Positions 1 through 61,555 of a DNA stretch of 61,555 nucleotides are shown in pieces. The stretch lies in NCBI GenBank assembly GCA_900321655.1, contig ONWU01000017.1, positions 1 through 61,555 on the forward strand, in the 5' to 3' direction. The number at the start of each line of letters is the position of its first letter. Within the stretch, counting starts at the first letter, position 1. The notes under the pieces were generated by a model that was given only the letters and a program-made list of their open reading frames with translations, did no database searches and was not told where the DNA came from. Source of the stretch: an uncultured Bacteroidales bacterium (GTDB taxonomy: Bacteria; Bacteroidota; Bacteroidia; Bacteroidales; UBA932). Both the position numbers and the translations under genes were made by a program.

Positions 1-27
1 CGGCCTGGGAATGGGGAGATAGGTATT

Positions 28-228
28 ATGGTTGCCGAATTGCCGCCCATCTCCGAGACGGGCCGATACTCCATCTCTGCCGCCGCCAAAATCCTTGGCG
101 TATCCCGTCCACACCTGTATAAACTGATTAAACTGGGGTGGATCATTCCTCGCAGGTACCACTATTCAAACAGGCCGTATGTCTATGGGAGTGACATACG
201 GCGCTGCTATAACAAAATTGCTAATTAA
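28..228 (+). CDS. Small helix-turn-helix (MerR/excisionase-like) protein
   Basis: A 66-residue basic protein with an HTH_17-type winged-helix core: SAAAKILGVSRPHLYKLIKL is the recognition helix region and RPYVYGSDI the wing. Such proteins serve as excisionases or directionality factors of integrated elements. It converges on the integrase gene, overlapping it by 4 bp at the stop codons. The frame stays open to the left edge of the window, so the true start may lie upstream of base 1; ATG at 28 is only the first visible start. Function as an excisionase is inferred from position and fold, not shown. Confidence 0.65.
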   Translation: MVAELPPISETGRYSISAAAKILGVSRPHLYKLIKLGWIIPRRYHYSNRPYVYGSDIRRCYNKIAN

Positions 229-1520
229 GATTGGGCCTTCTTAGGATGGCCCTTTTTCTTGGGGCACTTGCCCAACACTGCATCAATAACCTTCCGGTTT
301 GCTTCATCCACCTTCTTCATATCAAAGTCGATATAGACGGAAGTGATGGTCTTGTTCACCCAGGAGTGGCCCATAGCGCGGCCAATCAGTTCCATAGAAA
401 TATCCAGCGAAGACGCGATAGTAGCCCAACTATGTCTAGACCAGTATGTGGTTAGATCCGGGAACAAGGCTTTTCCCTTCTTTTCCTGAGAAGTGGTGTA
501 ATGCAGGCCAATCTTCTGCAGCGCACGGTTCATATGCTGGATGTAGTTCTTGTGATTGGTATACCTGTCCATCGGGGAGAGGAGATACTTCTTTCCCCGG
601 TACTTTTTAATAATGGCCATAGCCTCCGGAACAATCTTAATGGAGTATAGCTTGTGTGTTTTGTCACGGCGATACTCGAAACGCCCATCCACAATATCTT
701 CCGGCATAGCAGTGAGTAGGTCTACCAGGTTGATGCCAATCAAATAGAACTGCAACATAAATAGGTCCCGGTATTCCTCTTGCCATTCCTCGCAGGGATA
801 ATCCTTTAGCTGGCGAACCTGTTCCGCTGTGAGAGAACGTTTTCTGGTCTCTTCGAGTTTGGGCAGCTTGAACTTGCGGAACGGATCGTTATTAGTGATA
901 TCATCATCGAGAGCGCTATTAAACACGGCTCGGATGTTCCGGAAATGCATATTGCGGATGTTGGCGCTGGTAGTGCTCTTGAGGTGGCCGTCAAAACCGG
1001 TGAGCCAGTCCTTGTCAATAGCATCAAAAGAGAGCTTTTCCGCCGCTGCATCATACTCTAGAATCTTCTTGAGGGTTCTGTTGTAAATCTCCCGCGTCCC
1101 GGCAGTCTCACGGCTTTCCATAAACCTGCGGTAGTAAGGGATAAAGTAATTCTTCTTTGCTATAGCCTCTTTCTTTCTGGCCTCCTTCTGCTTGGTTGTC
1201 GAGGTCCCTGTGACAGACTCAACAAGACGGTCACGGAGTTCAAGCACGCTCATTTCAGAGATATTATCCTCCCTGTCAAGCCGATTTAGGGCGAGATCAT
1301 AGGTGGCTTTTAATGCGGAAATATCTTCTGTCTGCCTGTTCCAATTGCATGGCTTATCATTTCTGATGGAAGAATAAATCTGCTTCCACTCTTCCTCTGT
1401 TAGATGGTGGCCCGAAGGAATTCTCACCGTCCTGGTTTTGTGTCCGACGTTGAGAACGAGAGGGTATTTGCCCTCTGCATTTGCCTTGCGCGTGTCAAGG
1501 AAATAGGTGATTTTTGCCAT
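225..1520 (-). CDS. Tyrosine recombinase / integrase of an integrated element
   Basis: A 431-residue phage-integrase-family recombinase of the Bacteroidota type. An N-terminal Arm-binding domain (about 1-100) and a SAM-like core-binding domain (about 120-215) precede the catalytic domain. Visible catalytic residues are Arg362-His363 (YWSRHSW), His385 (GRAMGHSW) and the nucleophile Tyr396 (SVYIDFD). The place of the first catalytic Arg reads LIGINLVDLL, with Asn instead of Arg, a substitution seen in several Bacteroides integrases such as IntDOT. The gene lies 209 bp from the 3' end of tRNA-Asp, which points to site-specific insertion there, with the element extending left out of the window. 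The C-terminal tail is Lys-rich. Confidence 0.93.
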   Translation of the reverse strand: MAKITYFLDTRKANAEGKYPLVLNVGHKTRTVRIPSGHHLTEEEWKQIYSSIRNDKPCNWNRQTEDISALKATYDLALNRLDREDNISEMSVLELRDRLVESVTGTSTTKQKEARKKEAIAKKNYFIPYYRRFMESRETAGTREIYNRTLKKILEYDAAAEKLSFDAIDKDWLTGFDGHLKSTTSANIRNMHFRNIRAVFNSALDDDITNNDPFRKFKLPKLEETRKRSLTAEQVRQLKDYPCEEWQEEYRDLFMLQFYLIGINLVDLLTAMPEDIVDGRFEYRRDKTHKLYSIKIVPEAMAIIKKYRGKKYLLSPMDRYTNHKNYIQHMNRALQKIGLHYTTSQEKKGKALFPDLTTYWSRHSWATIASSLDISMELIGRAMGHSWVNKTITSVYIDFDMKKVDEANRKVIDAVLGKCPKKKGHPKKAQS

Positions 1521-1527
1521 AAATAAT

Positions 1528-1638
1528 AGCTCCTAAAACCCCCGAAATAGACTTGCGCGGGCCTGTTTTCGCAAGTTTTTCGCAAGTTTTTTTACAAAAA
1601 TTAACAGTTTTTAACACTTTTTTACAGTTTTAGGAGCT
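1528..1638. repeat. Inverted repeat and short direct repeats between integrase and tRNA (candidate arm sites)
   Basis: A perfect 12-bp inverted repeat, AGCTCCTAAAAC at 1528-1539 and GTTTTAGGAGCT at 1627-1638, encloses a T-rich segment holding the direct repeat CGCAAGTTTTT twice and a run of TTAACAGT/TTAACACT/TTTACAGT variants. In tyrosine-recombinase elements this position commonly holds integrase arm-binding sites and the int promoter. The assignment is an inference from location and repeat pattern. Confidence 0.5.
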
Positions 1639-1683
1639 GTTTTTGGGGTGTTTTGGGACCAGAAAACGGTCCAAAAAGGCAAA

Positions 1684-1729
1684 AACAAAGCCTCCTAAGT
1701 TGCTGATTAGCAGGACTTAAGAGGCTTTG
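1684..1729 (-). terminator. Rho-independent terminator behind tRNA-Asp
   Basis: On the minus strand, just past the tRNA 3' end, AAAGCCTCTTAAGT pairs with ACTTAGGAGGCTTT around a 16-nt loop, followed by a T-rich tail (GTTTTTGCCTTTTT). It would end the tRNA-Asp transcript before the integrase. Confidence 0.7.
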
Positions 1730-1804
1730 CGGTGCGGACGAGGCTCGAACTCGCGACCCCCGGCGTGACAGGCCGGTATTCTAAACCGACTGAACTACCG
1801 CACC
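1730..1804 (-). tRNA. tRNA-Asp(GTC)
   Basis: A 75-nt cloverleaf on the minus strand. The acceptor arm GGTGCGG pairs with CCGCACC, the TTCGA T-loop is present, and the anticodon loop CTGTCAC gives GTC, reading Asp codons. CCA is not encoded. Its 3' end faces the integrase, so the T arm and acceptor end are the probable attachment site of the neighbouring element. Confidence 0.95.
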
Positions 1805-1884
1805 AAGTTGTACAAACAAATTTTGATTCTGCAATACCTTTTCACAATTTTTTTAAAACGAAAAGAAATATATATATTAGCGGC

Positions 1885-4620
1885 ATGAAACGATTTCTTG
1901 TAACCGCAGCCCTTGTGGCCGCCACCCTGAGTCTGCAGGCCCAGAAAAAACCGCTGGACCACAGCGTGTTCGACAGTTGGCAGAGTGTTGGTAGCACTTC
2001 CCTCTCCCCCGACGGAAGCGTCATCGCCTACGAAGTGAATCCCCAGGAGGGAGACGGAACCCTCACCATCCGCTCTTTCGGCAAGAAAGGCCGGGAAATC
2101 CTCATTCCGAGAGGCTACAATGCCCGCATCCTGGACAACAGCCGCTTCGCCGTCTGCCTGATCAAGCCCGAATTCCAAAAGACCCGCCGGGCCAAAATCG
2201 ACAAGAAAAAGGCCGACGACATGCCCAAGGACTCCCTAGCCGTGATCAACCTCGCCAGCGGAGAAATCACCAAATTCCCCGGTGTCAAAGGTTACAAGAT
2301 GGGAAAACACGCCGTAGAGGCCTTCGCCTTCTCCACGGCCGACACCACCTTCATTCCCAAGAAAGAGCGCAAGAAGAAAGACAAGGGCGGTCCCGTAGCC
2401 GTCTATCACTTTGCCGACGGCCACCTGGACACCCTTCGGAACATCAAGGAGTACGTCTTCTCCAAAGACGGCCGGGAGCTGGCCCTGGTGCGCCAGCACG
2501 GCAAGTTCAAGACCGAAGCCGGCCTCTATACCCTTGCCGACGGCAAGGCAACCTTCTTCGGAGATACCACCGCCTGGCACGGTGCCCCGCGTTTTAACGA
2601 AGACGGCACCTCCTTCCTGGTGGTGAGCGCCCCGGATACCCTCTCCAGCGGCAGCAAGCACGGCAGTCTGTACCGCTATGCCGACGGGAAACTGACCCGG
2701 CTGGTATCGGCCGATGCCGCCGGCATCCCCGCCGGCTGGGGCATCACCGAAAAGAGCTACGGCTGGTTCAGCCACGACGGCCATCGCATCTTCGTGGGCG
2801 TGCAGGAGCTGGTTCCGCCGAAGGATACCTCCCTGGTGCCCTTCGAAACCCCGGGGCTGGACATCTGGACGTGGAACGCCCCGGAGATTCCCCCGGCACA
2901 GAAAGTCAATCTGTCCCGCGATGCCGCCCGCACCTTCCCGGCCGAAGTGCTCCCCGGAGGAAGCCTGAAGCTTTTCAACGACAGCAAGTTCACCCGCTTC
3001 TCGCAGGGAGACCGGGGAGACTCATCCTATAACCTGAAGGTGAAAACCCTGGATCCCGTAGAAACCCAGTGGACCTACCAGCCCGCCGTGCAGATTCTTC
3101 TGCAGGGCCCGGCCGGAGAAAAAGAGATTGCCACGGGCCCGCTCTCCAGCGTGGTCCTTTCCCCTCTGGCCCGGCACATCCTCTGGTGGGACTACAACAC
3201 CCTCACCTGGAACCTCTACGACATCGCATCGGCCCAATTCCGCACCCTGGATGCCGGCGTCACTTTCTGGGAGGAAGAGGACGATCACCCCACCCGCCCG
3301 GACGCCTACGGAATGGCCGGCTGGCTGGAAGGTGACAGCGCCCTCCTCCTGTACGACCGCTACGACATCTGGAAGATGCCCACGGATGGCAGCGCCCCTG
3401 TCCGCCTCACCCAGGGCCGGGAAAACGGCATCACCTACCGCTACCTCAACCTGAAGGACCGGGAGGAAGAGCGCCACATCGGCCCGTCCGAAACCCTTCT
3501 TCTGAGCCTGTTCGACAACGCCACCAAGGAAAACGGCCTGGCCAGCGTGAAAGTGGACAATCCCCTCAAGAGTTTCCGCACCGTGGTTCGCGGCGGCTTC
3601 ACCTGGGCCAGCGTGCAGAAAGCCCGCAAGGCCGATGTCTACGCATACACCAAGGGCAATTTCCAGGATCCGATGGACGTCTACTACTCCACCTCCCTGG
3701 GGAAGGCCGAGAAGAAGCTGTCGGCCATCAACCCCCAGAAGAGCGGATACAACTGGGGAACGGTAGAGCTTTATCACTGGACGGCCTATGACGGAACGGC
3801 CCTGGACGGCCTGCTGTACAAGCCGGAAGACTTTGACGAAAACAAGAAGTATCCGGTGATGATCTATTTCTACGAGAAGAATTCCGAGAACCTCTATACC
3901 CACTACGCGGTGCAGCCTATGTGGTCCATCATCAACATCCCCTTCTTCGTCTCGCGCGGATATGTGGTGTTTGTTCCGGACATCGTGTACACACGCGGCC
4001 TGCCGGGAGAATCGGCCGTGAACTGCATCGTGAGCGGGGCCGAAAGCCTCACCCGTTTCCCCTGGATCGACAAGGAGAACATGGCCATCCAGGGTCAGAG
4101 CTGGGGCGGTTACCAGGTGGCCTACCTGATCACCCGCACGGGCATGTTCAAGGCCGCCGGCGCAGGAGCGCCCGTGAGCAATATGACATCGGCCTTCGGC
4201 GGCATCCGCTGGGAATCCGGCAACAGCCGGCAGGGCCAGTACGAGCAGGGGCAGAGCCGCATCGGCCGCAACCTCTGGAACGGCTGGCAGCTGTACGTGG
4301 AGAACTCTCCCCTGTACCGCCTGCCCGAGGTGACTACGCCTGTCCTCATCATGCACAACGATGCCGATGGCGCCGTCCCGTGGTACCAGGGCATAGAGAT
4401 GTTTATGGGACTGAGGCGCCTTGGAAAACCGGCCTGGCTGCTGGAATACAACGACGAGGCCCACAACCTCAAGCAACGCCGCAACCGGAAAGACCTTTCC
4501 ATCCGCCTGCAGCAGTTCTTCGACTATTACCTGAAGGGCGCGCCGCAGCCCTCCTGGATGAAGGACGGTGTTCCCACCGCAAAGAAAGGATACTATTTTG
4601 GCTACGAAAACGCGGAATAA
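1885..4620 (+). CDS. S9-family prolyl oligopeptidase-like secreted peptidase
   Basis: The protein has 911 residues from the ATG at 1885; that start gives a clean signal peptide (MKRFLVTAALVAATLSLQAQ), whereas an upstream extension would read through the tRNA. A long beta-propeller-like region with repeated WS-PDG-type strands fills about residues 30-640, followed by an alpha/beta-hydrolase domain. The nucleophile Ser lies in GQSWGGYQ near residue 739, the Asp in NDADGAVPW and the His in NDEAHNLKQR. It is probably periplasmic and cleaves peptides after Pro or similar residues; the exact specificity cannot be read. It converges on the DUF4332 gene through a shared hairpin. No TAnnTTTG box is evident just upstream. 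Confidence 0.9.
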   Translation: MKRFLVTAALVAATLSLQAQKKPLDHSVFDSWQSVGSTSLSPDGSVIAYEVNPQEGDGTLTIRSFGKKGREILIPRGYNARILDNSRFAVCLIKPEFQKTRRAKIDKKKADDMPKDSLAVINLASGEITKFPGVKGYKMGKHAVEAFAFSTADTTFIPKKERKKKDKGGPVAVYHFADGHLDTLRNIKEYVFSKDGRELALVRQHGKFKTEAGLYTLADGKATFFGDTTAWHGAPRFNEDGTSFLVVSAPDTLSSGSKHGSLYRYADGKLTRLVSADAAGIPAGWGITEKSYGWFSHDGHRIFVGVQELVPPKDTSLVPFETPGLDIWTWNAPEIPPAQKVNLSRDAARTFPAEVLPGGSLKLFNDSKFTRFSQGDRGDSSYNLKVKTLDPVETQWTYQPAVQILLQGPAGEKEIATGPLSSVVLSPLARHILWWDYNTLTWNLYDIASAQFRTLDAGVTFWEEEDDHPTRPDAYGMAGWLEGDSALLLYDRYDIWKMPTDGSAPVRLTQGRENGITYRYLNLKDREEERHIGPSETLLLSLFDNATKENGLASVKVDNPLKSFRTVVRGGFTWASVQKARKADVYAYTKGNFQDPMDVYYSTSLGKAEKKLSAINPQKSGYNWGTVELYHWTAYDGTALDGLLYKPEDFDENKKYPVMIYFYEKNSENLYTHYAVQPMWSIINIPFFVSRGYVVFVPDIVYTRGLPGESAVNCIVSGAESLTRFPWIDKENMAIQGQSWGGYQVAYLITRTGMFKAAGAGAPVSNMTSAFGGIRWESGNSRQGQYEQGQSRIGRNLWNGWQLYVENSPLYRLPEVTTPVLIMHNDADGAVPWYQGIEMFMGLRRLGKPAWLLEYNDEAHNLKQRRNRKDLSIRLQQFFDYYLKGAPQPSWMKDGVPTAKKGYYFGYENAE

Positions 4621-4623
4621 ACA

Positions 4624-4653
4624 AGTAAGCCGGCCTCGAGGGGCCGGCTTACT
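4624..4653. terminator. Palindromic hairpin between convergent genes
   Basis: A perfect 12-bp stem, AGTAAGCCGGCC with GGCCGGCTTACT and a 6-nt loop, lies between two convergent stop codons. A U-tract is poor on both strands, so it may act as a bidirectional transcript end or 3' stabiliser rather than a classic intrinsic terminator. Confidence 0.6.
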
Positions 4654-4670
4654 CCATCTCTGAATAAAGA

Positions 4671-5078
4671 TTAGTAAGTGACGACGGGCTCCAGTTTCTG
4701 GGCCAGCTCGATGTACTTGGCGATTTCCTTCTCCACGGGAGTGCGCTTGCAAAGGTGCTTGGCCTCGTTAACCTCCAGCATCTTGGCAGCCAGGTTGGCA
4801 GCGTTGCGGGTGCGAAGTTCCTTCACCGTGTCCACGCCGGCGGCTTCCAGCAGTTCGGAGAACTGGGGACCTACGCCCTTGATGCGGAAAAGATCTGCGT
4901 GATTAACCCAGGTGAGGATGAGATCTCCGCGGATTCCGGTCTTCTCTTCCAGAGCCTTGCGGCCCTTGGGGCTGGCGCCTTCCTTGAGCAGCTGATCTAC
5001 GGTTTCGATGCCCACGGCAACGAGTTTTTCGGCATAAACGGGGCCGACGCCCTGAATGTCAATGATTTTGTAAGCCAT
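4671..5078 (-). CDS. DUF4332 helix-hairpin-helix protein
   Basis: A 135-residue soluble protein starting at MAYKIIDIQG. It holds two helix-hairpin-helix motifs: IQGVGPVYAEKLVAVGI near the N-terminus and IKGVGPQFSELLEAAGV near the middle, the usual content of DUF4332. HhH repeats of this kind bind DNA or RNA backbone without sequence specificity, so a nucleic-acid role is plausible but unproven. An in-frame TTG start further upstream lies closer to the promoter and gives an unnatural N-terminus. A box TAACTTTG (minus strand, 5121-5128) leaves a leader of about 38 nt. Confidence 0.85.
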   Translation of the reverse strand: MAYKIIDIQGVGPVYAEKLVAVGIETVDQLLKEGASPKGRKALEEKTGIRGDLILTWVNHADLFRIKGVGPQFSELLEAAGVDTVKELRTRNAANLAAKMLEVNEAKHLCKRTPVEKEIAKYIELAQKLEPVVTY

Positions 5079-5120
5079 AGTGTAAGTAATATTAAGTGGT
5101 TTTTGTAGCAATTCCAATCC

Positions 5121-5128
5121 CAAAGTTA
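5121..5128 (-). promoter_or_regulatory. -7 promoter box for the DUF4332 gene
   Basis: TAACTTTG on the minus strand matches the Bacteroidota TAnnTTTG box; predicted start near 5116. Confidence 0.6.
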
Positions 5129-5160
5129 AAAAATTTCAGCGAAAAAAGGAATTTTTTTCA

Positions 5161-5168
5161 TATATTTG
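5161..5168 (+). promoter_or_regulatory. -7 promoter box for the 5187 gene cluster
   Basis: TATATTTG matches TAnnTTTG. With a transcription start near 5173, the ATG at 5172 and a TTG at 5166 are excluded as starts, which fixes the first gene at 5187. Confidence 0.7.
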
Positions 5169-5186
5169 CAGATGAAGGCGATTTTT

Positions 5187-5648
5187 ATGGAAAACTTTCC
5201 TTTAGACAGCGAAAAGATTTACTTCTCTTCGGATATGCTCACACTGGACTGCGAAAACGGTCCGGTGACATTGAAAGTTTCCGACTGGCTCCACCAGGAC
5301 CCTGTGCGCATTCACAGAATGATTGTTAAGGAAAAAGTCCTTCAGGTGGACCAGATGGAAGTCTTCGCCCCCCTCGTTTCCAAGCTCAGAAGAGCAGATT
5401 ACGAGTACTACAAGCGCATCACCGGACTCAAGATGATGATAGATTTCCCCGGTTTCCCCTCGGAAATTGAAGCCCGCATCCCCTACGACACAGATCCCAT
5501 CGCCTTTTACAAATGGTGGCGCAAGGGGAAAAACGAGAACAAGGTATACCTCTCTCCTGCCTATCAGTTCAAACTTTTCCAGAAGGTGTCCCATATGGAG
5601 CCCAAGATCATGCTCAAAAAGGACATCGATTTCGTTAAGACCTTCTGA
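5187..5648 (+). CDS. Uncharacterised 153-residue protein
   Basis: I do not recognise this family. The protein (MENFPLDSEKIYFSSD...) is soluble, with no signal or membrane segment, and rich in charged and aromatic residues, with a C-terminal IMLKKDIDFVKTF. It is the first gene of a tight cluster: its TGA overlaps the ATG of the LRR protein by one base, followed by an RluA synthase and TcdA with 4-bp overlaps. That spacing implies co-translation. The start at 5187 is chosen because the promoter box at 5161-5168 rules out the earlier candidates, leaving a leader of about 14 nt with a purine-rich stretch. Confidence 0.75.
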   Translation: MENFPLDSEKIYFSSDMLTLDCENGPVTLKVSDWLHQDPVRIHRMIVKEKVLQVDQMEVFAPLVSKLRRADYEYYKRITGLKMMIDFPGFPSEIEARIPYDTDPIAFYKWWRKGKNENKVYLSPAYQFKLFQKVSHMEPKIMLKKDIDFVKTF

Positions 5649-6271
5649 TGATGACCTTGGAAGAAATCCTGGCCGTCCCCACAGCTGCTTCCCGGGAAGA
5701 GCTTGACAGGGACATTTGGGACGGCGACAATTGTGTAAGCTATTCGGCCGATGGCAAACGCCTTCTGGACGCAGAAAACTTTCCCTCCGAAATCACCGTC
5801 CGGGAGGGCTGCGAGGTCATCTGCGACGAAGCCTTCGCCTTCCAGGATTATATGGCGGGCCGAAAGATAGGGGAAGAGATTCCCCTGGACGAGCGTTCTT
5901 CCTACCTGGAGAAGATATCTCTCCCCGCTTCCATCACCCACATAGGTGCTGCCGCCTTCTGCGAATGCGGGGACCTTGTGAAAATCAAGCTCCCGACGGG
6001 GCTGCTGTCCATCGGCCCTTCGGCCTTTGCAGACTGCTGGCAGCTGGAAAAAATCACCCTCCCGGCGGGAACCCGTGTCATCGGCCCCGGAGCTTTTCAG
6101 GGCTGCATCAATCTGTACCAGATTAAGCTGAACAAGGCCCTGGAGGCCATCGGGGAAGATGCTTTCGACGACTGCGAAAGCCTGGAAACCATTATCATTC
6201 CCCACGGCAAACTGGATTATTTCATGAAACTCCTTCCCAAGGAATTACATCCCCTCCTAGAAGAATTATGA
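5648..6271 (+). CDS. Leucine-rich-repeat (LRR_5, BspA-like) cytoplasmic protein
   Basis: A 207-residue protein with four to five LRR_5 units of the BspA type, seen as repeated blocks such as ISLPASITHIGAAAFCEC, ITLPAGTRVIGPGAFQGC and IKLNKALEAIGEDAFDDC between about residues 85 and 190. BspA proteins are usually exported, but this one has no signal peptide and sits in a cytoplasmic-gene cluster, so an intracellular protein-binding role is more likely. It overlaps the preceding gene by 1 bp and the RluA gene by 4 bp. Its partner is unknown; the upstream orphan is a candidate because of translational coupling. Confidence 0.85.
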   Translation: MMTLEEILAVPTAASREELDRDIWDGDNCVSYSADGKRLLDAENFPSEITVREGCEVICDEAFAFQDYMAGRKIGEEIPLDERSSYLEKISLPASITHIGAAAFCECGDLVKIKLPTGLLSIGPSAFADCWQLEKITLPAGTRVIGPGAFQGCINLYQIKLNKALEAIGEDAFDDCESLETIIIPHGKLDYFMKLLPKELHPLLEEL

Positions 6272-7221
6272 CCGGACAAAACTTCAAGGTGGCCCACGAA
6301 GGCTCCCTGCTGCCCTATCTGTTTGAACTGTTCCCCGGCCAGTCCAAAACCGGGGTGAAAAACCTCCTGTCCAAAGGCCAGGTGCTGGTCAACGGGGAAA
6401 GCCAGACGGCTTTTGACCTGCCCCTGAAAAAAGGGGACAGGATTACGGTTCTCCCCAAGGGCATCTCCATTGCCCGTGCCACCCGTTCCGATGCCCGGGA
6501 CCAGGTGATCAAAGCGGGCGTGCAGATTCTCTTTGAAGACGATAATTATATAGTGGTAGACAAGCCCTCCGGGATGCTGTCCGTAGCCACCGGCAAGGAA
6601 AGGAAAACCCTGTATTCCCTCCTGAATGCCTATATCAAGGTAAACGCCCGGATGCAGCGCAAGGAAGACCTCATCTCCGGCCGGCAGCCGGACCGCTCCA
6701 ACGCCAAAGTCTGGATTGTGCACCGCCTGGACAAGGGAACTTCCGGAGCCATGGTCTTCGCCAAGAACGAGCGCGCCAAGGACATCCTCCAGAGCAAATG
6801 GAAGGATCTGGTGGCCGAAAGAAAATATGTAGCCTGGCTGGAAGGCCATTTGGAAAAAGAACAGGGCGCCATCCAGAGCTGGCTGGTGGAGAACACCAAA
6901 TCCCTCAAGATGAATTCCTTCGACACGGAAGTCAAGGACGGTCAGCTGGCCATCACGCACTACCGCGTCCTAAGCACCAGCCGTCGTTACTCCCAGGTGG
7001 AGTTCTCCCTGGAGACCGGCCGCAAGAACCAGATCCGCGTGCATTCCGCCACGCTGGGCTGTCCGGTAGCCGGCGACGAGAAATACGGAGCCCAGACAGA
7101 CCCCATCAAGCGCCTGGCCCTCCACGCCCACACGCTGGTTTTCCGCAACCCATTCTCCGGCAAGATGGTGCGCTGCACTTCTCCCCTTCCGGAATCCTTT
7201 GAAATTTTCGCCAAACGATGA
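6268..7221 (+). CDS. RluA-family pseudouridine synthase
   Basis: A 317-residue RNA pseudouridine synthase. An N-terminal S4 RNA-binding domain (about residues 10-75, with SKGQVLVNGESQTAFDLPL) precedes the RluA catalytic domain. The active-site Asp lies in VHRLDKGTSGAMVF; the flanking VVDKPSGMLSVATG and RKNQIRVHSATLG blocks are typical. It isomerises uridine in 23S rRNA or tRNA; which site (RluC/D-like or other) cannot be told from motifs alone. It overlaps both neighbours by 4 bp, indicating co-translation with the LRR protein and TcdA. Confidence 0.93.
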   Translation: MTGQNFKVAHEGSLLPYLFELFPGQSKTGVKNLLSKGQVLVNGESQTAFDLPLKKGDRITVLPKGISIARATRSDARDQVIKAGVQILFEDDNYIVVDKPSGMLSVATGKERKTLYSLLNAYIKVNARMQRKEDLISGRQPDRSNAKVWIVHRLDKGTSGAMVFAKNERAKDILQSKWKDLVAERKYVAWLEGHLEKEQGAIQSWLVENTKSLKMNSFDTEVKDGQLAITHYRVLSTSRRYSQVEFSLETGRKNQIRVHSATLGCPVAGDEKYGAQTDPIKRLALHAHTLVFRNPFSGKMVRCTSPLPESFEIFAKR

Positions 7222-7937
7222 ACGGCCTCTTCGCCCGCACGGAACGTCTGGTGGGGGCCGAAGGGCTCTCCAGGCTCCAGGCCGCCCGCGTCATCCTCTT
7301 CGGAACGGGCGGGGTGGGCAGCTGGTGCGCAGAAGCGCTGATCCGAAGCGGAATCGGCCATCTTACGATGGTAGACCCGGACGATGTGGACGTTACCAAC
7401 ATCAACCGGCAACTGCCTGCCACCACGGCTACCGTGGGCCAGCCCAAGGTGGAAGTGCTTAGAAAACGCCTGCTGGAGATCAACCCTTCGGCCGATATCA
7501 CAGCCCTGCAGGAGCGCTATGAAAAGGGCCGGGATTTTGGTCTGGGCGGGTACGATATCATCATCGACGCCATCGATTCGCTCACGGACAAGATGAACCT
7601 GCTGCTGGAAGCATCGGCCACCCCGGCCGAGGTGTTCTGTTCCCTGGGCGCCGCCTGCAAAACAGACCCTACGAAGGTACGGGTGGCCGAATTCTTCAGC
7701 GTCCGGGGCTGTCCGCTGGGGGCGGCATTGCGCAAAAAGATGCGTCGGGAAAACACACTTCCCTCCAAGCCCATCCTGGCTGTTTACGACGAGGAGGTTC
7801 TGCCCAACCTGGGCCCGGAGCAGGATCCCGGTCCCGGGAAGGCCGTCGCCAACGGCACCTTCGTCCACATCACCGGCATTTTCGGCTTCACCCTGGCCGG
7901 ACTGGTTATCCGGCACATTCTGGGCACACGCCCTTGA
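7218..7937 (+). CDS. tcdA: tRNA threonylcarbamoyladenosine dehydratase (TcdA/ThiF family)
   Basis: A 239-residue E1-like adenylating enzyme. The nucleotide-binding GTGGVGSWCAEALIRSGIG loop lies at about residues 31-50, followed by VDPDDVDVTNINRQ and the conserved DAIDSLTDKMNLL. TcdA converts t6A to its cyclic form (ct6A) in ANN-decoding tRNAs using ATP. Length and the absence of a C-terminal rhodanese or MoeB extension fit TcdA rather than ThiF or MoeB. It is the last gene of the cluster and is followed by a palindromic repeat pair and the SRP RNA gene. Pairing with an RluA synthase gives the cluster a tRNA/rRNA-modification flavour. Confidence 0.9.
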   Translation: MNGLFARTERLVGAEGLSRLQAARVILFGTGGVGSWCAEALIRSGIGHLTMVDPDDVDVTNINRQLPATTATVGQPKVEVLRKRLLEINPSADITALQERYEKGRDFGLGGYDIIIDAIDSLTDKMNLLLEASATPAEVFCSLGAACKTDPTKVRVAEFFSVRGCPLGAALRKKMRRENTLPSKPILAVYDEEVLPNLGPEQDPGPGKAVANGTFVHITGIFGFTLAGLVIRHILGTRP

Positions 7938-7950
7938 GCCTTTCGCCCCT

Positions 7951-8036
7951 CGGTGTGCACCAGAGCCCTCCTGTGCACACGGAGACGCACTTTTTGCCTG
8001 TCGGTGTGCACCAAAGCCCTTCCCTGCACACGGAGA
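7951..8036. repeat. Two-unit palindromic direct repeat between tcdA and SRP RNA
   Basis: Two similar 35-bp units at 7951-7985 and 8002-8036 each carry CGGTGTGCACC followed about 10 nt later by its near reverse complement (TGTGCACACGG or CCTGCACACGG). The half-sites begin at 7951, 7972, 8002 and 8023, so the order is inverted-direct-inverted-direct with spacings 21-30-21. This could act as a terminator pair for tcdA, or be a small repeat element. Confidence 0.7.
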
Positions 8037-8079
8037 TGGACAGATGGACGGGAGGGTTTCGTATTTCAAAAGTTTTTTA

Positions 8080-8087
8080 TACCTTTG
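8080..8087 (+). promoter_or_regulatory. -7 promoter box for the SRP RNA
   Basis: TACCTTTG lies 5 nt before the first base of the SRP RNA. It is the best internal calibration of TAnnTTTG-to-start distance in this window. Confidence 0.8.
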
Positions 8088-8091
8088 CAGT

Positions 8092-8195
8092 GGGAAAGTC
8101 TTATACGACCAGCTCCCTCTGAACTCCCCCAGGACGGGAACGTAGCAAGGGTAGGAGGTTGTAGCGGTGCGATATAAGGTGCTTTCCCTTTTTTT
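8092..8195 (+). ncRNA. ffs: Signal recognition particle RNA (small 4.5S type)
   Basis: A roughly 100-nt rod-shaped RNA whose ends GGGAAAG (8092-8098) and CTTTCCC (8182-8188) pair and are followed by a T run that would terminate it. Near the apex, CAGGACGGGAACGTAGCA shows the SRP helix-8 signature: a GGAA tetraloop closed by ACG/CGT with the flanking CAGG and AGCA internal loop that binds Ffh. It guides membrane-protein targeting with Ffh and FtsY. The size fits the Alu-less bacterial form. Confidence 0.92.
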
Positions 8196-8208
8196 GTAAC
8201 CACATCCT

Positions 8209-9399
8209 ATGACAGCAGTATATACCATCACTTCCGGCCTGCACGATGAGCAGTCGGTCCGTAAAATCAGCGATCAGTTCCTCAGTGGCGTATTCCCGGA
8301 GGGGAATTTTGAGTTCAAGGGGCCCGATTTCAAGGATTTCGGAACCCATTCGCTGGAGCTGATCTACGTGAGAACCGGCGGGGCCGAGGGCATCTTCAAG
8401 AACCTTCTGCCGGAGATGCTGGCAAGGGGCATCGAGCGGTATTACCTCCTCACCTCCGGCCAGTCCAACTCACTGGCGGCTTCCCTGGAAATCCTTTCCT
8501 ACCTGCGGCAGCAGGGACTGAAGGGAGAAGTTTTGCACGGCCCGGCCGACTATCTCCAAAAGCGTGTGAAGGCATTGGAAACCGTTGCGGCCGCCCGCGA
8601 GCGGCTGCAGGGAATGCGCCTCGGCGTCATCGGCCAGCCTTCAGACTGGCTCATTTCCAGCCATGCAGACCCTGTGGCCCTGGCCGACAGACTGGGCGTC
8701 AGGCTGGTGGAAGTTCCTATGGAGGAACTGCTGCAGGAAATTGCCAAGGCCCCGTCCAATCCGGCCCCGGCAGAGGAGCCGATGGCCGATCAGGTAAGAA
8801 AGGCCTATCCCGGCGCCACGCAGATTTATCACGCCCTGGAGGTGCTGGTAAAGCGCTACCAGCTGGGGGCTTTCACCCTTCGCTGCTTCGATCTTCTTAC
8901 CTCTGTCGGCAATACCGGCTGCCTGGCCCTGGCCTCCTTCAATGCAGACGGCATTCCGGCCGCCTGCGAGGGAGATGTGCCCGCCCTCCTGTCTATGCTC
9001 ATAGCGCAGGCGCTTACGGGCTGCACGGGTTTCCAGGCCAATCCGGCCCGCATAGATGTGCAAACCGGGCAGATGCTTTTTGCCCACTGCACCGTGCCTT
9101 TCAATATGGTAACAGACTGGCAGTACGACACCCACTTCGAATCCGGCATAGGCGTAGGCATCCACGGCAACCTGCCCGTGGGCCCGGTAACGGTTTTCAA
9201 GGTTTCCGGGAAGCTGGACCGCTACTTTGCGGCCGAGGGGGAACTGCTGGAGAACCAGTACGAAGACCATCTCTGCCGCACGCAGGTGGTGCTGAAACTG
9301 AGCCCGGAGGACGCCCGCTACTTCCTCACCGATCCCATCGGCAACCATCACATCATCCTGCCGGGTCACTGCAAAGAGCTGCTGGAGGAGCTCCTGTAA
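8209..9399 (+). CDS. Fucose/arabinose isomerase-fold protein
   Basis: A 396-residue protein resembling the L-fucose/L-arabinose isomerase superfamily. The N-terminal half has the Rossmann-like alternation (LLTSGQSNSLAASLEIL, LGVIGQPSDWLISS), and the C-terminal half holds NADGIPAACEGDVPALLSM and NPARIDVQTGQMLFAHCTVP, the region that carries the metal-binding Glu and Asp in FucI relatives. It probably acts on a sugar or uses the fold for another role; the substrate cannot be read. Its stop overlaps the Fur gene start (TAATG), so the two are translationally coupled, which suggests a link to metal status. Confidence 0.75.
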   Translation: MTAVYTITSGLHDEQSVRKISDQFLSGVFPEGNFEFKGPDFKDFGTHSLELIYVRTGGAEGIFKNLLPEMLARGIERYYLLTSGQSNSLAASLEILSYLRQQGLKGEVLHGPADYLQKRVKALETVAAARERLQGMRLGVIGQPSDWLISSHADPVALADRLGVRLVEVPMEELLQEIAKAPSNPAPAEEPMADQVRKAYPGATQIYHALEVLVKRYQLGAFTLRCFDLLTSVGNTGCLALASFNADGIPAACEGDVPALLSMLIAQALTGCTGFQANPARIDVQTGQMLFAHCTVPFNMVTDWQYDTHFESGIGVGIHGNLPVGPVTVFKVSGKLDRYFAAEGELLENQYEDHLCRTQVVLKLSPEDARYFLTDPIGNHHIILPGHCKELLEELL

Positions 9400-9800
9400 T
9401 GGAACATCTGCTGGAGGAACACGGAGTAAAAGTGACGCCCAACCGCATTCTGGTGGCCCGGGCGCTGGCCGATGCCGGTCGTCCGCTTTCCCTGATGGAA
9501 CTGGAAACCCAGCTGGAAACCCTGGACAAAAGCGCCATTTTCCGTACGCTGGGAACGTTTAAGGAGGCCCACCTGGTGCACGTGCTGGAAGATGCCGGAG
9601 AAGGCGTCCGGTACGAGCTCTGCCACAGCCATCACCACGGAGAGGACGACGATCTGCACGTGCATTTCTACTGCACCCGCTGCCGCCGTACCTTCTGCCT
9701 GGAGGATACGCCCATCCCCACGGTGAAAGCCCCGCAGGGATATGAGGTGGAAACCCGGAGCTATCTGCTCAAGGGCGTGTGCCCGGAATGCAGGAAATAA
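9399..9800 (+). CDS. Fur-family metal-dependent repressor
   Basis: A 133-residue protein with a winged helix (about residues 5-75, VTPNRILVARALADAG, KSAIFRTLGTFKEAHLV) and a dimerisation/metal domain with a His-rich stretch (CHSHHHGEDDDLHVHFYC). Structural zinc is marked by CTRC and CPEC. Relatives sense Fe, Zn, Mn or peroxide; the short length and two CxxC pairs would fit a Zur or Fur type, undecided. It starts inside the stop codon of the isomerase-fold gene, so both come from the same transcript. No operator could be identified. Confidence 0.88.
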   Translation: MEHLLEEHGVKVTPNRILVARALADAGRPLSLMELETQLETLDKSAIFRTLGTFKEAHLVHVLEDAGEGVRYELCHSHHHGEDDDLHVHFYCTRCRRTFCLEDTPIPTVKAPQGYEVETRSYLLKGVCPECRK

Positions 9801-9834
9801 TCCAATTATTTTTTGAATATTCCGCACAAAACGC

Positions 9835-9842
9835 TACCTTTG
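9835..9842 (+). promoter_or_regulatory. Promoter of the pyrimidine operon
   Basis: TACCTTTG at 9835-9842 with TTG at 9813-9815, 19 bp apart, matches the Bacteroidota -7/-33 arrangement. The predicted start is near 9847, giving a leader of about 80 nt before pyrC. Confidence 0.75.
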
Positions 9843-9859
9843 CCTAAACAAGTAGCACA

Positions 9860-9880
9860 ATGAACAAAAGCATCATATAA
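9860..9880 (+). CDS. Putative six-residue leader peptide (MNKSII)
   Basis: A minimal ORF, ATG AAC AAA AGC ATC ATA TAA, begins about 13 nt into the predicted pyr transcript. Its stop codon lies 13 nt before the attenuator-like hairpin. Together they resemble leaders in which ribosome position controls a terminator. Translation is not shown, and a sequence this short can arise by chance. Confidence 0.35.
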   Translation: MNKSII

Positions 9881-9893
9881 TCTGTAATCTATA

Positions 9894-9921
9894 GGCAGCC
9901 ATTTATGGTTGTCTTTTTTTT
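9894..9921 (+). terminator. Attenuator-like hairpin in the pyr leader
   Basis: GGCAGCC pairs with GGTTGTC (7 bp, including wobbles) around an ATTTAT loop and is followed by eight T residues, ending 6 nt before the pyrC start codon. Its placement inside the operon leader, after a promoter and tiny ORF, suggests regulated termination. Confidence 0.6.
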
Positions 9922-9927
9922 GCACCT

Positions 9928-11043
9928 ATGAGAGAGTTACCCGCTTTTTGTGACATACACGTACACTTCCGCGAACCGGGACAGACCTGGAAAGAGACCA
10001 TCCGGACCGGGTCCATGGCCGCGGCAAGAGGGGGTTACACCCTGGTTTGCGCGATGCCCAACCTGGACCCGGTGCCGGACTGCCCGGAGCATCTGGCCCT
10101 GGAGCAGGCCGCCATTGACAAAGACGCCGTCATCACCGTCCTCCCCTACTGCTCCATCACCCGGGAGCGGAAAGGAAAGGAGCTGGTAGATTTCAAGGCC
10201 CTCAAAGGCCACTGTGTGGCCTTCTCGGACGACGGCAGCGGCGTCCAGAGTGAAGAAATGATGCTGAAGGCCATGGAAGCCGCCGCCCGCGAAGGCGTAA
10301 TCCTGGCCGCCCACTGCGAAGACAACACCCTCCTGCACGGAGGATATATCCACGAGGGGAAATACTGCCGTGAGCATGGCCACAAGGGCATCTGCTCCCA
10401 GAGCGAATGGGGCCAGATTGAAAGGGACCTGAGGCTCTGCGAAAAAACCGGCTGCCGCTACCACGTGTGCCATATTTCCACCAAAGAAAGCGTGGAACTG
10501 ATCCGGCAGGCCAAGGCCCGCGGAGTCCGCGTCACCTGCGAGACCGGCCCCCACTATCTGGTGCTCTGCGACGAAGACCTCCGGGAGGAAGGCCGCTTCA
10601 AGATGAATCCTCCGCTTCGAAGCGCCGAAGACCGCGAAGCCCTCATTCAGGGCCTTCTGGACGGCACCATCGACGCCATCGCCACAGACCACGCGCCCCA
10701 TTCGGCCGAAGAAAAATCCCGCGGCCTGAAGGGCAGCGCCATGGGCATCGTAGGGCTGGAAACCGCTTTCCCGGTCCTCTATACCAAGCTGGTCAAAACC
10801 GGCCGCGTGCCCCTGGAAAGGGTGGTGGAAGCCCTTTCCCTGGCTCCCCGCCGCATCTTCGGCCTGCCCGAGGCCCCGAAGGACCGCGTCTTCGTAGATC
10901 TGGACACCCCCTATATCATAGACAGCACCCGGTTTGCCTCCATGGGCCACGCCACCCCCTTTGACGGATGGGAGGTGTACGGCCGCATCCTGGAAACCCG
11001 GAAAGACGGAATAGCCGTATACAAGGCAGAGCAAGATGGATAA
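9928..11043 (+). CDS. pyrC: Dihydroorotase
   Basis: A 371-residue dihydroorotase catalysing ring closure of carbamoyl-aspartate, step three of UMP synthesis. The metal-binding HVH lies in FCDIHVHFREPGQTWKET near residue 10, further metal and catalytic residues in HCEDN, HISTKES and IATDHAPHSAEEK. The FREPG motif and length mark the class I/multifunctional-type enzyme. It is the first gene of the operon and overlaps pyrK by 8 bp. There is no evident Shine-Dalgarno site between the leader terminator and the ATG, so expression would depend on read-through. Confidence 0.95.
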   Translation: MRELPAFCDIHVHFREPGQTWKETIRTGSMAAARGGYTLVCAMPNLDPVPDCPEHLALEQAAIDKDAVITVLPYCSITRERKGKELVDFKALKGHCVAFSDDGSGVQSEEMMLKAMEAAAREGVILAAHCEDNTLLHGGYIHEGKYCREHGHKGICSQSEWGQIERDLRLCEKTGCRYHVCHISTKESVELIRQAKARGVRVTCETGPHYLVLCDEDLREEGRFKMNPPLRSAEDREALIQGLLDGTIDAIATDHAPHSAEEKSRGLKGSAMGIVGLETAFPVLYTKLVKTGRVPLERVVEALSLAPRRIFGLPEAPKDRVFVDLDTPYIIDSTRFASMGHATPFDGWEVYGRILETRKDGIAVYKAEQDG

Positions 11044-11764
11044 AAAGCTTTATACCCTCAAGGAAAACCGCCTGGTGGCAGCCGGTACCTACCGGCTGGT
11101 TCTGAGCGGACCCGGCCCCGTAGAAGGAGAGTTTGTGCACCTGGACATCCCGGGCTATTACCTTCGCCGTCCCTTCTCGGTTTGTGACACATCGCCGGAA
11201 GGCTTCACCCTCCTTTACAAAACCGTGGGAGAAGGGACCCGTGCGCTCAGCACCCTTCCCGTGGGAGCATCCCTGAGCGTTCTCACAGGCCTTGGGAAAG
11301 GCTTCGACGCGTCGGCCTGCCAGGGAAAAGCCCTTCTGGTGGGAGGCGGCCTTGGCGCCGCGCCGCTGTATCTTCTGGCGAAAGAGCTGAGAAAAGAGGG
11401 CAAGGAAGCAACCGTGATCCTGGGTTTTAACAAGGCCGATGAAATAGTCCTGCAAGAGGAATTCGAAACCCTCTGCGGCAGCGTAACCCTCACCACCCTG
11501 GATGGCTCCGCGGGCGTGAAGGGCTTCGTGACGGATGCCCTGAAGGCCCTGAAGCCCGCTTACGATTATTTCTACACCTGCGGGCCGATGGTGATGATGA
11601 AAGCCGTCTGCCAGCAATTGGAAGGCCCCGGGGAGGCCTCGCTGGAAGAGAGGATGGGCTGCGGCGCCGGCTTCTGCTACGGCTGCAGCATCCAGACAGC
11701 GGGTGGTCCCCGGCGCGTCTGCAAGGACGGACCGGTATTCAAAAAGGAGGAGATTCTATGGTAA
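11036..11764 (+). CDS. pyrK: Dihydroorotate dehydrogenase electron-transfer subunit
   Basis: A 242-residue ferredoxin-reductase-like subunit of the class 1B dihydroorotate dehydrogenase, passing electrons from the PyrD flavin to NAD+. FAD binding is seen at YLRRPFSVCD near residue 45, the NAD-binding GGGLGAAPLYLLAKEL in the middle, and a [2Fe-2S] cluster at the C-terminus with Cys in MGCGAGFCYGCSIQT and RVCKDGPVF. It overlaps pyrC by 8 bp and pyrD by 7 bp, consistent with assembly of a PyrD2K2 complex in the cytoplasm. Confidence 0.94.
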   Translation: MDKKLYTLKENRLVAAGTYRLVLSGPGPVEGEFVHLDIPGYYLRRPFSVCDTSPEGFTLLYKTVGEGTRALSTLPVGASLSVLTGLGKGFDASACQGKALLVGGGLGAAPLYLLAKELRKEGKEATVILGFNKADEIVLQEEFETLCGSVTLTTLDGSAGVKGFVTDALKALKPAYDYFYTCGPMVMMKAVCQQLEGPGEASLEERMGCGAGFCYGCSIQTAGGPRRVCKDGPVFKKEEILW

Positions 11765-12672
11765 AAGACCTTTCTGTTTCGCTCTGCGGCTTAAGCCTGA
11801 AAAACCCGGTAATCCCCGCCAGCGGCACCTTCGGCTTCGGCCTGGAAATGGCCGCTGCCATGGATCTGAACGTGCTGGGAGGCATCTCCCTCAAGGGCAG
11901 CACGCGGGAAGCCCGCTACGGCAATCCCGTTCCCCGCATCGCAGACTGCACGGCCGGAATGATCAATTCCGTGGGCCTGCAAAACCCCGGCATAGACGTG
12001 CTGGTCAACGAAAAAGTACCCGCGCTGCGCCGCCTGTACGACGGCTGCATCATAGCCAATATCAGCGGCTTCTCGGTGGAAGAATACCGCGAATGCTGCA
12101 CCCGGGCCGATGAGTGTGAAGGAATCAACCTGATCGAAGTCAATATCTCCTGCCCCAACGTGCACGGCGGCGGCCTGGCCTTCGGGACCTCCGCTGCAGC
12201 GGCGGCGCAGGTGACATCGACCGTCAAGGAAGCCTGCCACCGCAAGCCCGTCTTCATCAAACTGAGTCCCAACGTGACAGACATCGTGGAGATAGCCCGC
12301 GCCTGCGAGGATGCCGGGGCGGACGGTCTCACCCTGGTCAATACCTTCCTGGGGATGAGGATAGACATCGCCCGCCGCAAACCCGTCCTCGCCAATACGA
12401 TGGGCGGCTTCTCCGGCAGCGCCATCTTTCCCATCGCCCTCCGGATGGTATACCAGGTGGCCCACGCCTGCCACATCCCGGTGATGGGCTGCGGCGGAGT
12501 CACCAGCGCCCGGGAGGTGGTGGAAATGATGATGGCCGGGGCTACGGCCGTCCAGGTGGGGGCCGAAAACCTTCGCAACCCCTTCGCCTGCCCGGAAATC
12601 ATAAGCGAACTTTCTTCCGTAATGGAAGAGCTGAATATCAGCACCTTACAAGAGATCATCGAAACCGTATGA
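11758..12672 (+). CDS. pyrD: Dihydroorotate dehydrogenase catalytic subunit (class 1B)
   Basis: A 304-residue FMN barrel oxidising dihydroorotate to orotate. Typical blocks are [15 protein letters not shown] near the N-terminus, [25 protein letters not shown] with the catalytic Cys, and the FMN-phosphate site MGCGGV...[12 protein letters not shown] near the C-terminus. An active-site Cys rather than Ser, and the adjacent PyrK, place it in class 1B (NAD-linked, soluble). It overlaps pyrK by 7 bp and pyrF by 4 bp. Confidence 0.95.
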
Positions 12673-13370
12673 ACAGACGAGACGTCATCATAGCCTGCGA
12701 CTTCCCCGACCGGGAAACCACCCTGGCCTTTCTGGACCGCTTCGAGGGCGGCCGCAAACCCTTTGTCAAAATTGGAATGGAGCTGTTCTACGGCGCCGGT
12801 CCGCAGATTGTGCGGGACATCAAGGCCCGCGGCCACCGCATCTTTCTGGACCTGAAACTGCACGACATCCCCAACACCGTGAAAAAAGCCATGCAGGTGC
12901 TGTCGGCCCTGGATATCGACATGGTGAACGTGCATGCCTCCGGAGCGGTGGCAATGATGAAAGCAGCCGTGGAGGGCCTTACCCGGGCCGACGGAACCCG
13001 TCCCCTCCTGATTGCCGTCACCCAGCTCACCTCCACCTCCGAGGAAACCCTGCACCGGGAGCTTCTCATCGGCCCTTCGATGAACGAGACCATTGAAAAA
13101 TATGCCTCCAATGCCCGGGAAGCCGGCCTGGACGGAGTGGTCTGCTCTCCCCTGGAGGCAGGCCTTGTGAAAGCCGCCTGCGGAAAGGATTTCCTCACCG
13201 TCACCCCCGGCATCCGCTTTGCCGATGCCGCGGCCGACGACCAGGTGCGCATCACCACCCCCGCCCGCGCCCGGGAGATAGGTTCGGACTACATTGTGGT
13301 GGGAAGACCCATCACCGCCGCAGAGGATCCCGTGGCGGCCTACAAGCGTTGCATCCAAGAATTCGTATAA
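12669..13370 (+). CDS. pyrF: Orotidine 5'-phosphate decarboxylase
   Basis: A 233-residue TIM barrel that decarboxylates OMP to UMP, the last step of the pathway. The catalytic Asp-Lys-Asp set is visible in [17 protein letters not shown], and the phosphate site in TPGIRF and VVGRPITAA. It is the bacterial type-1 enzyme of standard length, not the larger type 2 found in many Bacteroidota. It overlaps pyrD by 4 bp, and pyrE starts 2 bp after its stop. Confidence 0.95.
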
Positions 13371-13371
13371 T

Positions 13372-14004
13372 ATGGAACGTCAGATAGCGAAAGAACTCCT
13401 TTCCATCGGCGCGGTTTTCCTGCGCCCCCAGCAGCCCTTCACCTGGGCCAGCGGCATCAAAAGCCCCATCTACTGCGACAACCGCCTCACCCTGTCGGCC
13501 CCGCGTGTGCGGGAGCAGATAGAGGCCGGGCTGGCCGAACTGGTGAAAAAGTATTATCCCCAGTGTGAGATGCTGATGGGCACCTCCACGGCCGGCATCG
13601 CCCACGCCGCCATTACGGCCACCCTGCTGGACCTTCCGATGGGCTACGTGCGGGGAGAGGCCAAGAGCCACGGCCGCACCAACCGCATCGAGGGCAAACT
13701 GGAGCCCGGCACCAAAGTGGTGGTGGTGGAAGACCTCATCTCCACCGGCGGAAGCGCCATCGAATGCGTGGAAGCCCTGCGCGAAGCCGGGGCGGAAGTC
13801 CTTGGCATCGTGAGCATCTTCACCTACGGGATGAAAAAGGGCCTGGAGCGGCTGGAAGCAGCCCACACCCAGAACCACTCCCTGTGCAACCTGGATGTGC
13901 TGGTAGAAGTGGCAGCCGGGGAAGGCCGCATCGCCCCGGAGTGGAAAGCACGCATCCTGGCCTTCCGGGACAACCCTTCAGACGAAACCTGGATTCAAAA
14001 ATAA
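13372..14004 (+). CDS. pyrE: Orotate phosphoribosyltransferase
   Basis: A 210-residue type-I PRTase joining orotate to PRPP. The PRPP-binding motif is [16 protein letters not shown] at about residues 115-132, and the catalytic loop Lys lies in [15 protein letters not shown]. The start [13 protein letters not shown] at 13372 follows the pyrF stop by 1 bp; an in-frame start within pyrF (13294) would overlap it heavily and is rejected. PyrE and PyrF stay as separate proteins here, unlike the fused UMP synthase of eukaryotes. Confidence 0.95.
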
Positions 14005-14016
14005 TACGAACACCCC

Positions 14017-15108
14017 ATGAAGCACCTTATCGACCCGATGGATCTCTCCAAGCAGGAGACCGACGAAATCATTTCCCTGGCACAGGACATCATCGCCCAC
14101 CCCGAACGCTACCAGGGCAGCATGTCCCACCGCAAGCTGGCCACCCTCTTCTACGAGCCCAGCACCCGCACCCGGCTCAGCTTTACATCGGCCATGATGG
14201 AACTGGGCGGCAACGTCCTGGGCTTTTCCGATGCCAAGAACGCCTCTGTGAGCAAGGGAGAAACCGTTCAGGACACGGTCCGCGTAGTGGGCTGCTTTGC
14301 CGATGTGATTGCCATGCGTCACCACATCGAAGGCGCCCAGCTGTATGCCACCGAGGTATCCCGCGTCCCCATCATCAACGCCGGAGACGGTTCTCACAGC
14401 CACCCCACCCAGACGCTGACAGACCTCCTCACCATCAAACGCGAACTGGGGCACATTGACGGCATCACCATCGGCTTCTGCGGAGACCTCAAGTTTGGCC
14501 GCACCGTCCACTCCCTCATCAAGGCCCTGAGCCAGTACAAAGACATCAAGGTGATTCTGATTGCACCGGACGAGCTCAAGCTCCCGGGCTACATCAAGCA
14601 CGACGTGTGCGACCGCCTGGGCATCCCCTACCGCGAGGTGGACACGATGGAGGAAGTGATGCCGGAGCTGGACGTCCTCTATATGACCCGCGTGCAGAAA
14701 GAGCGTTTCCTGGACGAGGACGAGTTCGACCGGGTGAAGGACAGCTTTGTGCTGGATGCCGCCCGCATGTCCCTGGCCAAGGAAAAGATGGCCGTGCTGC
14801 ACCCGCTTCCGCGTGTGAACGAAATCCTCACCGAGGTGGACAGCGACCCCCGCGCCGCCTACTTCCGCCAGGTGGAAAACGGCAAGTTTGTCCGGGAGGC
14901 CCTCATCGTGAAGCTCCACGAGTGGAAGAACGACCCCGCCCACGGAATGCCCGAAACGGAGCAGCCTGTCTTCGATCCGGAGCTCCGCTGCAACAACCGC
15001 AAGTGCATCTGCAACAACGAGCACGCCCCCTACAAGTTCCGCCGCACGCCCACCGGAGCCCTCCGCTGCTGGTACTGCGATTCCAAAATCAAATCGGCCG
15101 AGAATTAG
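14017..15108 (+). CDS. pyrB: Aspartate carbamoyltransferase with fused PyrI-type zinc module
   Basis: A 363-residue protein. Residues 1 to about 310 are a normal catalytic chain with carbamoyl-phosphate motif STRTRLSFTSAM, the HPTQTL loop and HPLPRVNEI. The remaining 50 residues carry Cys325-x4-Cys330 and Cys351-x2-Cys354 in RCNNRKCIC and RCWYCDSK. That spacing matches the zinc domain of the PyrI regulatory chain (Cys109/114/138/141 in E. coli). The nucleotide-binding half of PyrI is absent, and no pyrI follows. The fusion could stabilise the trimer or its contacts without CTP/ATP control. It sits 12 bp after pyrE. Confidence 0.92.
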   Translation: MKHLIDPMDLSKQETDEIISLAQDIIAHPERYQGSMSHRKLATLFYEPSTRTRLSFTSAMMELGGNVLGFSDAKNASVSKGETVQDTVRVVGCFADVIAMRHHIEGAQLYATEVSRVPIINAGDGSHSHPTQTLTDLLTIKRELGHIDGITIGFCGDLKFGRTVHSLIKALSQYKDIKVILIAPDELKLPGYIKHDVCDRLGIPYREVDTMEEVMPELDVLYMTRVQKERFLDEDEFDRVKDSFVLDAARMSLAKEKMAVLHPLPRVNEILTEVDSDPRAAYFRQVENGKFVREALIVKLHEWKNDPAHGMPETEQPVFDPELRCNNRKCICNNEHAPYKFRRTPTGALRCWYCDSKIKSAEN

Positions 15109-15114
15109 CATCCT

Positions 15115-16038
15115 ATGACCCCGATTCATCTTCATATCCAATCCGAAACGGCGCGCCTGCGGGAAGTAGTGCTGGGAATGCCCTACTCTTCCGGCCCCAC
15201 CCCTACGCTGGACCAAACCTACGACAGCAAGTCCTACGAATCCGTGAGCAACGGAGTATACCCCGAGGAGCAGGACATCGTGCGGGAAATGAGCGCTTTT
15301 GAGTCCATCCTCCACAAGTACGACGTCAAGGTGTACCGTCCCCGGCTGGTGGAAAACTGCAACCAGATTTTTTCCCGCGATGTGGGCTTTGTGATCGACG
15401 ACAAGATCATCGTCTCCAACATCATCCCGGACCGGCAGGAAGAGATTGACGCATACGAAGATATCTATCGGCAAATCCACTACAAGCAGATTTATAACCT
15501 GCCGGAGGCCGTGCACGTGGAAGGAGGAGACGTCATCCTGTACAAAGACTTTATCTTCCTGGGCCAGTACGATTTTCCGGACTACCGGCAGGTGAAGACG
15601 GCCCGCACCAACCGCCTGGCCGTAGAATACCTGAAGATGATATTTCCCGATCGGCAGATTATGCCCCTGAACCTTCTCAAGAGTGACACAGACCCGTACG
15701 CGGGCATCCTGCACCTGGACTGCACCTTTATGCCCGTGGGGGAAGACAAGGCCATCATCTATCGGCACGGCTTTATGAATCCCCGGGATGCAGACCACCT
15801 CACGGAGATTTTCGGCCGGGAGAATGTTTTCGAAATCACCCCCGAAGAAATGTACTGGATGAACACCAACGTCTTCTCCATCGCTCCGGACGTCGTGGTG
15901 ACGGAAGAGCATTTCACCCGCCTGAACCAGCACCTGAGGGAGAACTGGGGGATGACGGTGGAAACGGTTCCTTACCGAGAAATTTCCAAGATGGGCGGCC
16001 TTCTCCGCTGCTCTACGCTTCCTCTAAGAAGAGACTGA
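15115..16038 (+). CDS. Arginine deiminase/DDAH-family amidinohydrolase
   Basis: A 307-residue guanidino-group-modifying enzyme of the pentein fold. Recognisable elements are FSRDVGFVI near residue 87, [12 protein letters not shown], the catalytic His in [14 protein letters not shown] and the nucleophile Cys near the C-terminus in [11 protein letters not shown]. Relatives hydrolyse arginine to citrulline, or methylated arginines. Followed directly by ornithine carbamoyltransferase, it would supply citrulline for phosphorolysis to carbamoyl phosphate, the substrate of PyrB. That linkage is inferred from gene order; dimethylarginase activity is the alternative. It starts 6 bp after pyrB. Confidence 0.8.
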
Positions 16039-16055
16039 TAACCAACATAAACACA

Positions 16056-17057
16056 ATGACTTGCAACTTAAAAAACCGCAGTTTCCTGAAGCTGCTGGAC
16101 TTTACGCCCGAAGAAATAGAGTACCTGCTTGATCTGGCGGCCGATCTGAAGCGTGCCAAGAAAGAAGGCACCGAAGAGCCCCGCCTCAAAGGCAAGAACA
16201 TAGCCCTGATCTTTGAAAAGACGTCTACCCGCACCCGCTGCTCCTTTGAAGTGGCGGCCCACGACCAGGGCGCACACGTCACTTATCTGGGGCCCACCGG
16301 TTCCCAGATCGGCACCAAGGAGAGTATGAAGGATACGGCCCGCGTGCTGGGCCGGATGTTCGACGGCATCGAGTACCGCGGCTTCGGCCAGTCCATCGTG
16401 GAGGAACTGGCCCAGTATGCCGGGGTTCCGGTCTGGAACGGTCTTACCAACGAATTCCATCCCACCCAGATCCTGGCCGATTTCCTCACCATGCGGGAGC
16501 ACATCCGAAAACCCCTCCGGGAGGTTTCCTACGCCTATCTGGGAGATGCCCGCTACAACATGGGCAATTCCCTGCTGGTGGGAGGCGCCAAGATGGGAAT
16601 GGACGTAAGGATCGTGGCTCCCAAGGCCCTGCAGCCCGCCAAGGAGCTGGTGGACCAGTGCCAGGCCGTGGCCCGGGAGACGGGTGCGCGCATCACCATC
16701 ACGGACGATGTGGAAGCCGGCGTGAAAGGCTGCGATTTTGTGATAACGGACGTATGGGTGTCGATGGGAGAGCCCGCAGAAGTATGGAAAGAGCGCATAG
16801 ACCTTCTGAAGCCTTACCAGGTGAATGCGGCCCTGATGGCAAAGACCAGCAACCCGGCCTGCAAGTTTATGCACTGCCTGCCGGCCTACCACAACCTGGA
16901 AACGAAGGTGGGCCGCGAAGTATACGAGAAGTTCGGCCTGGACGGTGTAGAAGTCACCGAAGAAGTGTTTGAAGGCCCTGCCAGCATAGTCTTTGACGAG
17001 GCCGAAAACCGCCTCCATACCATCAAGGCCGTGATGGTGGCCACCCTGGGGTGTTAG
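16056..17057 (+). CDS. Ornithine carbamoyltransferase
   Basis: A 333-residue OTCase. The carbamoyl-phosphate motif is [16 protein letters not shown], and [10 protein letters not shown], the ornithine-binding DVWVSMGEP and the catalytic HCLPAYH are all intact. The SMG loop marks a true ornithine enzyme; the N-acetyl/N-succinyl-ornithine transcarbamylase used for biosynthesis in many Bacteroidota lacks it. Coupled with the arginine-deiminase-like gene 17 bp upstream, it is more likely catabolic or salvage in direction, though anabolic argF use cannot be excluded. No carbamate kinase is in the window. Confidence 0.92.
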
Positions 17058-17114
17058 CATTTCCGAATTATTATTCTTATCTTTCGGAACTTAACACCAC
17101 TTAACACTATCGAA

Positions 17115-17597
17115 ATGGCAGAAAAACAGATAACCATCAACTACCAGGAGTTTTCTTCTCCGGATCAGATGAGCGCCCAAGACCAGGAGCTGGTGAGGGC
17201 TGCCCTGGAGGCTCAGAAAGGCTCTTACTCCCCCTACTCCCAGTTTCAGGTGGGGGCGGCCCTGTTGCTGGCCAATGGTATGGTGGTAAAAGGCGCCAAC
17301 CAGGAAAATATCGCCTATCCTTCCGGCCTTTGCGCAGAGAGAAGTGCCATGTTCTGGGCCGGAGCCAACTACCCGGACGTTCCCTTCAACACCCTGGCCA
17401 TTGCCGGTTCAGACCACGGCGTCCTTTGCGAAAGCCCCGCCTCCCCCTGCGGCTCCTGCCGCCAGGTAATGGCCGAATACCAGAAAAAACACAATCGGCC
17501 CCTGAAGATTATCCTGGTGGGGTCGAAGCGCATCCGCAAGTTCGCCTGCGTAGACGATCTTCTTCCTTTCATCTTTGACAGTCTCACCCTTCACTAG
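17115..17597 (+). CDS. cdd: Cytidine deaminase
   Basis: A 160-residue zinc deaminase converting cytidine to uridine. The active site is CAERSAMFWA (Cys replaces His, as in the tetrameric class) with the proton-shuttle Glu, plus PCGSCRQVM for the other two zinc ligands. It adds pyrimidine salvage to the end of the de novo operon. The 57-bp gap before it holds a 7-bp TTCCGAA/TTCGGAA stem and a near-match promoter box (TATCTTTC at 17078-17085), so it may also be transcribed on its own. Confidence 0.94.
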   Translation: MAEKQITINYQEFSSPDQMSAQDQELVRAALEAQKGSYSPYSQFQVGAALLLANGMVVKGANQENIAYPSGLCAERSAMFWAGANYPDVPFNTLAIAGSDHGVLCESPASPCGSCRQVMAEYQKKHNRPLKIILVGSKRIRKFACVDDLLPFIFDSLTLH

Positions 17598-17608
17598 TCT
17601 CCCCGCTT

Positions 17609-18112
17609 ATGAAACGATTTATCTTTGCCGTTGCAGCAGCCTGCCTCCTTATCGGCAGCTGCGGAACCCCCAGAATGACGCCCCAGGAAAAGAAACTCCA
17701 GCAGGCCCGCATCACCAGCCAGGTGAACAGCATCCTGGATTCTCGTTCCTTCAAGATCAATGTAGACTATATGAATCCCCTTCGCGGAGGCGGCCGGGCC
17801 ATCACTTTCGGCTACTGCGTAAAGGTGGACGGAGAGAAGCTGGTTTCCTACCTTCCCTATGTGGGAGACGCCCGCAACATCCCCTATGACGGAGGCAGCG
17901 GCCTCAACTTCGAAAGCACCATCAGCGAATACCAGGACAGCGGTTTCAAGAAAGACCGCCGCACCATCACCCTGTCCACTTCCATAGACGGAGACCTCCT
18001 GGACTATACCATCATTGTCTTCGACAACACCAAGGCCGATATCCGGGTGCACAGCCGCAACAGGGACGATATCAGCTACATCGGCTATCTCCAGCTCACC
18101 AAAGACGAGTAA
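17609..18112 (+). CDS. DUF4251 lipoprotein
   Basis: A 167-residue exported protein with a lipobox at residues 15-18 (LIGSC; MKRFIFAVAAACLLIGSC is the signal). After the lipid Cys come a short helix and a DUF4251 domain, recognised by DSRSFKINVDYMNPLRG and the closing beta strands YTIIVFDNTKADIRVHS. DUF4251 proteins are widespread in Bacteroidales envelopes; their function is unknown. It starts 11 bp after cdd and converges on uup with abutting stop codons. Not linked in function to pyrimidine genes as far as I can see. Confidence 0.85.
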   Translation: MKRFIFAVAAACLLIGSCGTPRMTPQEKKLQQARITSQVNSILDSRSFKINVDYMNPLRGGGRAITFGYCVKVDGEKLVSYLPYVGDARNIPYDGGSGLNFESTISEYQDSGFKKDRRTITLSTSIDGDLLDYTIIVFDNTKADIRVHSRNRDDISYIGYLQLTKDE

Positions 18113-19879
18113 TTACTCCGAGAGTTCCAGCCAGCGCATTTCGGCTTCTTCCAGCTCCTGCTGGAGGGTGCCGTAGCGGGCCGATGCGGCCTGCAGCTGC
18201 TCCATAGACAGTTCTCCGCCGGAAAGCTGCGCTTCCAGAGAGGCCTTTTCGGCCTCCAGGGAGGAGAGTTTTTCCTCCAGCGCCTTCAATTCCTGCTGCT
18301 GCTTGTAAGAGAGTTTCTTAGGGGCAGCCGTCTTCACTTTTCCCTGAACCTGCGAGGGCTTTTCATCGGCCTTCCGGGAAGCCTCGTAGTCCTTGATGAA
18401 GGTTCTGTACTCTGTGTAATTGCCCACGAAGTCCTTCACCACACCGTCTCCGCAGAAGACGAAAAGATGGTCTACCAGACGGTCCAGGAAATGACGGTCG
18501 TGGGAGACAATCAAAAGAGAGCCCTTGTACTCCAGCAGGTACTCTTCCAGGATTTCCAGGGTGACGATGTCCAGGTCGTTGGTGGGCTCGTCCAGGATGA
18601 GGAAATTGGGCTGCTGCAAAAGGATGGTCAAAAGGTACAGTCTCCTCCTTTCCCCGCCGGAGAGGCGCTCCACGGGGTTATTCAGCATATCGTGCGTGAA
18701 GAGGAAGCGGCTCAGAAGATGGGTGTCATTGACGGTTTCCAGTACGGTCTGGCCGGGCTTGAACTGCATTCCGCTCTGGTGGTAATAGCCCACTTTCAGG
18801 GATTCTCCCAGTTCTATCACGCCTTCCAGCGTGCCGCCCAGCTCCGGCTTCCAGCCTCCGGTTATCAGGTTCAGGAAGGTGGTTTTTCCGGCGGCGTTCC
18901 GGCCCACGATGCCAACCCGTTCGTACCGCTGGAAATTGTAGCTGAAGTGCCTTAAGTAACACTTCTGCTCCCACCAGAAACTCACGTCCTTGCAATTGAT
19001 TACCTTGTTGCCCAGATAGGTGCTGGCGGCCTTGGTCTCGGAAAGGTCCACCTTCTTCTGCACGTAGCTGTCATCGGCCCTTTCCTTGATGTCCCAGAAG
19101 GCCTGCTTGCGGTATTTGGCCTTGCCGGTGCGGGCGCAGGGGCTGGCGTGCATCCACTCCAGCTCCCGGCGGTAGAGGTTGCGCACCCGCTCGGTTTCCG
19201 CATTGTAATTGTCTATGCGTTCCTGGCGCTTTTCCAGGAAATTCATATAGTCTCCGCGATAGATGTAGATGTTTCCGCGGTCCATCTCCATGACCGTATT
19301 GCACACCCGGTCCAGGAAATAGCGGTCGTGCGTAACCATAAAAAGGGTGCAGCGGCTATGCTTGAGATGGTTCTCCAGGAACTCGATGGCGTCTATGTCC
19401 AGGTGGTTCGTGGGCTCGTCCATTATGTAGAAATCGGCCTCGGAGGCCAGCATCTGCGTAAGGGCCACCCGCTTCACCTCTCCCCCGGAAAGTTCCTTCA
19501 TCAGGCGCTCCCCACTCAGGCCGAACTGGTCCAGCAACTGCGTCACCCGCAGTTCGTACTGCCACAGGTGGTCCTGGTCCAGCTGCGCTGTCCACTGGGC
19601 CGATGCATCCATCACCTGCCGGAAGACGGACTTCTCAGGGTCGTAGGCATACTCCTGCTCCAGGAAAGCAATGCGGATGTCCTTGAGAAAGAGTACCTTG
19701 CCACCGCTGTCGGAGGAGTCTTTCCCGGCCAGGATACGCAGCAGGGACGTTTTTCCCGTTCCGTTGGGGGCGATCAGGGCCACCTTGTCGCCTTCGTTGA
19801 TGTTGAAGTCGATGTGCTGGAACAGCACCTTGGGGCCGTAACTCTTGGAGATGTTCTCTATTTGCAGGTAACTGGGCAT
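18113..19879 (-). CDS. uup: ABC-F ATPase of the Uup type
   Basis: A 588-residue cytosolic protein with two ABC cassettes and no membrane domain. Walker A sites are APNGTGKTSLL and GRNAAGKTTFL, signatures LSGGEVKR and LSGGERRR, Walker B sites ending DEPTNHLD and DEPTNDLD. A C-terminal coiled coil of about 70 residues (KQQQELKALEEKLSSLEAEK onward) is the Uup feature, used to bind branched DNA or ribosomes. The start MPSYLQIENISK at 19879 lies only about 3 nt after the predicted transcription start, so the in-frame GTG/ATG codons further out belong to the promoter. Array A lies directly upstream. Confidence 0.92.
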   Translation of the reverse strand: MPSYLQIENISKSYGPKVLFQHIDFNINEGDKVALIAPNGTGKTSLLRILAGKDSSDSGGKVLFLKDIRIAFLEQEYAYDPEKSVFRQVMDASAQWTAQLDQDHLWQYELRVTQLLDQFGLSGERLMKELSGGEVKRVALTQMLASEADFYIMDEPTNHLDIDAIEFLENHLKHSRCTLFMVTHDRYFLDRVCNTVMEMDRGNIYIYRGDYMNFLEKRQERIDNYNAETERVRNLYRRELEWMHASPCARTGKAKYRKQAFWDIKERADDSYVQKKVDLSETKAASTYLGNKVINCKDVSFWWEQKCYLRHFSYNFQRYERVGIVGRNAAGKTTFLNLITGGWKPELGGTLEGVIELGESLKVGYYHQSGMQFKPGQTVLETVNDTHLLSRFLFTHDMLNNPVERLSGGERRRLYLLTILLQQPNFLILDEPTNDLDIVTLEILEEYLLEYKGSLLIVSHDRHFLDRLVDHLFVFCGDGVVKDFVGNYTEYRTFIKDYEASRKADEKPSQVQGKVKTAAPKKLSYKQQQELKALEEKLSSLEAEKASLEAQLSGGELSMEQLQAASARYGTLQQELEEAEMRWLELSE

Positions 19880-19886
19880 AGGACTG

Positions 19887-19894
19887 CAAAGATA
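19887..19894 (-). promoter_or_regulatory. -7 promoter box of uup
   Basis: TATCTTTG on the minus strand; predicted start near 19882, about 3 nt before the ATG. The nearest array-A site begins about 43 bp upstream of that start. Confidence 0.65.
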
Positions 19895-19924
19895 CGGAAA
19901 AATTGGCTTTCTGTGCACTCTGCC

Positions 19925-20086
19925 GTCCCCGGTCATTGCCACTTGCGTCCCCGGTCCGTGATTTGTCGGCAGACCTGCGACGCTTTTCGGCCTTCTGAGC
20001 GTTCTAACGTCCCGGGTCCCAGGGCAAAGTGCGGACCGGGGACGGAAACACCGAGGACCTGGGACAGAAAGACCGGGGACGGGGAC
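19925..20086. repeat. Array A: 22-bp phased sites GGACCNGNGAC
   Basis: Eleven-bp sites begin at 19925, 19947 (both GTCCCCGGTC form), 19971 (AGACCTGCGAC), 20009 (GTCCCGGGTCC), 20033 (GGACCGGGGAC), 20055 (GGACCTGGGAC) and a shortened copy at 20077 that runs into the mnmA stop codon. Spacings are 22-24-38-24-22-22. The 27-bp centre at 19982-20008 begins GCTTTTCGGCCTTCTG and is shared with arrays B and C. It fills the whole gap between mnmA and the uup promoter. Confidence 0.85.
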
Positions 20087-21492
20087 TAGATTACCCCGCT
20101 GCCCAGCATTTCCTCTCCGTCGTACCAGACGGCAAACTGGCCGGGGGAGATGCCCCGCTGGGGCTCATCGAAAAGAATGTACAGGCCACTCTCCCGCATC
20201 AGGAGGGTGGCACTTTGCAGGGGCTGGCGGTAACGGATGCGAACGCGGTAGCGGCGCATTTCTCCGGGCCGCATAGCCAGGTCTGTCCTGATCCAGTGGA
20301 TTTCCTCCGGGGCTACCCGCAGGCAAAACCGGCTCAGACCTTTGTGGTGATGGCCTTCCCCAACGTAAATGCGGTTGGCTTCCGTGTCCGTGGCAATCAC
20401 GAACACCGGTTCTGAGTGTCCTCCTATCCCCAGCCCCTTTCGCTGGCCGATGGTATAGAACTGAGCGCCCTCGTGCCGGCCCACTATGCGGCCGCAGGGG
20501 TTCTCTTTGTAACGGGTTTTCTTGATGTGATGCTTCCCGCTACGGTAGGTTTCCGTCTCAAACTCAATCTGATAGGTAATGGGAAGCGCCAGGTGGTTCA
20601 GTTCTGCATCGGTGAGTGCCGCCACGGCATCGGCCCTGTAGGGGCTCTCGCCCAGCGGTTTTCCGTCGGTGGTGAGCACCTTCTCTTCCGGGGCATAGTG
20701 CACGGTGCGCTCCAGTGTCTGGCCCTCTTTCAGAAGGCCGGTAAGGGTTTCCTGCTGCCACTGGTACAGAGGATCCGTTGCATAATAGGGGTCAAACACC
20801 TCCACCACATCGCCTTCCACCGAGGCCAGTTTCTGCTTCAGGAAGGTGGGAAGATCCACCTTTCCCACAAAGCAGATGCCCTGGGAGTCCTTTTTTTCGG
20901 CCGACGGGAGGTCCGCCTCCTTGGCGATGCGCCGCACTTCCGGCTTGGTCAGATGGCCGATGGGAAACAGGGCCGTAGCCAGTTGTTCCTGGCTGAGCTG
21001 GCACAGGAAGTACGTCTGGTCCTTGTTGGGGTCGGTGCCCTCGAGGATCCGGTACACACGAGATGCCCGATCGGAGTCGGGCATGACGGATTCCTTCCGG
21101 CAGTAGTGGCCGGTGGCTACATAATCGGCCCCGTACTTGCGGGCCACTTCCCAGAAGGCGTCGAACTTGATTTCCCGGTTGCACAGGACGTCCGGGTTGG
21201 GCGTGCGGCCTTTGGCATATTCATCGAACATATAGTCCACCACCCGCTGGCGATACTGGCCGGACAGGTCCACGAAATAGAAGGGAATGCCAATCTTGCG
21301 GGCCACCATCTCGGCCACAAACTTGTCTTCCTCCCACTCGCAATCTCCGTGAAGGGTGCTGTCTGCATCGTGCCAGTTCTGCATGAACATGGCAAACACG
21401 TCGTAGCCCTCCTGTTTCAGCAGATACGCTGCAACAGAAGAGTCTACGCCTCCCGAGAGGCCGACACAAACCTTTATTCCGGACTTGTCCAT
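20086..21492 (-). CDS. mnmA: tRNA-specific 2-thiouridylase MnmA with a large insertion
   Basis: A 468-residue enzyme that adds sulphur to U34 of Lys, Glu and Gln tRNAs. The PP-loop SGGVDSSVAAYLLK lies at about residue 13; catalytic Cys are Cys104 (PNPDVLCNREIKF) and Cys207 (DSQGICFVGK). The C-terminal barrel begins at YTIGQRKGLGIGG near residue 346. Between about residues 231 and 333 there are roughly 100 extra residues compared with the usual 360-residue protein. The start MDKSGIKV at 21492 is chosen because an in-frame TTG at 21504 is part of the promoter box. Array B lies upstream, array A downstream. Confidence 0.92.
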   Translation of the reverse strand: MDKSGIKVCVGLSGGVDSSVAAYLLKQEGYDVFAMFMQNWHDADSTLHGDCEWEEDKFVAEMVARKIGIPFYFVDLSGQYRQRVVDYMFDEYAKGRTPNPDVLCNREIKFDAFWEVARKYGADYVATGHYCRKESVMPDSDRASRVYRILEGTDPNKDQTYFLCQLSQEQLATALFPIGHLTKPEVRRIAKEADLPSAEKKDSQGICFVGKVDLPTFLKQKLASVEGDVVEVFDPYYATDPLYQWQQETLTGLLKEGQTLERTVHYAPEEKVLTTDGKPLGESPYRADAVAALTDAELNHLALPITYQIEFETETYRSGKHHIKKTRYKENPCGRIVGRHEGAQFYTIGQRKGLGIGGHSEPVFVIATDTEANRIYVGEGHHHKGLSRFCLRVAPEEIHWIRTDLAMRPGEMRRYRVRIRYRQPLQSATLLMRESGLYILFDEPQRGISPGQFAVWYDGEEMLGSGVI

Positions 21493-21501
21493 TTCCGTCT
21501 G

Positions 21502-21509
21502 CAAAAATA
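21502..21509 (-). promoter_or_regulatory. -7 promoter box of mnmA
   Basis: TATTTTTG on the minus strand; predicted start near 21497, 5 nt before the ATG. The first array-B site begins 42 bp upstream of it. Confidence 0.65.
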
Positions 21510-21538
21510 CTGTTTTTTGCCGGAAGGAACAACCCCCC

Positions 21539-21745
21539 GTCCCCGGTCCTCGGCTTTTCCATCCCGGGTCCGAAATAGTTCCGTCCCAGGTCCGGGCCTT
21601 TTACGTCCCGGGTCCGCACTTTTCCCTGGGACCGGGGACGGCAGAGCGCACAGAAGGCCGAAAAGCGTCGCAGGTCCACCGATAAAACACGGACCGGGGA
21701 CGCAAGGGCCACGGACCTGCGACACAAGACTAACGAACCGGGTCC
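21539..21745. repeat. Array B: 22-bp phased sites GGACCNGNGAC
   Basis: Sites begin at 21539, 21561, 21583, 21605 (all in the GTCCC-GGTCC orientation), 21629 (GGACCGGGGAC), 21667 (GTCGCAGGTCC), 21691 (GGACCGGGGAC), 21713 (GGACCTGCGAC) and a degenerate one at 21735. Spacings are 22-22-22-24-38-24-22-22. The 27-bp centre at 21640-21666 is the reverse complement of the centre of array A. The array occupies the gap between the SGNH hydrolase stop and the mnmA promoter. Confidence 0.87.
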
Positions 21746-21770
21746 GGCGTCAGCAGAACGATGCAGAAGA

Positions 21771-22433
21771 CTATTTAAGCGATTCCAGAAGGAGTTTTTC
21801 CATCAGGGCATAGCCTGTGGCATTGGGGTGGACCGTGTCTGAGGTAAGGCCGTCGCGGACGCGGCCGTCAGGCCCTGCCAGCACGGAGCAGTAGTCTACG
21901 TACGTTACCCCGTGCCGATCGCAGTAGGCCTTGAGGCGGGCATTGAGGCTGCACACCTTTTCAAAACAGTCCGTCACTTCCTCTCTCCAGCGGAAATGAT
22001 AGGAAGGCAGTACGCTGCAGATAACCGGACGGATGCCGTTCTGCCAGCAGAGGTCTATCATCGTGAGGATATTGGCATAGGTTACATCTTCCACATAGGG
22101 GCCGCCCAGGTTCACGGCAATGTCATTGATACCGGCCAGGATGACCACGGTGGAGGCCTGGATGTCAATCACATCCTGGCGGAAACGGAGAACCATATTG
22201 GCGGTTTCTTCTCCGCCGATTCCCCGGCCGATAAAGCCCGTGGAGGCAAAGAACTCCGGCCTCTGGTCTGGCCAGCCGTCTGTGATGGAATCCCCGAACA
22301 GGACCACCCGGGGACCGGTGGGAGCAGTCAGGGCCGCATTGGCGGCGGCATAACGGGAAATGTGGGCGGGGTTCTGGGCCATCGCGCCAGAGGCCAGCAG
22401 CAGACCCGTCATCAGGATGAAGAACTTTTTCAT
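21771..22433 (-). CDS. Secreted SGNH/GDSL hydrolase
   Basis: About 220 residues with a signal peptide (MKKFFILMTGLLLASGAMAQ). The four SGNH blocks are clear: VVLFGDSITDGW with the nucleophile Ser, GRGIGGEETANM with Gly, VVILAGINDIA with Asn, and DTVHPNATGY with the Asp-His pair. It is probably a periplasmic esterase or acetylesterase acting on carbohydrates or lipids; the substrate cannot be told. An ATG two codons earlier (22439) is an equally possible start. Its promoter box (22472-22479) is back to back with that of lplA. Confidence 0.9.
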   Translation of the reverse strand: MKKFFILMTGLLLASGAMAQNPAHISRYAAANAALTAPTGPRVVLFGDSITDGWPDQRPEFFASTGFIGRGIGGEETANMVLRFRQDVIDIQASTVVILAGINDIAVNLGGPYVEDVTYANILTMIDLCWQNGIRPVICSVLPSYHFRWREEVTDCFEKVCSLNARLKAYCDRHGVTYVDYCSVLAGPDGRVRDGLTSDTVHPNATGYALMEKLLLESLK

Positions 22434-22471
22434 GGTCATAGTTGATAATTAATGGGCAGTTCGTGTCAACA

Positions 22472-22496
22472 CAAAGATACAATTTTTGTACATTTG
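22472..22496. promoter_or_regulatory. Divergent promoter boxes for the SGNH hydrolase and lplA
   Basis: TATCTTTG on the minus strand (22472-22479) serves the hydrolase; TACATTTG on the plus strand (22489-22496) predicts a start at about 22501, exactly at the lplA ATG. The two boxes are 9 bp apart. Confidence 0.65.
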
Positions 22497-22500
22497 TCCC

Positions 22501-23448
22501 ATGAAATTTCTTACCAACTTTTGCACCAACCCCCACTGGAACATGGCCTTCGACGAGTTCGTGCTGGAAGGGGTGCGGGCCACGGACCCTGTATTCTACC
22601 TGTGGCAGAATGCGCCGGCCGTCATCATCGGCCTCAACCAGAGCCCGTATGCAGAAGTCAACCTCCCCTACCTCAAGGAAAAAGGCATCGTGCTGGCGCG
22701 GCGCGTAACGGGCGGCGGGGCCGTCTACCACGACCTGGGAAACCTCAACTACAGCATCGCCGGGCCCGTTTCCCGGATGGAAAAGGCCTTTGAGATTGTG
22801 CCCGGGGCCCTTCGGCAGCTGGGGGTACCGGCCGAAAGAACCGGCCGGAACGACATCCTGGTGGAAGGGCGGAAATGCTCCGGCTACGCCAAACGCCTGA
22901 GCAAGGACCGGATGATGATCCACGGAACCCTGATGTGGGATGTGGACCTGGACGTTCTCACAGAGGCCCTTCGTGTACCGGGCAGCAAACTGGAAGCAGC
23001 CGGCATCGCCTCCGTCCACAGCCGTGTGGCCAACCTGAAGGAGTATCTACCCCAGTTCCCCACCCTGGATGCCTTCCGGGCCGCCCTGCAGGAGCAGCTG
23101 GCCGCCGGAGACGGAGAATACATCCTCACGGAGGAGCAGACGGCCCGGGTAGACAGAGAGGCCCGGGAGAAATTCTCCACTTGGGAATGGAACTACGGCC
23201 ACTCGCCCGCAACCACCCACGCCTGCCGGAAAAAATTCGCCTGTGGCACCGTGGAAGTGCTCTACAGCCTTCGGCACGGAGTGCTGACGGAAGTGGCGTT
23301 CCAGGGAGATTTCCTGGGCAACCGGCCCGCCGGGGAACTGGCCCTTCTCCTGAAGGGAAAACGCGTACAGGAACTCTCGGGGCTGGACGTATCGGCCTAT
23401 TTTGACCAGCTGGACAGTTCTTCCTTCGCTTCCCTGTTTGAAGCATAG
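22501..23448 (+). CDS. lplA: Lipoate-protein ligase A
   Basis: A 315-residue ligase attaching lipoate to the E2 and GcvH proteins. The substrate block RRVTGGGAVYHDLGNLNYS lies near residue 70, and the catalytic Lys is in GRKCSGYAKRLSKDRMM, with a C-terminal accessory domain after residue 240 (TWEWNYGHSPA). The ATG at 22501 coincides with the predicted transcription start, so the message would be leaderless; the TTG at 22486 belongs to the promoter. It diverges from the SGNH hydrolase gene. Confidence 0.92.
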   Translation: MKFLTNFCTNPHWNMAFDEFVLEGVRATDPVFYLWQNAPAVIIGLNQSPYAEVNLPYLKEKGIVLARRVTGGGAVYHDLGNLNYSIAGPVSRMEKAFEIVPGALRQLGVPAERTGRNDILVEGRKCSGYAKRLSKDRMMIHGTLMWDVDLDVLTEALRVPGSKLEAAGIASVHSRVANLKEYLPQFPTLDAFRAALQEQLAAGDGEYILTEEQTARVDREAREKFSTWEWNYGHSPATTHACRKKFACGTVEVLYSLRHGVLTEVAFQGDFLGNRPAGELALLLKGKRVQELSGLDVSAYFDQLDSSSFASLFEA

Positions 23449-23459
23449 GTTTTTTTTGC

Positions 23460-23467
23460 TAATTTTG
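23460..23467 (+). promoter_or_regulatory. -7 promoter box of the envelope operon
   Basis: TAATTTTG; predicted start near 23472, 2 nt before the ATG at 23474. Confidence 0.6.
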
Positions 23468-23473
23468 TGTCTT

Positions 23474-24223
23474 ATGAGACTTAATCTGACTATTCTGACT
23501 ATTTCGCTGGGCCTGCTGGCCGGGACGGTTTCCCGCGCCCAGGTTTACAGCGGTTACCGTCATTTCGACGGGGAGCACCGCAACGAGGTCAGCGGCTTCC
23601 TCACCGGCGGTTTCAACGTGGTCACCGGCACCTTCTTCTCGGAAGCCGCCACTTATACCTATCATTTTTCTCCGCGCTGGAGCATATCGGCCGGTGAGCA
23701 GGTGCAGTTCCTGAAGTGGGTGTATTCGGCCGATGTCATGGGCACCTACCGCATTCCCATCAAGAAGAAAACCAACATCTACATAGACGGCCGTTTCCTT
23801 TTCAACTACTACGGCCAGTGGAAGGTTAGCGAACCCATCATCAACCTGTCGGCCCTGCTGGAAACCTCCTATGTGGATCTCCGCTGGGGCTGGAGCTTTG
23901 TGAGCTATCACAAATCCGGCATCAAGAAAGAGTACAAGTCGTTTACGGATGCCAGCTACGCAGAACCCCTGGTGATGACTTTCGGGCTGGGCGTGAACAT
24001 CCGGGAGCGCAGCAACCCCTGGAACCTGGGCCTGTACATCCGCAACTACGACCTCTTCTATTACGAGAACTGGAACATCAACTGGGGCATCCGCTTCCAC
24101 GCCACCCTTACGCCCCTTATGAAACTCTACGGAGAGTTCAACGTGCGCCCGGCCGGCAGTCTGAGCCAGCTGGCTACCCGCTACGAAACCTCCCTGAAAG
24201 TAGGACTCCGTTATATCTGGTAG
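23474..24223 (+). CDS. Outer-membrane beta-barrel protein
   Basis: A 249-residue exported protein. The signal peptide MRLNLTILTISLGLLAGTVSRA is followed by alternating hydrophobic/polar strands rich in Tyr and Trp, ending in an aromatic residue (VGLRYIW), as in outer-membrane barrels of about 10-12 strands. No specific family is recognised. It is the first gene of a five-gene run (outer-membrane protein, phosphoesterase, membrane protein, DPP4-like, GH20) with gaps of 1-6 bp. The start is fixed by the signal peptide and by the promoter box 7 bp upstream. Confidence 0.8.
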   Translation: MRLNLTILTISLGLLAGTVSRAQVYSGYRHFDGEHRNEVSGFLTGGFNVVTGTFFSEAATYTYHFSPRWSISAGEQVQFLKWVYSADVMGTYRIPIKKKTNIYIDGRFLFNYYGQWKVSEPIINLSALLETSYVDLRWGWSFVSYHKSGIKKEYKSFTDASYAEPLVMTFGLGVNIRERSNPWNLGLYIRNYDLFYYENWNINWGIRFHATLTPLMKLYGEFNVRPAGSLSQLATRYETSLKVGLRYIW

Positions 24224-24224
24224 T

Positions 24225-25244
24225 ATGAAAAAGATTCTTATTCTAAGCATATTGGCGGCGGCGGCCGTTCTCTCCGCCTGCGAAAAAGTGAGCCCGGCGG
24301 GCATCCTGATGGCCGGAACGGCCGTGGAAGACCGCGTCAAAATGTCCAACCTCTTCTATAAGGAGCATATGGACGACCATACCGTTCTGATGGCATTTGG
24401 AGATTACACCTTCATCGTGGGGGCAGACAGCCACCTCGCCACGGACAGCGGCCGTCTGGACGAGATGATGGCCATCGGCCTGGAGAATGAAGACCTCTTT
24501 TACGCCCACCTGGGAGACCTGGCAGACACCAAGGCGGAATACTATTCCACCCTGGATTCCCTCCTGAAGGAAGCCAAGAAGCGGTATGTTCCCAAGTACT
24601 ATACCCAGATCAACGAGTACGAGTACGTCTCCAAGTTGAACCAGGACGAGCATCCCCGTCCCGTCACCTACGACGAGATTACCTTCCCCTTCTTCCCGGT
24701 GGTGGGAAACCACGACATCACCCACAACGGATGGGCCCTGTGGTCCAACATCTTCTACTCGTCCTTCTACGAGATCGATGTCATAGACTTCCTGCCGGAG
24801 GGAGACATCGCCTTCGACCACCTCATCTTCCTGGATTCGGCCAGCGGCACCCTGGGAAAAACCCAGATAGACCTGATCAACCAGGGCGTTCTGGACGGGA
24901 AATATGCCGATGGGGAGTCCATGTACCGCTATACCTTCGTATTCTCCCACACCAACATCTTCCGGCCCCAGTTCTTCGAGTTCGCCTCCACTTTCACCCG
25001 CGAGGAGACCTTCTTCCTGCTGGACCAGTTTGAAAAGTGGAATGTAAGCGCCGTTTTCTGCGGCCACGTGCACACCTGGGATGAGCGAAACTTCAACGGA
25101 GTGCACTACCTCACCCTGGAAGCGATGAGCGAAAGGAACAACCCGGAACCCGGCAACTACCTGGTGCGGATGCACGTGGGAGAGGATGAGCTGGCCTGGA
25201 CGCCCGTGAAAATGAATTATACGCCCAAGAACAAGAAAAAATAA
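24225..25244 (+). CDS. Metallophosphoesterase lipoprotein
   Basis: A 339-residue lipoprotein (lipobox LSAC after MKKILILSILAAAAV). The calcineurin-like metal motifs are GADSHL, HLGDLAD, VVGNHD, FSHTN and FCGHVH in order, giving a dinuclear centre. It acts in the periplasm or on the outer membrane on a phosphate ester; cyclic nucleotides, phospholipids or sugar phosphates are all possible. It starts 1 bp after the barrel gene. A second, unrelated lipoprotein of this superfamily lies at 53707. Confidence 0.88.
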   Translation: MKKILILSILAAAAVLSACEKVSPAGILMAGTAVEDRVKMSNLFYKEHMDDHTVLMAFGDYTFIVGADSHLATDSGRLDEMMAIGLENEDLFYAHLGDLADTKAEYYSTLDSLLKEAKKRYVPKYYTQINEYEYVSKLNQDEHPRPVTYDEITFPFFPVVGNHDITHNGWALWSNIFYSSFYEIDVIDFLPEGDIAFDHLIFLDSASGTLGKTQIDLINQGVLDGKYADGESMYRYTFVFSHTNIFRPQFFEFASTFTREETFFLLDQFEKWNVSAVFCGHVHTWDERNFNGVHYLTLEAMSERNNPEPGNYLVRMHVGEDELAWTPVKMNYTPKNKKK

Positions 25245-25250
25245 CAAGCT

Positions 25251-25676
25251 ATGTCACGTCCCGGAAATGGAATAGGGTGGATCATCACCCTGGTTATCGT
25301 GGCCATATTGGCCGGAATCTTCTACTTCAGATACTGCTGGGTTTTCTCCGACGGCACCAAGACCGGAGAGCTCAACTCCCTCACCTACACGGGTTATCTC
25401 TTCAAAACCTACGAGGGTGAGATCATCCTCACCGGCTACGGCAGCAAAAACGCCTCCGGAACCGTTCAGTCCAAGAACTTCAAGTTCTCCGTTTCCAACA
25501 AGGAGGTGGCCGAGAAGCTTCGCCAGATGACGGGCCTCCGCGTAACGGTGCACTACAAGGAGTACAAGGGTGCCCTGCCCTGGAGAGGCTATGAAAAAGC
25601 CATCGTGGACAAGGTGGTGGAAGAGCCCGTTCCGGCACAGGAACACTCCACTCCCCAAGACGAGTTTTTCCTATAA
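25251..25676 (+). CDS. Small single-pass membrane protein
   Basis: A 141-residue protein with one N-terminal membrane segment (WIITLVIVAILAGIFYFRY) and a soluble periplasmic or cytosolic domain carrying GYLFKTYEGEIILTGYG, a block I recall from conserved Bacteroides proteins sometimes mislabelled as 6-phosphogluconate dehydrogenase. Nothing in the sequence supports an enzyme role. It sits 6 bp after the phosphoesterase gene and 3 bp before the peptidase. Confidence 0.75.
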   Translation: MSRPGNGIGWIITLVIVAILAGIFYFRYCWVFSDGTKTGELNSLTYTGYLFKTYEGEIILTGYGSKNASGTVQSKNFKFSVSNKEVAEKLRQMTGLRVTVHYKEYKGALPWRGYEKAIVDKVVEEPVPAQEHSTPQDEFFL

Positions 25677-25679
25677 CAT

Positions 25680-27704
25680 ATGAGACGAACTATTTTATCT
25701 GCAGGCGTATTTCTCGCCTGCACTTTTGCTTTTGCGCAAAACCATGTCCTGGACACCCGGGAGCCCCATCCCGGAAAAGACCTCAGTATGGAAGACGCCG
25801 TGTATAATGGCGTAGGCTATGCCCGCGGCCTGGTCCGCTGGATAGACAAGGATCACTTTATGCTGTCCAAGGACTACCGCACCCTGCTCCAGGGCTCTGT
25901 GGATACGGATGCCCTGGAGCCGTACACTTTCCATCGGCCTTCCTCGCCCAAGGGAGACGTGAGCCCTGCCGGCTACAGCGTTTATCTGGACGGAGACTCC
26001 TTCTACGGGGAAAAAGACGGCCGAACCGTGGAGATCGGCGTTTCCCAAGACCGGAACATCGTGTACGGCGGCACGATGATGAGAAACGAATTCGGCTTCA
26101 CGCAAGGGTATCTCTGGAGCCCGGACGGAAAGAAAGTGGCGTATTACAAGAAGGACCAGTCCCGCGTGACGGACTTTCCGCTTCTGAACATCCGTACCCG
26201 CACCGGTGAGCTGGAGCTTATCAAATACCCGATGAACGGAATGGACTCCGAACTGTTGCAGGTGGGTGTCTACGACTTTGAAACGGAGACCACCACCTGG
26301 ATGGATGTGACGGACTTCTCCGAAGAGCGTTTCATCACCAACCTCTCCTGGAGCCCGGACGGGAAGTATCTGTTTGCCCAGGTGCTGGACCGCAGCCAGC
26401 ATCATATGAAGTTGAACCAGTACAGGGTGGCCGATGGCCGCTTTGTGAAAACCCTCCTTACGGAAGACAACGAGGCCTGGGTAGAGCCCCAGGACCCCAT
26501 CCATTTCCTGGAGGGCCGAACGGATGTCTTCCTCTACCGCACCGACAACCGGGACGGCTACAAGAACCTCTACCTGGTGGATACACTGGGCACCCTCGGC
26601 CGCCTGACGGCCGTGGATGCCGACGTGGAATACGTGTCTAATGACGGCAAGAGCGTCTTTTATACATCGGCCCAGAATTCTCCCGTGGAGAACCACCTGT
26701 ACCGAGTGGATGTCCGGCTGCCGCAAAGGAATGCGGTGGCAAAGGCCCGGCTGGGAAAGCCCGTGCAGCTCACCCGCGGCCGCGGCTGGCACCAGGTTAG
26801 CCTCAGCGAAGACCACCGGTGGTTCCTGGACCAGGTATCCCACCTCAACCTGCCCGGCCGTCTCAGCCTCTGTTCGGCCGACGGAAAGACGGAGCGGGAA
26901 CTGGCTACGCTGGAAGACCCTCTGGAGGGCTGGAATTCCTGCCGGGTGGAACTGGGCACCGTTCCCAGCGCCGACGGGCTGTATGAGAATTACTATCGGC
27001 TCATCTATCCCAAGGACTTTGACCCTTTGAAGAAATATCCCGTTATCCTTTACGTGTACGGCGGCCCCCACAGCCAGCTGGTACAGGACAGCTGGCTGGC
27101 CAGCATCCGGATGTGGGAGATGGTGATGGCCCAGAAAGGCTATATCGTCTATGTGCAGGACAACCGCGGCACTTCCAACCGCGGTGCGGCCTACGAGAAA
27201 GCCATCAACCGCCAGTGCGGCCAGGCCGAAATGGAAGACCAGATGGTGGGGATCAATTGGCTTCGCAGCCTGCCGTACGTGGATGCCGACCGCATCGGCG
27301 TACACGGCTGGAGCTACGGCGGTTTTATGACCATCAGCCTGATGACCCACTACCCGGATGTATTCCAGGTGGGAGTGGCCGGCGGCCCGGTCATAGACTG
27401 GAAATGGTATGAAATCATGTATGGAGAGCGGTATATGGATACGCCCGAGACCAACCCCGAGGGCTTCCAAAAGACCTCTCTGGTAGAGAACGCCCAGAAC
27501 CTGAAGGGACACCTTCTTGTCATTCAGGGAGCCATAGACGACACCGTGGTATGGGAGCACAGCCTCAGCTTTATCCAGCGCTGCATAGACCTGGGCATTC
27601 CCGTCCACTACTTCCCCTATCCCGTCGCCCGTCACAATGTGGCCGGCCGCAACCGGATTCACCTGATGAACAAAGTAACCGCCTATTTCGAAGATTATCT
27701 CTAG
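25680..27704 (+). CDS. Dipeptidyl-peptidase IV-like S9 peptidase
   Basis: A 674-residue secreted peptidase (signal MRRTILSAGVFLACTFAFAQ). Residues about 80-440 form the DPP4-type beta-propeller (SWSPDGKYLFAQVLDRSQ); the rest is the alpha/beta-hydrolase domain with nucleophile Ser in GWSYGGFMTISLM near residue 545, Asp in GAIDDTVVW and His in PVARHNVAGR. It probably releases X-Pro or X-Ala dipeptides in the periplasm; the N-terminal Glu-Glu pair cannot be pinned with certainty. It differs from the S9 protein at 1885 in length and propeller sequence. Confidence 0.92.
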   Translation: MRRTILSAGVFLACTFAFAQNHVLDTREPHPGKDLSMEDAVYNGVGYARGLVRWIDKDHFMLSKDYRTLLQGSVDTDALEPYTFHRPSSPKGDVSPAGYSVYLDGDSFYGEKDGRTVEIGVSQDRNIVYGGTMMRNEFGFTQGYLWSPDGKKVAYYKKDQSRVTDFPLLNIRTRTGELELIKYPMNGMDSELLQVGVYDFETETTTWMDVTDFSEERFITNLSWSPDGKYLFAQVLDRSQHHMKLNQYRVADGRFVKTLLTEDNEAWVEPQDPIHFLEGRTDVFLYRTDNRDGYKNLYLVDTLGTLGRLTAVDADVEYVSNDGKSVFYTSAQNSPVENHLYRVDVRLPQRNAVAKARLGKPVQLTRGRGWHQVSLSEDHRWFLDQVSHLNLPGRLSLCSADGKTERELATLEDPLEGWNSCRVELGTVPSADGLYENYYRLIYPKDFDPLKKYPVILYVYGGPHSQLVQDSWLASIRMWEMVMAQKGYIVYVQDNRGTSNRGAAYEKAINRQCGQAEMEDQMVGINWLRSLPYVDADRIGVHGWSYGGFMTISLMTHYPDVFQVGVAGGPVIDWKWYEIMYGERYMDTPETNPEGFQKTSLVENAQNLKGHLLVIQGAIDDTVVWEHSLSFIQRCIDLGIPVHYFPYPVARHNVAGRNRIHLMNKVTAYFEDYL

Positions 27705-27705
27705 T

Positions 27706-29595
27706 ATGAAACGCCTCCTTACTCTGCTTGCCGCCCTGGCGCTTTGCGCATCGGCCTATTCCCAAGTGCCCGCTCCCCTGGAGCTGACCCCTTCCGAAGG
27801 CACGCCCAACCTGACGCGGGAGATTTCCCGCAAGATCGGCGGCAAGGCCTTTGCCAAAAAGACGGCCAACCTGCCCGCCTTCGCCCGGGAGCAGGCCTAC
27901 CAGCTCATCGTTACGCCGAAGGGCTATAAGATTGAGGCCAATACGCAGCAGGGATACTTCTATGCCCTGCAAACCCTCAAACAGATGCAGACCTGCGGAA
28001 CCGTGTACGATTATCCCCGTTTCCAGTACCGCGGCTTTATGATGGATATCTCCCGCCATTTCCGGGACAAGGATTTCATCCTGAAGCAGTTGGAAGCCCT
28101 GGCCAGTCTCAAGATCAACCAGTTCCACATGCACCTGACGGACGACGCCGGCTGGCGCATCCAGATAGACAAGTACCCTCTTCTCACCCGGCAGGCCGCC
28201 TGGAGAGTAGGCGAAACCTGGCAGGACTGGTGCGACAAAGGGCGTCAGTACTCGCAGGAAGGCGCCCCGGAAGCCAGGGGAGGCTATCTCACCAAGGCCG
28301 ATATCCGGGAAATCCTGGACCGGGCAGCCCAGCTGCACATCAACGTGATTCCGGAAATCGAGATGCCAGGCCATAGCCGGGAAGTGGTCTTTGCCTATCC
28401 GGAAGTAGGCTGCCGGGAAGGAAGTTACGAGCTGTGCCCCGGCAAGGAAGCCACCTTTGAACTGCTGGAGGGCATACTGGAAGAAGTGATAGAGCTCTTC
28501 CCTTCCCCGTACATCCACGTGGGAGGAGACGAGGCCGACAAGAGCCACTGGAAAGAGTGCCCGGACTGCCAGGCCCGCATGAAGGCCGAAGGACTGGCCA
28601 ACGTAGAAGAGCTCCAGAGCTACCTGATCAAACGCATCGAGCGCTTCATCAACGCGCATGGCCGACAGCTGCTGGGCTGGGACGAGATCCTGGAAGGCGG
28701 CCTCTCCCCCAACGCTACCGTCATGAGCTGGCGGGGCACCCAGGGTGGTCTGGAAGCCATCCAGCAGGGCCACGACGCCGTGATGACGCCCGGCCGCTAC
28801 TGCTACCTGGACAAGGTGCAGGACGCCCCCATCTACGAGCCTGAGGGCTTCGGCGGCTTCCTCTCGCTGGATGTCGCCCATTCCTACGAGCCCCTGGAAG
28901 GAATGCCGGAAGGGGCCGAAATGCACCTTCTGGGCGTGCAGGGAAACCTCTGGGCCGAAAGGATCCCCACCGATGAACACTACGAGTATATGATGTACCC
29001 GCGCATCGCCGCCATAGCGGAGGTGGGCTGGTCCCAGCCGTCCCGCAAGGAGGGTTTCCGCCCGCGCGTAACCCGCTGGAACGATGCCCTCATCGCCGCC
29101 GGCTACCACGCCTTCGACCTGCACAAGGAATACGGCGAGCGCCCGGCCTTCAAGAACGGAATCCGGCACAAGGCCGTAGGTAAGAAAGTGACCTACAACC
29201 ATCTGTGGAACCGGGGCTATCCCGCAGCCCGCGAAGCCACCTTCACAGACGGTTTGGGAGGCGGCTGGTCTTACGGAGACGGTCGCTGGCAGGGCTTCCT
29301 GTCGGATATCGATGTGGTCATCGACCTGGAAACCGAGCAGGACATCCACTTCGTGGGCGGCACCTTTATGGAGGAGCCCGGTCCCGGCATCTTCCTCCCG
29401 AAGTCTGTGGAGATCTGGCTGTCGGCCGATGGCGAAAACTTTGAGCAGGTTGCCGTAATTCCCAACGAAATCCAGAAACACGGCCAGAGCTACGTTCTGT
29501 TCGGCACACCCCTCACCGCCCGCGCCCGCTTCGTGCGCTTCGTGGCCCATCCCACCCGCGGTTTCCACTTCCTGGACGAGATTGTGGTGAACTGA
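27706..29595 (+). CDS. Beta-N-acetylhexosaminidase (GH20)
   Basis: A 629-residue exported GH20 enzyme. After the signal MKRLLTLLAALALCASAYSQ comes the GH20b-like domain, then the barrel starting at YRGFMMDISRHFRDKDF, with INQFHMHLTDDAGWRIQ and the catalytic Asp-Glu in IHVGGDEADKSHW near residue 275. The last 130 residues (from GLGGGWSYGDGRW) form a beta-sandwich resembling F5/8C-type carbohydrate-binding modules. It removes terminal GlcNAc/GalNAc from glycans, which fits a host-glycan or mucin user. It follows the peptidase by 1 bp. Confidence 0.93.
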   Translation: MKRLLTLLAALALCASAYSQVPAPLELTPSEGTPNLTREISRKIGGKAFAKKTANLPAFAREQAYQLIVTPKGYKIEANTQQGYFYALQTLKQMQTCGTVYDYPRFQYRGFMMDISRHFRDKDFILKQLEALASLKINQFHMHLTDDAGWRIQIDKYPLLTRQAAWRVGETWQDWCDKGRQYSQEGAPEARGGYLTKADIREILDRAAQLHINVIPEIEMPGHSREVVFAYPEVGCREGSYELCPGKEATFELLEGILEEVIELFPSPYIHVGGDEADKSHWKECPDCQARMKAEGLANVEELQSYLIKRIERFINAHGRQLLGWDEILEGGLSPNATVMSWRGTQGGLEAIQQGHDAVMTPGRYCYLDKVQDAPIYEPEGFGGFLSLDVAHSYEPLEGMPEGAEMHLLGVQGNLWAERIPTDEHYEYMMYPRIAAIAEVGWSQPSRKEGFRPRVTRWNDALIAAGYHAFDLHKEYGERPAFKNGIRHKAVGKKVTYNHLWNRGYPAAREATFTDGLGGGWSYGDGRWQGFLSDIDVVIDLETEQDIHFVGGTFMEEPGPGIFLPKSVEIWLSADGENFEQVAVIPNEIQKHGQSYVLFGTPLTARARFVRFVAHPTRGFHFLDEIVVN

Positions 29596-29633
29596 CACCG
29601 TCCCAGAAATTAGTGATTTTTACCGATAAATGC

Positions 29634-29641
29634 TATTTTTG
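29634..29641 (+). promoter_or_regulatory. -7 promoter box of the GH26 gene
   Basis: TATTTTTG; predicted start near 29646, leaving a 13-nt leader. Confidence 0.6.
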
Positions 29642-29658
29642 GAAAAACAAATCGGCCG

Positions 29659-30801
29659 ATGAAACACTCACTTACCCTTTGTATCGTCCTGGCTGCCTGC
29701 CTGAGCGGCTTTTGCAGCTGTGACCGCGGGCCCCGTCCCGTAAATCCCAACGCCACGCCCGAGGCCTGCGAGCTGCTGGACTTCCTCTATTCCATCAGCG
29801 GGAAGTACACCCTGGCTGGGGAGCACAATTTCTCCAGTGACCTGGAGCGTTACGACGCCGAGGTGCTGGCCATCACCGGAAAACTTCCGGTGGTCTGGGG
29901 CAGCGATTTCAGTTTCAATGACATAGGAGATGGCGCGGAAAGATACCAGCACGCCGGTCCGCTCAATCTCACGGTTCCGTTTGACCGGCCCTGCGTAAAC
30001 ACGGGCCGCACGGTGGCCGAAGCCCGGCAGGATATTGTGGATACAGCCATCCGCAAATGGGCCGAAGGCCGCATCATCACCCTGATGTGGCACTGCTGCG
30101 ACCCTCGCTACACAGACGGCAACGACTGCAACGGAGACAAAGTCTGGACCATGGACCAGGGCCCCTCGGACGAGGAGTGGGATGCCCTCTGCACCCCTGG
30201 AACGCCCCTCCACAATGCCTGGGAGCGGGAGATGGATACCGTTATTCCGTTCCTTCAGCAGTTGAAGGAGGCCCGCGTTCCTGTCCTCTGGCGCCCGTAC
30301 CACGAGATGAACGGCGCCTGGTTCTGGTGGGGCAACAAGCCCGGAGACCAGGGCTTCAAACGCCTCTGGATTATGACCTACGAATACTTCACCGGCAAGG
30401 GTCTGGACAACCTGCTGTGGGTCTGGGATCCCAACGCCCCGCGCGTCAAGGAGAACGATGATGCCTTCCCCTATGCAGATTTCTACCCCGGAAACGAGTA
30501 CGTGGACGTACTGGCGGCCGATATCTATGGCTGGGACTACAAGCAGTCTCATCACGACGAGCTGGTGGAGCTGGGCGGCGGCAAGCCCCTCGCGATGGGC
30601 GAAGTAGGGCAGCTACCCAGGGAACTGTCTGTATTTGAGGAGCAGCCCCGCTGGACCTGGTTTATGGTCTGGGGCTATTTCATCGGCGGGCACCGCTCCA
30701 CGGAAGACCATCTGGACCTGGTCCGCAGCATTTATGATTCCCCTCGTATCCTCACCCTGGACGAAATTTCCTTCGAAAAAGGCCGTCATCAGGTGAAGTG
30801 A
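29659..30801 (+). CDS. GH26 beta-mannanase-like lipoprotein
   Basis: A 380-residue lipoprotein; the lipobox is SGFCSC after MKHSLTLCIVLAACL. The GH26 barrel shows the acid/base Glu in WRPYHEMNGAWFWWG near residue 218 and the nucleophile Glu in AMGEVGQLP near residue 316; KYTLAGEHNF near residue 53 is the usual N-terminal block. It would hydrolyse beta-1,4-mannan or related glucans at the cell surface. It has its own promoter, so it is not strictly part of the preceding operon, though close to the GH20 gene. Confidence 0.92.
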   Translation: MKHSLTLCIVLAACLSGFCSCDRGPRPVNPNATPEACELLDFLYSISGKYTLAGEHNFSSDLERYDAEVLAITGKLPVVWGSDFSFNDIGDGAERYQHAGPLNLTVPFDRPCVNTGRTVAEARQDIVDTAIRKWAEGRIITLMWHCCDPRYTDGNDCNGDKVWTMDQGPSDEEWDALCTPGTPLHNAWEREMDTVIPFLQQLKEARVPVLWRPYHEMNGAWFWWGNKPGDQGFKRLWIMTYEYFTGKGLDNLLWVWDPNAPRVKENDDAFPYADFYPGNEYVDVLAADIYGWDYKQSHHDELVELGGGKPLAMGEVGQLPRELSVFEEQPRWTWFMVWGYFIGGHRSTEDHLDLVRSIYDSPRILTLDEISFEKGRHQVK

Positions 30802-30835
30802 TGCAGAAAAATTTGGAGCATCCGTTCTTTTTACC

Positions 30836-30843
30836 TATATTTG
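30836..30843 (+). promoter_or_regulatory. Promoter of tRNA-Val
   Basis: TATATTTG with TTG at 30813-30815, 20 bp apart; predicted start 30848, 5 nt before the tRNA. Confidence 0.7.
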
Positions 30844-30852
30844 CAGTCCTTT

Positions 30853-30927
30853 GAGGGCATAGCTCAGTTGGTTTAGAGCGCTTGCTTGACAGGCAAGAGG
30901 TCCGCAGTTCAAATCTGCGTGTCCTCA
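30853..30927 (+). tRNA. tRNA-Val(GAC)
   Basis: A 75-nt cloverleaf: acceptor GAGGGCA/TGTCCTC, anticodon stem CTTGC/GCAAG with loop TTGACAG giving anticodon GAC (Val, GUC/GUU codons), T-loop TTCAAAT. CCA is not encoded. Followed 8 nt later by a strong terminator. Confidence 0.94.
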
Positions 30928-30934
30928 CAAAGTC

Positions 30935-30985
30935 CAGGAAATTGATAATCAGCAAATTACTGACATATCAGTTTCCTGTTTTTTT
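30935..30985 (+). terminator. Rho-independent terminator of tRNA-Val
   Basis: CAGGAAATTGATA pairs with TATCAGTTTCCTG (13 bp, one wobble) and runs into seven T residues. Confidence 0.88.
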
Positions 30986-31038
30986 ATGCGACTAGTTGCC
31001 GACTCAAAAAAATCCAATTTCAGGTCCAAAGAAATACT

Positions 31039-31223
31039 GTCCCCGGTCCGGAGGAGTACCGTCCCTGGTCCGCGTTTCGGCCTCTGACCGGGGACGGTTT
31101 TCGGCATTCTGTGCCTTCTGGCGTCGCAGGTCCCGAGCAAAAGTGCGGACCGGGGACGGAAAGCCTACGGACCAGCAACAGAAACCCAGAGGACCTGCGA
31201 CGGAAAGCTCACGGACCTGCGAC
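31039..31223. repeat. Array C: 22-bp phased sites GGACCNGNGAC
   Basis: Sites begin at 31039 (GTCCCCGGTCC), 31061 (GTCCCTGGTCC), 31085 (TGACCGGGGAC), 31123 (GTCGCAGGTCC), 31147 (GGACCGGGGAC), 31169 (GGACCAGCAAC), 31191 and 31213 (both GGACCTGCGAC). Spacings are 22-24-38-24-22-22-22. The 27-bp centre at 31096-31122 matches that of array A in 20 of 27 positions by eye. The array fills the gap between the tRNA-Val terminator and the phosphatase promoter. Confidence 0.87.
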
Positions 31224-31273
31224 GGAAAAACAACAAAATGGCCGGGGTTGTCCGGTCGTTTCGTTTTTTTCGT

Positions 31274-31281
31274 TATATTTG
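31274..31281 (+). promoter_or_regulatory. -7 promoter box of the SpoIIE-type phosphatase gene
   Basis: TATATTTG; predicted start near 31286, adjacent to the ATG at 31287. The last array-C site ends 63 bp upstream of that start. Confidence 0.68.
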
Positions 31282-31286
31282 GCTCT

Positions 31287-33239
31287 ATGAAACGGAAATT
31301 CCAGTCCTTCTCAATCAGGCTCACCCGGAGAATCATCCTGGTGATGCTTTTCACCATGACCATTGCCTTCGGCGTCGTTATATTCTTTTCATCCATAGGA
31401 ACCTATACTATGATGAACGATCACTTCCGGGATATCCTCAAGATGACCGGAGAGAGAATCGAAGGTGTGCTCAAGGCCGTGGAAGTCTCATCCATCAACA
31501 ACGCGGATGAAGTAGCGGACCAATTGTCCAGCCCGGAAGACGTGCAGGAAGCCCTCAAGCACGAACTCCGTATGAATACCCATATCACAGGATGCGCAGT
31601 GGCCTTTGTCCCCAACTATTATCCCCAGAAAGGATACTGGTATGAACCGTACGCCGCCCACGGGGAAGATGGCCGCATCGAAGTGTTCAATATCGGCTCC
31701 AAGGAACACGACTACCACAATACAGAGTGGTTCATCAACGGATTGGAAGATGAGGACGGCTACTGGTCCAACCCCTATTTGGACACCCTGGGAGCCAAAA
31801 ATATGCTCACCACCTATACCCTGCCCCTAAGGGATGCCCAGGGCCGGATAGCCGGTGTCTTCGGAGCCGATATCACGCTGGAATGGCTCACCAAGCAGGT
31901 GCAGGAGATGAATCTGCACGCCAATGAGTTCGGTTTCGGTGAAGAAGACGATTATACCCGGGAGGCGTACTGTTTTATCCTGGGCCGAAATGGAGACTAC
32001 CTGGTGCATCCGGACCCCCATCGCATCCTGGCCAAGAGCTACTTTGACTACGTCGGAGAGAGCAAGGGCGGTCCGTACGAAAGACTGGGCCGGGATATGC
32101 TGGACGGGAAAAGCGGATTCCATATCACTAAAATAGACGGTGTCCGATCCTTCATCTATTTCGCACCCGTTATGCACAACGGATGGTCCATGGCCATCGT
32201 GGTTCCCAGCATCACCGTTTTCAGCCCGGGTATCCTGCTAGGGCTGATCATTCTCCTGATGCTGATCATCGGCCTGCTGATAGCCTTCCTGCTCACCACC
32301 CGCACCATCCGCAGTACGGTGCGCCCGCTCAAGCAGCTGGCCCAATCGGCCGAAGAAGTGGCCAAGGGAAATTTCGACACGCCGCTGCCCCAGCTTAGCT
32401 ATAACGATGAAATCCGGCAGCTGAGAGACTCCTTCCAGAATATGCAGGAATCCCTTACCGGCTATATCCAGCAGCTTACGGAGGCCGCCACCCGGCAGGC
32501 CGCCATAGACCGCGAACTGGAGATCGCCCGCGGCATCCAGATGTCTATGCTGCCCAAAGTCTTTCCTCCGTATCCCGAAAGAAATGACATCGACATCTTC
32601 GGCCTACTCACACCGGCCAAAACGGTGGGCGGAGACCTTTACGACTTCTCCATCCGGGATAACAAGCTGTTTTTCTGCATAGGGGACGTATCCGGAAAGG
32701 GCATCCCGGCCGCCATCCTGATGGCCGTTACCAGCTACCAGCTGCGCACCCTTTCGGCCGATGAAGACAACCCCGCCCGCATCCTGGGGGCCCTGAACGA
32801 CAGCCTGTCCAGCCGCAACGAATCCCTGATGTTCGTCACCATTTTCTTCGGCGTGCTGGACCTTTCCACCGGAGAACTCCATTACTGCAACGCGGGCCAC
32901 GACGCTCCCATCCTGAGAGAGGCCGATGGCAGTACCCGTTATATGGATGTGGAATCCAATGTGGCCGTGGGCGTCATGCCCAACTGGTCTTTCGAGCTGC
33001 AGCAAACCCGCATTGCGCCCGGCACCACCCTCTTCCTTTTCACCGACGGCCTGACAGAAGCCGAAAACCCCGTCCAGGAGCTCTTTGGAATGGACCAGAC
33101 CCTCCAGGCCGCCCGGGAGGCCGATGACAGCACCCCTTCCGCCTTCCTCGGCCACGTCTCCGAAGCCGTCAAGACCTTTGTCTCCGGAGCCGACCAGAGC
33201 GACGATCTTACGATGCTGGCCATCCAGTACAAGGGATAG
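31287..33239 (+). CDS. Membrane-bound SpoIIE/PP2C-type serine phosphatase with Cache and HAMP domains
   Basis: A 650-residue sensor phosphatase. TM1 is about residues 12-35 (IILVMLFTMTIAFGVVIFFS), the periplasmic Cache-like sensor spans about 40-305 (NTEWFINGLEDEDGYWSNPY), and TM2 is ILLGLIILLMLIIGLLIAFLL, followed by HAMP and a C-terminal PP2C domain with metal-binding Asp in VGGDLYDFSI and CIGDVSGKGIPA. It resembles RsbU and would dephosphorylate an anti-anti-sigma or similar partner in response to an external signal; no partner is nearby. The ATG at 31287 sits at the predicted transcription start. Confidence 0.9.
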   Translation: MKRKFQSFSIRLTRRIILVMLFTMTIAFGVVIFFSSIGTYTMMNDHFRDILKMTGERIEGVLKAVEVSSINNADEVADQLSSPEDVQEALKHELRMNTHITGCAVAFVPNYYPQKGYWYEPYAAHGEDGRIEVFNIGSKEHDYHNTEWFINGLEDEDGYWSNPYLDTLGAKNMLTTYTLPLRDAQGRIAGVFGADITLEWLTKQVQEMNLHANEFGFGEEDDYTREAYCFILGRNGDYLVHPDPHRILAKSYFDYVGESKGGPYERLGRDMLDGKSGFHITKIDGVRSFIYFAPVMHNGWSMAIVVPSITVFSPGILLGLIILLMLIIGLLIAFLLTTRTIRSTVRPLKQLAQSAEEVAKGNFDTPLPQLSYNDEIRQLRDSFQNMQESLTGYIQQLTEAATRQAAIDRELEIARGIQMSMLPKVFPPYPERNDIDIFGLLTPAKTVGGDLYDFSIRDNKLFFCIGDVSGKGIPAAILMAVTSYQLRTLSADEDNPARILGALNDSLSSRNESLMFVTIFFGVLDLSTGELHYCNAGHDAPILREADGSTRYMDVESNVAVGVMPNWSFELQQTRIAPGTTLFLFTDGLTEAENPVQELFGMDQTLQAAREADDSTPSAFLGHVSEAVKTFVSGADQSDDLTMLAIQYKG

Positions 33240-33260
33240 AGAATGTATGACAACCCAAAA

Positions 33261-33289
33261 AGAAGGCCACCCTTACTGGGCGGCCTTCT
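33261..33289. terminator. Bidirectional terminator between phosphatase and tpiA
   Basis: AGAAGGCC-A-CCC pairs with GGG-C-GGCCTTCT around TTACT. On the minus strand it ends in TTTTTGGG, so it serves tpiA best; the plus-strand tail is poor. Confidence 0.75.
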
Positions 33290-33313
33290 GCATAGTATGG
33301 ATGCCAGAGCCTG

Positions 33314-34069
33314 TTAGAAGGAAGTGGCGATTCCCAGGAAGTCTTCGGCCTTGAGGGCGGCGCCACCGATGAGGCCGCCGTCGATGTCTTTCTCGGCGAA
33401 GAGTTCCTTGGCGTTGGAAGGCTTGCAGGAACCACCGTAGAGGATGGTCATGTCGTCGGCCACCTGGGCGCCGAACTTGGCCTCGATGACGTTACGGATG
33501 CAGGCGTGGATTTCCTCGGCCTGGGCGGCGGTAGCGGTCTTGCCGGTACCGATGGCCCAAACGGGCTCGTAGGCGATGACCACGTTCTTCATATCCTCGG
33601 CAGTGAAGTTGTAAAGGACGTTCTTGGTCTGGGCGGTAACCACGTCGAAGTGCTTACCGGCCTCACGCTCCTGGAGGTTCTCACCCACGCAGAGGATTAC
33701 CTTCAGACCGGCGGCAAGGGCCAGCTGGGTTTTCACCACCAGCTTCTCGTCCGTCTCACCGTAGTACTGGCGGCGCTCGGAGTGACCCAGGATGGTGTAC
33801 TGGCAACCCAGGGAAGTGAGCATGTTCACGGCCACTTCACCGGTGTATGCACCCTTCTCGTGGTCTGCGCAGTTCTGGGCGCTCAGCTGCACCTTGGAGC
33901 CCTTCAGGACATCGGCCACACAGGCCAGGTGGGTGAACGGAGGAGCCACGACCAGCTCTACGTTTGCAGGAAGATCTTTGGCGGCTGCCACAACAGCCTT
34001 GGCGAGTTCTACACCTTCGGGAACGGTGGTATTCATTTTCCAGTTCCCGGCTACAATATACTTTCTCAT
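33314..34069 (-). CDS. tpiA: Triosephosphate isomerase
   Basis: A 251-residue TIM-barrel enzyme of glycolysis. Start block MRKYIVAGNWKMN holds the catalytic Lys, the His lies in ILGHSERRQYYGET, and the catalytic Glu in AYEPVWAIGTGKTAT, with the phosphate site YGGSCKPSNAKE near the end. It is the third gene of ackA-ptb-tpiA, 14 bp after ptb, which puts a glycolytic gene with substrate-level phosphorylation genes, suiting a fermenting cell. Confidence 0.97.
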   Translation of the reverse strand: MRKYIVAGNWKMNTTVPEGVELAKAVVAAAKDLPANVELVVAPPFTHLACVADVLKGSKVQLSAQNCADHEKGAYTGEVAVNMLTSLGCQYTILGHSERRQYYGETDEKLVVKTQLALAAGLKVILCVGENLQEREAGKHFDVVTAQTKNVLYNFTAEDMKNVVIAYEPVWAIGTGKTATAAQAEEIHACIRNVIEAKFGAQVADDMTILYGGSCKPSNAKELFAEKDIDGGLIGGAALKAEDFLGIATSF

Positions 34070-34083
34070 TCTATTAGGGATAA

Positions 34084-34989
34084 TTATTTAACAGACATTA
34101 CAGCAGAAGCGATGGAATTGAGCTTCACATCTACGGAATCTGCACGGGAAGCCAGGATGCAGGGCACCTTGGTACCTACCAGGAAACCGGCCTGACGGAC
34201 GTCCTTGGCCAGTTTGGAGTTGGTCTTCCAGAACACATTGGCGCTTTCGATGTTGGGGAACAGCAGGCAGTCTGCGTCTCCGGCCACGGGGCTCTTGAGC
34301 TTCTTGATTTCCACGGACTCCTGGTCGATGGCTACATCCAGGGCCAGAGGGCCGTCGCCGATGGCCTTGATCTGGCCGCGGTCGCACATCTTGGCCAGCA
34401 TGGCACCCTCGATGCAGGCGGGCATGGAATCCAGCATCTGCTCGGAAGCGGCGATGAAGGCAATCTTGGGCATCGTAATACCGAAGCTGCGGGCAACGCC
34501 CGTGACAAAACCGGCCATCTTCACCTTCTGGCGGAAGTCCGGAGCGGGAATCACAGCCATATCGGTGATGAAGATAAGCTTGTGGTAGTTGGGGTTCTCA
34601 ATCACGCCCACATGGCTCAGAAGCCCCTTGGGAGGCAGCAGACCCACTTCCTTGTTCAGGATGGCGCGGAGGAACTTGTCCGTGGAGCACAGACCCTTCA
34701 TCAGGATGTCCCCTTCTCCGTCGTGAACCATACGGACTGCCTCGGCCACAGCCTTCAGCTCTTCCTTGATGTCCACGATGGTAAACTTGTCCTGATTAAT
34801 TTTAGCGGCCTTGCAAACCTCTGCGATCATATCGGCATCACCCACCAGGGTAACCTTTACAAAGCCCATATCGCTGGCCAGGGAAGCAGCCTCGATGGTG
34901 TGGGAATCCACACCCCAGGCGGCAATCATCCGTTTGCAAATGCCATTCGCCTTCAATTCGGCGAACAAATCTTCAAATTTTGTAATCAT
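34084..34989 (-). CDS. ptb: Phosphate butyryltransferase/acetyltransferase-like enzyme
   Basis: A 301-residue PTA/PTB-fold enzyme that swaps phosphate for CoA on an acyl group. Typical blocks are GDILMKGLCSTDKFLRAIL, IFITDMAVIPAPD and GDADCLLFPNIESANVFWK. The size and sequence fit the butyryl type more than the large Pta acetyl type; acetyl-CoA or branched acyl-CoA use is possible. It lies 5 bp after ackA, so the pair would form acyl-phosphate and then ATP. Confidence 0.85.
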   Translation of the reverse strand: MITKFEDLFAELKANGICKRMIAAWGVDSHTIEAASLASDMGFVKVTLVGDADMIAEVCKAAKINQDKFTIVDIKEELKAVAEAVRMVHDGEGDILMKGLCSTDKFLRAILNKEVGLLPPKGLLSHVGVIENPNYHKLIFITDMAVIPAPDFRQKVKMAGFVTGVARSFGITMPKIAFIAASEQMLDSMPACIEGAMLAKMCDRGQIKAIGDGPLALDVAIDQESVEIKKLKSPVAGDADCLLFPNIESANVFWKTNSKLAKDVRQAGFLVGTKVPCILASRADSVDVKLNSIASAVMSVK

Positions 34990-34994
34990 ATGTT

Positions 34995-36209
34995 TTACTC
35001 TTGATTATCCAGTACCAGATGCATCGTATCCCGGGCAATCACCAGCTCTTCGTTGGTGCAGATGAGGGCGGCCTTCACCTGGGAATCCTCCGTGGTGATG
35101 ATGGCATCTTCTCCGAAGGCCACATTGGCCTCGTAATCCACCTTGAGGCCGAGGTAGGAGAAATTCTCCAGCACGCGGCGGCGCAGGCGGCTGTTGTGCT
35201 CTCCGATGCCGCCGGTGAAGATGATGAGGTCTACTCCGTTCATGGCAGCGACATAAGAGCCGATATTCTTGATGATATCGTAGGTGAACTTCTTGAACAC
35301 CAGCTTGGCCTTAGGGTCTCCTTCGTTGGCCAGGGCATCCAATTCGCGGGCATCCGAAGTTTTGGTGGAAACGCCCAGGAAGCCGGACTTGCGGTTGAGG
35401 ATGGTGGTCATCTCGTCCGGATCCACACCCAGTTTCTTTTCCAGGTAGAGGACGGCGTTGGCATCGATGTTGCCCACGCGGGTACCCATGATCATACCCT
35501 CCAGCGGGGTGAAGCCCATGGAAGTATCTACGCACTTGCCATTCTGGATGGCACAGATGGAACTGCCGGCGCCCAGGTGGCAGGTGATGATCTTGGAATT
35601 GTTGATATCCAGACCGGCCAGTTTGGCACCCACACCGGCCACGAACTGGTGGGAAGTGCCGTGGGCACCGTAACGGCGCACGCGGTATTTCTCATAGTAC
35701 TCGTAAGGGAGGCCGTACATATAGGCGTAGGCAGGCATGGTCTGGTGGAAGGCGGTGTCAAATGTAACAACCTGGGGTACGTTGGGAAGGGCGTCCTGCA
35801 TGGCGTGGATACCCAGCAGGTGGGCCGGATTGTGAAGCGGGGCAAAGTCTGCGCAGAAGGCAATCTTGTCCAGGACATCCTGGTTCACCAGCACGGAACC
35901 GGAGAAGAAGTCTCCACCCTGCACGATGCGGTGACCCACGGCCTCAATGTCTTCCAGAGACTTCAAGACACCCGTCTCAGGATCTGTAAGGGCCTTCAGA
36001 ATGAGCTTCATGCCCTCCTTGTGATCCGGAATGGGAACATCCAGCACAATCTTTTCCTTGCCGGTGGGGGCATACTGAAGGATGCCGGCCGGCAGGCCGA
36101 TCTTTTCTGCTATACCTTTGGCAATTACGTCAAATACGTCGTCGCTCTTCATGTCCAGAAGCTGGTACTTGATGGACGAGCTTCCGCAGTTGATTACGAG
36201 AATGATCAT
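34995..36209 (-). CDS. ackA: Acetate kinase (possible butyrate kinase activity)
   Basis: A 404-residue ASKHA kinase. MIILVINCGSSSIKYQLLD is the phosphate-1 motif; HLGAGSSICAIQNGKCVDTS, GTRVGNID and FTGGIGEHNSRLRRR are acetate-kinase blocks. The length (about 400) is the AckA size, longer than Buk. With the downstream Ptb-like enzyme it makes ATP from acyl-CoA in fermentation. The promoter box at 36241-36248 gives a leader of about 27 nt. Confidence 0.93.
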   Translation of the reverse strand: MIILVINCGSSSIKYQLLDMKSDDVFDVIAKGIAEKIGLPAGILQYAPTGKEKIVLDVPIPDHKEGMKLILKALTDPETGVLKSLEDIEAVGHRIVQGGDFFSGSVLVNQDVLDKIAFCADFAPLHNPAHLLGIHAMQDALPNVPQVVTFDTAFHQTMPAYAYMYGLPYEYYEKYRVRRYGAHGTSHQFVAGVGAKLAGLDINNSKIITCHLGAGSSICAIQNGKCVDTSMGFTPLEGMIMGTRVGNIDANAVLYLEKKLGVDPDEMTTILNRKSGFLGVSTKTSDARELDALANEGDPKAKLVFKKFTYDIIKNIGSYVAAMNGVDLIIFTGGIGEHNSRLRRRVLENFSYLGLKVDYEANVAFGEDAIITTEDSQVKAALICTNEELVIARDTMHLVLDNQE

Positions 36210-36240
36210 ATAGGTTGAAATTTAATTTCAGTACGTCATG

Positions 36241-36268
36241 CAAAGATACGAAATTATTGCTAATTTCG
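36241..36268. promoter_or_regulatory. Divergent promoter boxes for ackA and comEC
   Basis: TATCTTTG on the minus strand (36241-36248) serves ackA. TAATTTCG on the plus strand (36261-36268), one base off consensus, predicts a comEC start near 36273, 1 nt before its ATG. Confidence 0.55.
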
Positions 36269-36273
36269 CACGT

Positions 36274-37317
36274 ATGGCAGGAACTAAAAGCATAGAAGCC
36301 CTGTCGGTCATCTTCACGGCAGGCGTGGTGGCGGGAACGGCGGTTTCGGCTTCGTCGGCCGGGGCCTGGAGCGGCCTCCTTCTCCCCTTCCTGCTGCTGC
36401 CCGTCTTCTTCCGCAACCAGTTGCGCCTGGCACCGGACAAACGGGCCGTCGGCATCATCTGGGCGGCTTTTTTGCTGCTGGGTTTCTTCTGCGCCCTGTC
36501 GCGGTCAGTGCCGGGAATGGAGGAGCCGTCGGCCCTGCAGGAGATGGCCCTCGGGGCGGCCGATGCCCTCCGCACCCGCCTGGACGCCCTCCCCTTCCGG
36601 AACCCGGACACCGCTCCCCTTCTGAAAGCCTTCCTCACCGCCGACCGAAGCGGGCTGGAGGCCGATGTCGTACAAAACTTCCGCGCCAGCGGCGCCAGTC
36701 ACCTGCTGGCCCTTTCGGGCCTGCACATGGACATCATCTACCTGCTGCTGGACAAGTTCACCAAGCCGTGGGGCGGGTCACAGGCGGCCGCCATCGTCCG
36801 CTTTGTGCTCTTCGGCCTGGGCGGAGGTTTTTTCACCCTCATGACGGGGGCCTCGCCCTCCATTGTGCGGGCCTACCTGTTCATTCTTATCGGGGAGATC
36901 CTGCGGGTCAGCGGACGGCCCCGGAAGCCCTCCCGGGTGCTCTGTCTGGCGCTTCTGGTGCAGCTGGTGCTGGATCCTTCCGTCATCCGGACGGTGGGTT
37001 TCCAACTCTCTTACCTGGCCATGGCGGGCATCTTCCTCCTCTATCCCGTGCTGGAAAGCTGGTATCCCGCCGGCAACAAGTGGGATCCTTTCCGGCGCAT
37101 CTGGCAGGCATCGGCCCTGGCCATCAGCTGCCAGGTCTTCACCGGGCCGCTTGCCTGGCTGCGTTTCCATACCTTTCCCCGGCATTTCCTCCTCACCAAC
37201 CTCCTTTGCATCCCCCCATCTTTGTCCGCAGTTCCTGATAAAAACAACAGACGGCCTGAGCCGCCTGTTACTGGGAATCCTGCAGATAATTGCCGGAATG
37301 TAACTATTCGTTTCTGA
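36274..37317 (+). CDS. Small ComEC/Rec2-family membrane protein, probable 3' frameshift
   Basis: The 347-residue reading gives ComEC competence-domain membrane helices: SGASHLLALSGLHMDIIYLLL near residue 140 is the family hallmark, followed by LLFGLGGGFFTLMTGASPSIVRAY-type segments. It is the short Bacteroidota form without the beta-lactamase domain, thought to help DNA uptake or have another transport role. From about base 37216 the reading becomes hydrophilic and ends in RRPEPPVTGNP, whereas the next frame reads FLIKTTDGLSRLLLGILQII and stops at 37303, exactly next to the apbE stop. A one-base excess in a C6 run (37211-37216) would explain this. ATG 36238 lies in a promoter, so 36274 is taken. 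Confidence 0.78.
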   Translation: MAGTKSIEALSVIFTAGVVAGTAVSASSAGAWSGLLLPFLLLPVFFRNQLRLAPDKRAVGIIWAAFLLLGFFCALSRSVPGMEEPSALQEMALGAADALRTRLDALPFRNPDTAPLLKAFLTADRSGLEADVVQNFRASGASHLLALSGLHMDIIYLLLDKFTKPWGGSQAAAIVRFVLFGLGGGFFTLMTGASPSIVRAYLFILIGEILRVSGRPRKPSRVLCLALLVQLVLDPSVIRTVGFQLSYLAMAGIFLLYPVLESWYPAGNKWDPFRRIWQASALAISCQVFTGPLAWLRFHTFPRHFLLTNLLCIPPSLSAVPDKNNRRPEPPVTGNPADNCRNVTIRF

Positions 37318-38350
37318 GGGCGAAACCGGGAGAAACCCACTCCTTCATATTGCCTTGGTCGTCCGTGTAGATAAGGTAACCTTCCAGGCTGGGGTCTCCC
37401 AGGATGAGCACCTGAGCCCCGTGCAGGCCGATGACCATGCACCAGGTGGCAATGGCGTCCGACTCGGCGGCATTGGCCGATGACACCACCGTGGCGCTGA
37501 GGAGGTTGTGCTCTACCGGATAGCCGGTGCGGGGGTTGATGGTATGGGCATATTTGCGGCCGTTCCGGATGTAGAACTTGCGGTAATTACCGGAAGTGAC
37601 GATGCCCGCAGGCTTGCCTTCCGAGCTCCAGACTCCGCTGAGGCCCTCATCTCCGGCCTGGCCGTCCGGCTGGTCTACGGGGCGGTCCACTCCTACGGAC
37701 CAGGGCTGGCCGGCGGGATTGAGACCGTCGCACCAGATTTCCCCGATGTCTATGAGCATATCCTTCACCCCCAGGCTGTAGAGATATTTGGCGATGATAT
37801 CGCAGCTGTACCCCTGTGCGATGGCGTTGTAATTGAGTCGGGGATACCCCATGGCGGCAGGATCTATATAGCCGTCCACCACCGGAAGCTCTGCCGGAAG
37901 ATGCCCCATACCGCCCTGGGCAAGCAGCCGGGCAATTTCTTCATCCGTCGGGAAAGTACTGTTTCTGAAGCCGAAGCCCCAGGCGTCGTAGAGAGCCGCG
38001 GCACCAAAATCCAGGGCACCGCCGGAACGCTCCCACAAACGGTATGCGACACGGTACATATCCAGAAACATCTGGGTGGAGGGAATCTTTTCACCCGCAT
38101 TGAAACGGGAAAGAAGGGATTTCTTGTTGTATCCGGAAAGGGTGGTATCTATTTGGACGATGAGGGCGTCAATGCTGTCCCGCACGGTTTCTACGGAACA
38201 CGGAACACCCTTCATATTCATCTTCACCGTATAACTGTTGCCCTGGGCGTATCCGCTGATCTGAACATACTCACCCTTCTGTTCCCCGCAGGAAACCAGC
38301 ACCAGCAGCAGAAGAGCAGATATGAACAATAGCTTTTTCATGGCACGCAT
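37304..38350 (-). CDS. apbE: FAD:protein FMN transferase (ApbE) lipoprotein
   Basis: About 348 residues with a lipobox (LLLLVLVSC). ApbE blocks are visible: FNAGEKIPSTQMF, GGALDFGAAALYDAWGFG, the Mg/FAD site LNYNAIAQGYSCDII, MLIDIGEIWCDG, and HTINPRTGYPVEHNLLS. It covalently attaches FMN to Thr of Rnf/Nqr subunits and related periplasmic proteins. ATG at 38341 is an alternative start nine nt later. Promoter box TAAATTTG (minus, 38372-38379) excludes the longer TTG start. It converges on comEC. Confidence 0.92.
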   Translation of the reverse strand: MRAMKKLLFISALLLLVLVSCGEQKGEYVQISGYAQGNSYTVKMNMKGVPCSVETVRDSIDALIVQIDTTLSGYNKKSLLSRFNAGEKIPSTQMFLDMYRVAYRLWERSGGALDFGAAALYDAWGFGFRNSTFPTDEEIARLLAQGGMGHLPAELPVVDGYIDPAAMGYPRLNYNAIAQGYSCDIIAKYLYSLGVKDMLIDIGEIWCDGLNPAGQPWSVGVDRPVDQPDGQAGDEGLSGVWSSEGKPAGIVTSGNYRKFYIRNGRKYAHTINPRTGYPVEHNLLSATVVSSANAAESDAIATWCMVIGLHGAQVLILGDPSLEGYLIYTDDQGNMKEWVSPGFALRNE

Positions 38351-38371
38351 TATCTTGGCAAGATTTTTGTG

Positions 38372-38379
38372 CAAATTTA
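38372..38379 (-). promoter_or_regulatory. -7 promoter box of apbE
   Basis: TAAATTTG on the minus strand; predicted start near 38367. Confidence 0.6.
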
Positions 38380-38416
38380 CAAAAAAATAGCGATATTTGT
38401 GGGATTCAAGGAAAAA

Positions 38417-39379
38417 ATGATGAAAAAAGCGATATTCTACGTCATCCTCTTACTCATTGCTTTTCAGGCAATCAGCTGCAAGAAAAAAGACGATACCACC
38501 ACCACTCCCTCCCTCCTGGGTCTGGACATTGACGGGGAGTACGACAACTTTATGGGAGAGAATTCAGACATCTGGGTACAGGCCGATGTGGAAGACCTGT
38601 ACGTCTCCAACGGCTCCAAGCTGCCGGAAAAAATCGGCATCTACTTTACCGTCAGCAGCAACGTCGGCGTAAGGGATACCGTTACCCGTGACGTAGACGC
38701 CTCTAACCCCAAACATTACATCCATCTGGGAGAAGCCGGCAACTATATCATCCAGTGCTTCGCCTATGGCGGAGAAAGCGTCTACAACGCCTCTGCCAGC
38801 ATCAACATCACCGTAGTGAACCCGGAAACCGCCCTCACCGGCCTCCCGGAAGACCTCCCCACCGTTGAAATCGGCGGCAACACTTTCCGCACCACCACCG
38901 TGGAAGGAAAAACCTGGATGGCCAACAACCTTTACGGAACAGAATCCGGAAGAGACTATCAGAAGGCCGAGATTCTCACCTCCCTCTTCGGAAAATACTA
39001 TACCTGGACAGAAGCCCAGACGGCCTGCCCCGAAGGCTGGCACCTCCCTACCGCGGCAGAATTTGACGAGGGCCTGGATCTGGATCCCGGTTCCCTGATG
39101 GTAGACGCCAGCTTCGTGAACGTCAAAATGTGGAGCTACTGGCCCCAGGTAACCATCAGCAACAGAACCAAGTTCTGCGCCATCCCGGTAGGGTATCTGG
39201 ATTTAAACAAGGAAGAAGACCCCGAACAGGCCTATAAGAAATATGCCTGCTTCTGGACCCAGGACCAGGTGGAAGACCGCGGCGTATTCCGCTCTATCTT
39301 CGAGCAGGGAGAAGTGGTTCAAAAGAGCCTGGGAGACAAAAACACCCTGGCCCTCAGCGTCCGCTGCGTAAAGGATTAA
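38417..39379 (+). CDS. FISUMP-domain lipoprotein
   Basis: A 320-residue lipoprotein (MMKKAIFYVILLLIAFQAISC). After a 120-residue Ig-like region (YIHLGEAGNYIIQCFAYGGE) comes the Fibrobacter-succinogenes-major-paralogous (FISUMP) domain with KTWMANNLY, GKYYTWTEAQTACPEGWHLP and a Cys-containing end (ALSVRCVKD). The FISUMP fold relates to formylglycine-enzyme/C-lectin folds without the catalytic residues. The function is likely surface binding. A purine-rich AAGGAAAA precedes the ATG. Its stop overlaps that of lolA by 4 bp; the terminator lies inside lolA. Confidence 0.85.
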   Translation: MMKKAIFYVILLLIAFQAISCKKKDDTTTTPSLLGLDIDGEYDNFMGENSDIWVQADVEDLYVSNGSKLPEKIGIYFTVSSNVGVRDTVTRDVDASNPKHYIHLGEAGNYIIQCFAYGGESVYNASASINITVVNPETALTGLPEDLPTVEIGGNTFRTTTVEGKTWMANNLYGTESGRDYQKAEILTSLFGKYYTWTEAQTACPEGWHLPTAAEFDEGLDLDPGSLMVDASFVNVKMWSYWPQVTISNRTKFCAIPVGYLDLNKEEDPEQAYKKYACFWTQDQVEDRGVFRSIFEQGEVVQKSLGDKNTLALSVRCVKD

Positions 39380-39900
39380 CGCAAATCTGTAATCAGATAT
39401 TCCGGAAGCGATTTCTCATCCAGACAGAAATCGCTTTTTCCTTTTTCCGGAGAAAAGACAATGTCCTTCAAAACAAAACGGGCCTTCGTTTCCTCGTCCA
39501 GGATGAGGGTGACATCCAGGAAGTCTTTCCCGGAGGAGTTCACCTTCAGCTGGTCCAGATAGTTCTTGTAGGAGGAAATGAAAAGGGCCGGATTGGTGAA
39601 AAGATCTTCTTTCTCCACCTTCTCCACCAGGGCCTCCTTGGCCTGAGGATCCAGCGTCCAGCGGGTGGTTCCGTCACTGTACACTTCCATTCCAAGGCCC
39701 TGCAGGATATATGCATTGCCTTCCACGGTAACATTTCCCTGTGTGACGGGAGCAAAATCCTCCCCTTTCTGAGACAGGCTGTAGGTATAATGGAAAGTGA
39801 CCCGGTGCCCCTGGGCCTTGTCCAGAAGCGGAATATTCCCCTGCGCAAAGGCACACAGAGAAAGGGCCGATATAACCAGGATGCTTACTAATTTTTTCAT
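39376..39900 (-). CDS. LolA-like outer-membrane lipoprotein carrier
   Basis: A 174-residue periplasmic protein (signal MKKLVSILVISALSLCAFA). The region GNVTVEGNAYILQGLGMEVYSDGTTRW and a closing SFKLKD-like strand set (ARFVLKDIVFSP) fit the LolA/LolB lipoprotein-carrier fold. It is encoded after ftsK with a 4-bp overlap, the gene order common in Bacteroidales. It would ferry lipoproteins to the outer membrane. A plus-strand terminator for the neighbouring gene is embedded in its 3' end. Confidence 0.78.
   Translation of the reverse strand: MKKLVSILVISALSLCAFAQGNIPLLDKAQGHRVTFHYTYSLSQKGEDFAPVTQGNVTVEGNAYILQGLGMEVYSDGTTRWTLDPQAKEALVEKVEKEDLFTNPALFISSYKNYLDQLKVNSSGKDFLDVTLILDEETKARFVLKDIVFSPEKGKSDFCLDEKSLPEYLITDLR
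39406..39439 (+). terminator. Terminator for the FISUMP gene, inside lolA coding sequence
   Basis: AAGCGATTTCT pairs with AGAAATCGCTT (11 bp) and is followed by a T-rich tail on the plus strand. It lies within the last codons of the convergent lolA gene. Confidence 0.8.
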
Positions 39901-42278
39901 TGCTGTAGGAAATGCTGCAGGATTTCTTCCAGTTCGGCGATGTCCTTCACCAGAACCTCACGCGGCTTGGCCCCGTTCTGCGGGCCCACGATGCCGGCGG
40001 CTTCCAGCTGGTCCATCACCCTTCCTGCTTTTGCATATCCCATGCCAAGCTTGCGCTGCAGATCCGAAGTGGAGCCCCTCTGATTGAGAACCACGGTGCG
40101 GGCGGCCTCTTCGAAACGCTCGTCCAGGGTTTTCATGTCCACCATTCCACCGCTGCCTTCATCTCCTTCGGTGGGAGCAGGCTCCGGCAGATAATAAGGG
40201 GTATTGTAGCTCTTCTGATAGCCAATCTGATTGCCCACGGCATTGGTGAGATCCACAATCTCGTCGTTGCCGATAAAGGCGCACTGCACGCGTTCCATCT
40301 CTACCCCGCTATACAGGAGCATATCTCCCCGGCCGATGAGCTTGTCTGCTCCGGGCTGGTCCAGGATGGTGGAGGAGTCTATGCGGGAAGTAACGCGGAA
40401 AGCGATTCTCATGGGGAAGTTGGCCTTGATAAGGCCGGTGATCACATCCACTGTAGGACGCTGGGTGGCCAGGATCACGTGAAGACCCGCCGCACGGCCC
40501 TTCTGGGCCAGGCGGATGACGGAAGTGGTGATGCTGCGGGCCAGGGCCTTGGACTCCGGACCGGCTCCCACAGACATCGTGAGGTCTGCGTATTCATCTA
40601 TCACCACCACGATGTACGGCAGGAAATGATGGCCTTCATCGGCCCTCAGGTGATGCTCCTTGTACTTGGCGTTATACAGCTTGATGTTGTTTACCAGGCC
40701 CTTGGAGAGGAGCTCGTAGCGGGCGTCCATCTCCACGCAGAGGGACTGCAGCACGGCGGCGGCGTCCTTGGCGTTCTTGATGATGGCCTTTTCCTTCTCT
40801 TCCTCGGCACTGTTGCAGGGAAGGACGGCCAGGTAATGGTGCAGCAGCTTCCCGTAGGCGCTGAATTCCACCATCTTGGGGTCTACGAACACGAACTTCA
40901 GTTCGGAAGGGTGCTTGGCATACAGCAAGGAGGCCACAATCACATTCAGGCCCACGGACTTACCTTGCTTGGTAGCACCGGCCACCAGCAGGTGCGGGGC
41001 ATCGGCCAGGTCGAACACCTTCACCTGCTGGGAAATGGTGTAGCCGATGGCGACCGGCAGTTCTGCCTTGCTGCTACGGAAGGATTCGTCGTTCAGCAGA
41101 GACTTGAGCGGCACGATGGAGGCCACGTCGTTGGCCACCTCGATGCCCACGGAATCCGACAGGGTGGTGATACGCACACCCCGGGCACCCAGACTGATGC
41201 CGATATCTTCCTGCAGCTGCTTGATGGCGGCTATCTTCACTCCGGGAGCGGGATATACCTTATACAGCGTAACCGTAGGGCCCACAATGGCCGTCACATC
41301 CCTCACCTGGATCTTGTAATTGGCCAGGGTGTTGCGGATCTTGGTGTTGTTTCTCACCAGCTCGTCCTGGGACACCTCGTGCCGGGCATTGGAATAGTCT
41401 CCGAGGATGCTCAGCTCCGGCGTCCGGTATTTGGGAAGGCCGTCCGGAGGGTCCAGGCGGTTGTCTATGGGCTTGAGAGGCTCTTTCACCTCCTGCTCCA
41501 GGGTATTGTCCTTGATTATGTTGATGCCCGGTTCTTCCTCCTGGACCGCTTCTTCTACCGTATGGGTGGGAGAAGTCACAAAGACAGGGGCCGTTACGGG
41601 CTCCGGCTCATCGATGACAGGGATTTCCTCTTCCGGCTCCGGATTTTCTTCCTCCCGGGTGTCCGTCGTTTCTACCGGCAGTTCCGAAGCCTCGTCAGGG
41701 CCTTCCACCTCGGGTTTTACGCCCATCAGCCAGTCCGAGAAGCGGCGGCTCATGCAGAAGCACCACAACACCAGGAGCACCAGCAGGATGACTCCCGTTA
41801 CAATTTCTCCCAGCCTGGACAGCAGCAGGCCCACCAGCGCAGCGCCGGACCGGCCGCCGATTCCCCCACCGAAGAGGTTCTTCCAGGGAAGGAAGACATC
41901 CACCATGGAGAGGATCCAGGAGAGCAGGAAAGTAAGGGTAAGAAGGCCGAAGAACCATTTTCCCATCCGGATGTGGGACGCACTCCAGATGAGTTTGACC
42001 GTCCAGCCTATCAGGAAAATGACCACGCAGAAAGCAGCCAGGCCGAAACTTTCCGTTACCAGGAAATGGCCGATGGAAAGCCCGCCGGAAGCCGCCGCAT
42101 TGCGGATATTCTCTCCGGAAGCGAGGGCACTCTGGTCTGGTCTCCACTCAAGCACATAGGAGATGACCGAAACGGACACCAGCACGGTGAGAACCAGCAG
42201 GGCGGCCACGCCCACAAAGCGCAGCCCGGCCTGTCTGCGGTCACTCAGAGCGCACCACCACTTTTTGACGGGATTCAT
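39897..42278 (-). CDS. ftsK: DNA translocase FtsK
   Basis: A 793-residue division protein. About four N-terminal membrane helices (to residue 185) precede an acidic linker (EEENPEPEEEIPVIDEPEP) and the motor domain with Walker A GATKQGKSVGLN near residue 430 and Walker B FVFVDPKMVEF. The C-terminal winged-helix gamma domain (TSDLQRKLGMGYAKAGRVMD) reads KOPS sites to guide XerCD. It pumps the chromosome terminus through the septum. It abuts the DUF4290 gene (1-bp overlap) and overlaps lolA by 4 bp. Confidence 0.95.
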   Translation of the reverse strand: MNPVKKWWCALSDRRQAGLRFVGVAALLVLTVLVSVSVISYVLEWRPDQSALASGENIRNAAASGGLSIGHFLVTESFGLAAFCVVIFLIGWTVKLIWSASHIRMGKWFFGLLTLTFLLSWILSMVDVFLPWKNLFGGGIGGRSGAALVGLLLSRLGEIVTGVILLVLLVLWCFCMSRRFSDWLMGVKPEVEGPDEASELPVETTDTREEENPEPEEEIPVIDEPEPVTAPVFVTSPTHTVEEAVQEEEPGINIIKDNTLEQEVKEPLKPIDNRLDPPDGLPKYRTPELSILGDYSNARHEVSQDELVRNNTKIRNTLANYKIQVRDVTAIVGPTVTLYKVYPAPGVKIAAIKQLQEDIGISLGARGVRITTLSDSVGIEVANDVASIVPLKSLLNDESFRSSKAELPVAIGYTISQQVKVFDLADAPHLLVAGATKQGKSVGLNVIVASLLYAKHPSELKFVFVDPKMVEFSAYGKLLHHYLAVLPCNSAEEEKEKAIIKNAKDAAAVLQSLCVEMDARYELLSKGLVNNIKLYNAKYKEHHLRADEGHHFLPYIVVVIDEYADLTMSVGAGPESKALARSITTSVIRLAQKGRAAGLHVILATQRPTVDVITGLIKANFPMRIAFRVTSRIDSSTILDQPGADKLIGRGDMLLYSGVEMERVQCAFIGNDEIVDLTNAVGNQIGYQKSYNTPYYLPEPAPTEGDEGSGGMVDMKTLDERFEEAARTVVLNQRGSTSDLQRKLGMGYAKAGRVMDQLEAAGIVGPQNGAKPREVLVKDIAELEEILQHFLQQ

Positions 42279-42946
42279 TACTTCTTGCCTTTTTTACCTC
42301 TGAAATTGCGGTTGAATTTGCCGCCCTTGTTTCCTCCGAAGTTCAGGTTCATTCCCGGGCGGCTGAAGGAGGCATCGGCCGATATCTTGGACAGTTCAAT
42401 GCCTTCCGGCACTTTCACCCGGCCTCCGGAGAGGCGCTCGATGTCCTGGAAGATGGTGGCGTCCGCCACGGTGTCCTTGTTCCAGATAAGGTATTGCTGG
42501 CGCATGTAGATGGCCAGGGAACGGATCATGGCCGTCTTGGTTTCCCCTTCGGGTTCCGAGGCTATCAGATCCAGGATGCTTTCTATGTTGCGGCCGTAAT
42601 GACGGGCACGGATGGGCTTGGTATTGAGGGGGATAGGGTCCGGACGGCTGTTGACCACATCCGGATGGGGCTTGGGATACGGGGAGTCCACATCCAGGTC
42701 GTAGCCGGCGATGATGAACAGGTGATCCCAGAGCTTCTGGGCAAAATTCTCCTGCTGGTGAACCTGGGGGTTCAGGCTCTCCATAACCCTGACAACGGCG
42801 GCGGCCTGTTCCGAGCGTTTGGCCCTGTCCGGAATGTCCTTTAACTGCTCCACCATCTTGAGCACGTTTCTTCCGTACTCGGGCATTTGCAGCTTTTCTA
42901 CCTCGGTATTGTAATATAGCTTGACAGAATTCTCGCTTGCTTCCAT
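42278..42946 (-). CDS. DUF4290 protein
   Basis: A 222-residue soluble protein of the DUF4290 family: LQMPEYGRNVLKMVEQLKDI near the start and RARHYGRNIESILDLIASE in the middle are its blocks. The last 20 residues (NKGGKFNRNFRGKKGKK) form a basic Gly-rich tail that could bind nucleic acid. The family is confined to Bacteroidota and always unassigned in function. Its place between addA and ftsK suggests a chromosome-maintenance role, an inference from order only. Confidence 0.85.
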   Translation of the reverse strand: MEASENSVKLYYNTEVEKLQMPEYGRNVLKMVEQLKDIPDRAKRSEQAAAVVRVMESLNPQVHQQENFAQKLWDHLFIIAGYDLDVDSPYPKPHPDVVNSRPDPIPLNTKPIRARHYGRNIESILDLIASEPEGETKTAMIRSLAIYMRQQYLIWNKDTVADATIFQDIERLSGGRVKVPEGIELSKISADASFSRPGMNLNFGGNKGGKFNRNFRGKKGKK

Positions 42947-42962
42947 AAAAACAGTACTAACT

Positions 42963-45935
42963 TTAGTTTACAAAGATAATCAAATTATCTTCCAAATACC
43001 AGATATATCCTTCAACTTTTTCGTAACCCATTTTCTTATAAAGGTTTACATAGCGAAGCACCTGGTTGCGGTATTTTTCTTCCCGCTGGCCGAATTTGTA
43101 GTCTATCACCTGTACGCTTCCGTCCGGGAACAGCACCACGCGGTCCGGGCGGAATTCCAGCCCGTCGGCCGAAAGGATGGCGGCTTCGGAGCGCACACGG
43201 ACCTCCTTCGAAAACCAGCCCCTTTCCCTTACATAGGCCAGCCTGCTCTCCAGCAACTTCAGCGTTTCTTCCTTCATGGAGAGCGGAAGGTCTCCGCTCT
43301 GGATGGCGGCCTCAACCGCTCCGGGGAGGTCTTCCTCCAGGGTAACGGCCGAAAGGATCCCGTGCAGCACATTGCCCCGGATGCGGGTAGAAGCCGCAGC
43401 GCCCACCAGGCCATCCTCTCCGAAATAGTCCGCTGCTTCCGGGCTGAAACGGAGGCGGCGGCCGCTGTCGGCCGGATAAGAGACATAATCCAGTTCCATT
43501 TCCTTCACCTGGCTCTCTTCCCGCTTGAGTTTGCGGAAGTCGTAATGTTCTCCCGTGCTGTACTCTATGGAGCCTACATATTCATAGAGGAAATGCGAGA
43601 AGTTCTTGTATGAGATCTTCTGCGGCGGGGTGGCGGCAATTACCTTGAGGCCGTACTGCGCACGCGTCAGCGCCACGTACAGCACGTTGATATTGTCTAT
43701 GGCCTGCAGTTCGGTCTCCTCCCGGTAGCGCCCGGCGAAGAACGAATCGGCCGATTTTCCATCCAGCTGCACCCGGAAAAGCCCTTCGGCCTCCTGCTCC
43801 AGAGAAGAGCCTTCCACCGAAGGCCGGGCCCAGGCGACGGGTGACTTGTACAGCGTGATTTTATCGGCAAACGGGACTATCACAAAGGGAAATTCCAGGC
43901 CCTTGGACTTGTGGATGGTCATGATGCGCACAGAGTCTCCGGCCGAAGGAGAAGAAATCTTGGGGCTGGCCTCCTCCCAGGCCCGCAGGAAGGCATCCAG
44001 CTTGTTGCCCATGGATGAAGTCCATTCCTGGAGGTAATCCATGAAGGACTGGATATAGGGAACCTCCGCCTGGAACTTGTCCGGGTCTGCCTTGCGAAGG
44101 TCTCTCAGGATGGATTCCGCCAGTTCTACCAGGGAGTGATACCGGCCGGGGATGGCCACTTCCAGGGAACGCGCCATGTAGCCGGCCACGTCCGGTTTTC
44201 CTTCCCGGGGAACCGACTGTACCAAAGACAGCTGGGACACCAGCCGCCGCACCGTGACGGACGATTTCACATACAGGGAATCGTCCGACACCACGGGGAT
44301 GCCGGCCTCCAGAAGGGCCTCCGCAATCCGGGCACCGTCTTCATTTCCGCGCACCAGGATGGCCACATCGGCCCACTGCGCTCCCCTGTCCCGAACCTGC
44401 TCCAGGGTGCGGAGAATCTCCTCCATCTGGTTATCCGTAAACGCTACGTCCACCGAGCCGGGAGCCGTTTCCTGGACGTTGACATTCTGCCGGACATCGG
44501 CATACAGCCGGGATATGCGGGTGGTTCCCAGCAGGGTATCCAGGCGGGCGGCCACATCGGTGAAGAAGCCGTTGTTGAACTCCACGATGGCCCGGCAGGT
44601 GCGGTAGTTTCCGTCCAGAACTGTCACCTGAGGCTGGCGGAATTCCTCTTCCAGGCGGGTTCCCAGCAGGTTCCAGTCACTTCCCCGCCAGCGGTATATG
44701 CTCTGTTTGACGTCTCCCACCACCAGCGAATCATTGCCGCTGTCTATGCTGCCGTGCACCAGCGGCCGGAAGTTATCCCACTGGATATCAGAGGTATCCT
44801 GGAACTCATCCAGGAGGAAATCTTCGTAGCGAACGCCCATTTTCTCGTAGATGAAAGGCGTATCGGTTCCGTCGATGATACGGTGCAGGATGGTATTGGA
44901 ATCGTCCAGCGAGAGCACATTCTTCTCCTGCTGAATCTGCGAAAACGCTTCCCGCAGTTCCTTCGCCACGCCCAGACTGTACAGCTGCCCCTTGATAATC
45001 TGCGCGGTCGTGTATTCCTGATAAGCCGGGCCGAAGAGCGCCAGATACGCGTTCAAAGGCCCTTCCAGCACCGGTTGTACGGCCGCAAGCAGCCCGGCCT
45101 TGGATTTGGCGAACCACTGCTCGGGATCTTCGGCCTTTTTCATGAACGCATCCGTGGGCTTGACGGTACCGTCCAGGTTTTTGGTTATGGCACCCAGGAA
45201 GCCCCGGTTGAAGTCCGAGAACTCCACGCCTACGCCCTCCAGAGCCTTCTGCACGGCTTCCACCGCCGTTTTCAGCTTCTCGGGATACGCTTTGATGATC
45301 TTTTCGCAGCAGACACGGAGCCGGTCCATGGCCTCCTTGTCATACTTAATCTCCCCTTCCGGAATCTGGAACAGATCCCTGGCTATGGTTTGGAGGCCGT
45401 CTTCCAGGCCGATGCGGCCCTTTTCCTGCAGGTTCTCCTGTGCACTGCGGGTGAGCCAGTCCAGAAGCGGCGTGTCTTTTTCCGACAGCCCGTCCAGCAC
45501 GCGGTCTACACTCTCGGTGATGAGGGCATCCCGGTCCACCTGTACCTGGTAGGAGGCAAACTGGCCAATCTCCCTTGAGAACGCCCGCAGCGTCTGCTGG
45601 AAAAAACGGTCTATGGTACTGACGGCAAAGGCCGAATAATCGTTCAGAATGCCGGAGAGCTGCTGCGAGGCCTTCTTCTGAAGCGCAGGGACATCCGGCA
45701 GCACGGCCGGGACCAGGTCTGCGACATACGGAGACCCTTCCGGCGCTGTGGCCAGCTTGTAAAGCTCCTTCAGGATACGCCTTTTCATCTCGTCCGTGGC
45801 CTTGTTGGTAAAGGTAACCGCCAGCACATGCCGGTACGCGTCGGGCTGGTCACTCCCCACGATGAGCCGAATGTATTCCTTGGCCAGATTGTATGTTTTG
45901 CCGGACCCGGCCGACGCCTTCAGAATCTTGAGCAT
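42963..45935 (-). CDS. AddA/RecB-like UvrD helicase-nuclease
   Basis: A 990-residue superfamily-1 helicase: Walker A KASAGSGKTYNLAKEY at residue 5, Walker B DEFQDTSDIQW, motif III-IV VGDVKQSIYRWRGSDW, motif V VRIMTIHKSKGLEFPFVI and motif VI NVLYVALTRAQ. The C-terminal PD-(D/E)xK nuclease domain shows VQVIDYKFG. It would resect double-strand breaks, with a second AddB-like subunit not in the window. The start at 45935 lies about 3 nt after the predicted transcription start, making it near-leaderless and head of the addA-DUF4290-ftsK-lolA run. Confidence 0.92.
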   Translation of the reverse strand: MLKILKASAGSGKTYNLAKEYIRLIVGSDQPDAYRHVLAVTFTNKATDEMKRRILKELYKLATAPEGSPYVADLVPAVLPDVPALQKKASQQLSGILNDYSAFAVSTIDRFFQQTLRAFSREIGQFASYQVQVDRDALITESVDRVLDGLSEKDTPLLDWLTRSAQENLQEKGRIGLEDGLQTIARDLFQIPEGEIKYDKEAMDRLRVCCEKIIKAYPEKLKTAVEAVQKALEGVGVEFSDFNRGFLGAITKNLDGTVKPTDAFMKKAEDPEQWFAKSKAGLLAAVQPVLEGPLNAYLALFGPAYQEYTTAQIIKGQLYSLGVAKELREAFSQIQQEKNVLSLDDSNTILHRIIDGTDTPFIYEKMGVRYEDFLLDEFQDTSDIQWDNFRPLVHGSIDSGNDSLVVGDVKQSIYRWRGSDWNLLGTRLEEEFRQPQVTVLDGNYRTCRAIVEFNNGFFTDVAARLDTLLGTTRISRLYADVRQNVNVQETAPGSVDVAFTDNQMEEILRTLEQVRDRGAQWADVAILVRGNEDGARIAEALLEAGIPVVSDDSLYVKSSVTVRRLVSQLSLVQSVPREGKPDVAGYMARSLEVAIPGRYHSLVELAESILRDLRKADPDKFQAEVPYIQSFMDYLQEWTSSMGNKLDAFLRAWEEASPKISSPSAGDSVRIMTIHKSKGLEFPFVIVPFADKITLYKSPVAWARPSVEGSSLEQEAEGLFRVQLDGKSADSFFAGRYREETELQAIDNINVLYVALTRAQYGLKVIAATPPQKISYKNFSHFLYEYVGSIEYSTGEHYDFRKLKREESQVKEMELDYVSYPADSGRRLRFSPEAADYFGEDGLVGAAASTRIRGNVLHGILSAVTLEEDLPGAVEAAIQSGDLPLSMKEETLKLLESRLAYVRERGWFSKEVRVRSEAAILSADGLEFRPDRVVLFPDGSVQVIDYKFGQREEKYRNQVLRYVNLYKKMGYEKVEGYIWYLEDNLIIFVN

Positions 45936-45942
45936 ACGTTTA

Positions 45943-45950
45943 CAAAGATA
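45943..45950 (-). promoter_or_regulatory. -7 promoter box of addA operon
   Basis: TATCTTTG on the minus strand; predicted start near 45938, 3 nt before the ATG. Confidence 0.65.
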
Positions 45951-45985
45951 GTAAAAAAACAGATGCCCACGCACATGATTTTCTG

Positions 45986-46083
45986 GCTGGCACTTAAATC
46001 ATCTTCTACCAATCACTTACATCATCGGACGGGTACTAATCGGCTAGCGTAACTCACAATCAATCAACAGGTTTAATGCCAGC
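45986..46083. repeat. REPIN-like element, copy 1
   Basis: A 98-bp element bounded by GCTGGCA and TGCCAGC, with an inner CGGACGGGTA block and a right half CGGCTAGCGTAACTCACAAT that matches copy 2 (47303-47411). Its right end codes for the last residues (SAGIKPVD) of the LytTR protein. Confidence 0.7.
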
Positions 46084-46767
46084 ACTTACCTTATCCCTAT
46101 ACTTTCTGGATACCGGAAGGCGGATCCCATTCACCAGAACGCTTTCCGGGGATTCCGGAACCAGCATACTGAGGTTCACCAGATAGGAACGGTGAATCCT
46201 GAGAAAGTCTTCTCCCAGCAGGTTCTCCCACTGGCCGATACCGGTTTTGTTACGGTACGCTGCACCCTCCGCCGTTACAATGCGTACCTCGGTATCATTG
46301 GATTCCACATAAGCAATCTGCGCCAGAGGCAGCGAAACACTTTTCCGGTCAGAGAAGAAAGTGACCGTACGGGGCCTGGCCTTGATATGGTTTCCTATCC
46401 ACCTGCCCCAGAAATAGTCTCCCAGAGAGAGAGTGGTAAGAATCATTCCCAAAAAGGCCGGGTTGATGAGCATAGGAGAGATACTCTTTCTGTTTTGGTA
46501 AAACCCTTCCGGGGTTAGTGATGTCCACACCCCGAAATGAAGGATAATCACCAGCAGGATGACAGCAGTCATAACGGCCAGAGACAGATACACCTTGTCC
46601 ATGGGCCGCTGCGCTTTGGGCATCCAGAATTCAAGAGCCAGGGCACAGGGACAGAAAACGAGGCCGATGAGAACGGCCTGGGCCAAAGTATAGTCCAGAC
46701 TGCTAAGGATGGTGGCCAGCAGGCCGATGGCCGCCAGCCAGTATGCTATGCGAAGTACAGCTCTCAT
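46060..46767 (-). CDS. Membrane-anchored LytTR transcription regulator
   Basis: A 235-residue protein with about four N-terminal membrane helices (to residue 125; AAIGLLATILSSLDYTLAQA, LAVMTAVILLVIILHFGVW) and a C-terminal LytTR DNA-binding domain (IAYVESNDTEVRIVT, FLRIHRSYLVNLSML). It has no receiver domain, so it probably senses a membrane signal directly. Its C-terminus runs into a REPIN element. It is transcribed away from the ExbB-like gene, a divergent arrangement suggesting that it controls that gene. The promoter box gives a 3-nt leader. Confidence 0.85.
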   Translation of the reverse strand: MRAVLRIAYWLAAIGLLATILSSLDYTLAQAVLIGLVFCPCALALEFWMPKAQRPMDKVYLSLAVMTAVILLVIILHFGVWTSLTPEGFYQNRKSISPMLINPAFLGMILTTLSLGDYFWGRWIGNHIKARPRTVTFFSDRKSVSLPLAQIAYVESNDTEVRIVTAEGAAYRNKTGIGQWENLLGEDFLRIHRSYLVNLSMLVPESPESVLVNGIRLPVSRKYRDKVSAGIKPVD

Positions 46768-46774
46768 CTGTTCA

Positions 46775-46887
46775 CAAAATTAGGGAAAAAGTATCTCTTG
46801 AGCAAGCACATAGGCCTTGCAGAGGGTTTTGACAGAGCAACGGTGGGTTTTAACTTTGGATAATACTCCCGGATTGGCGTACCTTTG
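46775..46887. promoter_or_regulatory. Divergent promoter region of LytTR and ExbB-like genes
   Basis: TAATTTTG (minus, 46775-46782; start near 46770) and TACCTTTG (plus, 46880-46887; start near 46892). The roughly 90 bp between would be the natural place for LytTR operators; I could not identify a clear direct repeat. Confidence 0.55.
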
Positions 46888-46910
46888 CAGCAAACCAAAC
46901 ACACCCTGTT

Positions 46911-47300
46911 ATGAAAGAGGAAATTTATTACGTTGTGGACTCTCTGGGCGTATCACATCCCGAGACCATCGAAACGGCTCGCGAACCCATCACGAACCTG
47001 TTTGTCGAAGGCGGACTGGCCGGAATGATTGCCATCACCGTTCTGCTCATCTGCTTGTTCCTGGCTGCCTGGAAAGCACCCAAGTGGGTGAAGGAAATCG
47101 GCCTGGGTTCCCTTGTAATCGGCATTTTCTGGTCCATCCGCGGCCTGTCCCAAATGCTGGGTGCTTTCCAACTGTTTGGAGACGTGAGCCCTGTCGTTGT
47201 CTGCGGTGGCTTGAAAGTAACACTGATCTCCACCTCCTACGGGCTAATTGTCTACTTCATTTCGCTCGTCATCCGGATTATCCAGAAACCCCGGATCTGA
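46911..47300 (+). CDS. Small MotA/TolQ/ExbB-like membrane protein
   Basis: A 129-residue protein with three hydrophobic segments: MIAITVLLICLFLAAW, LGSLVIGIFWSIRGLS and ISTSYGLIVYFISLVIRII. The last two with a Gly-Leu-x-x-Thr pattern resemble the pore helices of ExbB/TolQ/MotA proton channels, but the protein is only half the usual length. A role in proton-driven energy transfer is possible, though no ExbD is adjacent. The stop lies 2 bp before REPIN copy 2. Regulation by the divergent LytTR protein is likely. Confidence 0.65.
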   Translation: MKEEIYYVVDSLGVSHPETIETAREPITNLFVEGGLAGMIAITVLLICLFLAAWKAPKWVKEIGLGSLVIGIFWSIRGLSQMLGAFQLFGDVSPVVVCGGLKVTLISTSYGLIVYFISLVIRIIQKPRI

Positions 47301-47302
47301 CC

Positions 47303-47411
47303 GCTGGCAGACAAGTAGCTAATTTTCAAAACTTTACGCCACCGAACGGGTAGTCAATAAGCACCCGTCCGGCGACGTAAATCACAATTAGTCAGACAGT
47401 TATGTGCCAGC
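47303..47411. repeat. REPIN-like element, copy 2, next to the RAYT gene
   Basis: A 109-bp element with ends GCTGGCA and TGCCAGC. An inner imperfect palindrome pairs ACGCCACCGAACGGGT with ACCCGTCCGGCGACGT. The right half matches copy 1 (45986-46083). It stops 1 bp before the RAYT stop codon. Confidence 0.75.
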
Positions 47412-47412
47412 G

Positions 47413-48315
47413 CTACATTCGCAGGAATTTGGCTATCTGTCTATCAGCTGCCGCCGTCCTGGCCTTCAGCAGGTTAAAGGCACGAATTTTCTCCTGGACG
47501 GACCAAAGGAGGCAGTCGTGAATATCGGCCAGCCGGTATTCTCTTAACAGGATGGAGGCCATCTGGCTGTAGACTTTATCATCCCATCCGGTGAACTCCT
47601 CCTTCAGCTCATACTCCGACCCTTTCGTATTATGCATAGCGGAAAGCATTGCGTCCCGACTCTCGAAATAGGCAGAGGCCGCTTCGAAATCTATGTACTT
47701 ATAGGTGACGATGATGAAGTCTGCCAGTTGCTGCTTTTCGACATCATTCAGCGAGCGGGTCATCCGCTGCAGGGCGACATATGTTAAAGGTTTCTCTGCC
47801 GACCGGAACGCCCTCACCTCCTGAATGGCTCGTCGGAGAGGTCTGGAGGCATAGTCCAGCCGCAACTTCTCGGAAAACGGATGCGGATTGTCGGCATAGG
47901 CCAGGAAGGACCAGCGATACTTTTCGGCCTTGCCGGAGAGATGCCGCTCCGGACCGTTGTTTCCGAGATAAATCAGATTGGTACGTATGTCTTTGCTGTG
48001 CACCTTCTGCGCATACCCGAAAGGCTGGAACAGAGGGGCGTTCCAGTGACAGGTGGCGTTATGACTCCTCGCGAAATGGCTGGTATAGTCCTGGATGAAG
48101 TTCCTCAACTGCTTTTCACTCTCTGCGATATAACTGCCGTGCAGATGGTCTGGCATCAGGACCTGCGACAAGACCTTGACGGGATGGCGTCTGGAAGCGA
48201 CACTGATATGCGTATAGCACACCAGGAAATCACTGATACAGTAGAAGATCACTTCCCCGTTCAGCGTTCTCTGGTAGCAATGATTTACAGCGCCGGATAT
48301 GAATTTTCTACCCAT
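47413..48315 (-). CDS. REP-associated tyrosine transposase (RAYT, Y1/HUH family)
   Basis: A 300-residue relative of IS200/IS605 TnpA. The HUH metal site is VLMPDHLHGSYI near residue 60, and the nucleophile Tyr is in FIQDYTSHFARSH at about residue 85. The first 170 residues are the catalytic domain; the remaining 130 are an extension not found in minimal IS200 transposases but common in RAYTs. RAYTs are single-copy genes that move short REP palindromes, and two such elements lie at 45986 and 47303. The ATG at 48315 is chosen; an upstream TTG at 48372 is less likely. Confidence 0.85.
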   Translation of the reverse strand: MGRKFISGAVNHCYQRTLNGEVIFYCISDFLVCYTHISVASRRHPVKVLSQVLMPDHLHGSYIAESEKQLRNFIQDYTSHFARSHNATCHWNAPLFQPFGYAQKVHSKDIRTNLIYLGNNGPERHLSGKAEKYRWSFLAYADNPHPFSEKLRLDYASRPLRRAIQEVRAFRSAEKPLTYVALQRMTRSLNDVEKQQLADFIIVTYKYIDFEAASAYFESRDAMLSAMHNTKGSEYELKEEFTGWDDKVYSQMASILLREYRLADIHDCLLWSVQEKIRAFNLLKARTAAADRQIAKFLRM

Positions 48316-48528
48316 ATTAGTACCCGTTTTGCCGACGGTAAAGATAATGCAGGGCGCACAAAAACGGCTCAATCATTAAAAAAGTAAGTGAAAATTTTGC
48401 TGTTTTTAATGATTCTGCCGTTTACCACCAAAAGAGTACGGGAGAACGACCACGAGGTACGTCAGAATGCCGATGCACAAAAAAATAAATTTTTCTTAAA
48501 TTTTTATTGCAAATCAATAATTATTTAC

Positions 48529-48536
48529 TATATTTG
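48529..48536 (+). promoter_or_regulatory. Promoter of the NfeD-flotillin operon
   Basis: TATATTTG with TTG at 48507-48509, 19 bp apart; predicted start near 48541, leader 19 nt. Confidence 0.72.
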
Positions 48537-48559
48537 CAGAAAACAAACACTGAAACGCT

Positions 48560-49168
48560 ATGATTGCTACCTGGTGGGCTGAACTCAGCCTTGTCATGAA
48601 AATCCTGTGGGGCGTCACCCTTGCGGCTTCGCTCGTGTTCATCATCCAAAGCATCCTCACCTTCGTAGGGGCCGATGTGGATTCGGACTTCGATGTGGAC
48701 GTGGATACTTCTATGGACGGTGCAGATCTTTCCAACATTGACGGAGGGGCCAACCTGTACACCTTCCGTAACTTCGTGAACTTCATCCTGGGCTTCGGCT
48801 GGAGCGCCATTCTCCTGCAGGACAGCGTGCCCAGCGTACCGCTGAGAATCATCCTGTCCGTTGTCATCGGCATAGCCCTGGTGGCCGCCGTGATGTACCT
48901 GTTCAAATGGCTCGCCGGCATGCAGCAGAGCGGCAACATCAACCTGCAGAAATCGGCCGCCGGCTGCGAAGGAAAGGTGTACCTCACCATTCCCGAAGGC
49001 CGGAGCGGAACCGGCAAAGTGCAGATCACCATCAACGGTGCCGTGCGGGAGTACGACGCCCTCACCGAGAGCGAAACGCCGCTTAAGACCGGCACTTCCA
49101 TCCGCGTGGTGGACGCCCTGGATGCCAATACCCTCTTAGTAGAAGAAACCAACACTTATACCGTATAA
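48560..49168 (+). CDS. NfeD/YqiJ-like membrane protein
   Basis: A 202-residue partner of flotillin. One N-terminal and two central membrane segments (ILWGVTLAASLVFIIQSIL; IILSVVIGIALVAAVMYLFKW) flank an Asp-rich loop (DVDSDFDVDVDTSMDGAD) that could bind divalent metal. The C-terminal about 70 residues (AAGCEGKVYLTIPEGRSG) form an OB-fold as in YqiJ/NfeD proteins. It is followed after 5 bp by a flotillin gene, the standard pair for membrane-domain organisation. Confidence 0.82.
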   Translation: MIATWWAELSLVMKILWGVTLAASLVFIIQSILTFVGADVDSDFDVDVDTSMDGADLSNIDGGANLYTFRNFVNFILGFGWSAILLQDSVPSVPLRIILSVVIGIALVAAVMYLFKWLAGMQQSGNINLQKSAAGCEGKVYLTIPEGRSGTGKVQITINGAVREYDALTESETPLKTGTSIRVVDALDANTLLVEETNTYTV

Positions 49169-49173
49169 TTATT

Positions 49174-50553
49174 ATGCCTCAACTGTATCTGATCCTCATC
49201 ATTGTGGCCGTGGTGTTCGTCACCCTGTCGGCCATCCTCAAGCGCTATCGTCGCTGCCCTTCGGACAAGATCCTTGTCATCTACGGTAAAACGGGAAGAA
49301 ACGGAGCCGGCTCCATTTCATCGGCCCGTTGTATCCACGGCGGCGCCGCCTTCATCTGGCCTGTCTTCCAGGACTACGCCTTCCTGGACCTCAAGCCCAT
49401 CTCCATCGAATGCAACCTCACCAACGCCCTGTCCAAGCAGAACATCCGCGTAGACGTTCCCTGCCGCTTCACCGTGGGTATTTCCACCGAGCCGGAGAAC
49501 ATGACCAATGCCGCCGAGCGCCTGCTGGGCCTGAGCGTGGACAGCATCCAGAACATCGCCACCGATATCCTCTTCGGCCAGCTCCGTCTGGTGATCGCCA
49601 CCATGGATATCGAGGAAATCAACGCAGACCGCGACAAGTTCCTGGCCAATGTATCCACCAACGTGGAGGCCGAACTCCGCAAGATCGGCCTCAAGCTCAT
49701 CAACGTGAACGTGACGGATATCCGCGACGAATCCGGCTACATCGAGGCCCTGGGTAAGGAAGCCGCCGCCAAGGCCATCAACGACGCCAAGAAGAGCGTG
49801 GCCGAGCAGAACCGGTACGGTGAAACCGGTAAGGCGATGGCCGACAAGGACACCCGTATCAACGTGGCCGCTGCCGATGCAGATGCCGTGAAGGGTGAGA
49901 ACAGCGCCAAGATCGAGATTGCCAACTCCGATGCTCTCCGCCGTCAGAAGACCGCTGAGGCCGACCGCCTAGCCGTGGCCGCCGAAAAGGTGCAGGCCGC
50001 CAAGGCCCTCGAAGAAGCCTACCAGAGTGAGCGCGACGCCGAACTGGCCCGTGCCGAGAGAGAAGAGGCCACCCAGAAGGCCAACATCGTGGTGGCGGCA
50101 GAAATCGACAAGCAGAAGAAGATCATCGAGGCCGAAGCCGAAGCCGAGCAGATCCGCCGCAAGGCCAAGGGTGAGGCCGACGCCATCTTCGCCAAGATGG
50201 ACGCCCAGGCAAAGGGTATGCTGGAAATCCTCACCAAGCAGGCCGACGGTTTCAAGAACCTGGTGAACGCTGCCGAGGGAGACGCCCAGAAGGCCGTCCT
50301 GATGATGATTGCCGACAAACTGCCCGAACTGGTGAAGACCCAGGTAGAGGCCGTCAAGGGCATCAACATCGACAAGGTCACCGTCTGGGATACCGGTAAC
50401 GGCGAAGGCGGCAAGACCGCTACTTCCAACTTCATTTCCGGTATGATGAAGAGCGTTCCTCCGCTCGATGACCTCTTCAAGATGGCCGGCATGGAGCTCC
50501 CTTCCTACCTCAAGGGCCAGAAGGCCGAGGAGCAGCCCCAGCCCGAAAAGTAA
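49174..50553 (+). CDS. Flotillin-like SPFH protein
   Basis: A 459-residue membrane scaffold. An N-terminal hydrophobic hairpin (LYLILIIVAVVFVTLSAIL) is followed by the SPFH/band-7 domain (residues about 50-200, SKQNIRVDVPCRFTVGIST) and a long Ala/Glu/Lys coiled coil (about 200-380) with AEAEAEQIRRKAKGEADAIF. The C-terminal tail (PSYLKGQKAEEQPQPEK) is hydrophilic. Flotillins assemble at membrane microdomains and influence fluidity and secretion. It is coupled to the NfeD-like protein and followed by an XRE-type regulator 6 bp later. Confidence 0.9.
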   Translation: MPQLYLILIIVAVVFVTLSAILKRYRRCPSDKILVIYGKTGRNGAGSISSARCIHGGAAFIWPVFQDYAFLDLKPISIECNLTNALSKQNIRVDVPCRFTVGISTEPENMTNAAERLLGLSVDSIQNIATDILFGQLRLVIATMDIEEINADRDKFLANVSTNVEAELRKIGLKLINVNVTDIRDESGYIEALGKEAAAKAINDAKKSVAEQNRYGETGKAMADKDTRINVAAADADAVKGENSAKIEIANSDALRRQKTAEADRLAVAAEKVQAAKALEEAYQSERDAELARAEREEATQKANIVVAAEIDKQKKIIEAEAEAEQIRRKAKGEADAIFAKMDAQAKGMLEILTKQADGFKNLVNAAEGDAQKAVLMMIADKLPELVKTQVEAVKGINIDKVTVWDTGNGEGGKTATSNFISGMMKSVPPLDDLFKMAGMELPSYLKGQKAEEQPQPEK

Positions 50554-50559
50554 GCGCCT

Positions 50560-50766
50560 ATGCCGATCATCACCAATATTGATGTAATGCTGGCCCGCCG
50601 GAAAATGTCTTCCGGCGAGCTGGCCGAGAAAGTCGGCATCACCCCCGCCAATCTTTCCATCCTCAAGTGCGGCAAAGCGAAGGCCATCCGCCTAAGTACC
50701 ATGGAAGCCATTTGCAAAGCCCTGGACTGCCAACCGGGAGATATCCTTGAGTATCGGCCCGAATAA
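50560..50766 (+). CDS. Small XRE/Cro-type HTH regulator
   Basis: A 68-residue DNA-binding protein consisting almost entirely of one Cro/C1 helix-turn-helix: MSSGELAEKVGITPANLSIL then IRLSTMEAICKALDCQPGDI. The YozG family of this size often follows membrane-protein genes as autoregulators. It sits 6 bp behind flotillin, so it may control that operon. No toxin is adjacent, which argues against an antitoxin role. Confidence 0.82.
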   Translation: MPIITNIDVMLARRKMSSGELAEKVGITPANLSILKCGKAKAIRLSTMEAICKALDCQPGDILEYRPE

Positions 50767-50782
50767 TCAATGACTTATGATT

Positions 50783-50812
50783 CAAGGGGTGCACCTGGCG
50801 GTGCACCCCTTG
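50783..50812 (+). terminator. Strong hairpin after the XRE gene
   Basis: A perfect 13-bp stem, CAAGGGGTGCACC with GGTGCACCCCTTG, loop TGGC, followed by GTTTG. The T-tract is weak, but the position between the operon end and the next promoter fits a terminator. Confidence 0.75.
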
Positions 50813-50832
50813 GTTTGTATTCCGCTTTTGCG

Positions 50833-50840
50833 TATATTTG
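50833..50840 (+). promoter_or_regulatory. -7 promoter box of the GMP gene
   Basis: TATATTTG; predicted start near 50845, 3 nt before the ATG at 50848. Confidence 0.65.
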
Positions 50841-50847
50841 TGCTGTT

Positions 50848-51888
50848 ATGAATACACACGTCGTCATTATGGCCGGTGGCATCGGCAGCAGGCTTTGGCC
50901 GCTTTCCACACCGGAAGTTCCCAAACAATTCATTGATGTGCTGGGGGTGGGCCGAAGCCTCATCCAGCTGACGGTAGACCGCTTTGCTCCGGTCTGTGCC
51001 CCGGACCATTTCTGGGTGGTGACGGGAGAGAAATACGTAAACCTGGTGAAAGAGCAGCTTCCCTCCATTCCGCAGGATCAGATCCTGGCCGAGCCGGAAG
51101 GCCGGAACACGGCCCCCTGCATCGCCTACGCATCCTGGAAAATCCGGAAGAAAGACCCTGAGGCCAACATCGTAGTCACCCCGGCCGATGCCCTGGTGCT
51201 GAAGACCGAAGAGTTTGCAGACACCATCGCCAAGGCCCTGGCCTTTACCGAGGAGCGGGACGCCATCGTCACCGTGGGCATCACGCCCTCCCGCCCGGAA
51301 ACCGGCTACGGCTACATCCATGCCACAGAGGCCCTGCAGGGCCAGCTGGTGAAGGTGAGCGAGTTCAAGGAGAAACCGGATCTGGACACCGCCATCAGTT
51401 ATCTGCAGGACGGACATTACTTCTGGAACGCCGGCATCTTCGTGTGGAACGTAAACACCATTACCCGGGAATTATCGGCCTATGTCCCCCAGATTGCCCA
51501 GGTGATGGACCAGTTGGAGCCGTCCTTCTTCACAGAGAAGGAAACGTCCGAACTCCGCCGCCTCTTCCCCACCTGCGAAAAGATTTCCATAGACTACGCC
51601 GTCATGGAGAAGTCTCCCTATATCTATGTCATCGCCGAAGACCTGGCCTGGAGTGACCTCGGAAGCTGGGGTTCCATCCAGACCCACCTGAAGGCCGACG
51701 AGGATGGCAACTCCGTGGTCGGCACAGATGTGCGCCTGTTCGACTGCCAGAACTGCTTCGTGCACACCGCCTCTGAAAAGACCGTAGTGGTAGAAGGCCT
51801 TGACGGATACATAGTTGCAGAATCCAAAGACCGTCTTCTGGTGTGCCGCCTCTCCCAGGAGCAGCACATTAAAGATTATTCGAAATAA
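50848..51888 (+). CDS. Mannose-1-phosphate guanylyltransferase
   Basis: A 346-residue nucleotidyltransferase making GDP-mannose from mannose-1-P and GTP. The start block VVIMAGGIGSRLWPLSTPEVPKQF is the GMP signature, with VVTPADALV, TGYGYIHAT and the sugar-binding EKSPYIYVIAEDLAWSDLG further on. The isomerase half of bifunctional ManC is absent. GDP-mannose feeds fucosylated or mannosylated capsule and glycoproteins. The short leader places the start at 50848; the longer ATG at 50770 precedes the promoter and is rejected. Confidence 0.93.
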   Translation: MNTHVVIMAGGIGSRLWPLSTPEVPKQFIDVLGVGRSLIQLTVDRFAPVCAPDHFWVVTGEKYVNLVKEQLPSIPQDQILAEPEGRNTAPCIAYASWKIRKKDPEANIVVTPADALVLKTEEFADTIAKALAFTEERDAIVTVGITPSRPETGYGYIHATEALQGQLVKVSEFKEKPDLDTAISYLQDGHYFWNAGIFVWNVNTITRELSAYVPQIAQVMDQLEPSFFTEKETSELRRLFPTCEKISIDYAVMEKSPYIYVIAEDLAWSDLGSWGSIQTHLKADEDGNSVVGTDVRLFDCQNCFVHTASEKTVVVEGLDGYIVAESKDRLLVCRLSQEQHIKDYSK

Positions 51889-51890
51889 AA

Positions 51891-53429
51891 ATGAAAAAGC
51901 TATTCCTCTTTCTTGTCAGCGCTTCCCTGTCCTGGGTTCTCGTTGCCCAGGAGTACGACGGCCAGAGCTGCACATCCATCATGGTGGGGCGAAGGGCCTC
52001 CGCAGACGGCTCCGTGATCACCTCCCACACCTGTGACGGCCGGTACCGTACCTGGGCGCAGTGGGAGCCTGCCGAGGACCACAAACCCGGTTCCGCGCAT
52101 CCGGTCCTGAGGGGCACCATGCAAACCCGCTTCCGCGGGGATACCACGGGAGTCAAGCGGATGGGAGAGATTCCTCAGGCAGCCCACACCTATGCCTACC
52201 TCAACACGGCATACCCCTGCCTCAACGAGAAGCAGCTGGCCATCGGCGAAACCACCTTCGTGGGTCCCGACACCCTGGTGAACGAGGCCGGATGGTTCAC
52301 CATCGAGGAGCTGGAAAGAGTGGCCCTGCAGCGCTGCACCGGCGCCCGGGAAGCCATCCGGCTGATGGGAGAGTTGGCCGAAAAGTATGGCTACGGAGAC
52401 ACCGGCGAGTGCCTCACGGTGGCCGACAAGAACGAGGTCTGGCAGTTTGAGATTGTGGGGGTCGGGAAGGACAAGATTGGTGCGGCCTGGGTGGCCCGGC
52501 GCGTTCCCGACGACCACATTGCCGTATCGGCCAATATCCCCCGCATCGGGAAAATTGACCGCAAGAGTCCGGATATGATGGCCTCTTCCAATGTGGAGAA
52601 AGTGGCCCGGGAAAACGGGCTCTGGGACGGCAAGGGAGAGTTTATCTTCTGGAAGGCCTTCAATACGGACTACGCCAAGGGGAAAAACTTCAACGACCGC
52701 GAGTATTTCATCCTGAACCACTTCGCCCCTTCCCTCGGCCTCACCTACGAGATGGAGGAACTCCCCTTCTCCGTCAAGCCCGAAAAGCCTGTCGATATCC
52801 GCGAAGTGATGGCCCTCTACCGGGAAACCTACGAGGGAACGGACTTCGATATGACCCGGAACGTCCGGATAGCCCGCCCGGCCAACAAGGAGCATCCGGC
52901 CGATACGGTGGTAAGCCCCGTGGCCAACCCCTGGCTCACTACCACGATGCGAAATACGCTTAACACCCTCGCTCCCGGCACCGTAGAGTTCAGAAGGACC
53001 GTCGCCGTGGCCTGGTGCGCATACTCGCACGTGACCCAGCTCCGCAGCTGGCTCCCGGACGAGGTGGGAGGCATTTGCTGGCTTTCGCTGGACAACCCCG
53101 GCCAGAGCCCCCGCATCCCCGTCTTTTGCGGAACTACGAAGCTTCCGGAAAACTATGAAATCTGCGGCCAGAAACAGTACGTAGAGGACTGTGCCCTCTG
53201 GCAGTTCCGCCGGGCCAACAAACTGGCCACCCTCTCCTGGCAGAGCACCAAGGAAGGGTTCAACCAGGAAATCCTGAGGCTGGAGGAGATGGCCCTTGCC
53301 GGAGTCCCCTCCACGGGCGCCTCTCCGGCCGTCCTCAATGCCTATACGGAATACATCTATCAGGAGGCGGTCCGCAGCTGGAAAACGATGGAACAGAAGT
53401 ACTGGCTTCAGTTTGGAATGGGATTTTGA
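51891..53429 (+). CDS. C69-family dipeptidase (Ntn hydrolase)
   Basis: A 512-residue secreted peptidase, with signal MKKLFLFLVSASLSWVLVAQ. The nucleophile Cys27 in YDGQSCTSIMVGRRASADGS becomes the N-terminus after self-processing, as in PepD of Lactobacillus. VADKNEVWQFEIVG and the C-terminal helix regions match family C69. It probably cleaves dipeptides in the periplasm. It starts 2 bp after the GMP gene, an odd partnership without functional logic I can see, and is followed by two tRNA-Lys genes. Confidence 0.9.
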   Translation: MKKLFLFLVSASLSWVLVAQEYDGQSCTSIMVGRRASADGSVITSHTCDGRYRTWAQWEPAEDHKPGSAHPVLRGTMQTRFRGDTTGVKRMGEIPQAAHTYAYLNTAYPCLNEKQLAIGETTFVGPDTLVNEAGWFTIEELERVALQRCTGAREAIRLMGELAEKYGYGDTGECLTVADKNEVWQFEIVGVGKDKIGAAWVARRVPDDHIAVSANIPRIGKIDRKSPDMMASSNVEKVARENGLWDGKGEFIFWKAFNTDYAKGKNFNDREYFILNHFAPSLGLTYEMEELPFSVKPEKPVDIREVMALYRETYEGTDFDMTRNVRIARPANKEHPADTVVSPVANPWLTTTMRNTLNTLAPGTVEFRRTVAVAWCAYSHVTQLRSWLPDEVGGICWLSLDNPGQSPRIPVFCGTTKLPENYEICGQKQYVEDCALWQFRRANKLATLSWQSTKEGFNQEILRLEEMALAGVPSTGASPAVLNAYTEYIYQEAVRSWKTMEQKYWLQFGMGF

Positions 53430-53469
53430 AAAAAACTCAAAAAAGTATTGTAGTTTCCAAAAAAGTTAG

Positions 53470-53477
53470 TACCTTTG
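53470..53477 (+). promoter_or_regulatory. Promoter of the tRNA-Lys pair
   Basis: TACCTTTG; predicted start near 53482, 17 nt before the first tRNA. Confidence 0.7.
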
Positions 53478-53498
53478 CAATCCCGATTTGGGACGGAG

Positions 53499-53571
53499 GA
53501 CTCGTTAGCTCAGTTGGTAGAGCACAACACTTTTAATGTTGGGGTCTCGGGTTCGAGCCCCGAACGGGTCA
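53499..53571 (+). tRNA. tRNA-Lys(TTT)
   Basis: A 73-nt cloverleaf: acceptor GACTCGT/ACGGGTC, anticodon stem CAACA/TGTTG with loop CTTTTAA (anticodon TTT), T-loop GGTTCGAGCC. CCA is not encoded. Confidence 0.95.
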
Positions 53572-53589
53572 CAAAAAACCAGACTGTTT

Positions 53590-53662
<73 letters not shown>

Positions 53663-53706
53663 CTTCAGGGTGTCTCTTTTTGATTTGCTTTGCCAATCTG
53701 GATCTA

Positions 53707-54522
53707 CTAGAAAACACAGTGCGTCGGGTCCACTCCAGGGGTGGGGGTGTAGACAACCTCTACCCCGTTCTCCCCTACCGTCACCACATTGTACCCGGGG
53801 GTACCGTGCCCAAGAGCGTTTCCGACCGGACCGGCAGCCACGAAGCGGATTCCATCGATGACCGTATCATAATCCTGATGTGTGTGCCCGGCAAAGACCA
53901 CGTCCACACCCTTTTCTTTGAATAGCGAAATATACTTTGTCCTCTGCTCTTTTGAGAAGTTGAAGTAGTCTTCCTTTTCGTCCAATGACTCCCGGACAAC
54001 AGGGCAATGGAGGAAGACGAAAGTGTATCTGCATCCCTTTGATTCATCCAGCTCCCTGACCAGCCAGTCCCACTGCTCGGCTTCGGCTTCCATCACGCCA
54101 TCCTTGATGCAGTTGGAGTCCATCCCGATGAATGCGCAGCCTCTGTCCCGGAATGAGAACCTGTCATATCCACGGAGCGCAATATATGCTTCCTGCTTCT
54201 CCTTTGTGAAACCCATGTAGTCATGGTTCCCGGGGACCGAGTAGACTGGAGCTTTGATCTCGGCCACCCGTGCCCTGTACACAGAATCCTGCACGGGGTC
54301 CGCGGGGTTATCCACCAGGTCTCCCGTTATGAAGACATAAGCCGGACAAAGGGCATTCGCTGCCTCCACGGCAGCTTTCATCAGGGAGTCCGAGTGTGTG
54401 TACTGCGGGGACTTGTCAATAAATCCTATCTGGGTATCACTCATCTGGACGAAGGTGAACGGTTTGAAAGAATTACAGGCTACGGTGAACATAAGGGCGA
54501 TGCTAACGATGTATGGTTTCAT
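53707..54522 (-). CDS. Metallophosphoesterase lipoprotein
   Basis: A 271-residue lipoprotein (lipobox FTVAC). Calcineurin-like motifs in order: QMSDTQIG, FITGDLVDN, SVPGNHDYMG, FLHCPVV and FAGHTHQDYD. Distinct from the one at 24225 in length and sequence. Probably acts in the periplasm on a phosphodiester or monoester of unknown identity. Promoter box TAAATTTG at 54539-54546 (minus) leaves a 12-nt leader and is divergent to another box at 54568. Confidence 0.88.
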   Translation of the reverse strand: MKPYIVSIALMFTVACNSFKPFTFVQMSDTQIGFIDKSPQYTHSDSLMKAAVEAANALCPAYVFITGDLVDNPADPVQDSVYRARVAEIKAPVYSVPGNHDYMGFTKEKQEAYIALRGYDRFSFRDRGCAFIGMDSNCIKDGVMEAEAEQWDWLVRELDESKGCRYTFVFLHCPVVRESLDEKEDYFNFSKEQRTKYISLFKEKGVDVVFAGHTHQDYDTVIDGIRFVAAGPVGNALGHGTPGYNVVTVGENGVEVVYTPTPGVDPTHCVF

Positions 54523-54538
54523 ATGCGGTGACTTTTTC

Positions 54539-54575
54539 CAAATTTACGAAAATTTAGCGATTTTACGTAACTTTG
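54539..54575. promoter_or_regulatory. Divergent promoter boxes at 54.5 kb
   Basis: TAAATTTG (minus, 54539-54546) for the phosphoesterase lipoprotein; TAACTTTG (plus, 54568-54575), start near 54580, for the small-ORF cluster. Confidence 0.6.
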
Positions 54576-54600
54576 GAGACATGATATTGAGCAGGAACTT

Positions 54601-54759
54601 ATGAAATACAGGAACCACTACTGTTCACCCAAATACTCCGACGGTGACAAGTGCTATTACGGAGATGTTGATGGTGTCCCCGAGATTGAGACCATCGCTG
54701 CCGCGGTAATCTTCCTTGCACTCGTCACATGTCCAGATAAGGGTAAGCACCCGCAGTGA
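54601..54759 (+). CDS. Small protein of 52 residues
   Basis: MKYRNHYCSPKYSDGDKCYY begins a short ORF with a hydrophobic stretch (TIAAAVIFLALVT) near its end and three Cys. A purine site GAGCAGGA precedes it by 5 nt. The ORF begins inside the stop of a seven-codon ORF (MILSRNL, 54581-54604), itself placed at the predicted transcription start, so the pair resembles a leader peptide plus small membrane protein. I do not recognise a family; it is supported only by its signals. Confidence 0.4.
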   Translation: MKYRNHYCSPKYSDGDKCYYGDVDGVPEIETIAAAVIFLALVTCPDKGKHPQ

Positions 54760-54959
54760 GATCGAGTATGCCAGAAACATCGGAAAAGGCATCACGTATC
54801 TTGAAGACAGCAAGTAAAACCCTCAATTATCCCAAAAGGAATAAGCGCATGCTAGAAAAGAAAAAAGCAAATGTCCAGGAAGGCATCGAGTGCAACGAAC
54901 TCCTTTCGAAAGCAAGGAAGCTCCTCTCCGAAGTGCGCTCCAAGTATTCAATCCAGTAA
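54756..54959 (+). CDS. Small basic helical protein
   Basis: 67 residues from a GTG start at 54756, or 63 from ATG at 54768 (MPETSEKASRILK). It overlaps the previous small ORF by 4 bp and ends 9 bp before nnrD. The sequence is Lys/Arg-rich and probably helical (KRMLEKKKANVQEGIECNEL), without a signal peptide. No family is recognised. Tight spacing suggests co-translation with its neighbours. Confidence 0.45.
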   Translation: MRSSMPETSEKASRILKTASKTLNYPKRNKRMLEKKKANVQEGIECNELLSKARKLLSEVRSKYSIQ

Positions 54960-54968
54960 TTCCAGGCT

Positions 54969-55835
54969 ATGATTTCCATTACCCCAGAATACCTCCGCCC
55001 CCGCCTTCTTCACCGGGACAACAATTCTCACAAGCACGACTATGGCCGTCTTCTGATCGTGGCCGGGTGCGAGAGTATGCCCGGGGCGGCCGTCCTCGCA
55101 ACGGGCGGAGCGCTCCGCTCCGGATGCGGCCTGGTAAGGCTCCATTCCACCGGAAGGGCCCTCCAGGCAGCCGCCAACGCCTATCCCTCCGCGATGCTGA
55201 GCGATGATTTCGGGGAGCACTTCAGCACGCTCCCGGAGCACATCGATCGCTACAGCGCCATCGCTGTCGGGCCGGGTCTCGGCTGGTCTCCGGGGACACT
55301 GAACGTTTTTATGGACCTTCTCTCGGAGGCCTCCCGCCTGCGCATCCCGACGGTCCTGGATGCCGATGCCCTCAATATCCTCTCCGTCCTCCCGGAATGG
55401 CACGAGCTCATCCCGAGGGGGTCGGTCCTGACTCCGCATAAGGGAGAGCTCCGACGTCTGTTTCCTAACATGAGTGACTCCGAGCGGGAAGCCCTCACCT
55501 GGGAGCTCTGCGCCGAAACGGACTGCTGCGTTGTGATGAAGGGCTACCACTCCAGGGTCTTCACCCCGGATGGGACCTGCCTTGTCAACACGACCGGGAA
55601 CCCCGGAATGGCCAAGGGAGGGAGCGGCGATGTGCTGACGGGCCTTGTCGGGGGACTTCTGGCAAGGGGCTATGCCGCTCCGGATGCGGCCGCCATCGGC
55701 GTGTGGGTCCACGGCTATGCCGGGGATATTCTAACGGAGAGATGCACTGCGGAGGCCTACGACAGTTCCGACCTTATCAGGGAGCTCCATGGCGGCTTCC
55801 AAAAGCTCTATCAAAACGAAAACAACGGACTATGA
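54969..55835 (+). CDS. nnrD: ADP-dependent NAD(P)H-hydrate dehydratase
   Basis: A 288-residue ribokinase-fold enzyme that repairs hydrated NAD(P)H. The YjeF_C blocks are visible: HDYGRLLIVAGCESMPGAAV, IAVGPGLGWS, DADALNIL, LTPHKGEL and the catalytic NPGMAKGGSGDVLTGLVGGL. The epimerase half (YjeF_N, NnrE) is missing, so only the dehydratase is present; a separate NnrE is presumably elsewhere. It follows the small helical ORF by 9 bp and overlaps the next (broken) gene by 4 bp. Confidence 0.93.
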   Translation: MISITPEYLRPRLLHRDNNSHKHDYGRLLIVAGCESMPGAAVLATGGALRSGCGLVRLHSTGRALQAAANAYPSAMLSDDFGEHFSTLPEHIDRYSAIAVGPGLGWSPGTLNVFMDLLSEASRLRIPTVLDADALNILSVLPEWHELIPRGSVLTPHKGELRRLFPNMSDSEREALTWELCAETDCCVVMKGYHSRVFTPDGTCLVNTTGNPGMAKGGSGDVLTGLVGGLLARGYAAPDAAAIGVWVHGYAGDILTERCTAEAYDSSDLIRELHGGFQKLYQNENNGL

Positions 55836-56235
55836 GACGGACACTTCTAATCATCTTAGCCTTGATCCTTGCCGTCCTCCTTCCGGAGGCTCTTCACGCA
55901 CAGAGGATCACGAACGGCAGTTACCGGACCGTTGCCCACATCAAGTCCGACGGGACCATCCAGGACAGCTCCTACCGATCAGGAGTGATGGGACGGTGCA
56001 GGACGCGTCTTACCGCACCATCGGCCACCTCAAGAGCGACGGCACGGTCCAGGACGAGAACTACCGGACGGTGGGTCACATCAAGGACGATGGAACGGTA
56101 CAGGATTCCTCATACAGGACCATCGGTCATGTCAAGAGCGACGGGACCGTTCAGGACTCCAGCTACCGGACCATCGGACACGCCGACGGGATCCCCATGA
56201 AGTGGGCCGCATTCTTTTTCTTTTTCAGCAAGTAA
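55832..56235 (+). pseudogene. 5-fold beta-flower protein gene broken by an internal deletion
   Basis: A signal peptide (MRRTLLIILALILAVLLPEA) is followed by repeats of the form SYRTIGHIKSDGTVQD, known from Bacteroides 5-fold beta-flower proteins. The first two units read in frame from 55832; from about 55977 the continuation (SDGTVQDASYRTIGHLKSDG and three more units, ending KWAAFFFFFSK at 56235) is in another frame. A missing 13 bp at the TACCG/ATC junction would restore it. It overlaps nnrD by 4 bp. Confidence 0.8.
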
Positions 56236-56240
56236 CGCCT

Positions 56241-56846
56241 ATGGATAACCGTCCTTTTGGAACCTGTTTCTTTGAGCAGTACGCCCAGATTACCCTCGCG
56301 ACCTTCCTCGGCGGTGAGATGACCACCCTCGTGAACAGGGACCGGCCGGACCTCCAGTCCCCGGACGGCGCGTCTGTCGGCATCGAGGTCACACGGGCCA
56401 TGGAGGAAAACAAGCTGGCGCAGGAAGCGCTCCTGAAGGATATCTCGGGTATTACCCCTGGGCCGAAGAATGATGACCTCGACATCATCCTCGAGAACGG
56501 ATATGCCTTCGGCATGAAGCGTATCCTGGAGAGCAAGGTCTCAAAGGTGGGGAACGGCTTCTACGGCCACTTCGGGAAGATGGGCCTTTTTGTTTTCAGC
56601 AGGGAGAACCTTGGCGAGACGGATGCCAGGAAAGCGATGGACTACACCCTCTTTCTCCAGAAATATCAGGACCTGCGGTACGACAGGCTTTATATCGCCG
56701 ACGTGAACGACCTTTTCGTCTGTAACCTCGATGAAGGGCTCAAAGAAGGATCCCGGATGATCCGCTACCGCATCTTCCAGGAGCAGCGGAAGGCCTTCTA
56801 CCTGGAGGCCATCCGCAGACAGAACGAATCAGTACAACAATTATGA
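56241..56846 (+). CDS. Uncharacterised protein of 201 residues, possible nuclease fold
   Basis: Starting at MDNRPFGTCFFEQYAQITLA it has no signal or membrane segment. SPDGASVGIEVTRAMEENK near residue 42 resembles the beta-strand plus acidic pattern of PD-(D/E)xK nucleases, and GNGFYGHFGKMGLFVFSREN and YDRLYIADVNDLFVC are further conserved-looking strands. No family is recognised with certainty. It lies 5 bp after the broken beta-flower gene. Confidence 0.6.
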   Translation: MDNRPFGTCFFEQYAQITLATFLGGEMTTLVNRDRPDLQSPDGASVGIEVTRAMEENKLAQEALLKDISGITPGPKNDDLDIILENGYAFGMKRILESKVSKVGNGFYGHFGKMGLFVFSRENLGETDARKAMDYTLFLQKYQDLRYDRLYIADVNDLFVCNLDEGLKEGSRMIRYRIFQEQRKAFYLEAIRRQNESVQQL

Positions 56847-57160
56847 GTCAGATTGGCATACAGTCAGTCTCGGACATTGTCCGGGCCGCATCCACCCATT
56901 TGGACTGCAGCGGCAAGTCTCATCCTCCGGGAAGCAGGTGGGAGAGTGTGTCAATATTTATTATATTTACGACCACTAAGGCCTCCCCTTTATCGGATAC
57001 TTATGGTTGTACTGAGAGTCTACTTCTACGAGAACGGCGGCCAGCGGGAGCTTGTCCTCACGATTGATGCGAAGGATATTAACCGGGCGAAAACATTTCT
57101 GTAGTTGATATTCTCGCAAGAAATGGGTATATTTGTTGAGATAACCAATGATTAAACCCC
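56847..57160. other. Region without a convincing gene
   Basis: A 74-codon ORF (56843-57067, overlapping the previous stop by 4 bp) is Pro/Ser-rich with a Phe/Ile segment and no family resemblance. A 33-codon ORF (57003-57104, MVVLRVYFYENGG) overlaps it in another frame. One could be the residue of a decayed gene; neither is supported further. Confidence 0.4.
57128..57135 (+). promoter_or_regulatory. -7 promoter box for the 57161 gene
   Basis: TATATTTG; predicted start near 57140, leader of 21 nt. Confidence 0.65.
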
Positions 57161-57478
57161 ATGAGCGAGCAGAATCAAGAATTCGACCCCAGAGACACCA
57201 ACAAGGACGGAAAGGTCTCTGCCAAGGAAAAACTTCTGGATGCGGCCGAAAAGGCCAACGAAGCCCTTTATGAAGTAGCCGACGTCATCAAGGACGAGGC
57301 CGTGGAGCTCTACGGCAAGGTGAAGGACTACCAGGCCCTTTCCCCGGAGGAGAAGAAAGCGCGGCAGGACCAGTGGAAGGACAAGGCGACCGATGCTGCC
57401 AACAAGGCCGCCGATGCCGCAAAGGATTTCGCCCAGGAGGTAAAGGAAGGAGCGGAAAAGCTCTTCGGGAACAAGTAA
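57161..57478 (+). CDS. Small EF-hand-like amphipathic protein
   Basis: A 105-residue acidic/lysine-rich protein. DPRDTNKDGKVSAKEKL at residues 9-25 matches a calcium-binding EF-hand/dockerin-like loop (D-x-N-x-D-G-x-V-S-x-x-E). The remainder is repetitive amphipathic helix (TDAANKAADAAKDFAQEVKE) reminiscent of stress-response LEA-type proteins. It lacks a signal peptide. Function unknown; another protein with a similar loop is encoded at 57656. Confidence 0.7.
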   Translation: MSEQNQEFDPRDTNKDGKVSAKEKLLDAAEKANEALYEVADVIKDEAVELYGKVKDYQALSPEEKKARQDQWKDKATDAANKAADAAKDFAQEVKEGAEKLFGNK

Positions 57479-57497
57479 ACCCTAAACACAAATAACT

Positions 57498-57629
57498 ACG
57501 ACTAAAGCAGATCTTGTCAGCTCCGTGGCAAAGTCCACCGGAATCGAAAAGACGACCATCATGATTCCCGAGTCGGACGTTCCTTATTTCAAGCCCGGGA
57601 AGGAGTTCAAGGCTGCCATGAAGAAATAA
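57498..57629 (+). pseudogene. Remnant of an HU-family DNA-binding protein gene
   Basis: Reading from 57498 gives TKADLVSSVAKSTGIEKTT, the N-terminus of HU, joined directly to IPESDVPYFKPGKEFKAAMK, its C-terminus; only 43 codons instead of about 90, so the DNA-binding beta arm is missing. The initiation codon is ACG where intact genes have ATG. Both changes make it non-functional. It sits between two promoted genes in a region with other decayed genes. Confidence 0.75.
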
Positions 57630-57655
57630 GCACTGACAATCCTAAATACAACACT

Positions 57656-58111
57656 ATGGCTAATATTCAAGATTTAATCCAGCAGATTGTGGGAGCATCC
57701 GCCGCCAAGGTGAATATCCCCGCAGACATCAAAGACCAGGTACTGGGAGGGCTCTCCAATTCCATCCTCGGCTCCCTCACCCAGACCGCGACCCAGGCCG
57801 GAGGTCTGGATATGATCAAGAACCTCCTCACCGGTAAGGCCGATGCGGCCTCCAGCCCCATCACCGCCCTCGCCGGGAACCTGTTCTCGGACAACGTCAT
57901 CAAAAAACTCAACCTCGGGAGCCTCGCACCCGCCCTTACGGCACTCATCCCGGGCATCATGAGTAAGCTCTCGAGCGTCATCAAGGACCAGGACGGTGAC
58001 GGCGATGTCGATCTCAACGATATCCTCCTCTCCCTGAAGGGCGGCGCCGGAGCCGGTCTACTGGGTGCAGCCACCAGCATCCTCGGAGGGCTGTTGGGGA
58101 AGAAGAAATAG
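57656..58111 (+). CDS. EF-hand-bearing Gly/Ala-rich protein
   Basis: A 151-residue protein. Residues 1-100 are amphipathic helices with Leu/Ile repeats and hydrophobic turns (NLGSLAPALTALIPGIMSKL), with some likeness to DUF937/YidB proteins. DQDGDGDVDLNDILLSL near residue 113 is a textbook EF-hand or dockerin loop, followed by a Gly-rich hydrophobic tail (AGAGLLGAATSILGGLLG). No signal peptide. Together with the 57161 gene it gives this region two putative calcium-binding small proteins. Confidence 0.65.
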   Translation: MANIQDLIQQIVGASAAKVNIPADIKDQVLGGLSNSILGSLTQTATQAGGLDMIKNLLTGKADAASSPITALAGNLFSDNVIKKLNLGSLAPALTALIPGIMSKLSSVIKDQDGDGDVDLNDILLSLKGGAGAGLLGAATSILGGLLGKKK

Positions 58112-58145
58112 TTATTTCCCTTTGTTTTGGTTAGTGAAAACGGCG

Positions 58146-58168
58146 GCGGCCCGGGACTTCCGGGCCGC
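58146..58168. terminator. Hairpin between convergent genes at 58.1 kb
   Basis: GCGGCCCGG pairs with CCGGGCCGC around GACTT, between the 58111 stop and the GH20-like stop at 58193. T-tracts are weak on both sides. Confidence 0.6.
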
Positions 58169-58192
58169 TTCCCATTTAAATCCTGACTGGAA

Positions 58193-59317
58193 CTATTCTT
58201 CGGAAGCAATCTCCCGGAAATACCCCAGCACCGCCTTGGCTGACTCGACGCTGCCGTCCGGACGGGGCGGATTCTGACTGCCGGGACGGCCGCCGCCCAG
58301 CCCGTAGTAGGAGCGGAGGAACCGGCCCGCACTGCTCCAGATGGTGTGGACGTATCCGCAGAGATGGGATTTCATCTCATCAGGGGCCTGGGAGCGGAAC
58401 TTCATCATGTCCTTCACCTGCTGGACTGAGATCTCGGGATTGCGGTAGCCGCAGGAGACCACCGGAAGGCCCTTCATGGCAAAGTAAACGGCACTCAGAT
58501 CGGCCCTCTCGTAGTGCCAGTCGCAGATAAGGACATCCTTCGAAATCATATCAACAGCCCTCCAGGTATCGTTGAAGGAGGCTTCCCATTCGCCAAGACC
58601 GGTCGTGCGGCCATCCAGGAGGCGGTCGCCCCAGATCATCAGCTGGCGGCCCTTCCCGGAGAGGTGCGCCTGTATGGCATTCACTTCCCCGGCGAAGAGC
58701 TCAGAGCGGTCCTTCCCCTTACAGCGGGGGCACTCATCCATCCCGATGTAGAAGACCTCATCCATCCCGGCGTGGAACGCATCCGAGTGGAACGCCTCAC
58801 AAATCTCATCCACCACATCGAACACCACGCGGTGCACGTCCGGGTGGAGCGGGCAGTAGCTCTTGCAGTAAAGGCCGTACTCGTTGGGCCACTTGGTATA
58901 GTGCTCCTGCGTGTTGACCGAAGGCGTCTCATCGAACTCGGGGTAGTTCTTCAAGAGGGCATAGGTCTCCTTCGCCCAGGACTGATGCCCAAGGAGGTTA
59001 ATCTGCGGGACAAGACGGATCCCGTGCTTCCGGCAGGCCGTAACCAGCTTATCGACGTCGGCCTGGGTGAGCGGGTTCTCATCCCGGAGCTCAGGATGGG
59101 ACTTATAGGCGTAGTTCCAGTCCACGCGGAGGATAAGGAGGTTCACCTTGGAGGGGGCCAGGTCTTCCTCGATGAAACGGACGAACAGGTCCACTTCCCG
59201 GACCGACGGAGCCTCAATGGCAAAACCCCGGACGGGAAGAAGGCTGTCTATGTCTTTTGCACTCAGAGAGGACGCGAGTGCCAGGAGGGACAGGAGGGAT
59301 GCAAGTATCTTTTTCAT
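58193..59317 (-). CDS. Secreted GH20-like glycoside hydrolase
   Basis: A 374-residue exported barrel (signal MKKILASLLSLLALASSLSA). The block FHAGMDEVFYIGMDECPRCK resembles the GH20 catalytic Asp-Glu pair, and LVPQINLLGHQSWAKETYAL the barrel strand before it; IWGDRLLDG and YVHTIWSSAGRFL follow. It lacks the N-terminal GH20b domain and the C-terminal module of the enzyme at 27706, so it is a short relative whose substrate is uncertain. Two CxxC-like Cys near the active site could bind metal or form a disulphide. It is transcribed alone. Confidence 0.78.
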   Translation of the reverse strand: MKKILASLLSLLALASSLSAKDIDSLLPVRGFAIEAPSVREVDLFVRFIEEDLAPSKVNLLILRVDWNYAYKSHPELRDENPLTQADVDKLVTACRKHGIRLVPQINLLGHQSWAKETYALLKNYPEFDETPSVNTQEHYTKWPNEYGLYCKSYCPLHPDVHRVVFDVVDEICEAFHSDAFHAGMDEVFYIGMDECPRCKGKDRSELFAGEVNAIQAHLSGKGRQLMIWGDRLLDGRTTGLGEWEASFNDTWRAVDMISKDVLICDWHYERADLSAVYFAMKGLPVVSCGYRNPEISVQQVKDMMKFRSQAPDEMKSHLCGYVHTIWSSAGRFLRSYYGLGGGRPGSQNPPRPDGSVESAKAVLGYFREIASEE

Positions 59318-59465
59318 ACTATGTGGTTTAGCATGGCTAAGTTACCACTTTTTCGGGCTTTTTGCAAAATGTGATTGGATTTCTCCGTTCATTGAAGGGT
59401 GAATTATAACCCCACACTGCAATTTCTGGGTGGAAATGGATATCTCTTCTTCCTTCTGTCCGGCC

Positions 59466-59668
59466 CTACTTGTCCGACTTCTTTTTGATGTAAGCAAATG
59501 AAGGATACTCCTTGAAGATTGCTTTCGCGGAAGAGCTTATCCAGGCCTGCAGCTGGGGGTACCCCGGGCAGTTGTTCACATGAGGTTAAGGATGTTGTTT
59601 ATGATAGCCTCCTGGTCTTCTTTGCTATAACCCCAGCACCGGGCAGAATCGCGCTCGGGATTGGCCAT
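59466..59668 (-). pseudogene. Small decayed reading frame in a 440-bp gap
   Basis: On the minus strand, MANPERDSARCWGYSKEDQE starts at 59668 and stops at 59576 (TGA), while an overlapping frame (GTG at 59579) continues NNCPGYPQLQAWISSSAKAI to a stop at 59466. Together they look like one 67-residue small gene split by a frameshift at ATGTGA. No homology is recognised; the rest of the gap 59318-59766 shows no other gene. Confidence 0.3.
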
Positions 59669-59728
59669 CCGGGTATGTGCACATTCTCTGAAACAAAAAA
59701 GAGCTTTGCTAATCTGTGATTAATTCAC

Positions 59729-59736
59729 TAAATTTG
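59729..59736 (+). promoter_or_regulatory. -7 promoter box of the last two genes
   Basis: TAAATTTG; predicted start near 59741, leader of about 25 nt. Confidence 0.65.
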
Positions 59737-59766
59737 AACCTTCGAAAACTATTTAATACTTAACCC

Positions 59767-60561
59767 ATGAAAAGAATCTTCACTCTGTTTCTGGCCCTGG
59801 CCCTGTCCGTGAGCGGCATTTCCGCATTCGCGCAGGAACAGGATAAGCAGCTGGCCAACCACCTGGCTCTTGGCATAACCCTGGGGCTGGACGGCGTTGG
59901 TCTGGAAGCGGCCCTTCCTATCACTCCCTACGTACAGGCCCGTGCCGGCTATTCCATTTTCCCTTATACCTTCAAAAGACCTATCAATCTGGGAAACGTG
60001 GAAATTGGCGGAGAGACAAAGAGTCTGGATAACATCCCCTTTGCAGCCACTATCTGGAAAGGCGGTACCGGAAAGCTCCTGTTTGATATCTACCCTGGCC
60101 GTAGAACGCCCTTCCACTTTACGGTGGGCCTTTATATCGGCAGTGGTAAGTTCCTTCACGCGCAGGCAGACATCAGCCGCGTCCTGGATCCTTCAGACTA
60201 TGCAACCCTGGCGTTTAAGTATGACAAAATCACGGTTTCCACAGACCCTAAGGGCGTGGTGAACCTGGATAACAAAATGGGAATTGTAGCTCCCTATGTG
60301 GGCATCGGAGTAGGACGTGCCGTCCGGCCCGGCAGCCGCGTTTCCGTCGGCTTCGACCTCGGAGCCCTCATTACCGGAAGAACCCGGTTCCAGACTTATA
60401 ACTACGTGAATCTGGAAGGCAAGGCTGAGCCCGTCGTATTGTCCAGCGAACTGCTGGCCGACGATCAGGGAAACTACAGGGATGGAGGCTGGATCAACAA
60501 ACTCACCAGTTTCCCGGTGCTTCCCATGCTTAAACTGAATGTATTTATCCGCCTGTTCTAA
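59767..60561 (+). CDS. Outer-membrane beta-barrel protein
   Basis: A 264-residue exported protein (signal MKRIFTLFLALALSVSGISA). Alternating strands with aromatic girdles (YVQARAGYSIFPYTF, PFHFTVGLYIGSG, RVSVGFDLGALITG) and a C-terminal Phe (KLNVFIRLF) mark an outer-membrane barrel recognised by BAM. No specific transport family is visible. It is followed 12 bp later by a lipoprotein, a common pairing for an accessory surface complex. The start has its own promoter 31 bp upstream. Confidence 0.82.
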   Translation: MKRIFTLFLALALSVSGISAFAQEQDKQLANHLALGITLGLDGVGLEAALPITPYVQARAGYSIFPYTFKRPINLGNVEIGGETKSLDNIPFAATIWKGGTGKLLFDIYPGRRTPFHFTVGLYIGSGKFLHAQADISRVLDPSDYATLAFKYDKITVSTDPKGVVNLDNKMGIVAPYVGIGVGRAVRPGSRVSVGFDLGALITGRTRFQTYNYVNLEGKAEPVVLSSELLADDQGNYRDGGWINKLTSFPVLPMLKLNVFIRLF

Positions 60562-60573
60562 TTGACGACAACT

Positions 60574-61434
60574 ATGAAAAAATTATTTGTTTATGCCCTT
60601 AGTGCCGTAGCACTTCTGGCTGTTTCCTGCAATAACAAAAACAATCCTGTGCAGCCTTCCGCTCCCGCCACGAAGGACCTCGCCCAGGTAATCAAATTCT
60701 CTGCCCCGCTGACGGTCGGCGCCTATTCCTTCCAGTCCATCGAACTCACGGAAGCCAGCCGCTTCATTGCAGAGTATACCCAGACCAAGGCCATTCTGAG
60801 TGAAACGGATGTCCTATTCGGCAAATTCACCTTCTCCAACGGAGTGTTTGAACTGGAAGGCCTGGGCTCTATGAAAATAGAAGGCAATACCGTTACCCTG
60901 AATCCTTCCGCCGCCGGTGGCGGCCCTGTTCAGGCGCAGGCTACCATCACCCCCACTTCGTCCAGTGACCTCAATGTCCAAAGCGCCAGCCGCAACTGGA
61001 AGATCACCAAGGTGATTGTGGGCATCACCGGAAAAACGGATGCCGGAAAGGATGTAGGAGGAGAGAAGATCTTCTCTTCCCTGGATCTGGGAGAGGTGGC
61101 CAAATGGGCCAAGATAGAAGGCCTGACCATTTCGGATGAAGATATGGCAACCCTGGCCCAGTACAACGTGACGGAAGTGTGCCTCACTGCCGCCGGCTCT
61201 TTCGTGGTAGATTTCAGCCAGGCAAAGCCCATCCACGGGAATTACAACCTGGCCACCACCAACCTGTCCATCAACGTGGGAAAGGACCAGATTCCCTTCC
61301 TTGCCGACGGCAAGATTACCGGAACCATCCAGTTCTCCGGCAACAACTGCACTGTAGAAGCGAAGACCGGCATAGTTTACAACGATGTAAACTACAATGC
61401 CACTCTCGCCATAGCCCTTACGGAAATTCAGTAA
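60574..61434 (+). CDS. Uncharacterised lipoprotein
   Basis: A 286-residue lipoprotein (MKKLFVYALSAVALLAVSC, lipobox AVSC). The mature chain is rich in beta strand and Thr/Ser, with two similar-looking halves (VIKFSAPLTVGAYSFQSIEL and QVPFLADGKITGTIQFSGNN-like strands), resembling DUF4925-type Bacteroidales proteins. The ATG at 60574 is preferred over an in-frame TTG at 60562. It is co-transcribed with the barrel and closed by a strong terminator. Confidence 0.75.
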   Translation: MKKLFVYALSAVALLAVSCNNKNNPVQPSAPATKDLAQVIKFSAPLTVGAYSFQSIELTEASRFIAEYTQTKAILSETDVLFGKFTFSNGVFELEGLGSMKIEGNTVTLNPSAAGGGPVQAQATITPTSSSDLNVQSASRNWKITKVIVGITGKTDAGKDVGGEKIFSSLDLGEVAKWAKIEGLTISDEDMATLAQYNVTEVCLTAAGSFVVDFSQAKPIHGNYNLATTNLSINVGKDQIPFLADGKITGTIQFSGNNCTVEAKTGIVYNDVNYNATLAIALTEIQ

Positions 61435-61451
61435 GAGACGCCACACAACAC

Positions 61452-61492
61452 AAAAAAGAGGTTGACTCAAAAGTGAGTTGACCTCTTTTTTT
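61452..61492 (+). terminator. Rho-independent terminator after the lipoprotein gene
   Basis: AGAGGTTGACTC pairs with GAGTTGACCTCT (12 bp with two wobbles), loop AAAAGT, followed by seven or more T residues. Confidence 0.9.
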
Positions 61493-61496
61493 GTAG

Positions 61497-61555
61497 GGAG
61501 GGGTATGGGATGCCGGGGGGACTCCGTTCCGCTTCGCTCCACTCCGGCCCCTCCC
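61497..61555. repeat. Inverted repeat at the right edge
   Basis: GGGAGGGG (61497-61504) and CCCCTCCC (61548-61555), with CCGG inside both arms, form an interrupted palindrome of about 60 bp running to the window edge. It may continue beyond; nature unknown. Confidence 0.35.

Follow-up and report, generated by a model that had tools for sequence, protein, structure and literature searches.

The three intergenic arrays of 11-bp sites described here are, in our reading, non-autonomous REP-like elements: they form the repeat half of a REPtron-like pair whose partner is a family of transposases that we call clade X, and within it subclade X1. We put the probability of this reading at roughly 0.8. 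The arrays lie in a stretch of 61,555 nucleotides (the window) from an uncultured Bacteroidales bacterium, which is contig C37 of the G000 assembly (2.11 Mb, 59 contigs, 82% complete). The initial annotation of this DNA knew of no described family with such a layout. That statement has to be revised, because repeats of the same build flank genes for probable, divergent Y1 (HUH) transposases, which makes REP/BIME the nearest known kind.

Each array holds a single 97-bp core (Table 1) in which four 11-bp sites are spaced 24-38-24. The order is a site (GTCNCNGGTCC), a 13-bp loop, the inverse site (GGACCNGNGAC), a 27-bp centre, and then the pair once more. At the 36 fixed positions, the cores of A and C have one mismatch each and that of B none; elsewhere in the window no place does better than 11 mismatches, the best among 100 Markov-resampled windows has 12, and shuffled sequence (437,595 bases) yielded no match at 11 or fewer. 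The core layout is beyond chance. A lone site is weak evidence (35 found at up to one mismatch vs 22 expected, with 1 of 100 shuffles giving as many), so the signal is carried by the spacing. In a comparison of 28 cores, the left loop agrees better with the right loop's reverse complement (mean 5.6 of 13 positions) than with the right loop read directly (3.3), which makes the whole core a rough dyad, broken by its asymmetric centre. Outside the core there are further sites, nearly all in 22-bp phase.

Table 1. Positions of the arrays, their cores and the neighbouring features in the window.
Feature	Position	Strand	Description
ABC-F ATPase gene	18113-19879	-	Flanks array A; read by eye
Array A	19925..20086	+	Core 19947-20043 with short arms
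Core of A	19947..20043	+	Site, 13-bp loop, inverse site, 27-bp centre, site, 13-bp loop, inverse site
mnmA gene	20086-21504	-	Flanks array A; read by eye
Array B	21539..21745	-	Core 21605-21701 reversed, arms on both sides; immediately upstream of the mnmA-like gene
Core of B	21605..21701	-	Build identical to core of A
tRNA-Val	30853-30928		Flanks array C
Array C	31017..31223	+	Core 31061-31157; right arm with three further sites, left arm with a site at 31039 and, outermost, a degenerate one at 31017
Core of C	31061..31157	+	Build identical to core of A
Open frame	from near 31287		Flanks array C

Our recount essentially reproduces the sites, orientations and spacings first reported for the three arrays, including the reversal of the centre in array B relative to A and C. 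Some details differ: the last site of A (20070 or 20076) does not keep to the 22-bp phase, B has its ninth site (21735) with 2 mismatches, and array C carries, besides the sites claimed for it, the degenerate outer one that had been missed. The spacers, noted for the arms as often beginning GGAAA and otherwise variable, are non-random, with a consensus of (G/A)(G/C)(A/T)A(A/C) that continues C-rich.

The G000 assembly contains 13 complete cores, all of them 24-38-24 (five on C12, three on C37, two on C48 and one each on C39, C45 and C57), and C53 carries right-arm sites alone. When sites with up to one mismatch were followed through 14 arrays of this genome, 128 of 135 neighbour intervals fitted the layout (87 same-direction intervals at 22, 27 intervals at 24 and 14 at 38) and 7 did not. 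The longest arm, with 15 further sites, lies on C12 near 77.9 kb. The three window cores are intergenic; elsewhere gene context was read by eye over 60-80 kb of C12.

Relatives carry the element too. DNA similarity to array C matched 3 of 61 genomes, and a strict 35-bp pattern with one mismatch matched 8 of 200 genus genomes, the source genome being counted in both; among the 8, G036 has a lone match and G115 a variant. A sequence model built from 27 cores, to which G000, G023 and G094 of the 200 had supplied cores, places the core in 35 of the 200, its per-genome copy numbers being lower bounds that count at most 20 candidates in each genome under stricter filters. We read cores in sequence from 13 relatives (G019, G023, G028, G071, G094, G097, G149, G172, G204, G208, G224, G225 and G226) and obtained 35 listings, one place occurring twice: 19 are spaced 24-38-24, 14 are spaced 23-38-23 (in G019, G028, G097, G149, G204 and G208) and 2 are mixed (G226). 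By the initial annotation, copies elsewhere that lack the 22/24/38 spacing would count against the element. With spacing left free (21-26, 36-40, 21-26), all complete cores of G000 have the 24-38-24 build and the 38 interval is kept in all 35 listings, but 23 replaces 24 in some relatives. Other clade X elements have a centre of 40 bp instead of 27. The spacing is thus rigid within a genome and shifts between species.

Orthologous places give one view of gain or loss. In G224 (Reindeer_1_mag_57), whose mnmA-like protein is 95% identical, arrays lie on both sides of the mnmA-like gene, as in the window. In G019 (mnmA-like protein 87%) the same two genes stand in order at the place of array A, separated by just 2 bp, and the array is absent. 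In the remaining relatives of the 12 junctions compared, such arrays are missing there and the neighbours are mostly different, so that a single informative case of presence against absence is left, drawn across species instead of strains. Together with the dispersed cores of G000 and of its relatives, the empty junction supports the original suggestion of a real, recurring unit, found in both orientations and acting as a mobile or spreading element. A nearby tRNA-Leu read by eye in L030 was considered as a conserved position and dropped, as ARAGORN finds none.

Clade X is a probable, divergent Y1 (HUH) transposase of about 305 aa, with flanking repeats built like the window arrays. It keeps the HxH motif (NH[GSC]H) and a tyrosine in AYIPRN. 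Pfam Y1_Tnp is found in 143 of the 200 genus genomes, in genes of about 300 aa, many with flanking repeats of their own, and matches two of the four members of A1; X1 itself has no Pfam or PDB match, and an NCBIfam search returned nothing credible. A profile alignment joins X1 to the other RAYT-like genes of these genomes over 276 columns (99.7%), and 5 of those 7 genes match Pfam Y1_Tnp. The profile of these RAYT-like genes gives weak matches (E 0.0025) to 2xm3, which we take to be ISDra2 TnpA, and to other chains that bear the name transposase. The structure predicted without an alignment for the G115 clade X protein has a pLDDT of 33.

The association of these genes with the repeats was put into numbers. 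From 30 loci we parsed 29 clade X genes; 25 of these have, within a 700-bp flank, a four-site element with a score of at least 50 of 66, against 44 for the largest shuffle. The loci under 50 are L272 (47), L300 (44), L274 (43) and L276 (37). With 600-bp flanks and another score, 26 of 34 genes (34 of 41 loci parsed, 7 left out) lie above the maximum of 680 shuffles, 4 of them on both sides. A clade X gene above 400 bits is present in 9 of 11 array-bearing genomes searched, G094 and G149 being the other two, and 5 of the 11 (G172, G224, G225, G019 and G226) have an X1-side gene, each with GACCNGNGAC-type sites in its flank. Arrays of this type also flank X1-side genes in G208 and G097, and in G225 they do so on both sides. 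The flank sites of G172 have diverged, in G226 one site pair is one base off, the contig of G150 ends inside the clade X flank, and the downstream element of G204 is degraded.

Each transposase type has its own repeat family, and the site follows the subclade broadly, with exceptions. By inspection, the site is GTCGCAGGTC in X1, GGCGCAGGTC in near X1 relatives, and GGG[GC]AAGGTC, GGGCCAGGTG and others elsewhere; L279 (in G165) is an exception, lying on the X1 side of the tree with the kind of site seen on the other. Centre length (27 or 40 bp, labelled for 28 of 34 rows) changes twice on the protein tree, vs a shuffled mean of 9.6, and none of 500 shuffles was as low. Across the genus, 14 of the 15 genomes that have an X1-like gene carry the window-type core, vs 21 of 185 others (Fisher p 2.6e-11, kinship ignored), X1-like being defined by an A2 score of at least 415, a cut in bits chosen after seeing the gap from 418 to 388. 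The sole core-negative genome of the 15 is G165, whose gene is L279.

Clade X genes number 1 to 3 per genome, differing from one another. At E <= 1e-100 they are found in 48 of the 200 genomes, 21 of which are core-positive; the remaining 14 of the 35 genomes with a core show none at this cut, which misses clade X genes detected by the other profile (G115). Among those 14, G149 has at least 21, G116 at least 14 and G011 at least 11 core matches, both strands counted. The core is present in G094 (90% complete), where even a more sensitive search found no clade X gene, and in G023 and G071 (97 and 95% complete) cores occur with a clade X gene of another type only. Among 295 genomes from the order, one other of which is given as the same genus, the source genome alone matched clade X at E <= 1e-60.

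No X1 gene is present in the G000 assembly at its 82% completeness, and its sole clade X gene (C24) is flanked by different repeats. In G224 and G019, X1 is convergent to a GAPDH-like gene (read by eye), and gapA/GAPDH, matched in all 14 control genomes, has no match in G000. X1 may therefore be unassembled, and its absence may be an assembly gap.

A small gene on the same strand lies directly upstream of 22 of the 34 clade X genes. Its end falls anywhere from 87 bases ahead of the point taken as the transposase start to 26 bases past it, mostly within 4. Sorted by eye, 11 of these genes are of one unknown type, 7 of another and 4 encode HRDC, a domain known for nucleic-acid binding. Pfam finds HRDC in all four (E 1.4e-15 to 4.2e-21) and has no match for the one member searched of each non-HRDC kind; the N-termini of the small proteins look similar (MKKFLEVL.DD..). 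Two clade X genes of the other side, in G224 and G019, have dprA about 130 bases upstream (confirmed by Pfam in G019).

As far as the available text of the two sources describes them, REPtrons, composed of REP/BIME (REPIN) and TnpA-REP (RAYT), share with our system dispersed intergenic palindromic repeats, two palindromes in inverted arrangement, and transposase genes, of Y1 type there and probably so in clade X, each flanked by its own repeat family (PMC6006769, PMC8266576). Unlike REPtrons, window-type elements lack the GTRG foot (GT[AG]G at 0 of 112 feet of 28 cores, with 6 within 6 nt) and have four 11-bp sites in rigid spacing, extended by 22-bp-phase arms that hold as many as 15 additional sites, and the roughly 305-aa transposase often has a small gene directly upstream. 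According to the sections of PMC6006769 at hand, the foot is lacking in TnpA-Y1 classes 2.6 and 3 as well, and no row of the motif table given there matches NH[GSC]H with AYIPRN. Subclass 2.6 is likewise from Bacteroidetes and without the foot, and its repeats, found by manual inspection, are described in those sections as having atypical secondary structures (Quentin et al. 2018, PMC6006769). On motif and length, the two features compared, it differs from clade X in having a median of 179 aa, NH[LIV]H and YIH[QN]NP (PMC6006769, same sections). IS200/IS605 elements share the Y1 HUH motifs and subterminal hairpins; unlike them, the arrays carry no transposase gene and clade X does not occur as many identical copies. 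Because the genomic features of a REPtron are found in relatives, the foot is absent and the protein fits no row of the table as available, we regard the system as a variant of that kind and not as an ordinary REP/RAYT member. Searches of the open-licence PMC literature turned up no paper that describes these arrays, clade X, or an HRDC protein as partner to transposases of this sort.

Stem positions 4 and 6 gave 18 of 52 hairpin matches vs a permutation mean of 24.1, no more than chance, and are unpaired in over half of the hairpins (matches 0.45 and 0.41). Covariation was dropped as proof of structure, because the variable positions do not pair. In the parts of PMC8266576 consulted, the TnpA-REP of E. 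coli is described as binding REP in single-stranded form, cleaving next to the repeat and rejoining, and stem mismatches are required in the E. coli repeat. The unpaired positions are compatible with such a bulge and equally with double-strand recognition. They also bear on an unlikely alternative in which the arrays are double-stranded platforms for a cooperative host protein (a regulator, nucleoid or centromere-like factor) and the association with the transposase is historical only. The two-turn phasing of 22 bp in 87 of 94 same-direction intervals, the fixed bases kept though positions 4 and 6 are unpaired, and the cores in genomes with no detected clade X gene all suit such a platform; however, elements of the same build with other sites lie beside clade X, centre length tracks the subclade, and presence at one junction varies between relatives.

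A still less probable account holds that the repeats are passive, spread by recombination or slippage alone and served by no dedicated enzyme. In keeping with it are the tandem partial copies found on C12 (77.6 kb), on C39 and in L032 and the repeating spacers of the C12 77.6-kb array, but complete rigid cores stand at 13 separate places in G000, and 14 of the 15 genomes that have an X1-like gene also have the core. Several transposons are known to have inverted ends with multiple sites, yet it is highly improbable that the arrays are ends of another mobile element (an integron, an IS with a dsDNA transposase or a phage): inspection by eye showed no such gene near the four arrays in the 60-80 kb part of C12, and the 5 viral-contig matches among those listed are single and lack the layout; these candidates were dropped. 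An RNA family was likewise rejected, tRNA alone reaching the Rfam gathering score in 19000-32000.

On the preferred reading, the arrays most likely work like REP elements. We propose that the transposase would recognise folded inverted site pairs in single-stranded DNA, cut near them and move or copy the element, after which the 22-bp arms could lengthen through unit duplication; the small upstream partner (HRDC in some) may bind or present the single-stranded DNA. A host role of the arrays is possible. More tentatively, and at slightly under even odds, clade X may be a new TnpA-REP-like class, seen in one Bacteroidales genus, in which two genes of one operon, for the HUH transposase and for a small, interchangeable partner (an HRDC protein in some), would act on a compound element of four sites; its arms in 22-bp phase would grow, and the host may use them as protein or structure arrays.

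Bacteria commonly carry REP elements, and how these spread and why hosts keep their transposases are standing questions. Clade X offers many natural transposase/site pairs, two centre lengths (27 and 40), two hairpin spacings (23 and 24) and a partner gene, so that recognition, co-evolution and the need for a helper become directly testable. Among the contig matches listed, all four-site places (at most 5 mismatches in 36) are in Bacteroidales records, and the remaining matches are single 35-bp ones. The titles of the records suggest reindeer, yak and rumen sources, among others.

Six relatives of the same genus have a hairpin spacing (the distance between the starts of the two sites of an inverted pair) of 23, as opposed to 24 in G000, the window's own genome, and others (loci L335-L339, L030, L031, L256, L275 and L278). 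Within each sampled genome this spacing is constant, relative G226 excepted, and it looks as if it were matched to the enzyme. Among the clade X genes, which encode divergent Y1 transposases flanked by repeats of the same build as the arrays, four (L278, L254, L256 and L279) have a small HRDC-domain gene immediately 5' of the transposase gene. The upstream partners found in other members are of two further types with an N-terminus similar to that of the HRDC-type partner, and dprA lies ~130 bases upstream of the genes at L245 and L246 (G224 and G019). G000 also carries seven RAYT-like Y1 genes on seven contigs, several with an identical repeat in both flanks, this repeat differing from gene to gene.

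Some arrays contain tandem partial copies, comprising the centre and right half, whose boundaries coincide with site ends. One exact copy of the 11-bp site, apart from the arrays, is probably a chance occurrence. In three cases a tRNA gene lies within ~150 bases of an array. Upstream of mnmA, relatives G208, G204 and G149 (L305, L308 and L310) carry a different repeat family (GTGCTGGAGCATCTCTTCAGGACCGGAATTGCGG...), as if this site were able to take various repeats.

Features of the window, G000 contigs and extracted loci
Feature	Contig	Locus	Positions
RAYT-like Y1 gene	C10	L226	
RAYT-like Y1 gene	C15	L227	
RAYT-like Y1 gene	C24	L224	
RAYT-like Y1 gene	C29	L228	
RAYT-like Y1 gene	C33	L225	
RAYT-like Y1 gene	C47	L223	
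RAYT-like Y1 gene	C50	L177	
Array with partial copies		L021	17582-18223
Array with partial copies		L024	5822-6221
Array with partial copies		L032	3106-3520
Lone 11-bp site	window		48159-48169
tRNA Val	window		30853-30928
tRNA Leu		L097	1309-1394
tRNA Glu		L335	1343-1415
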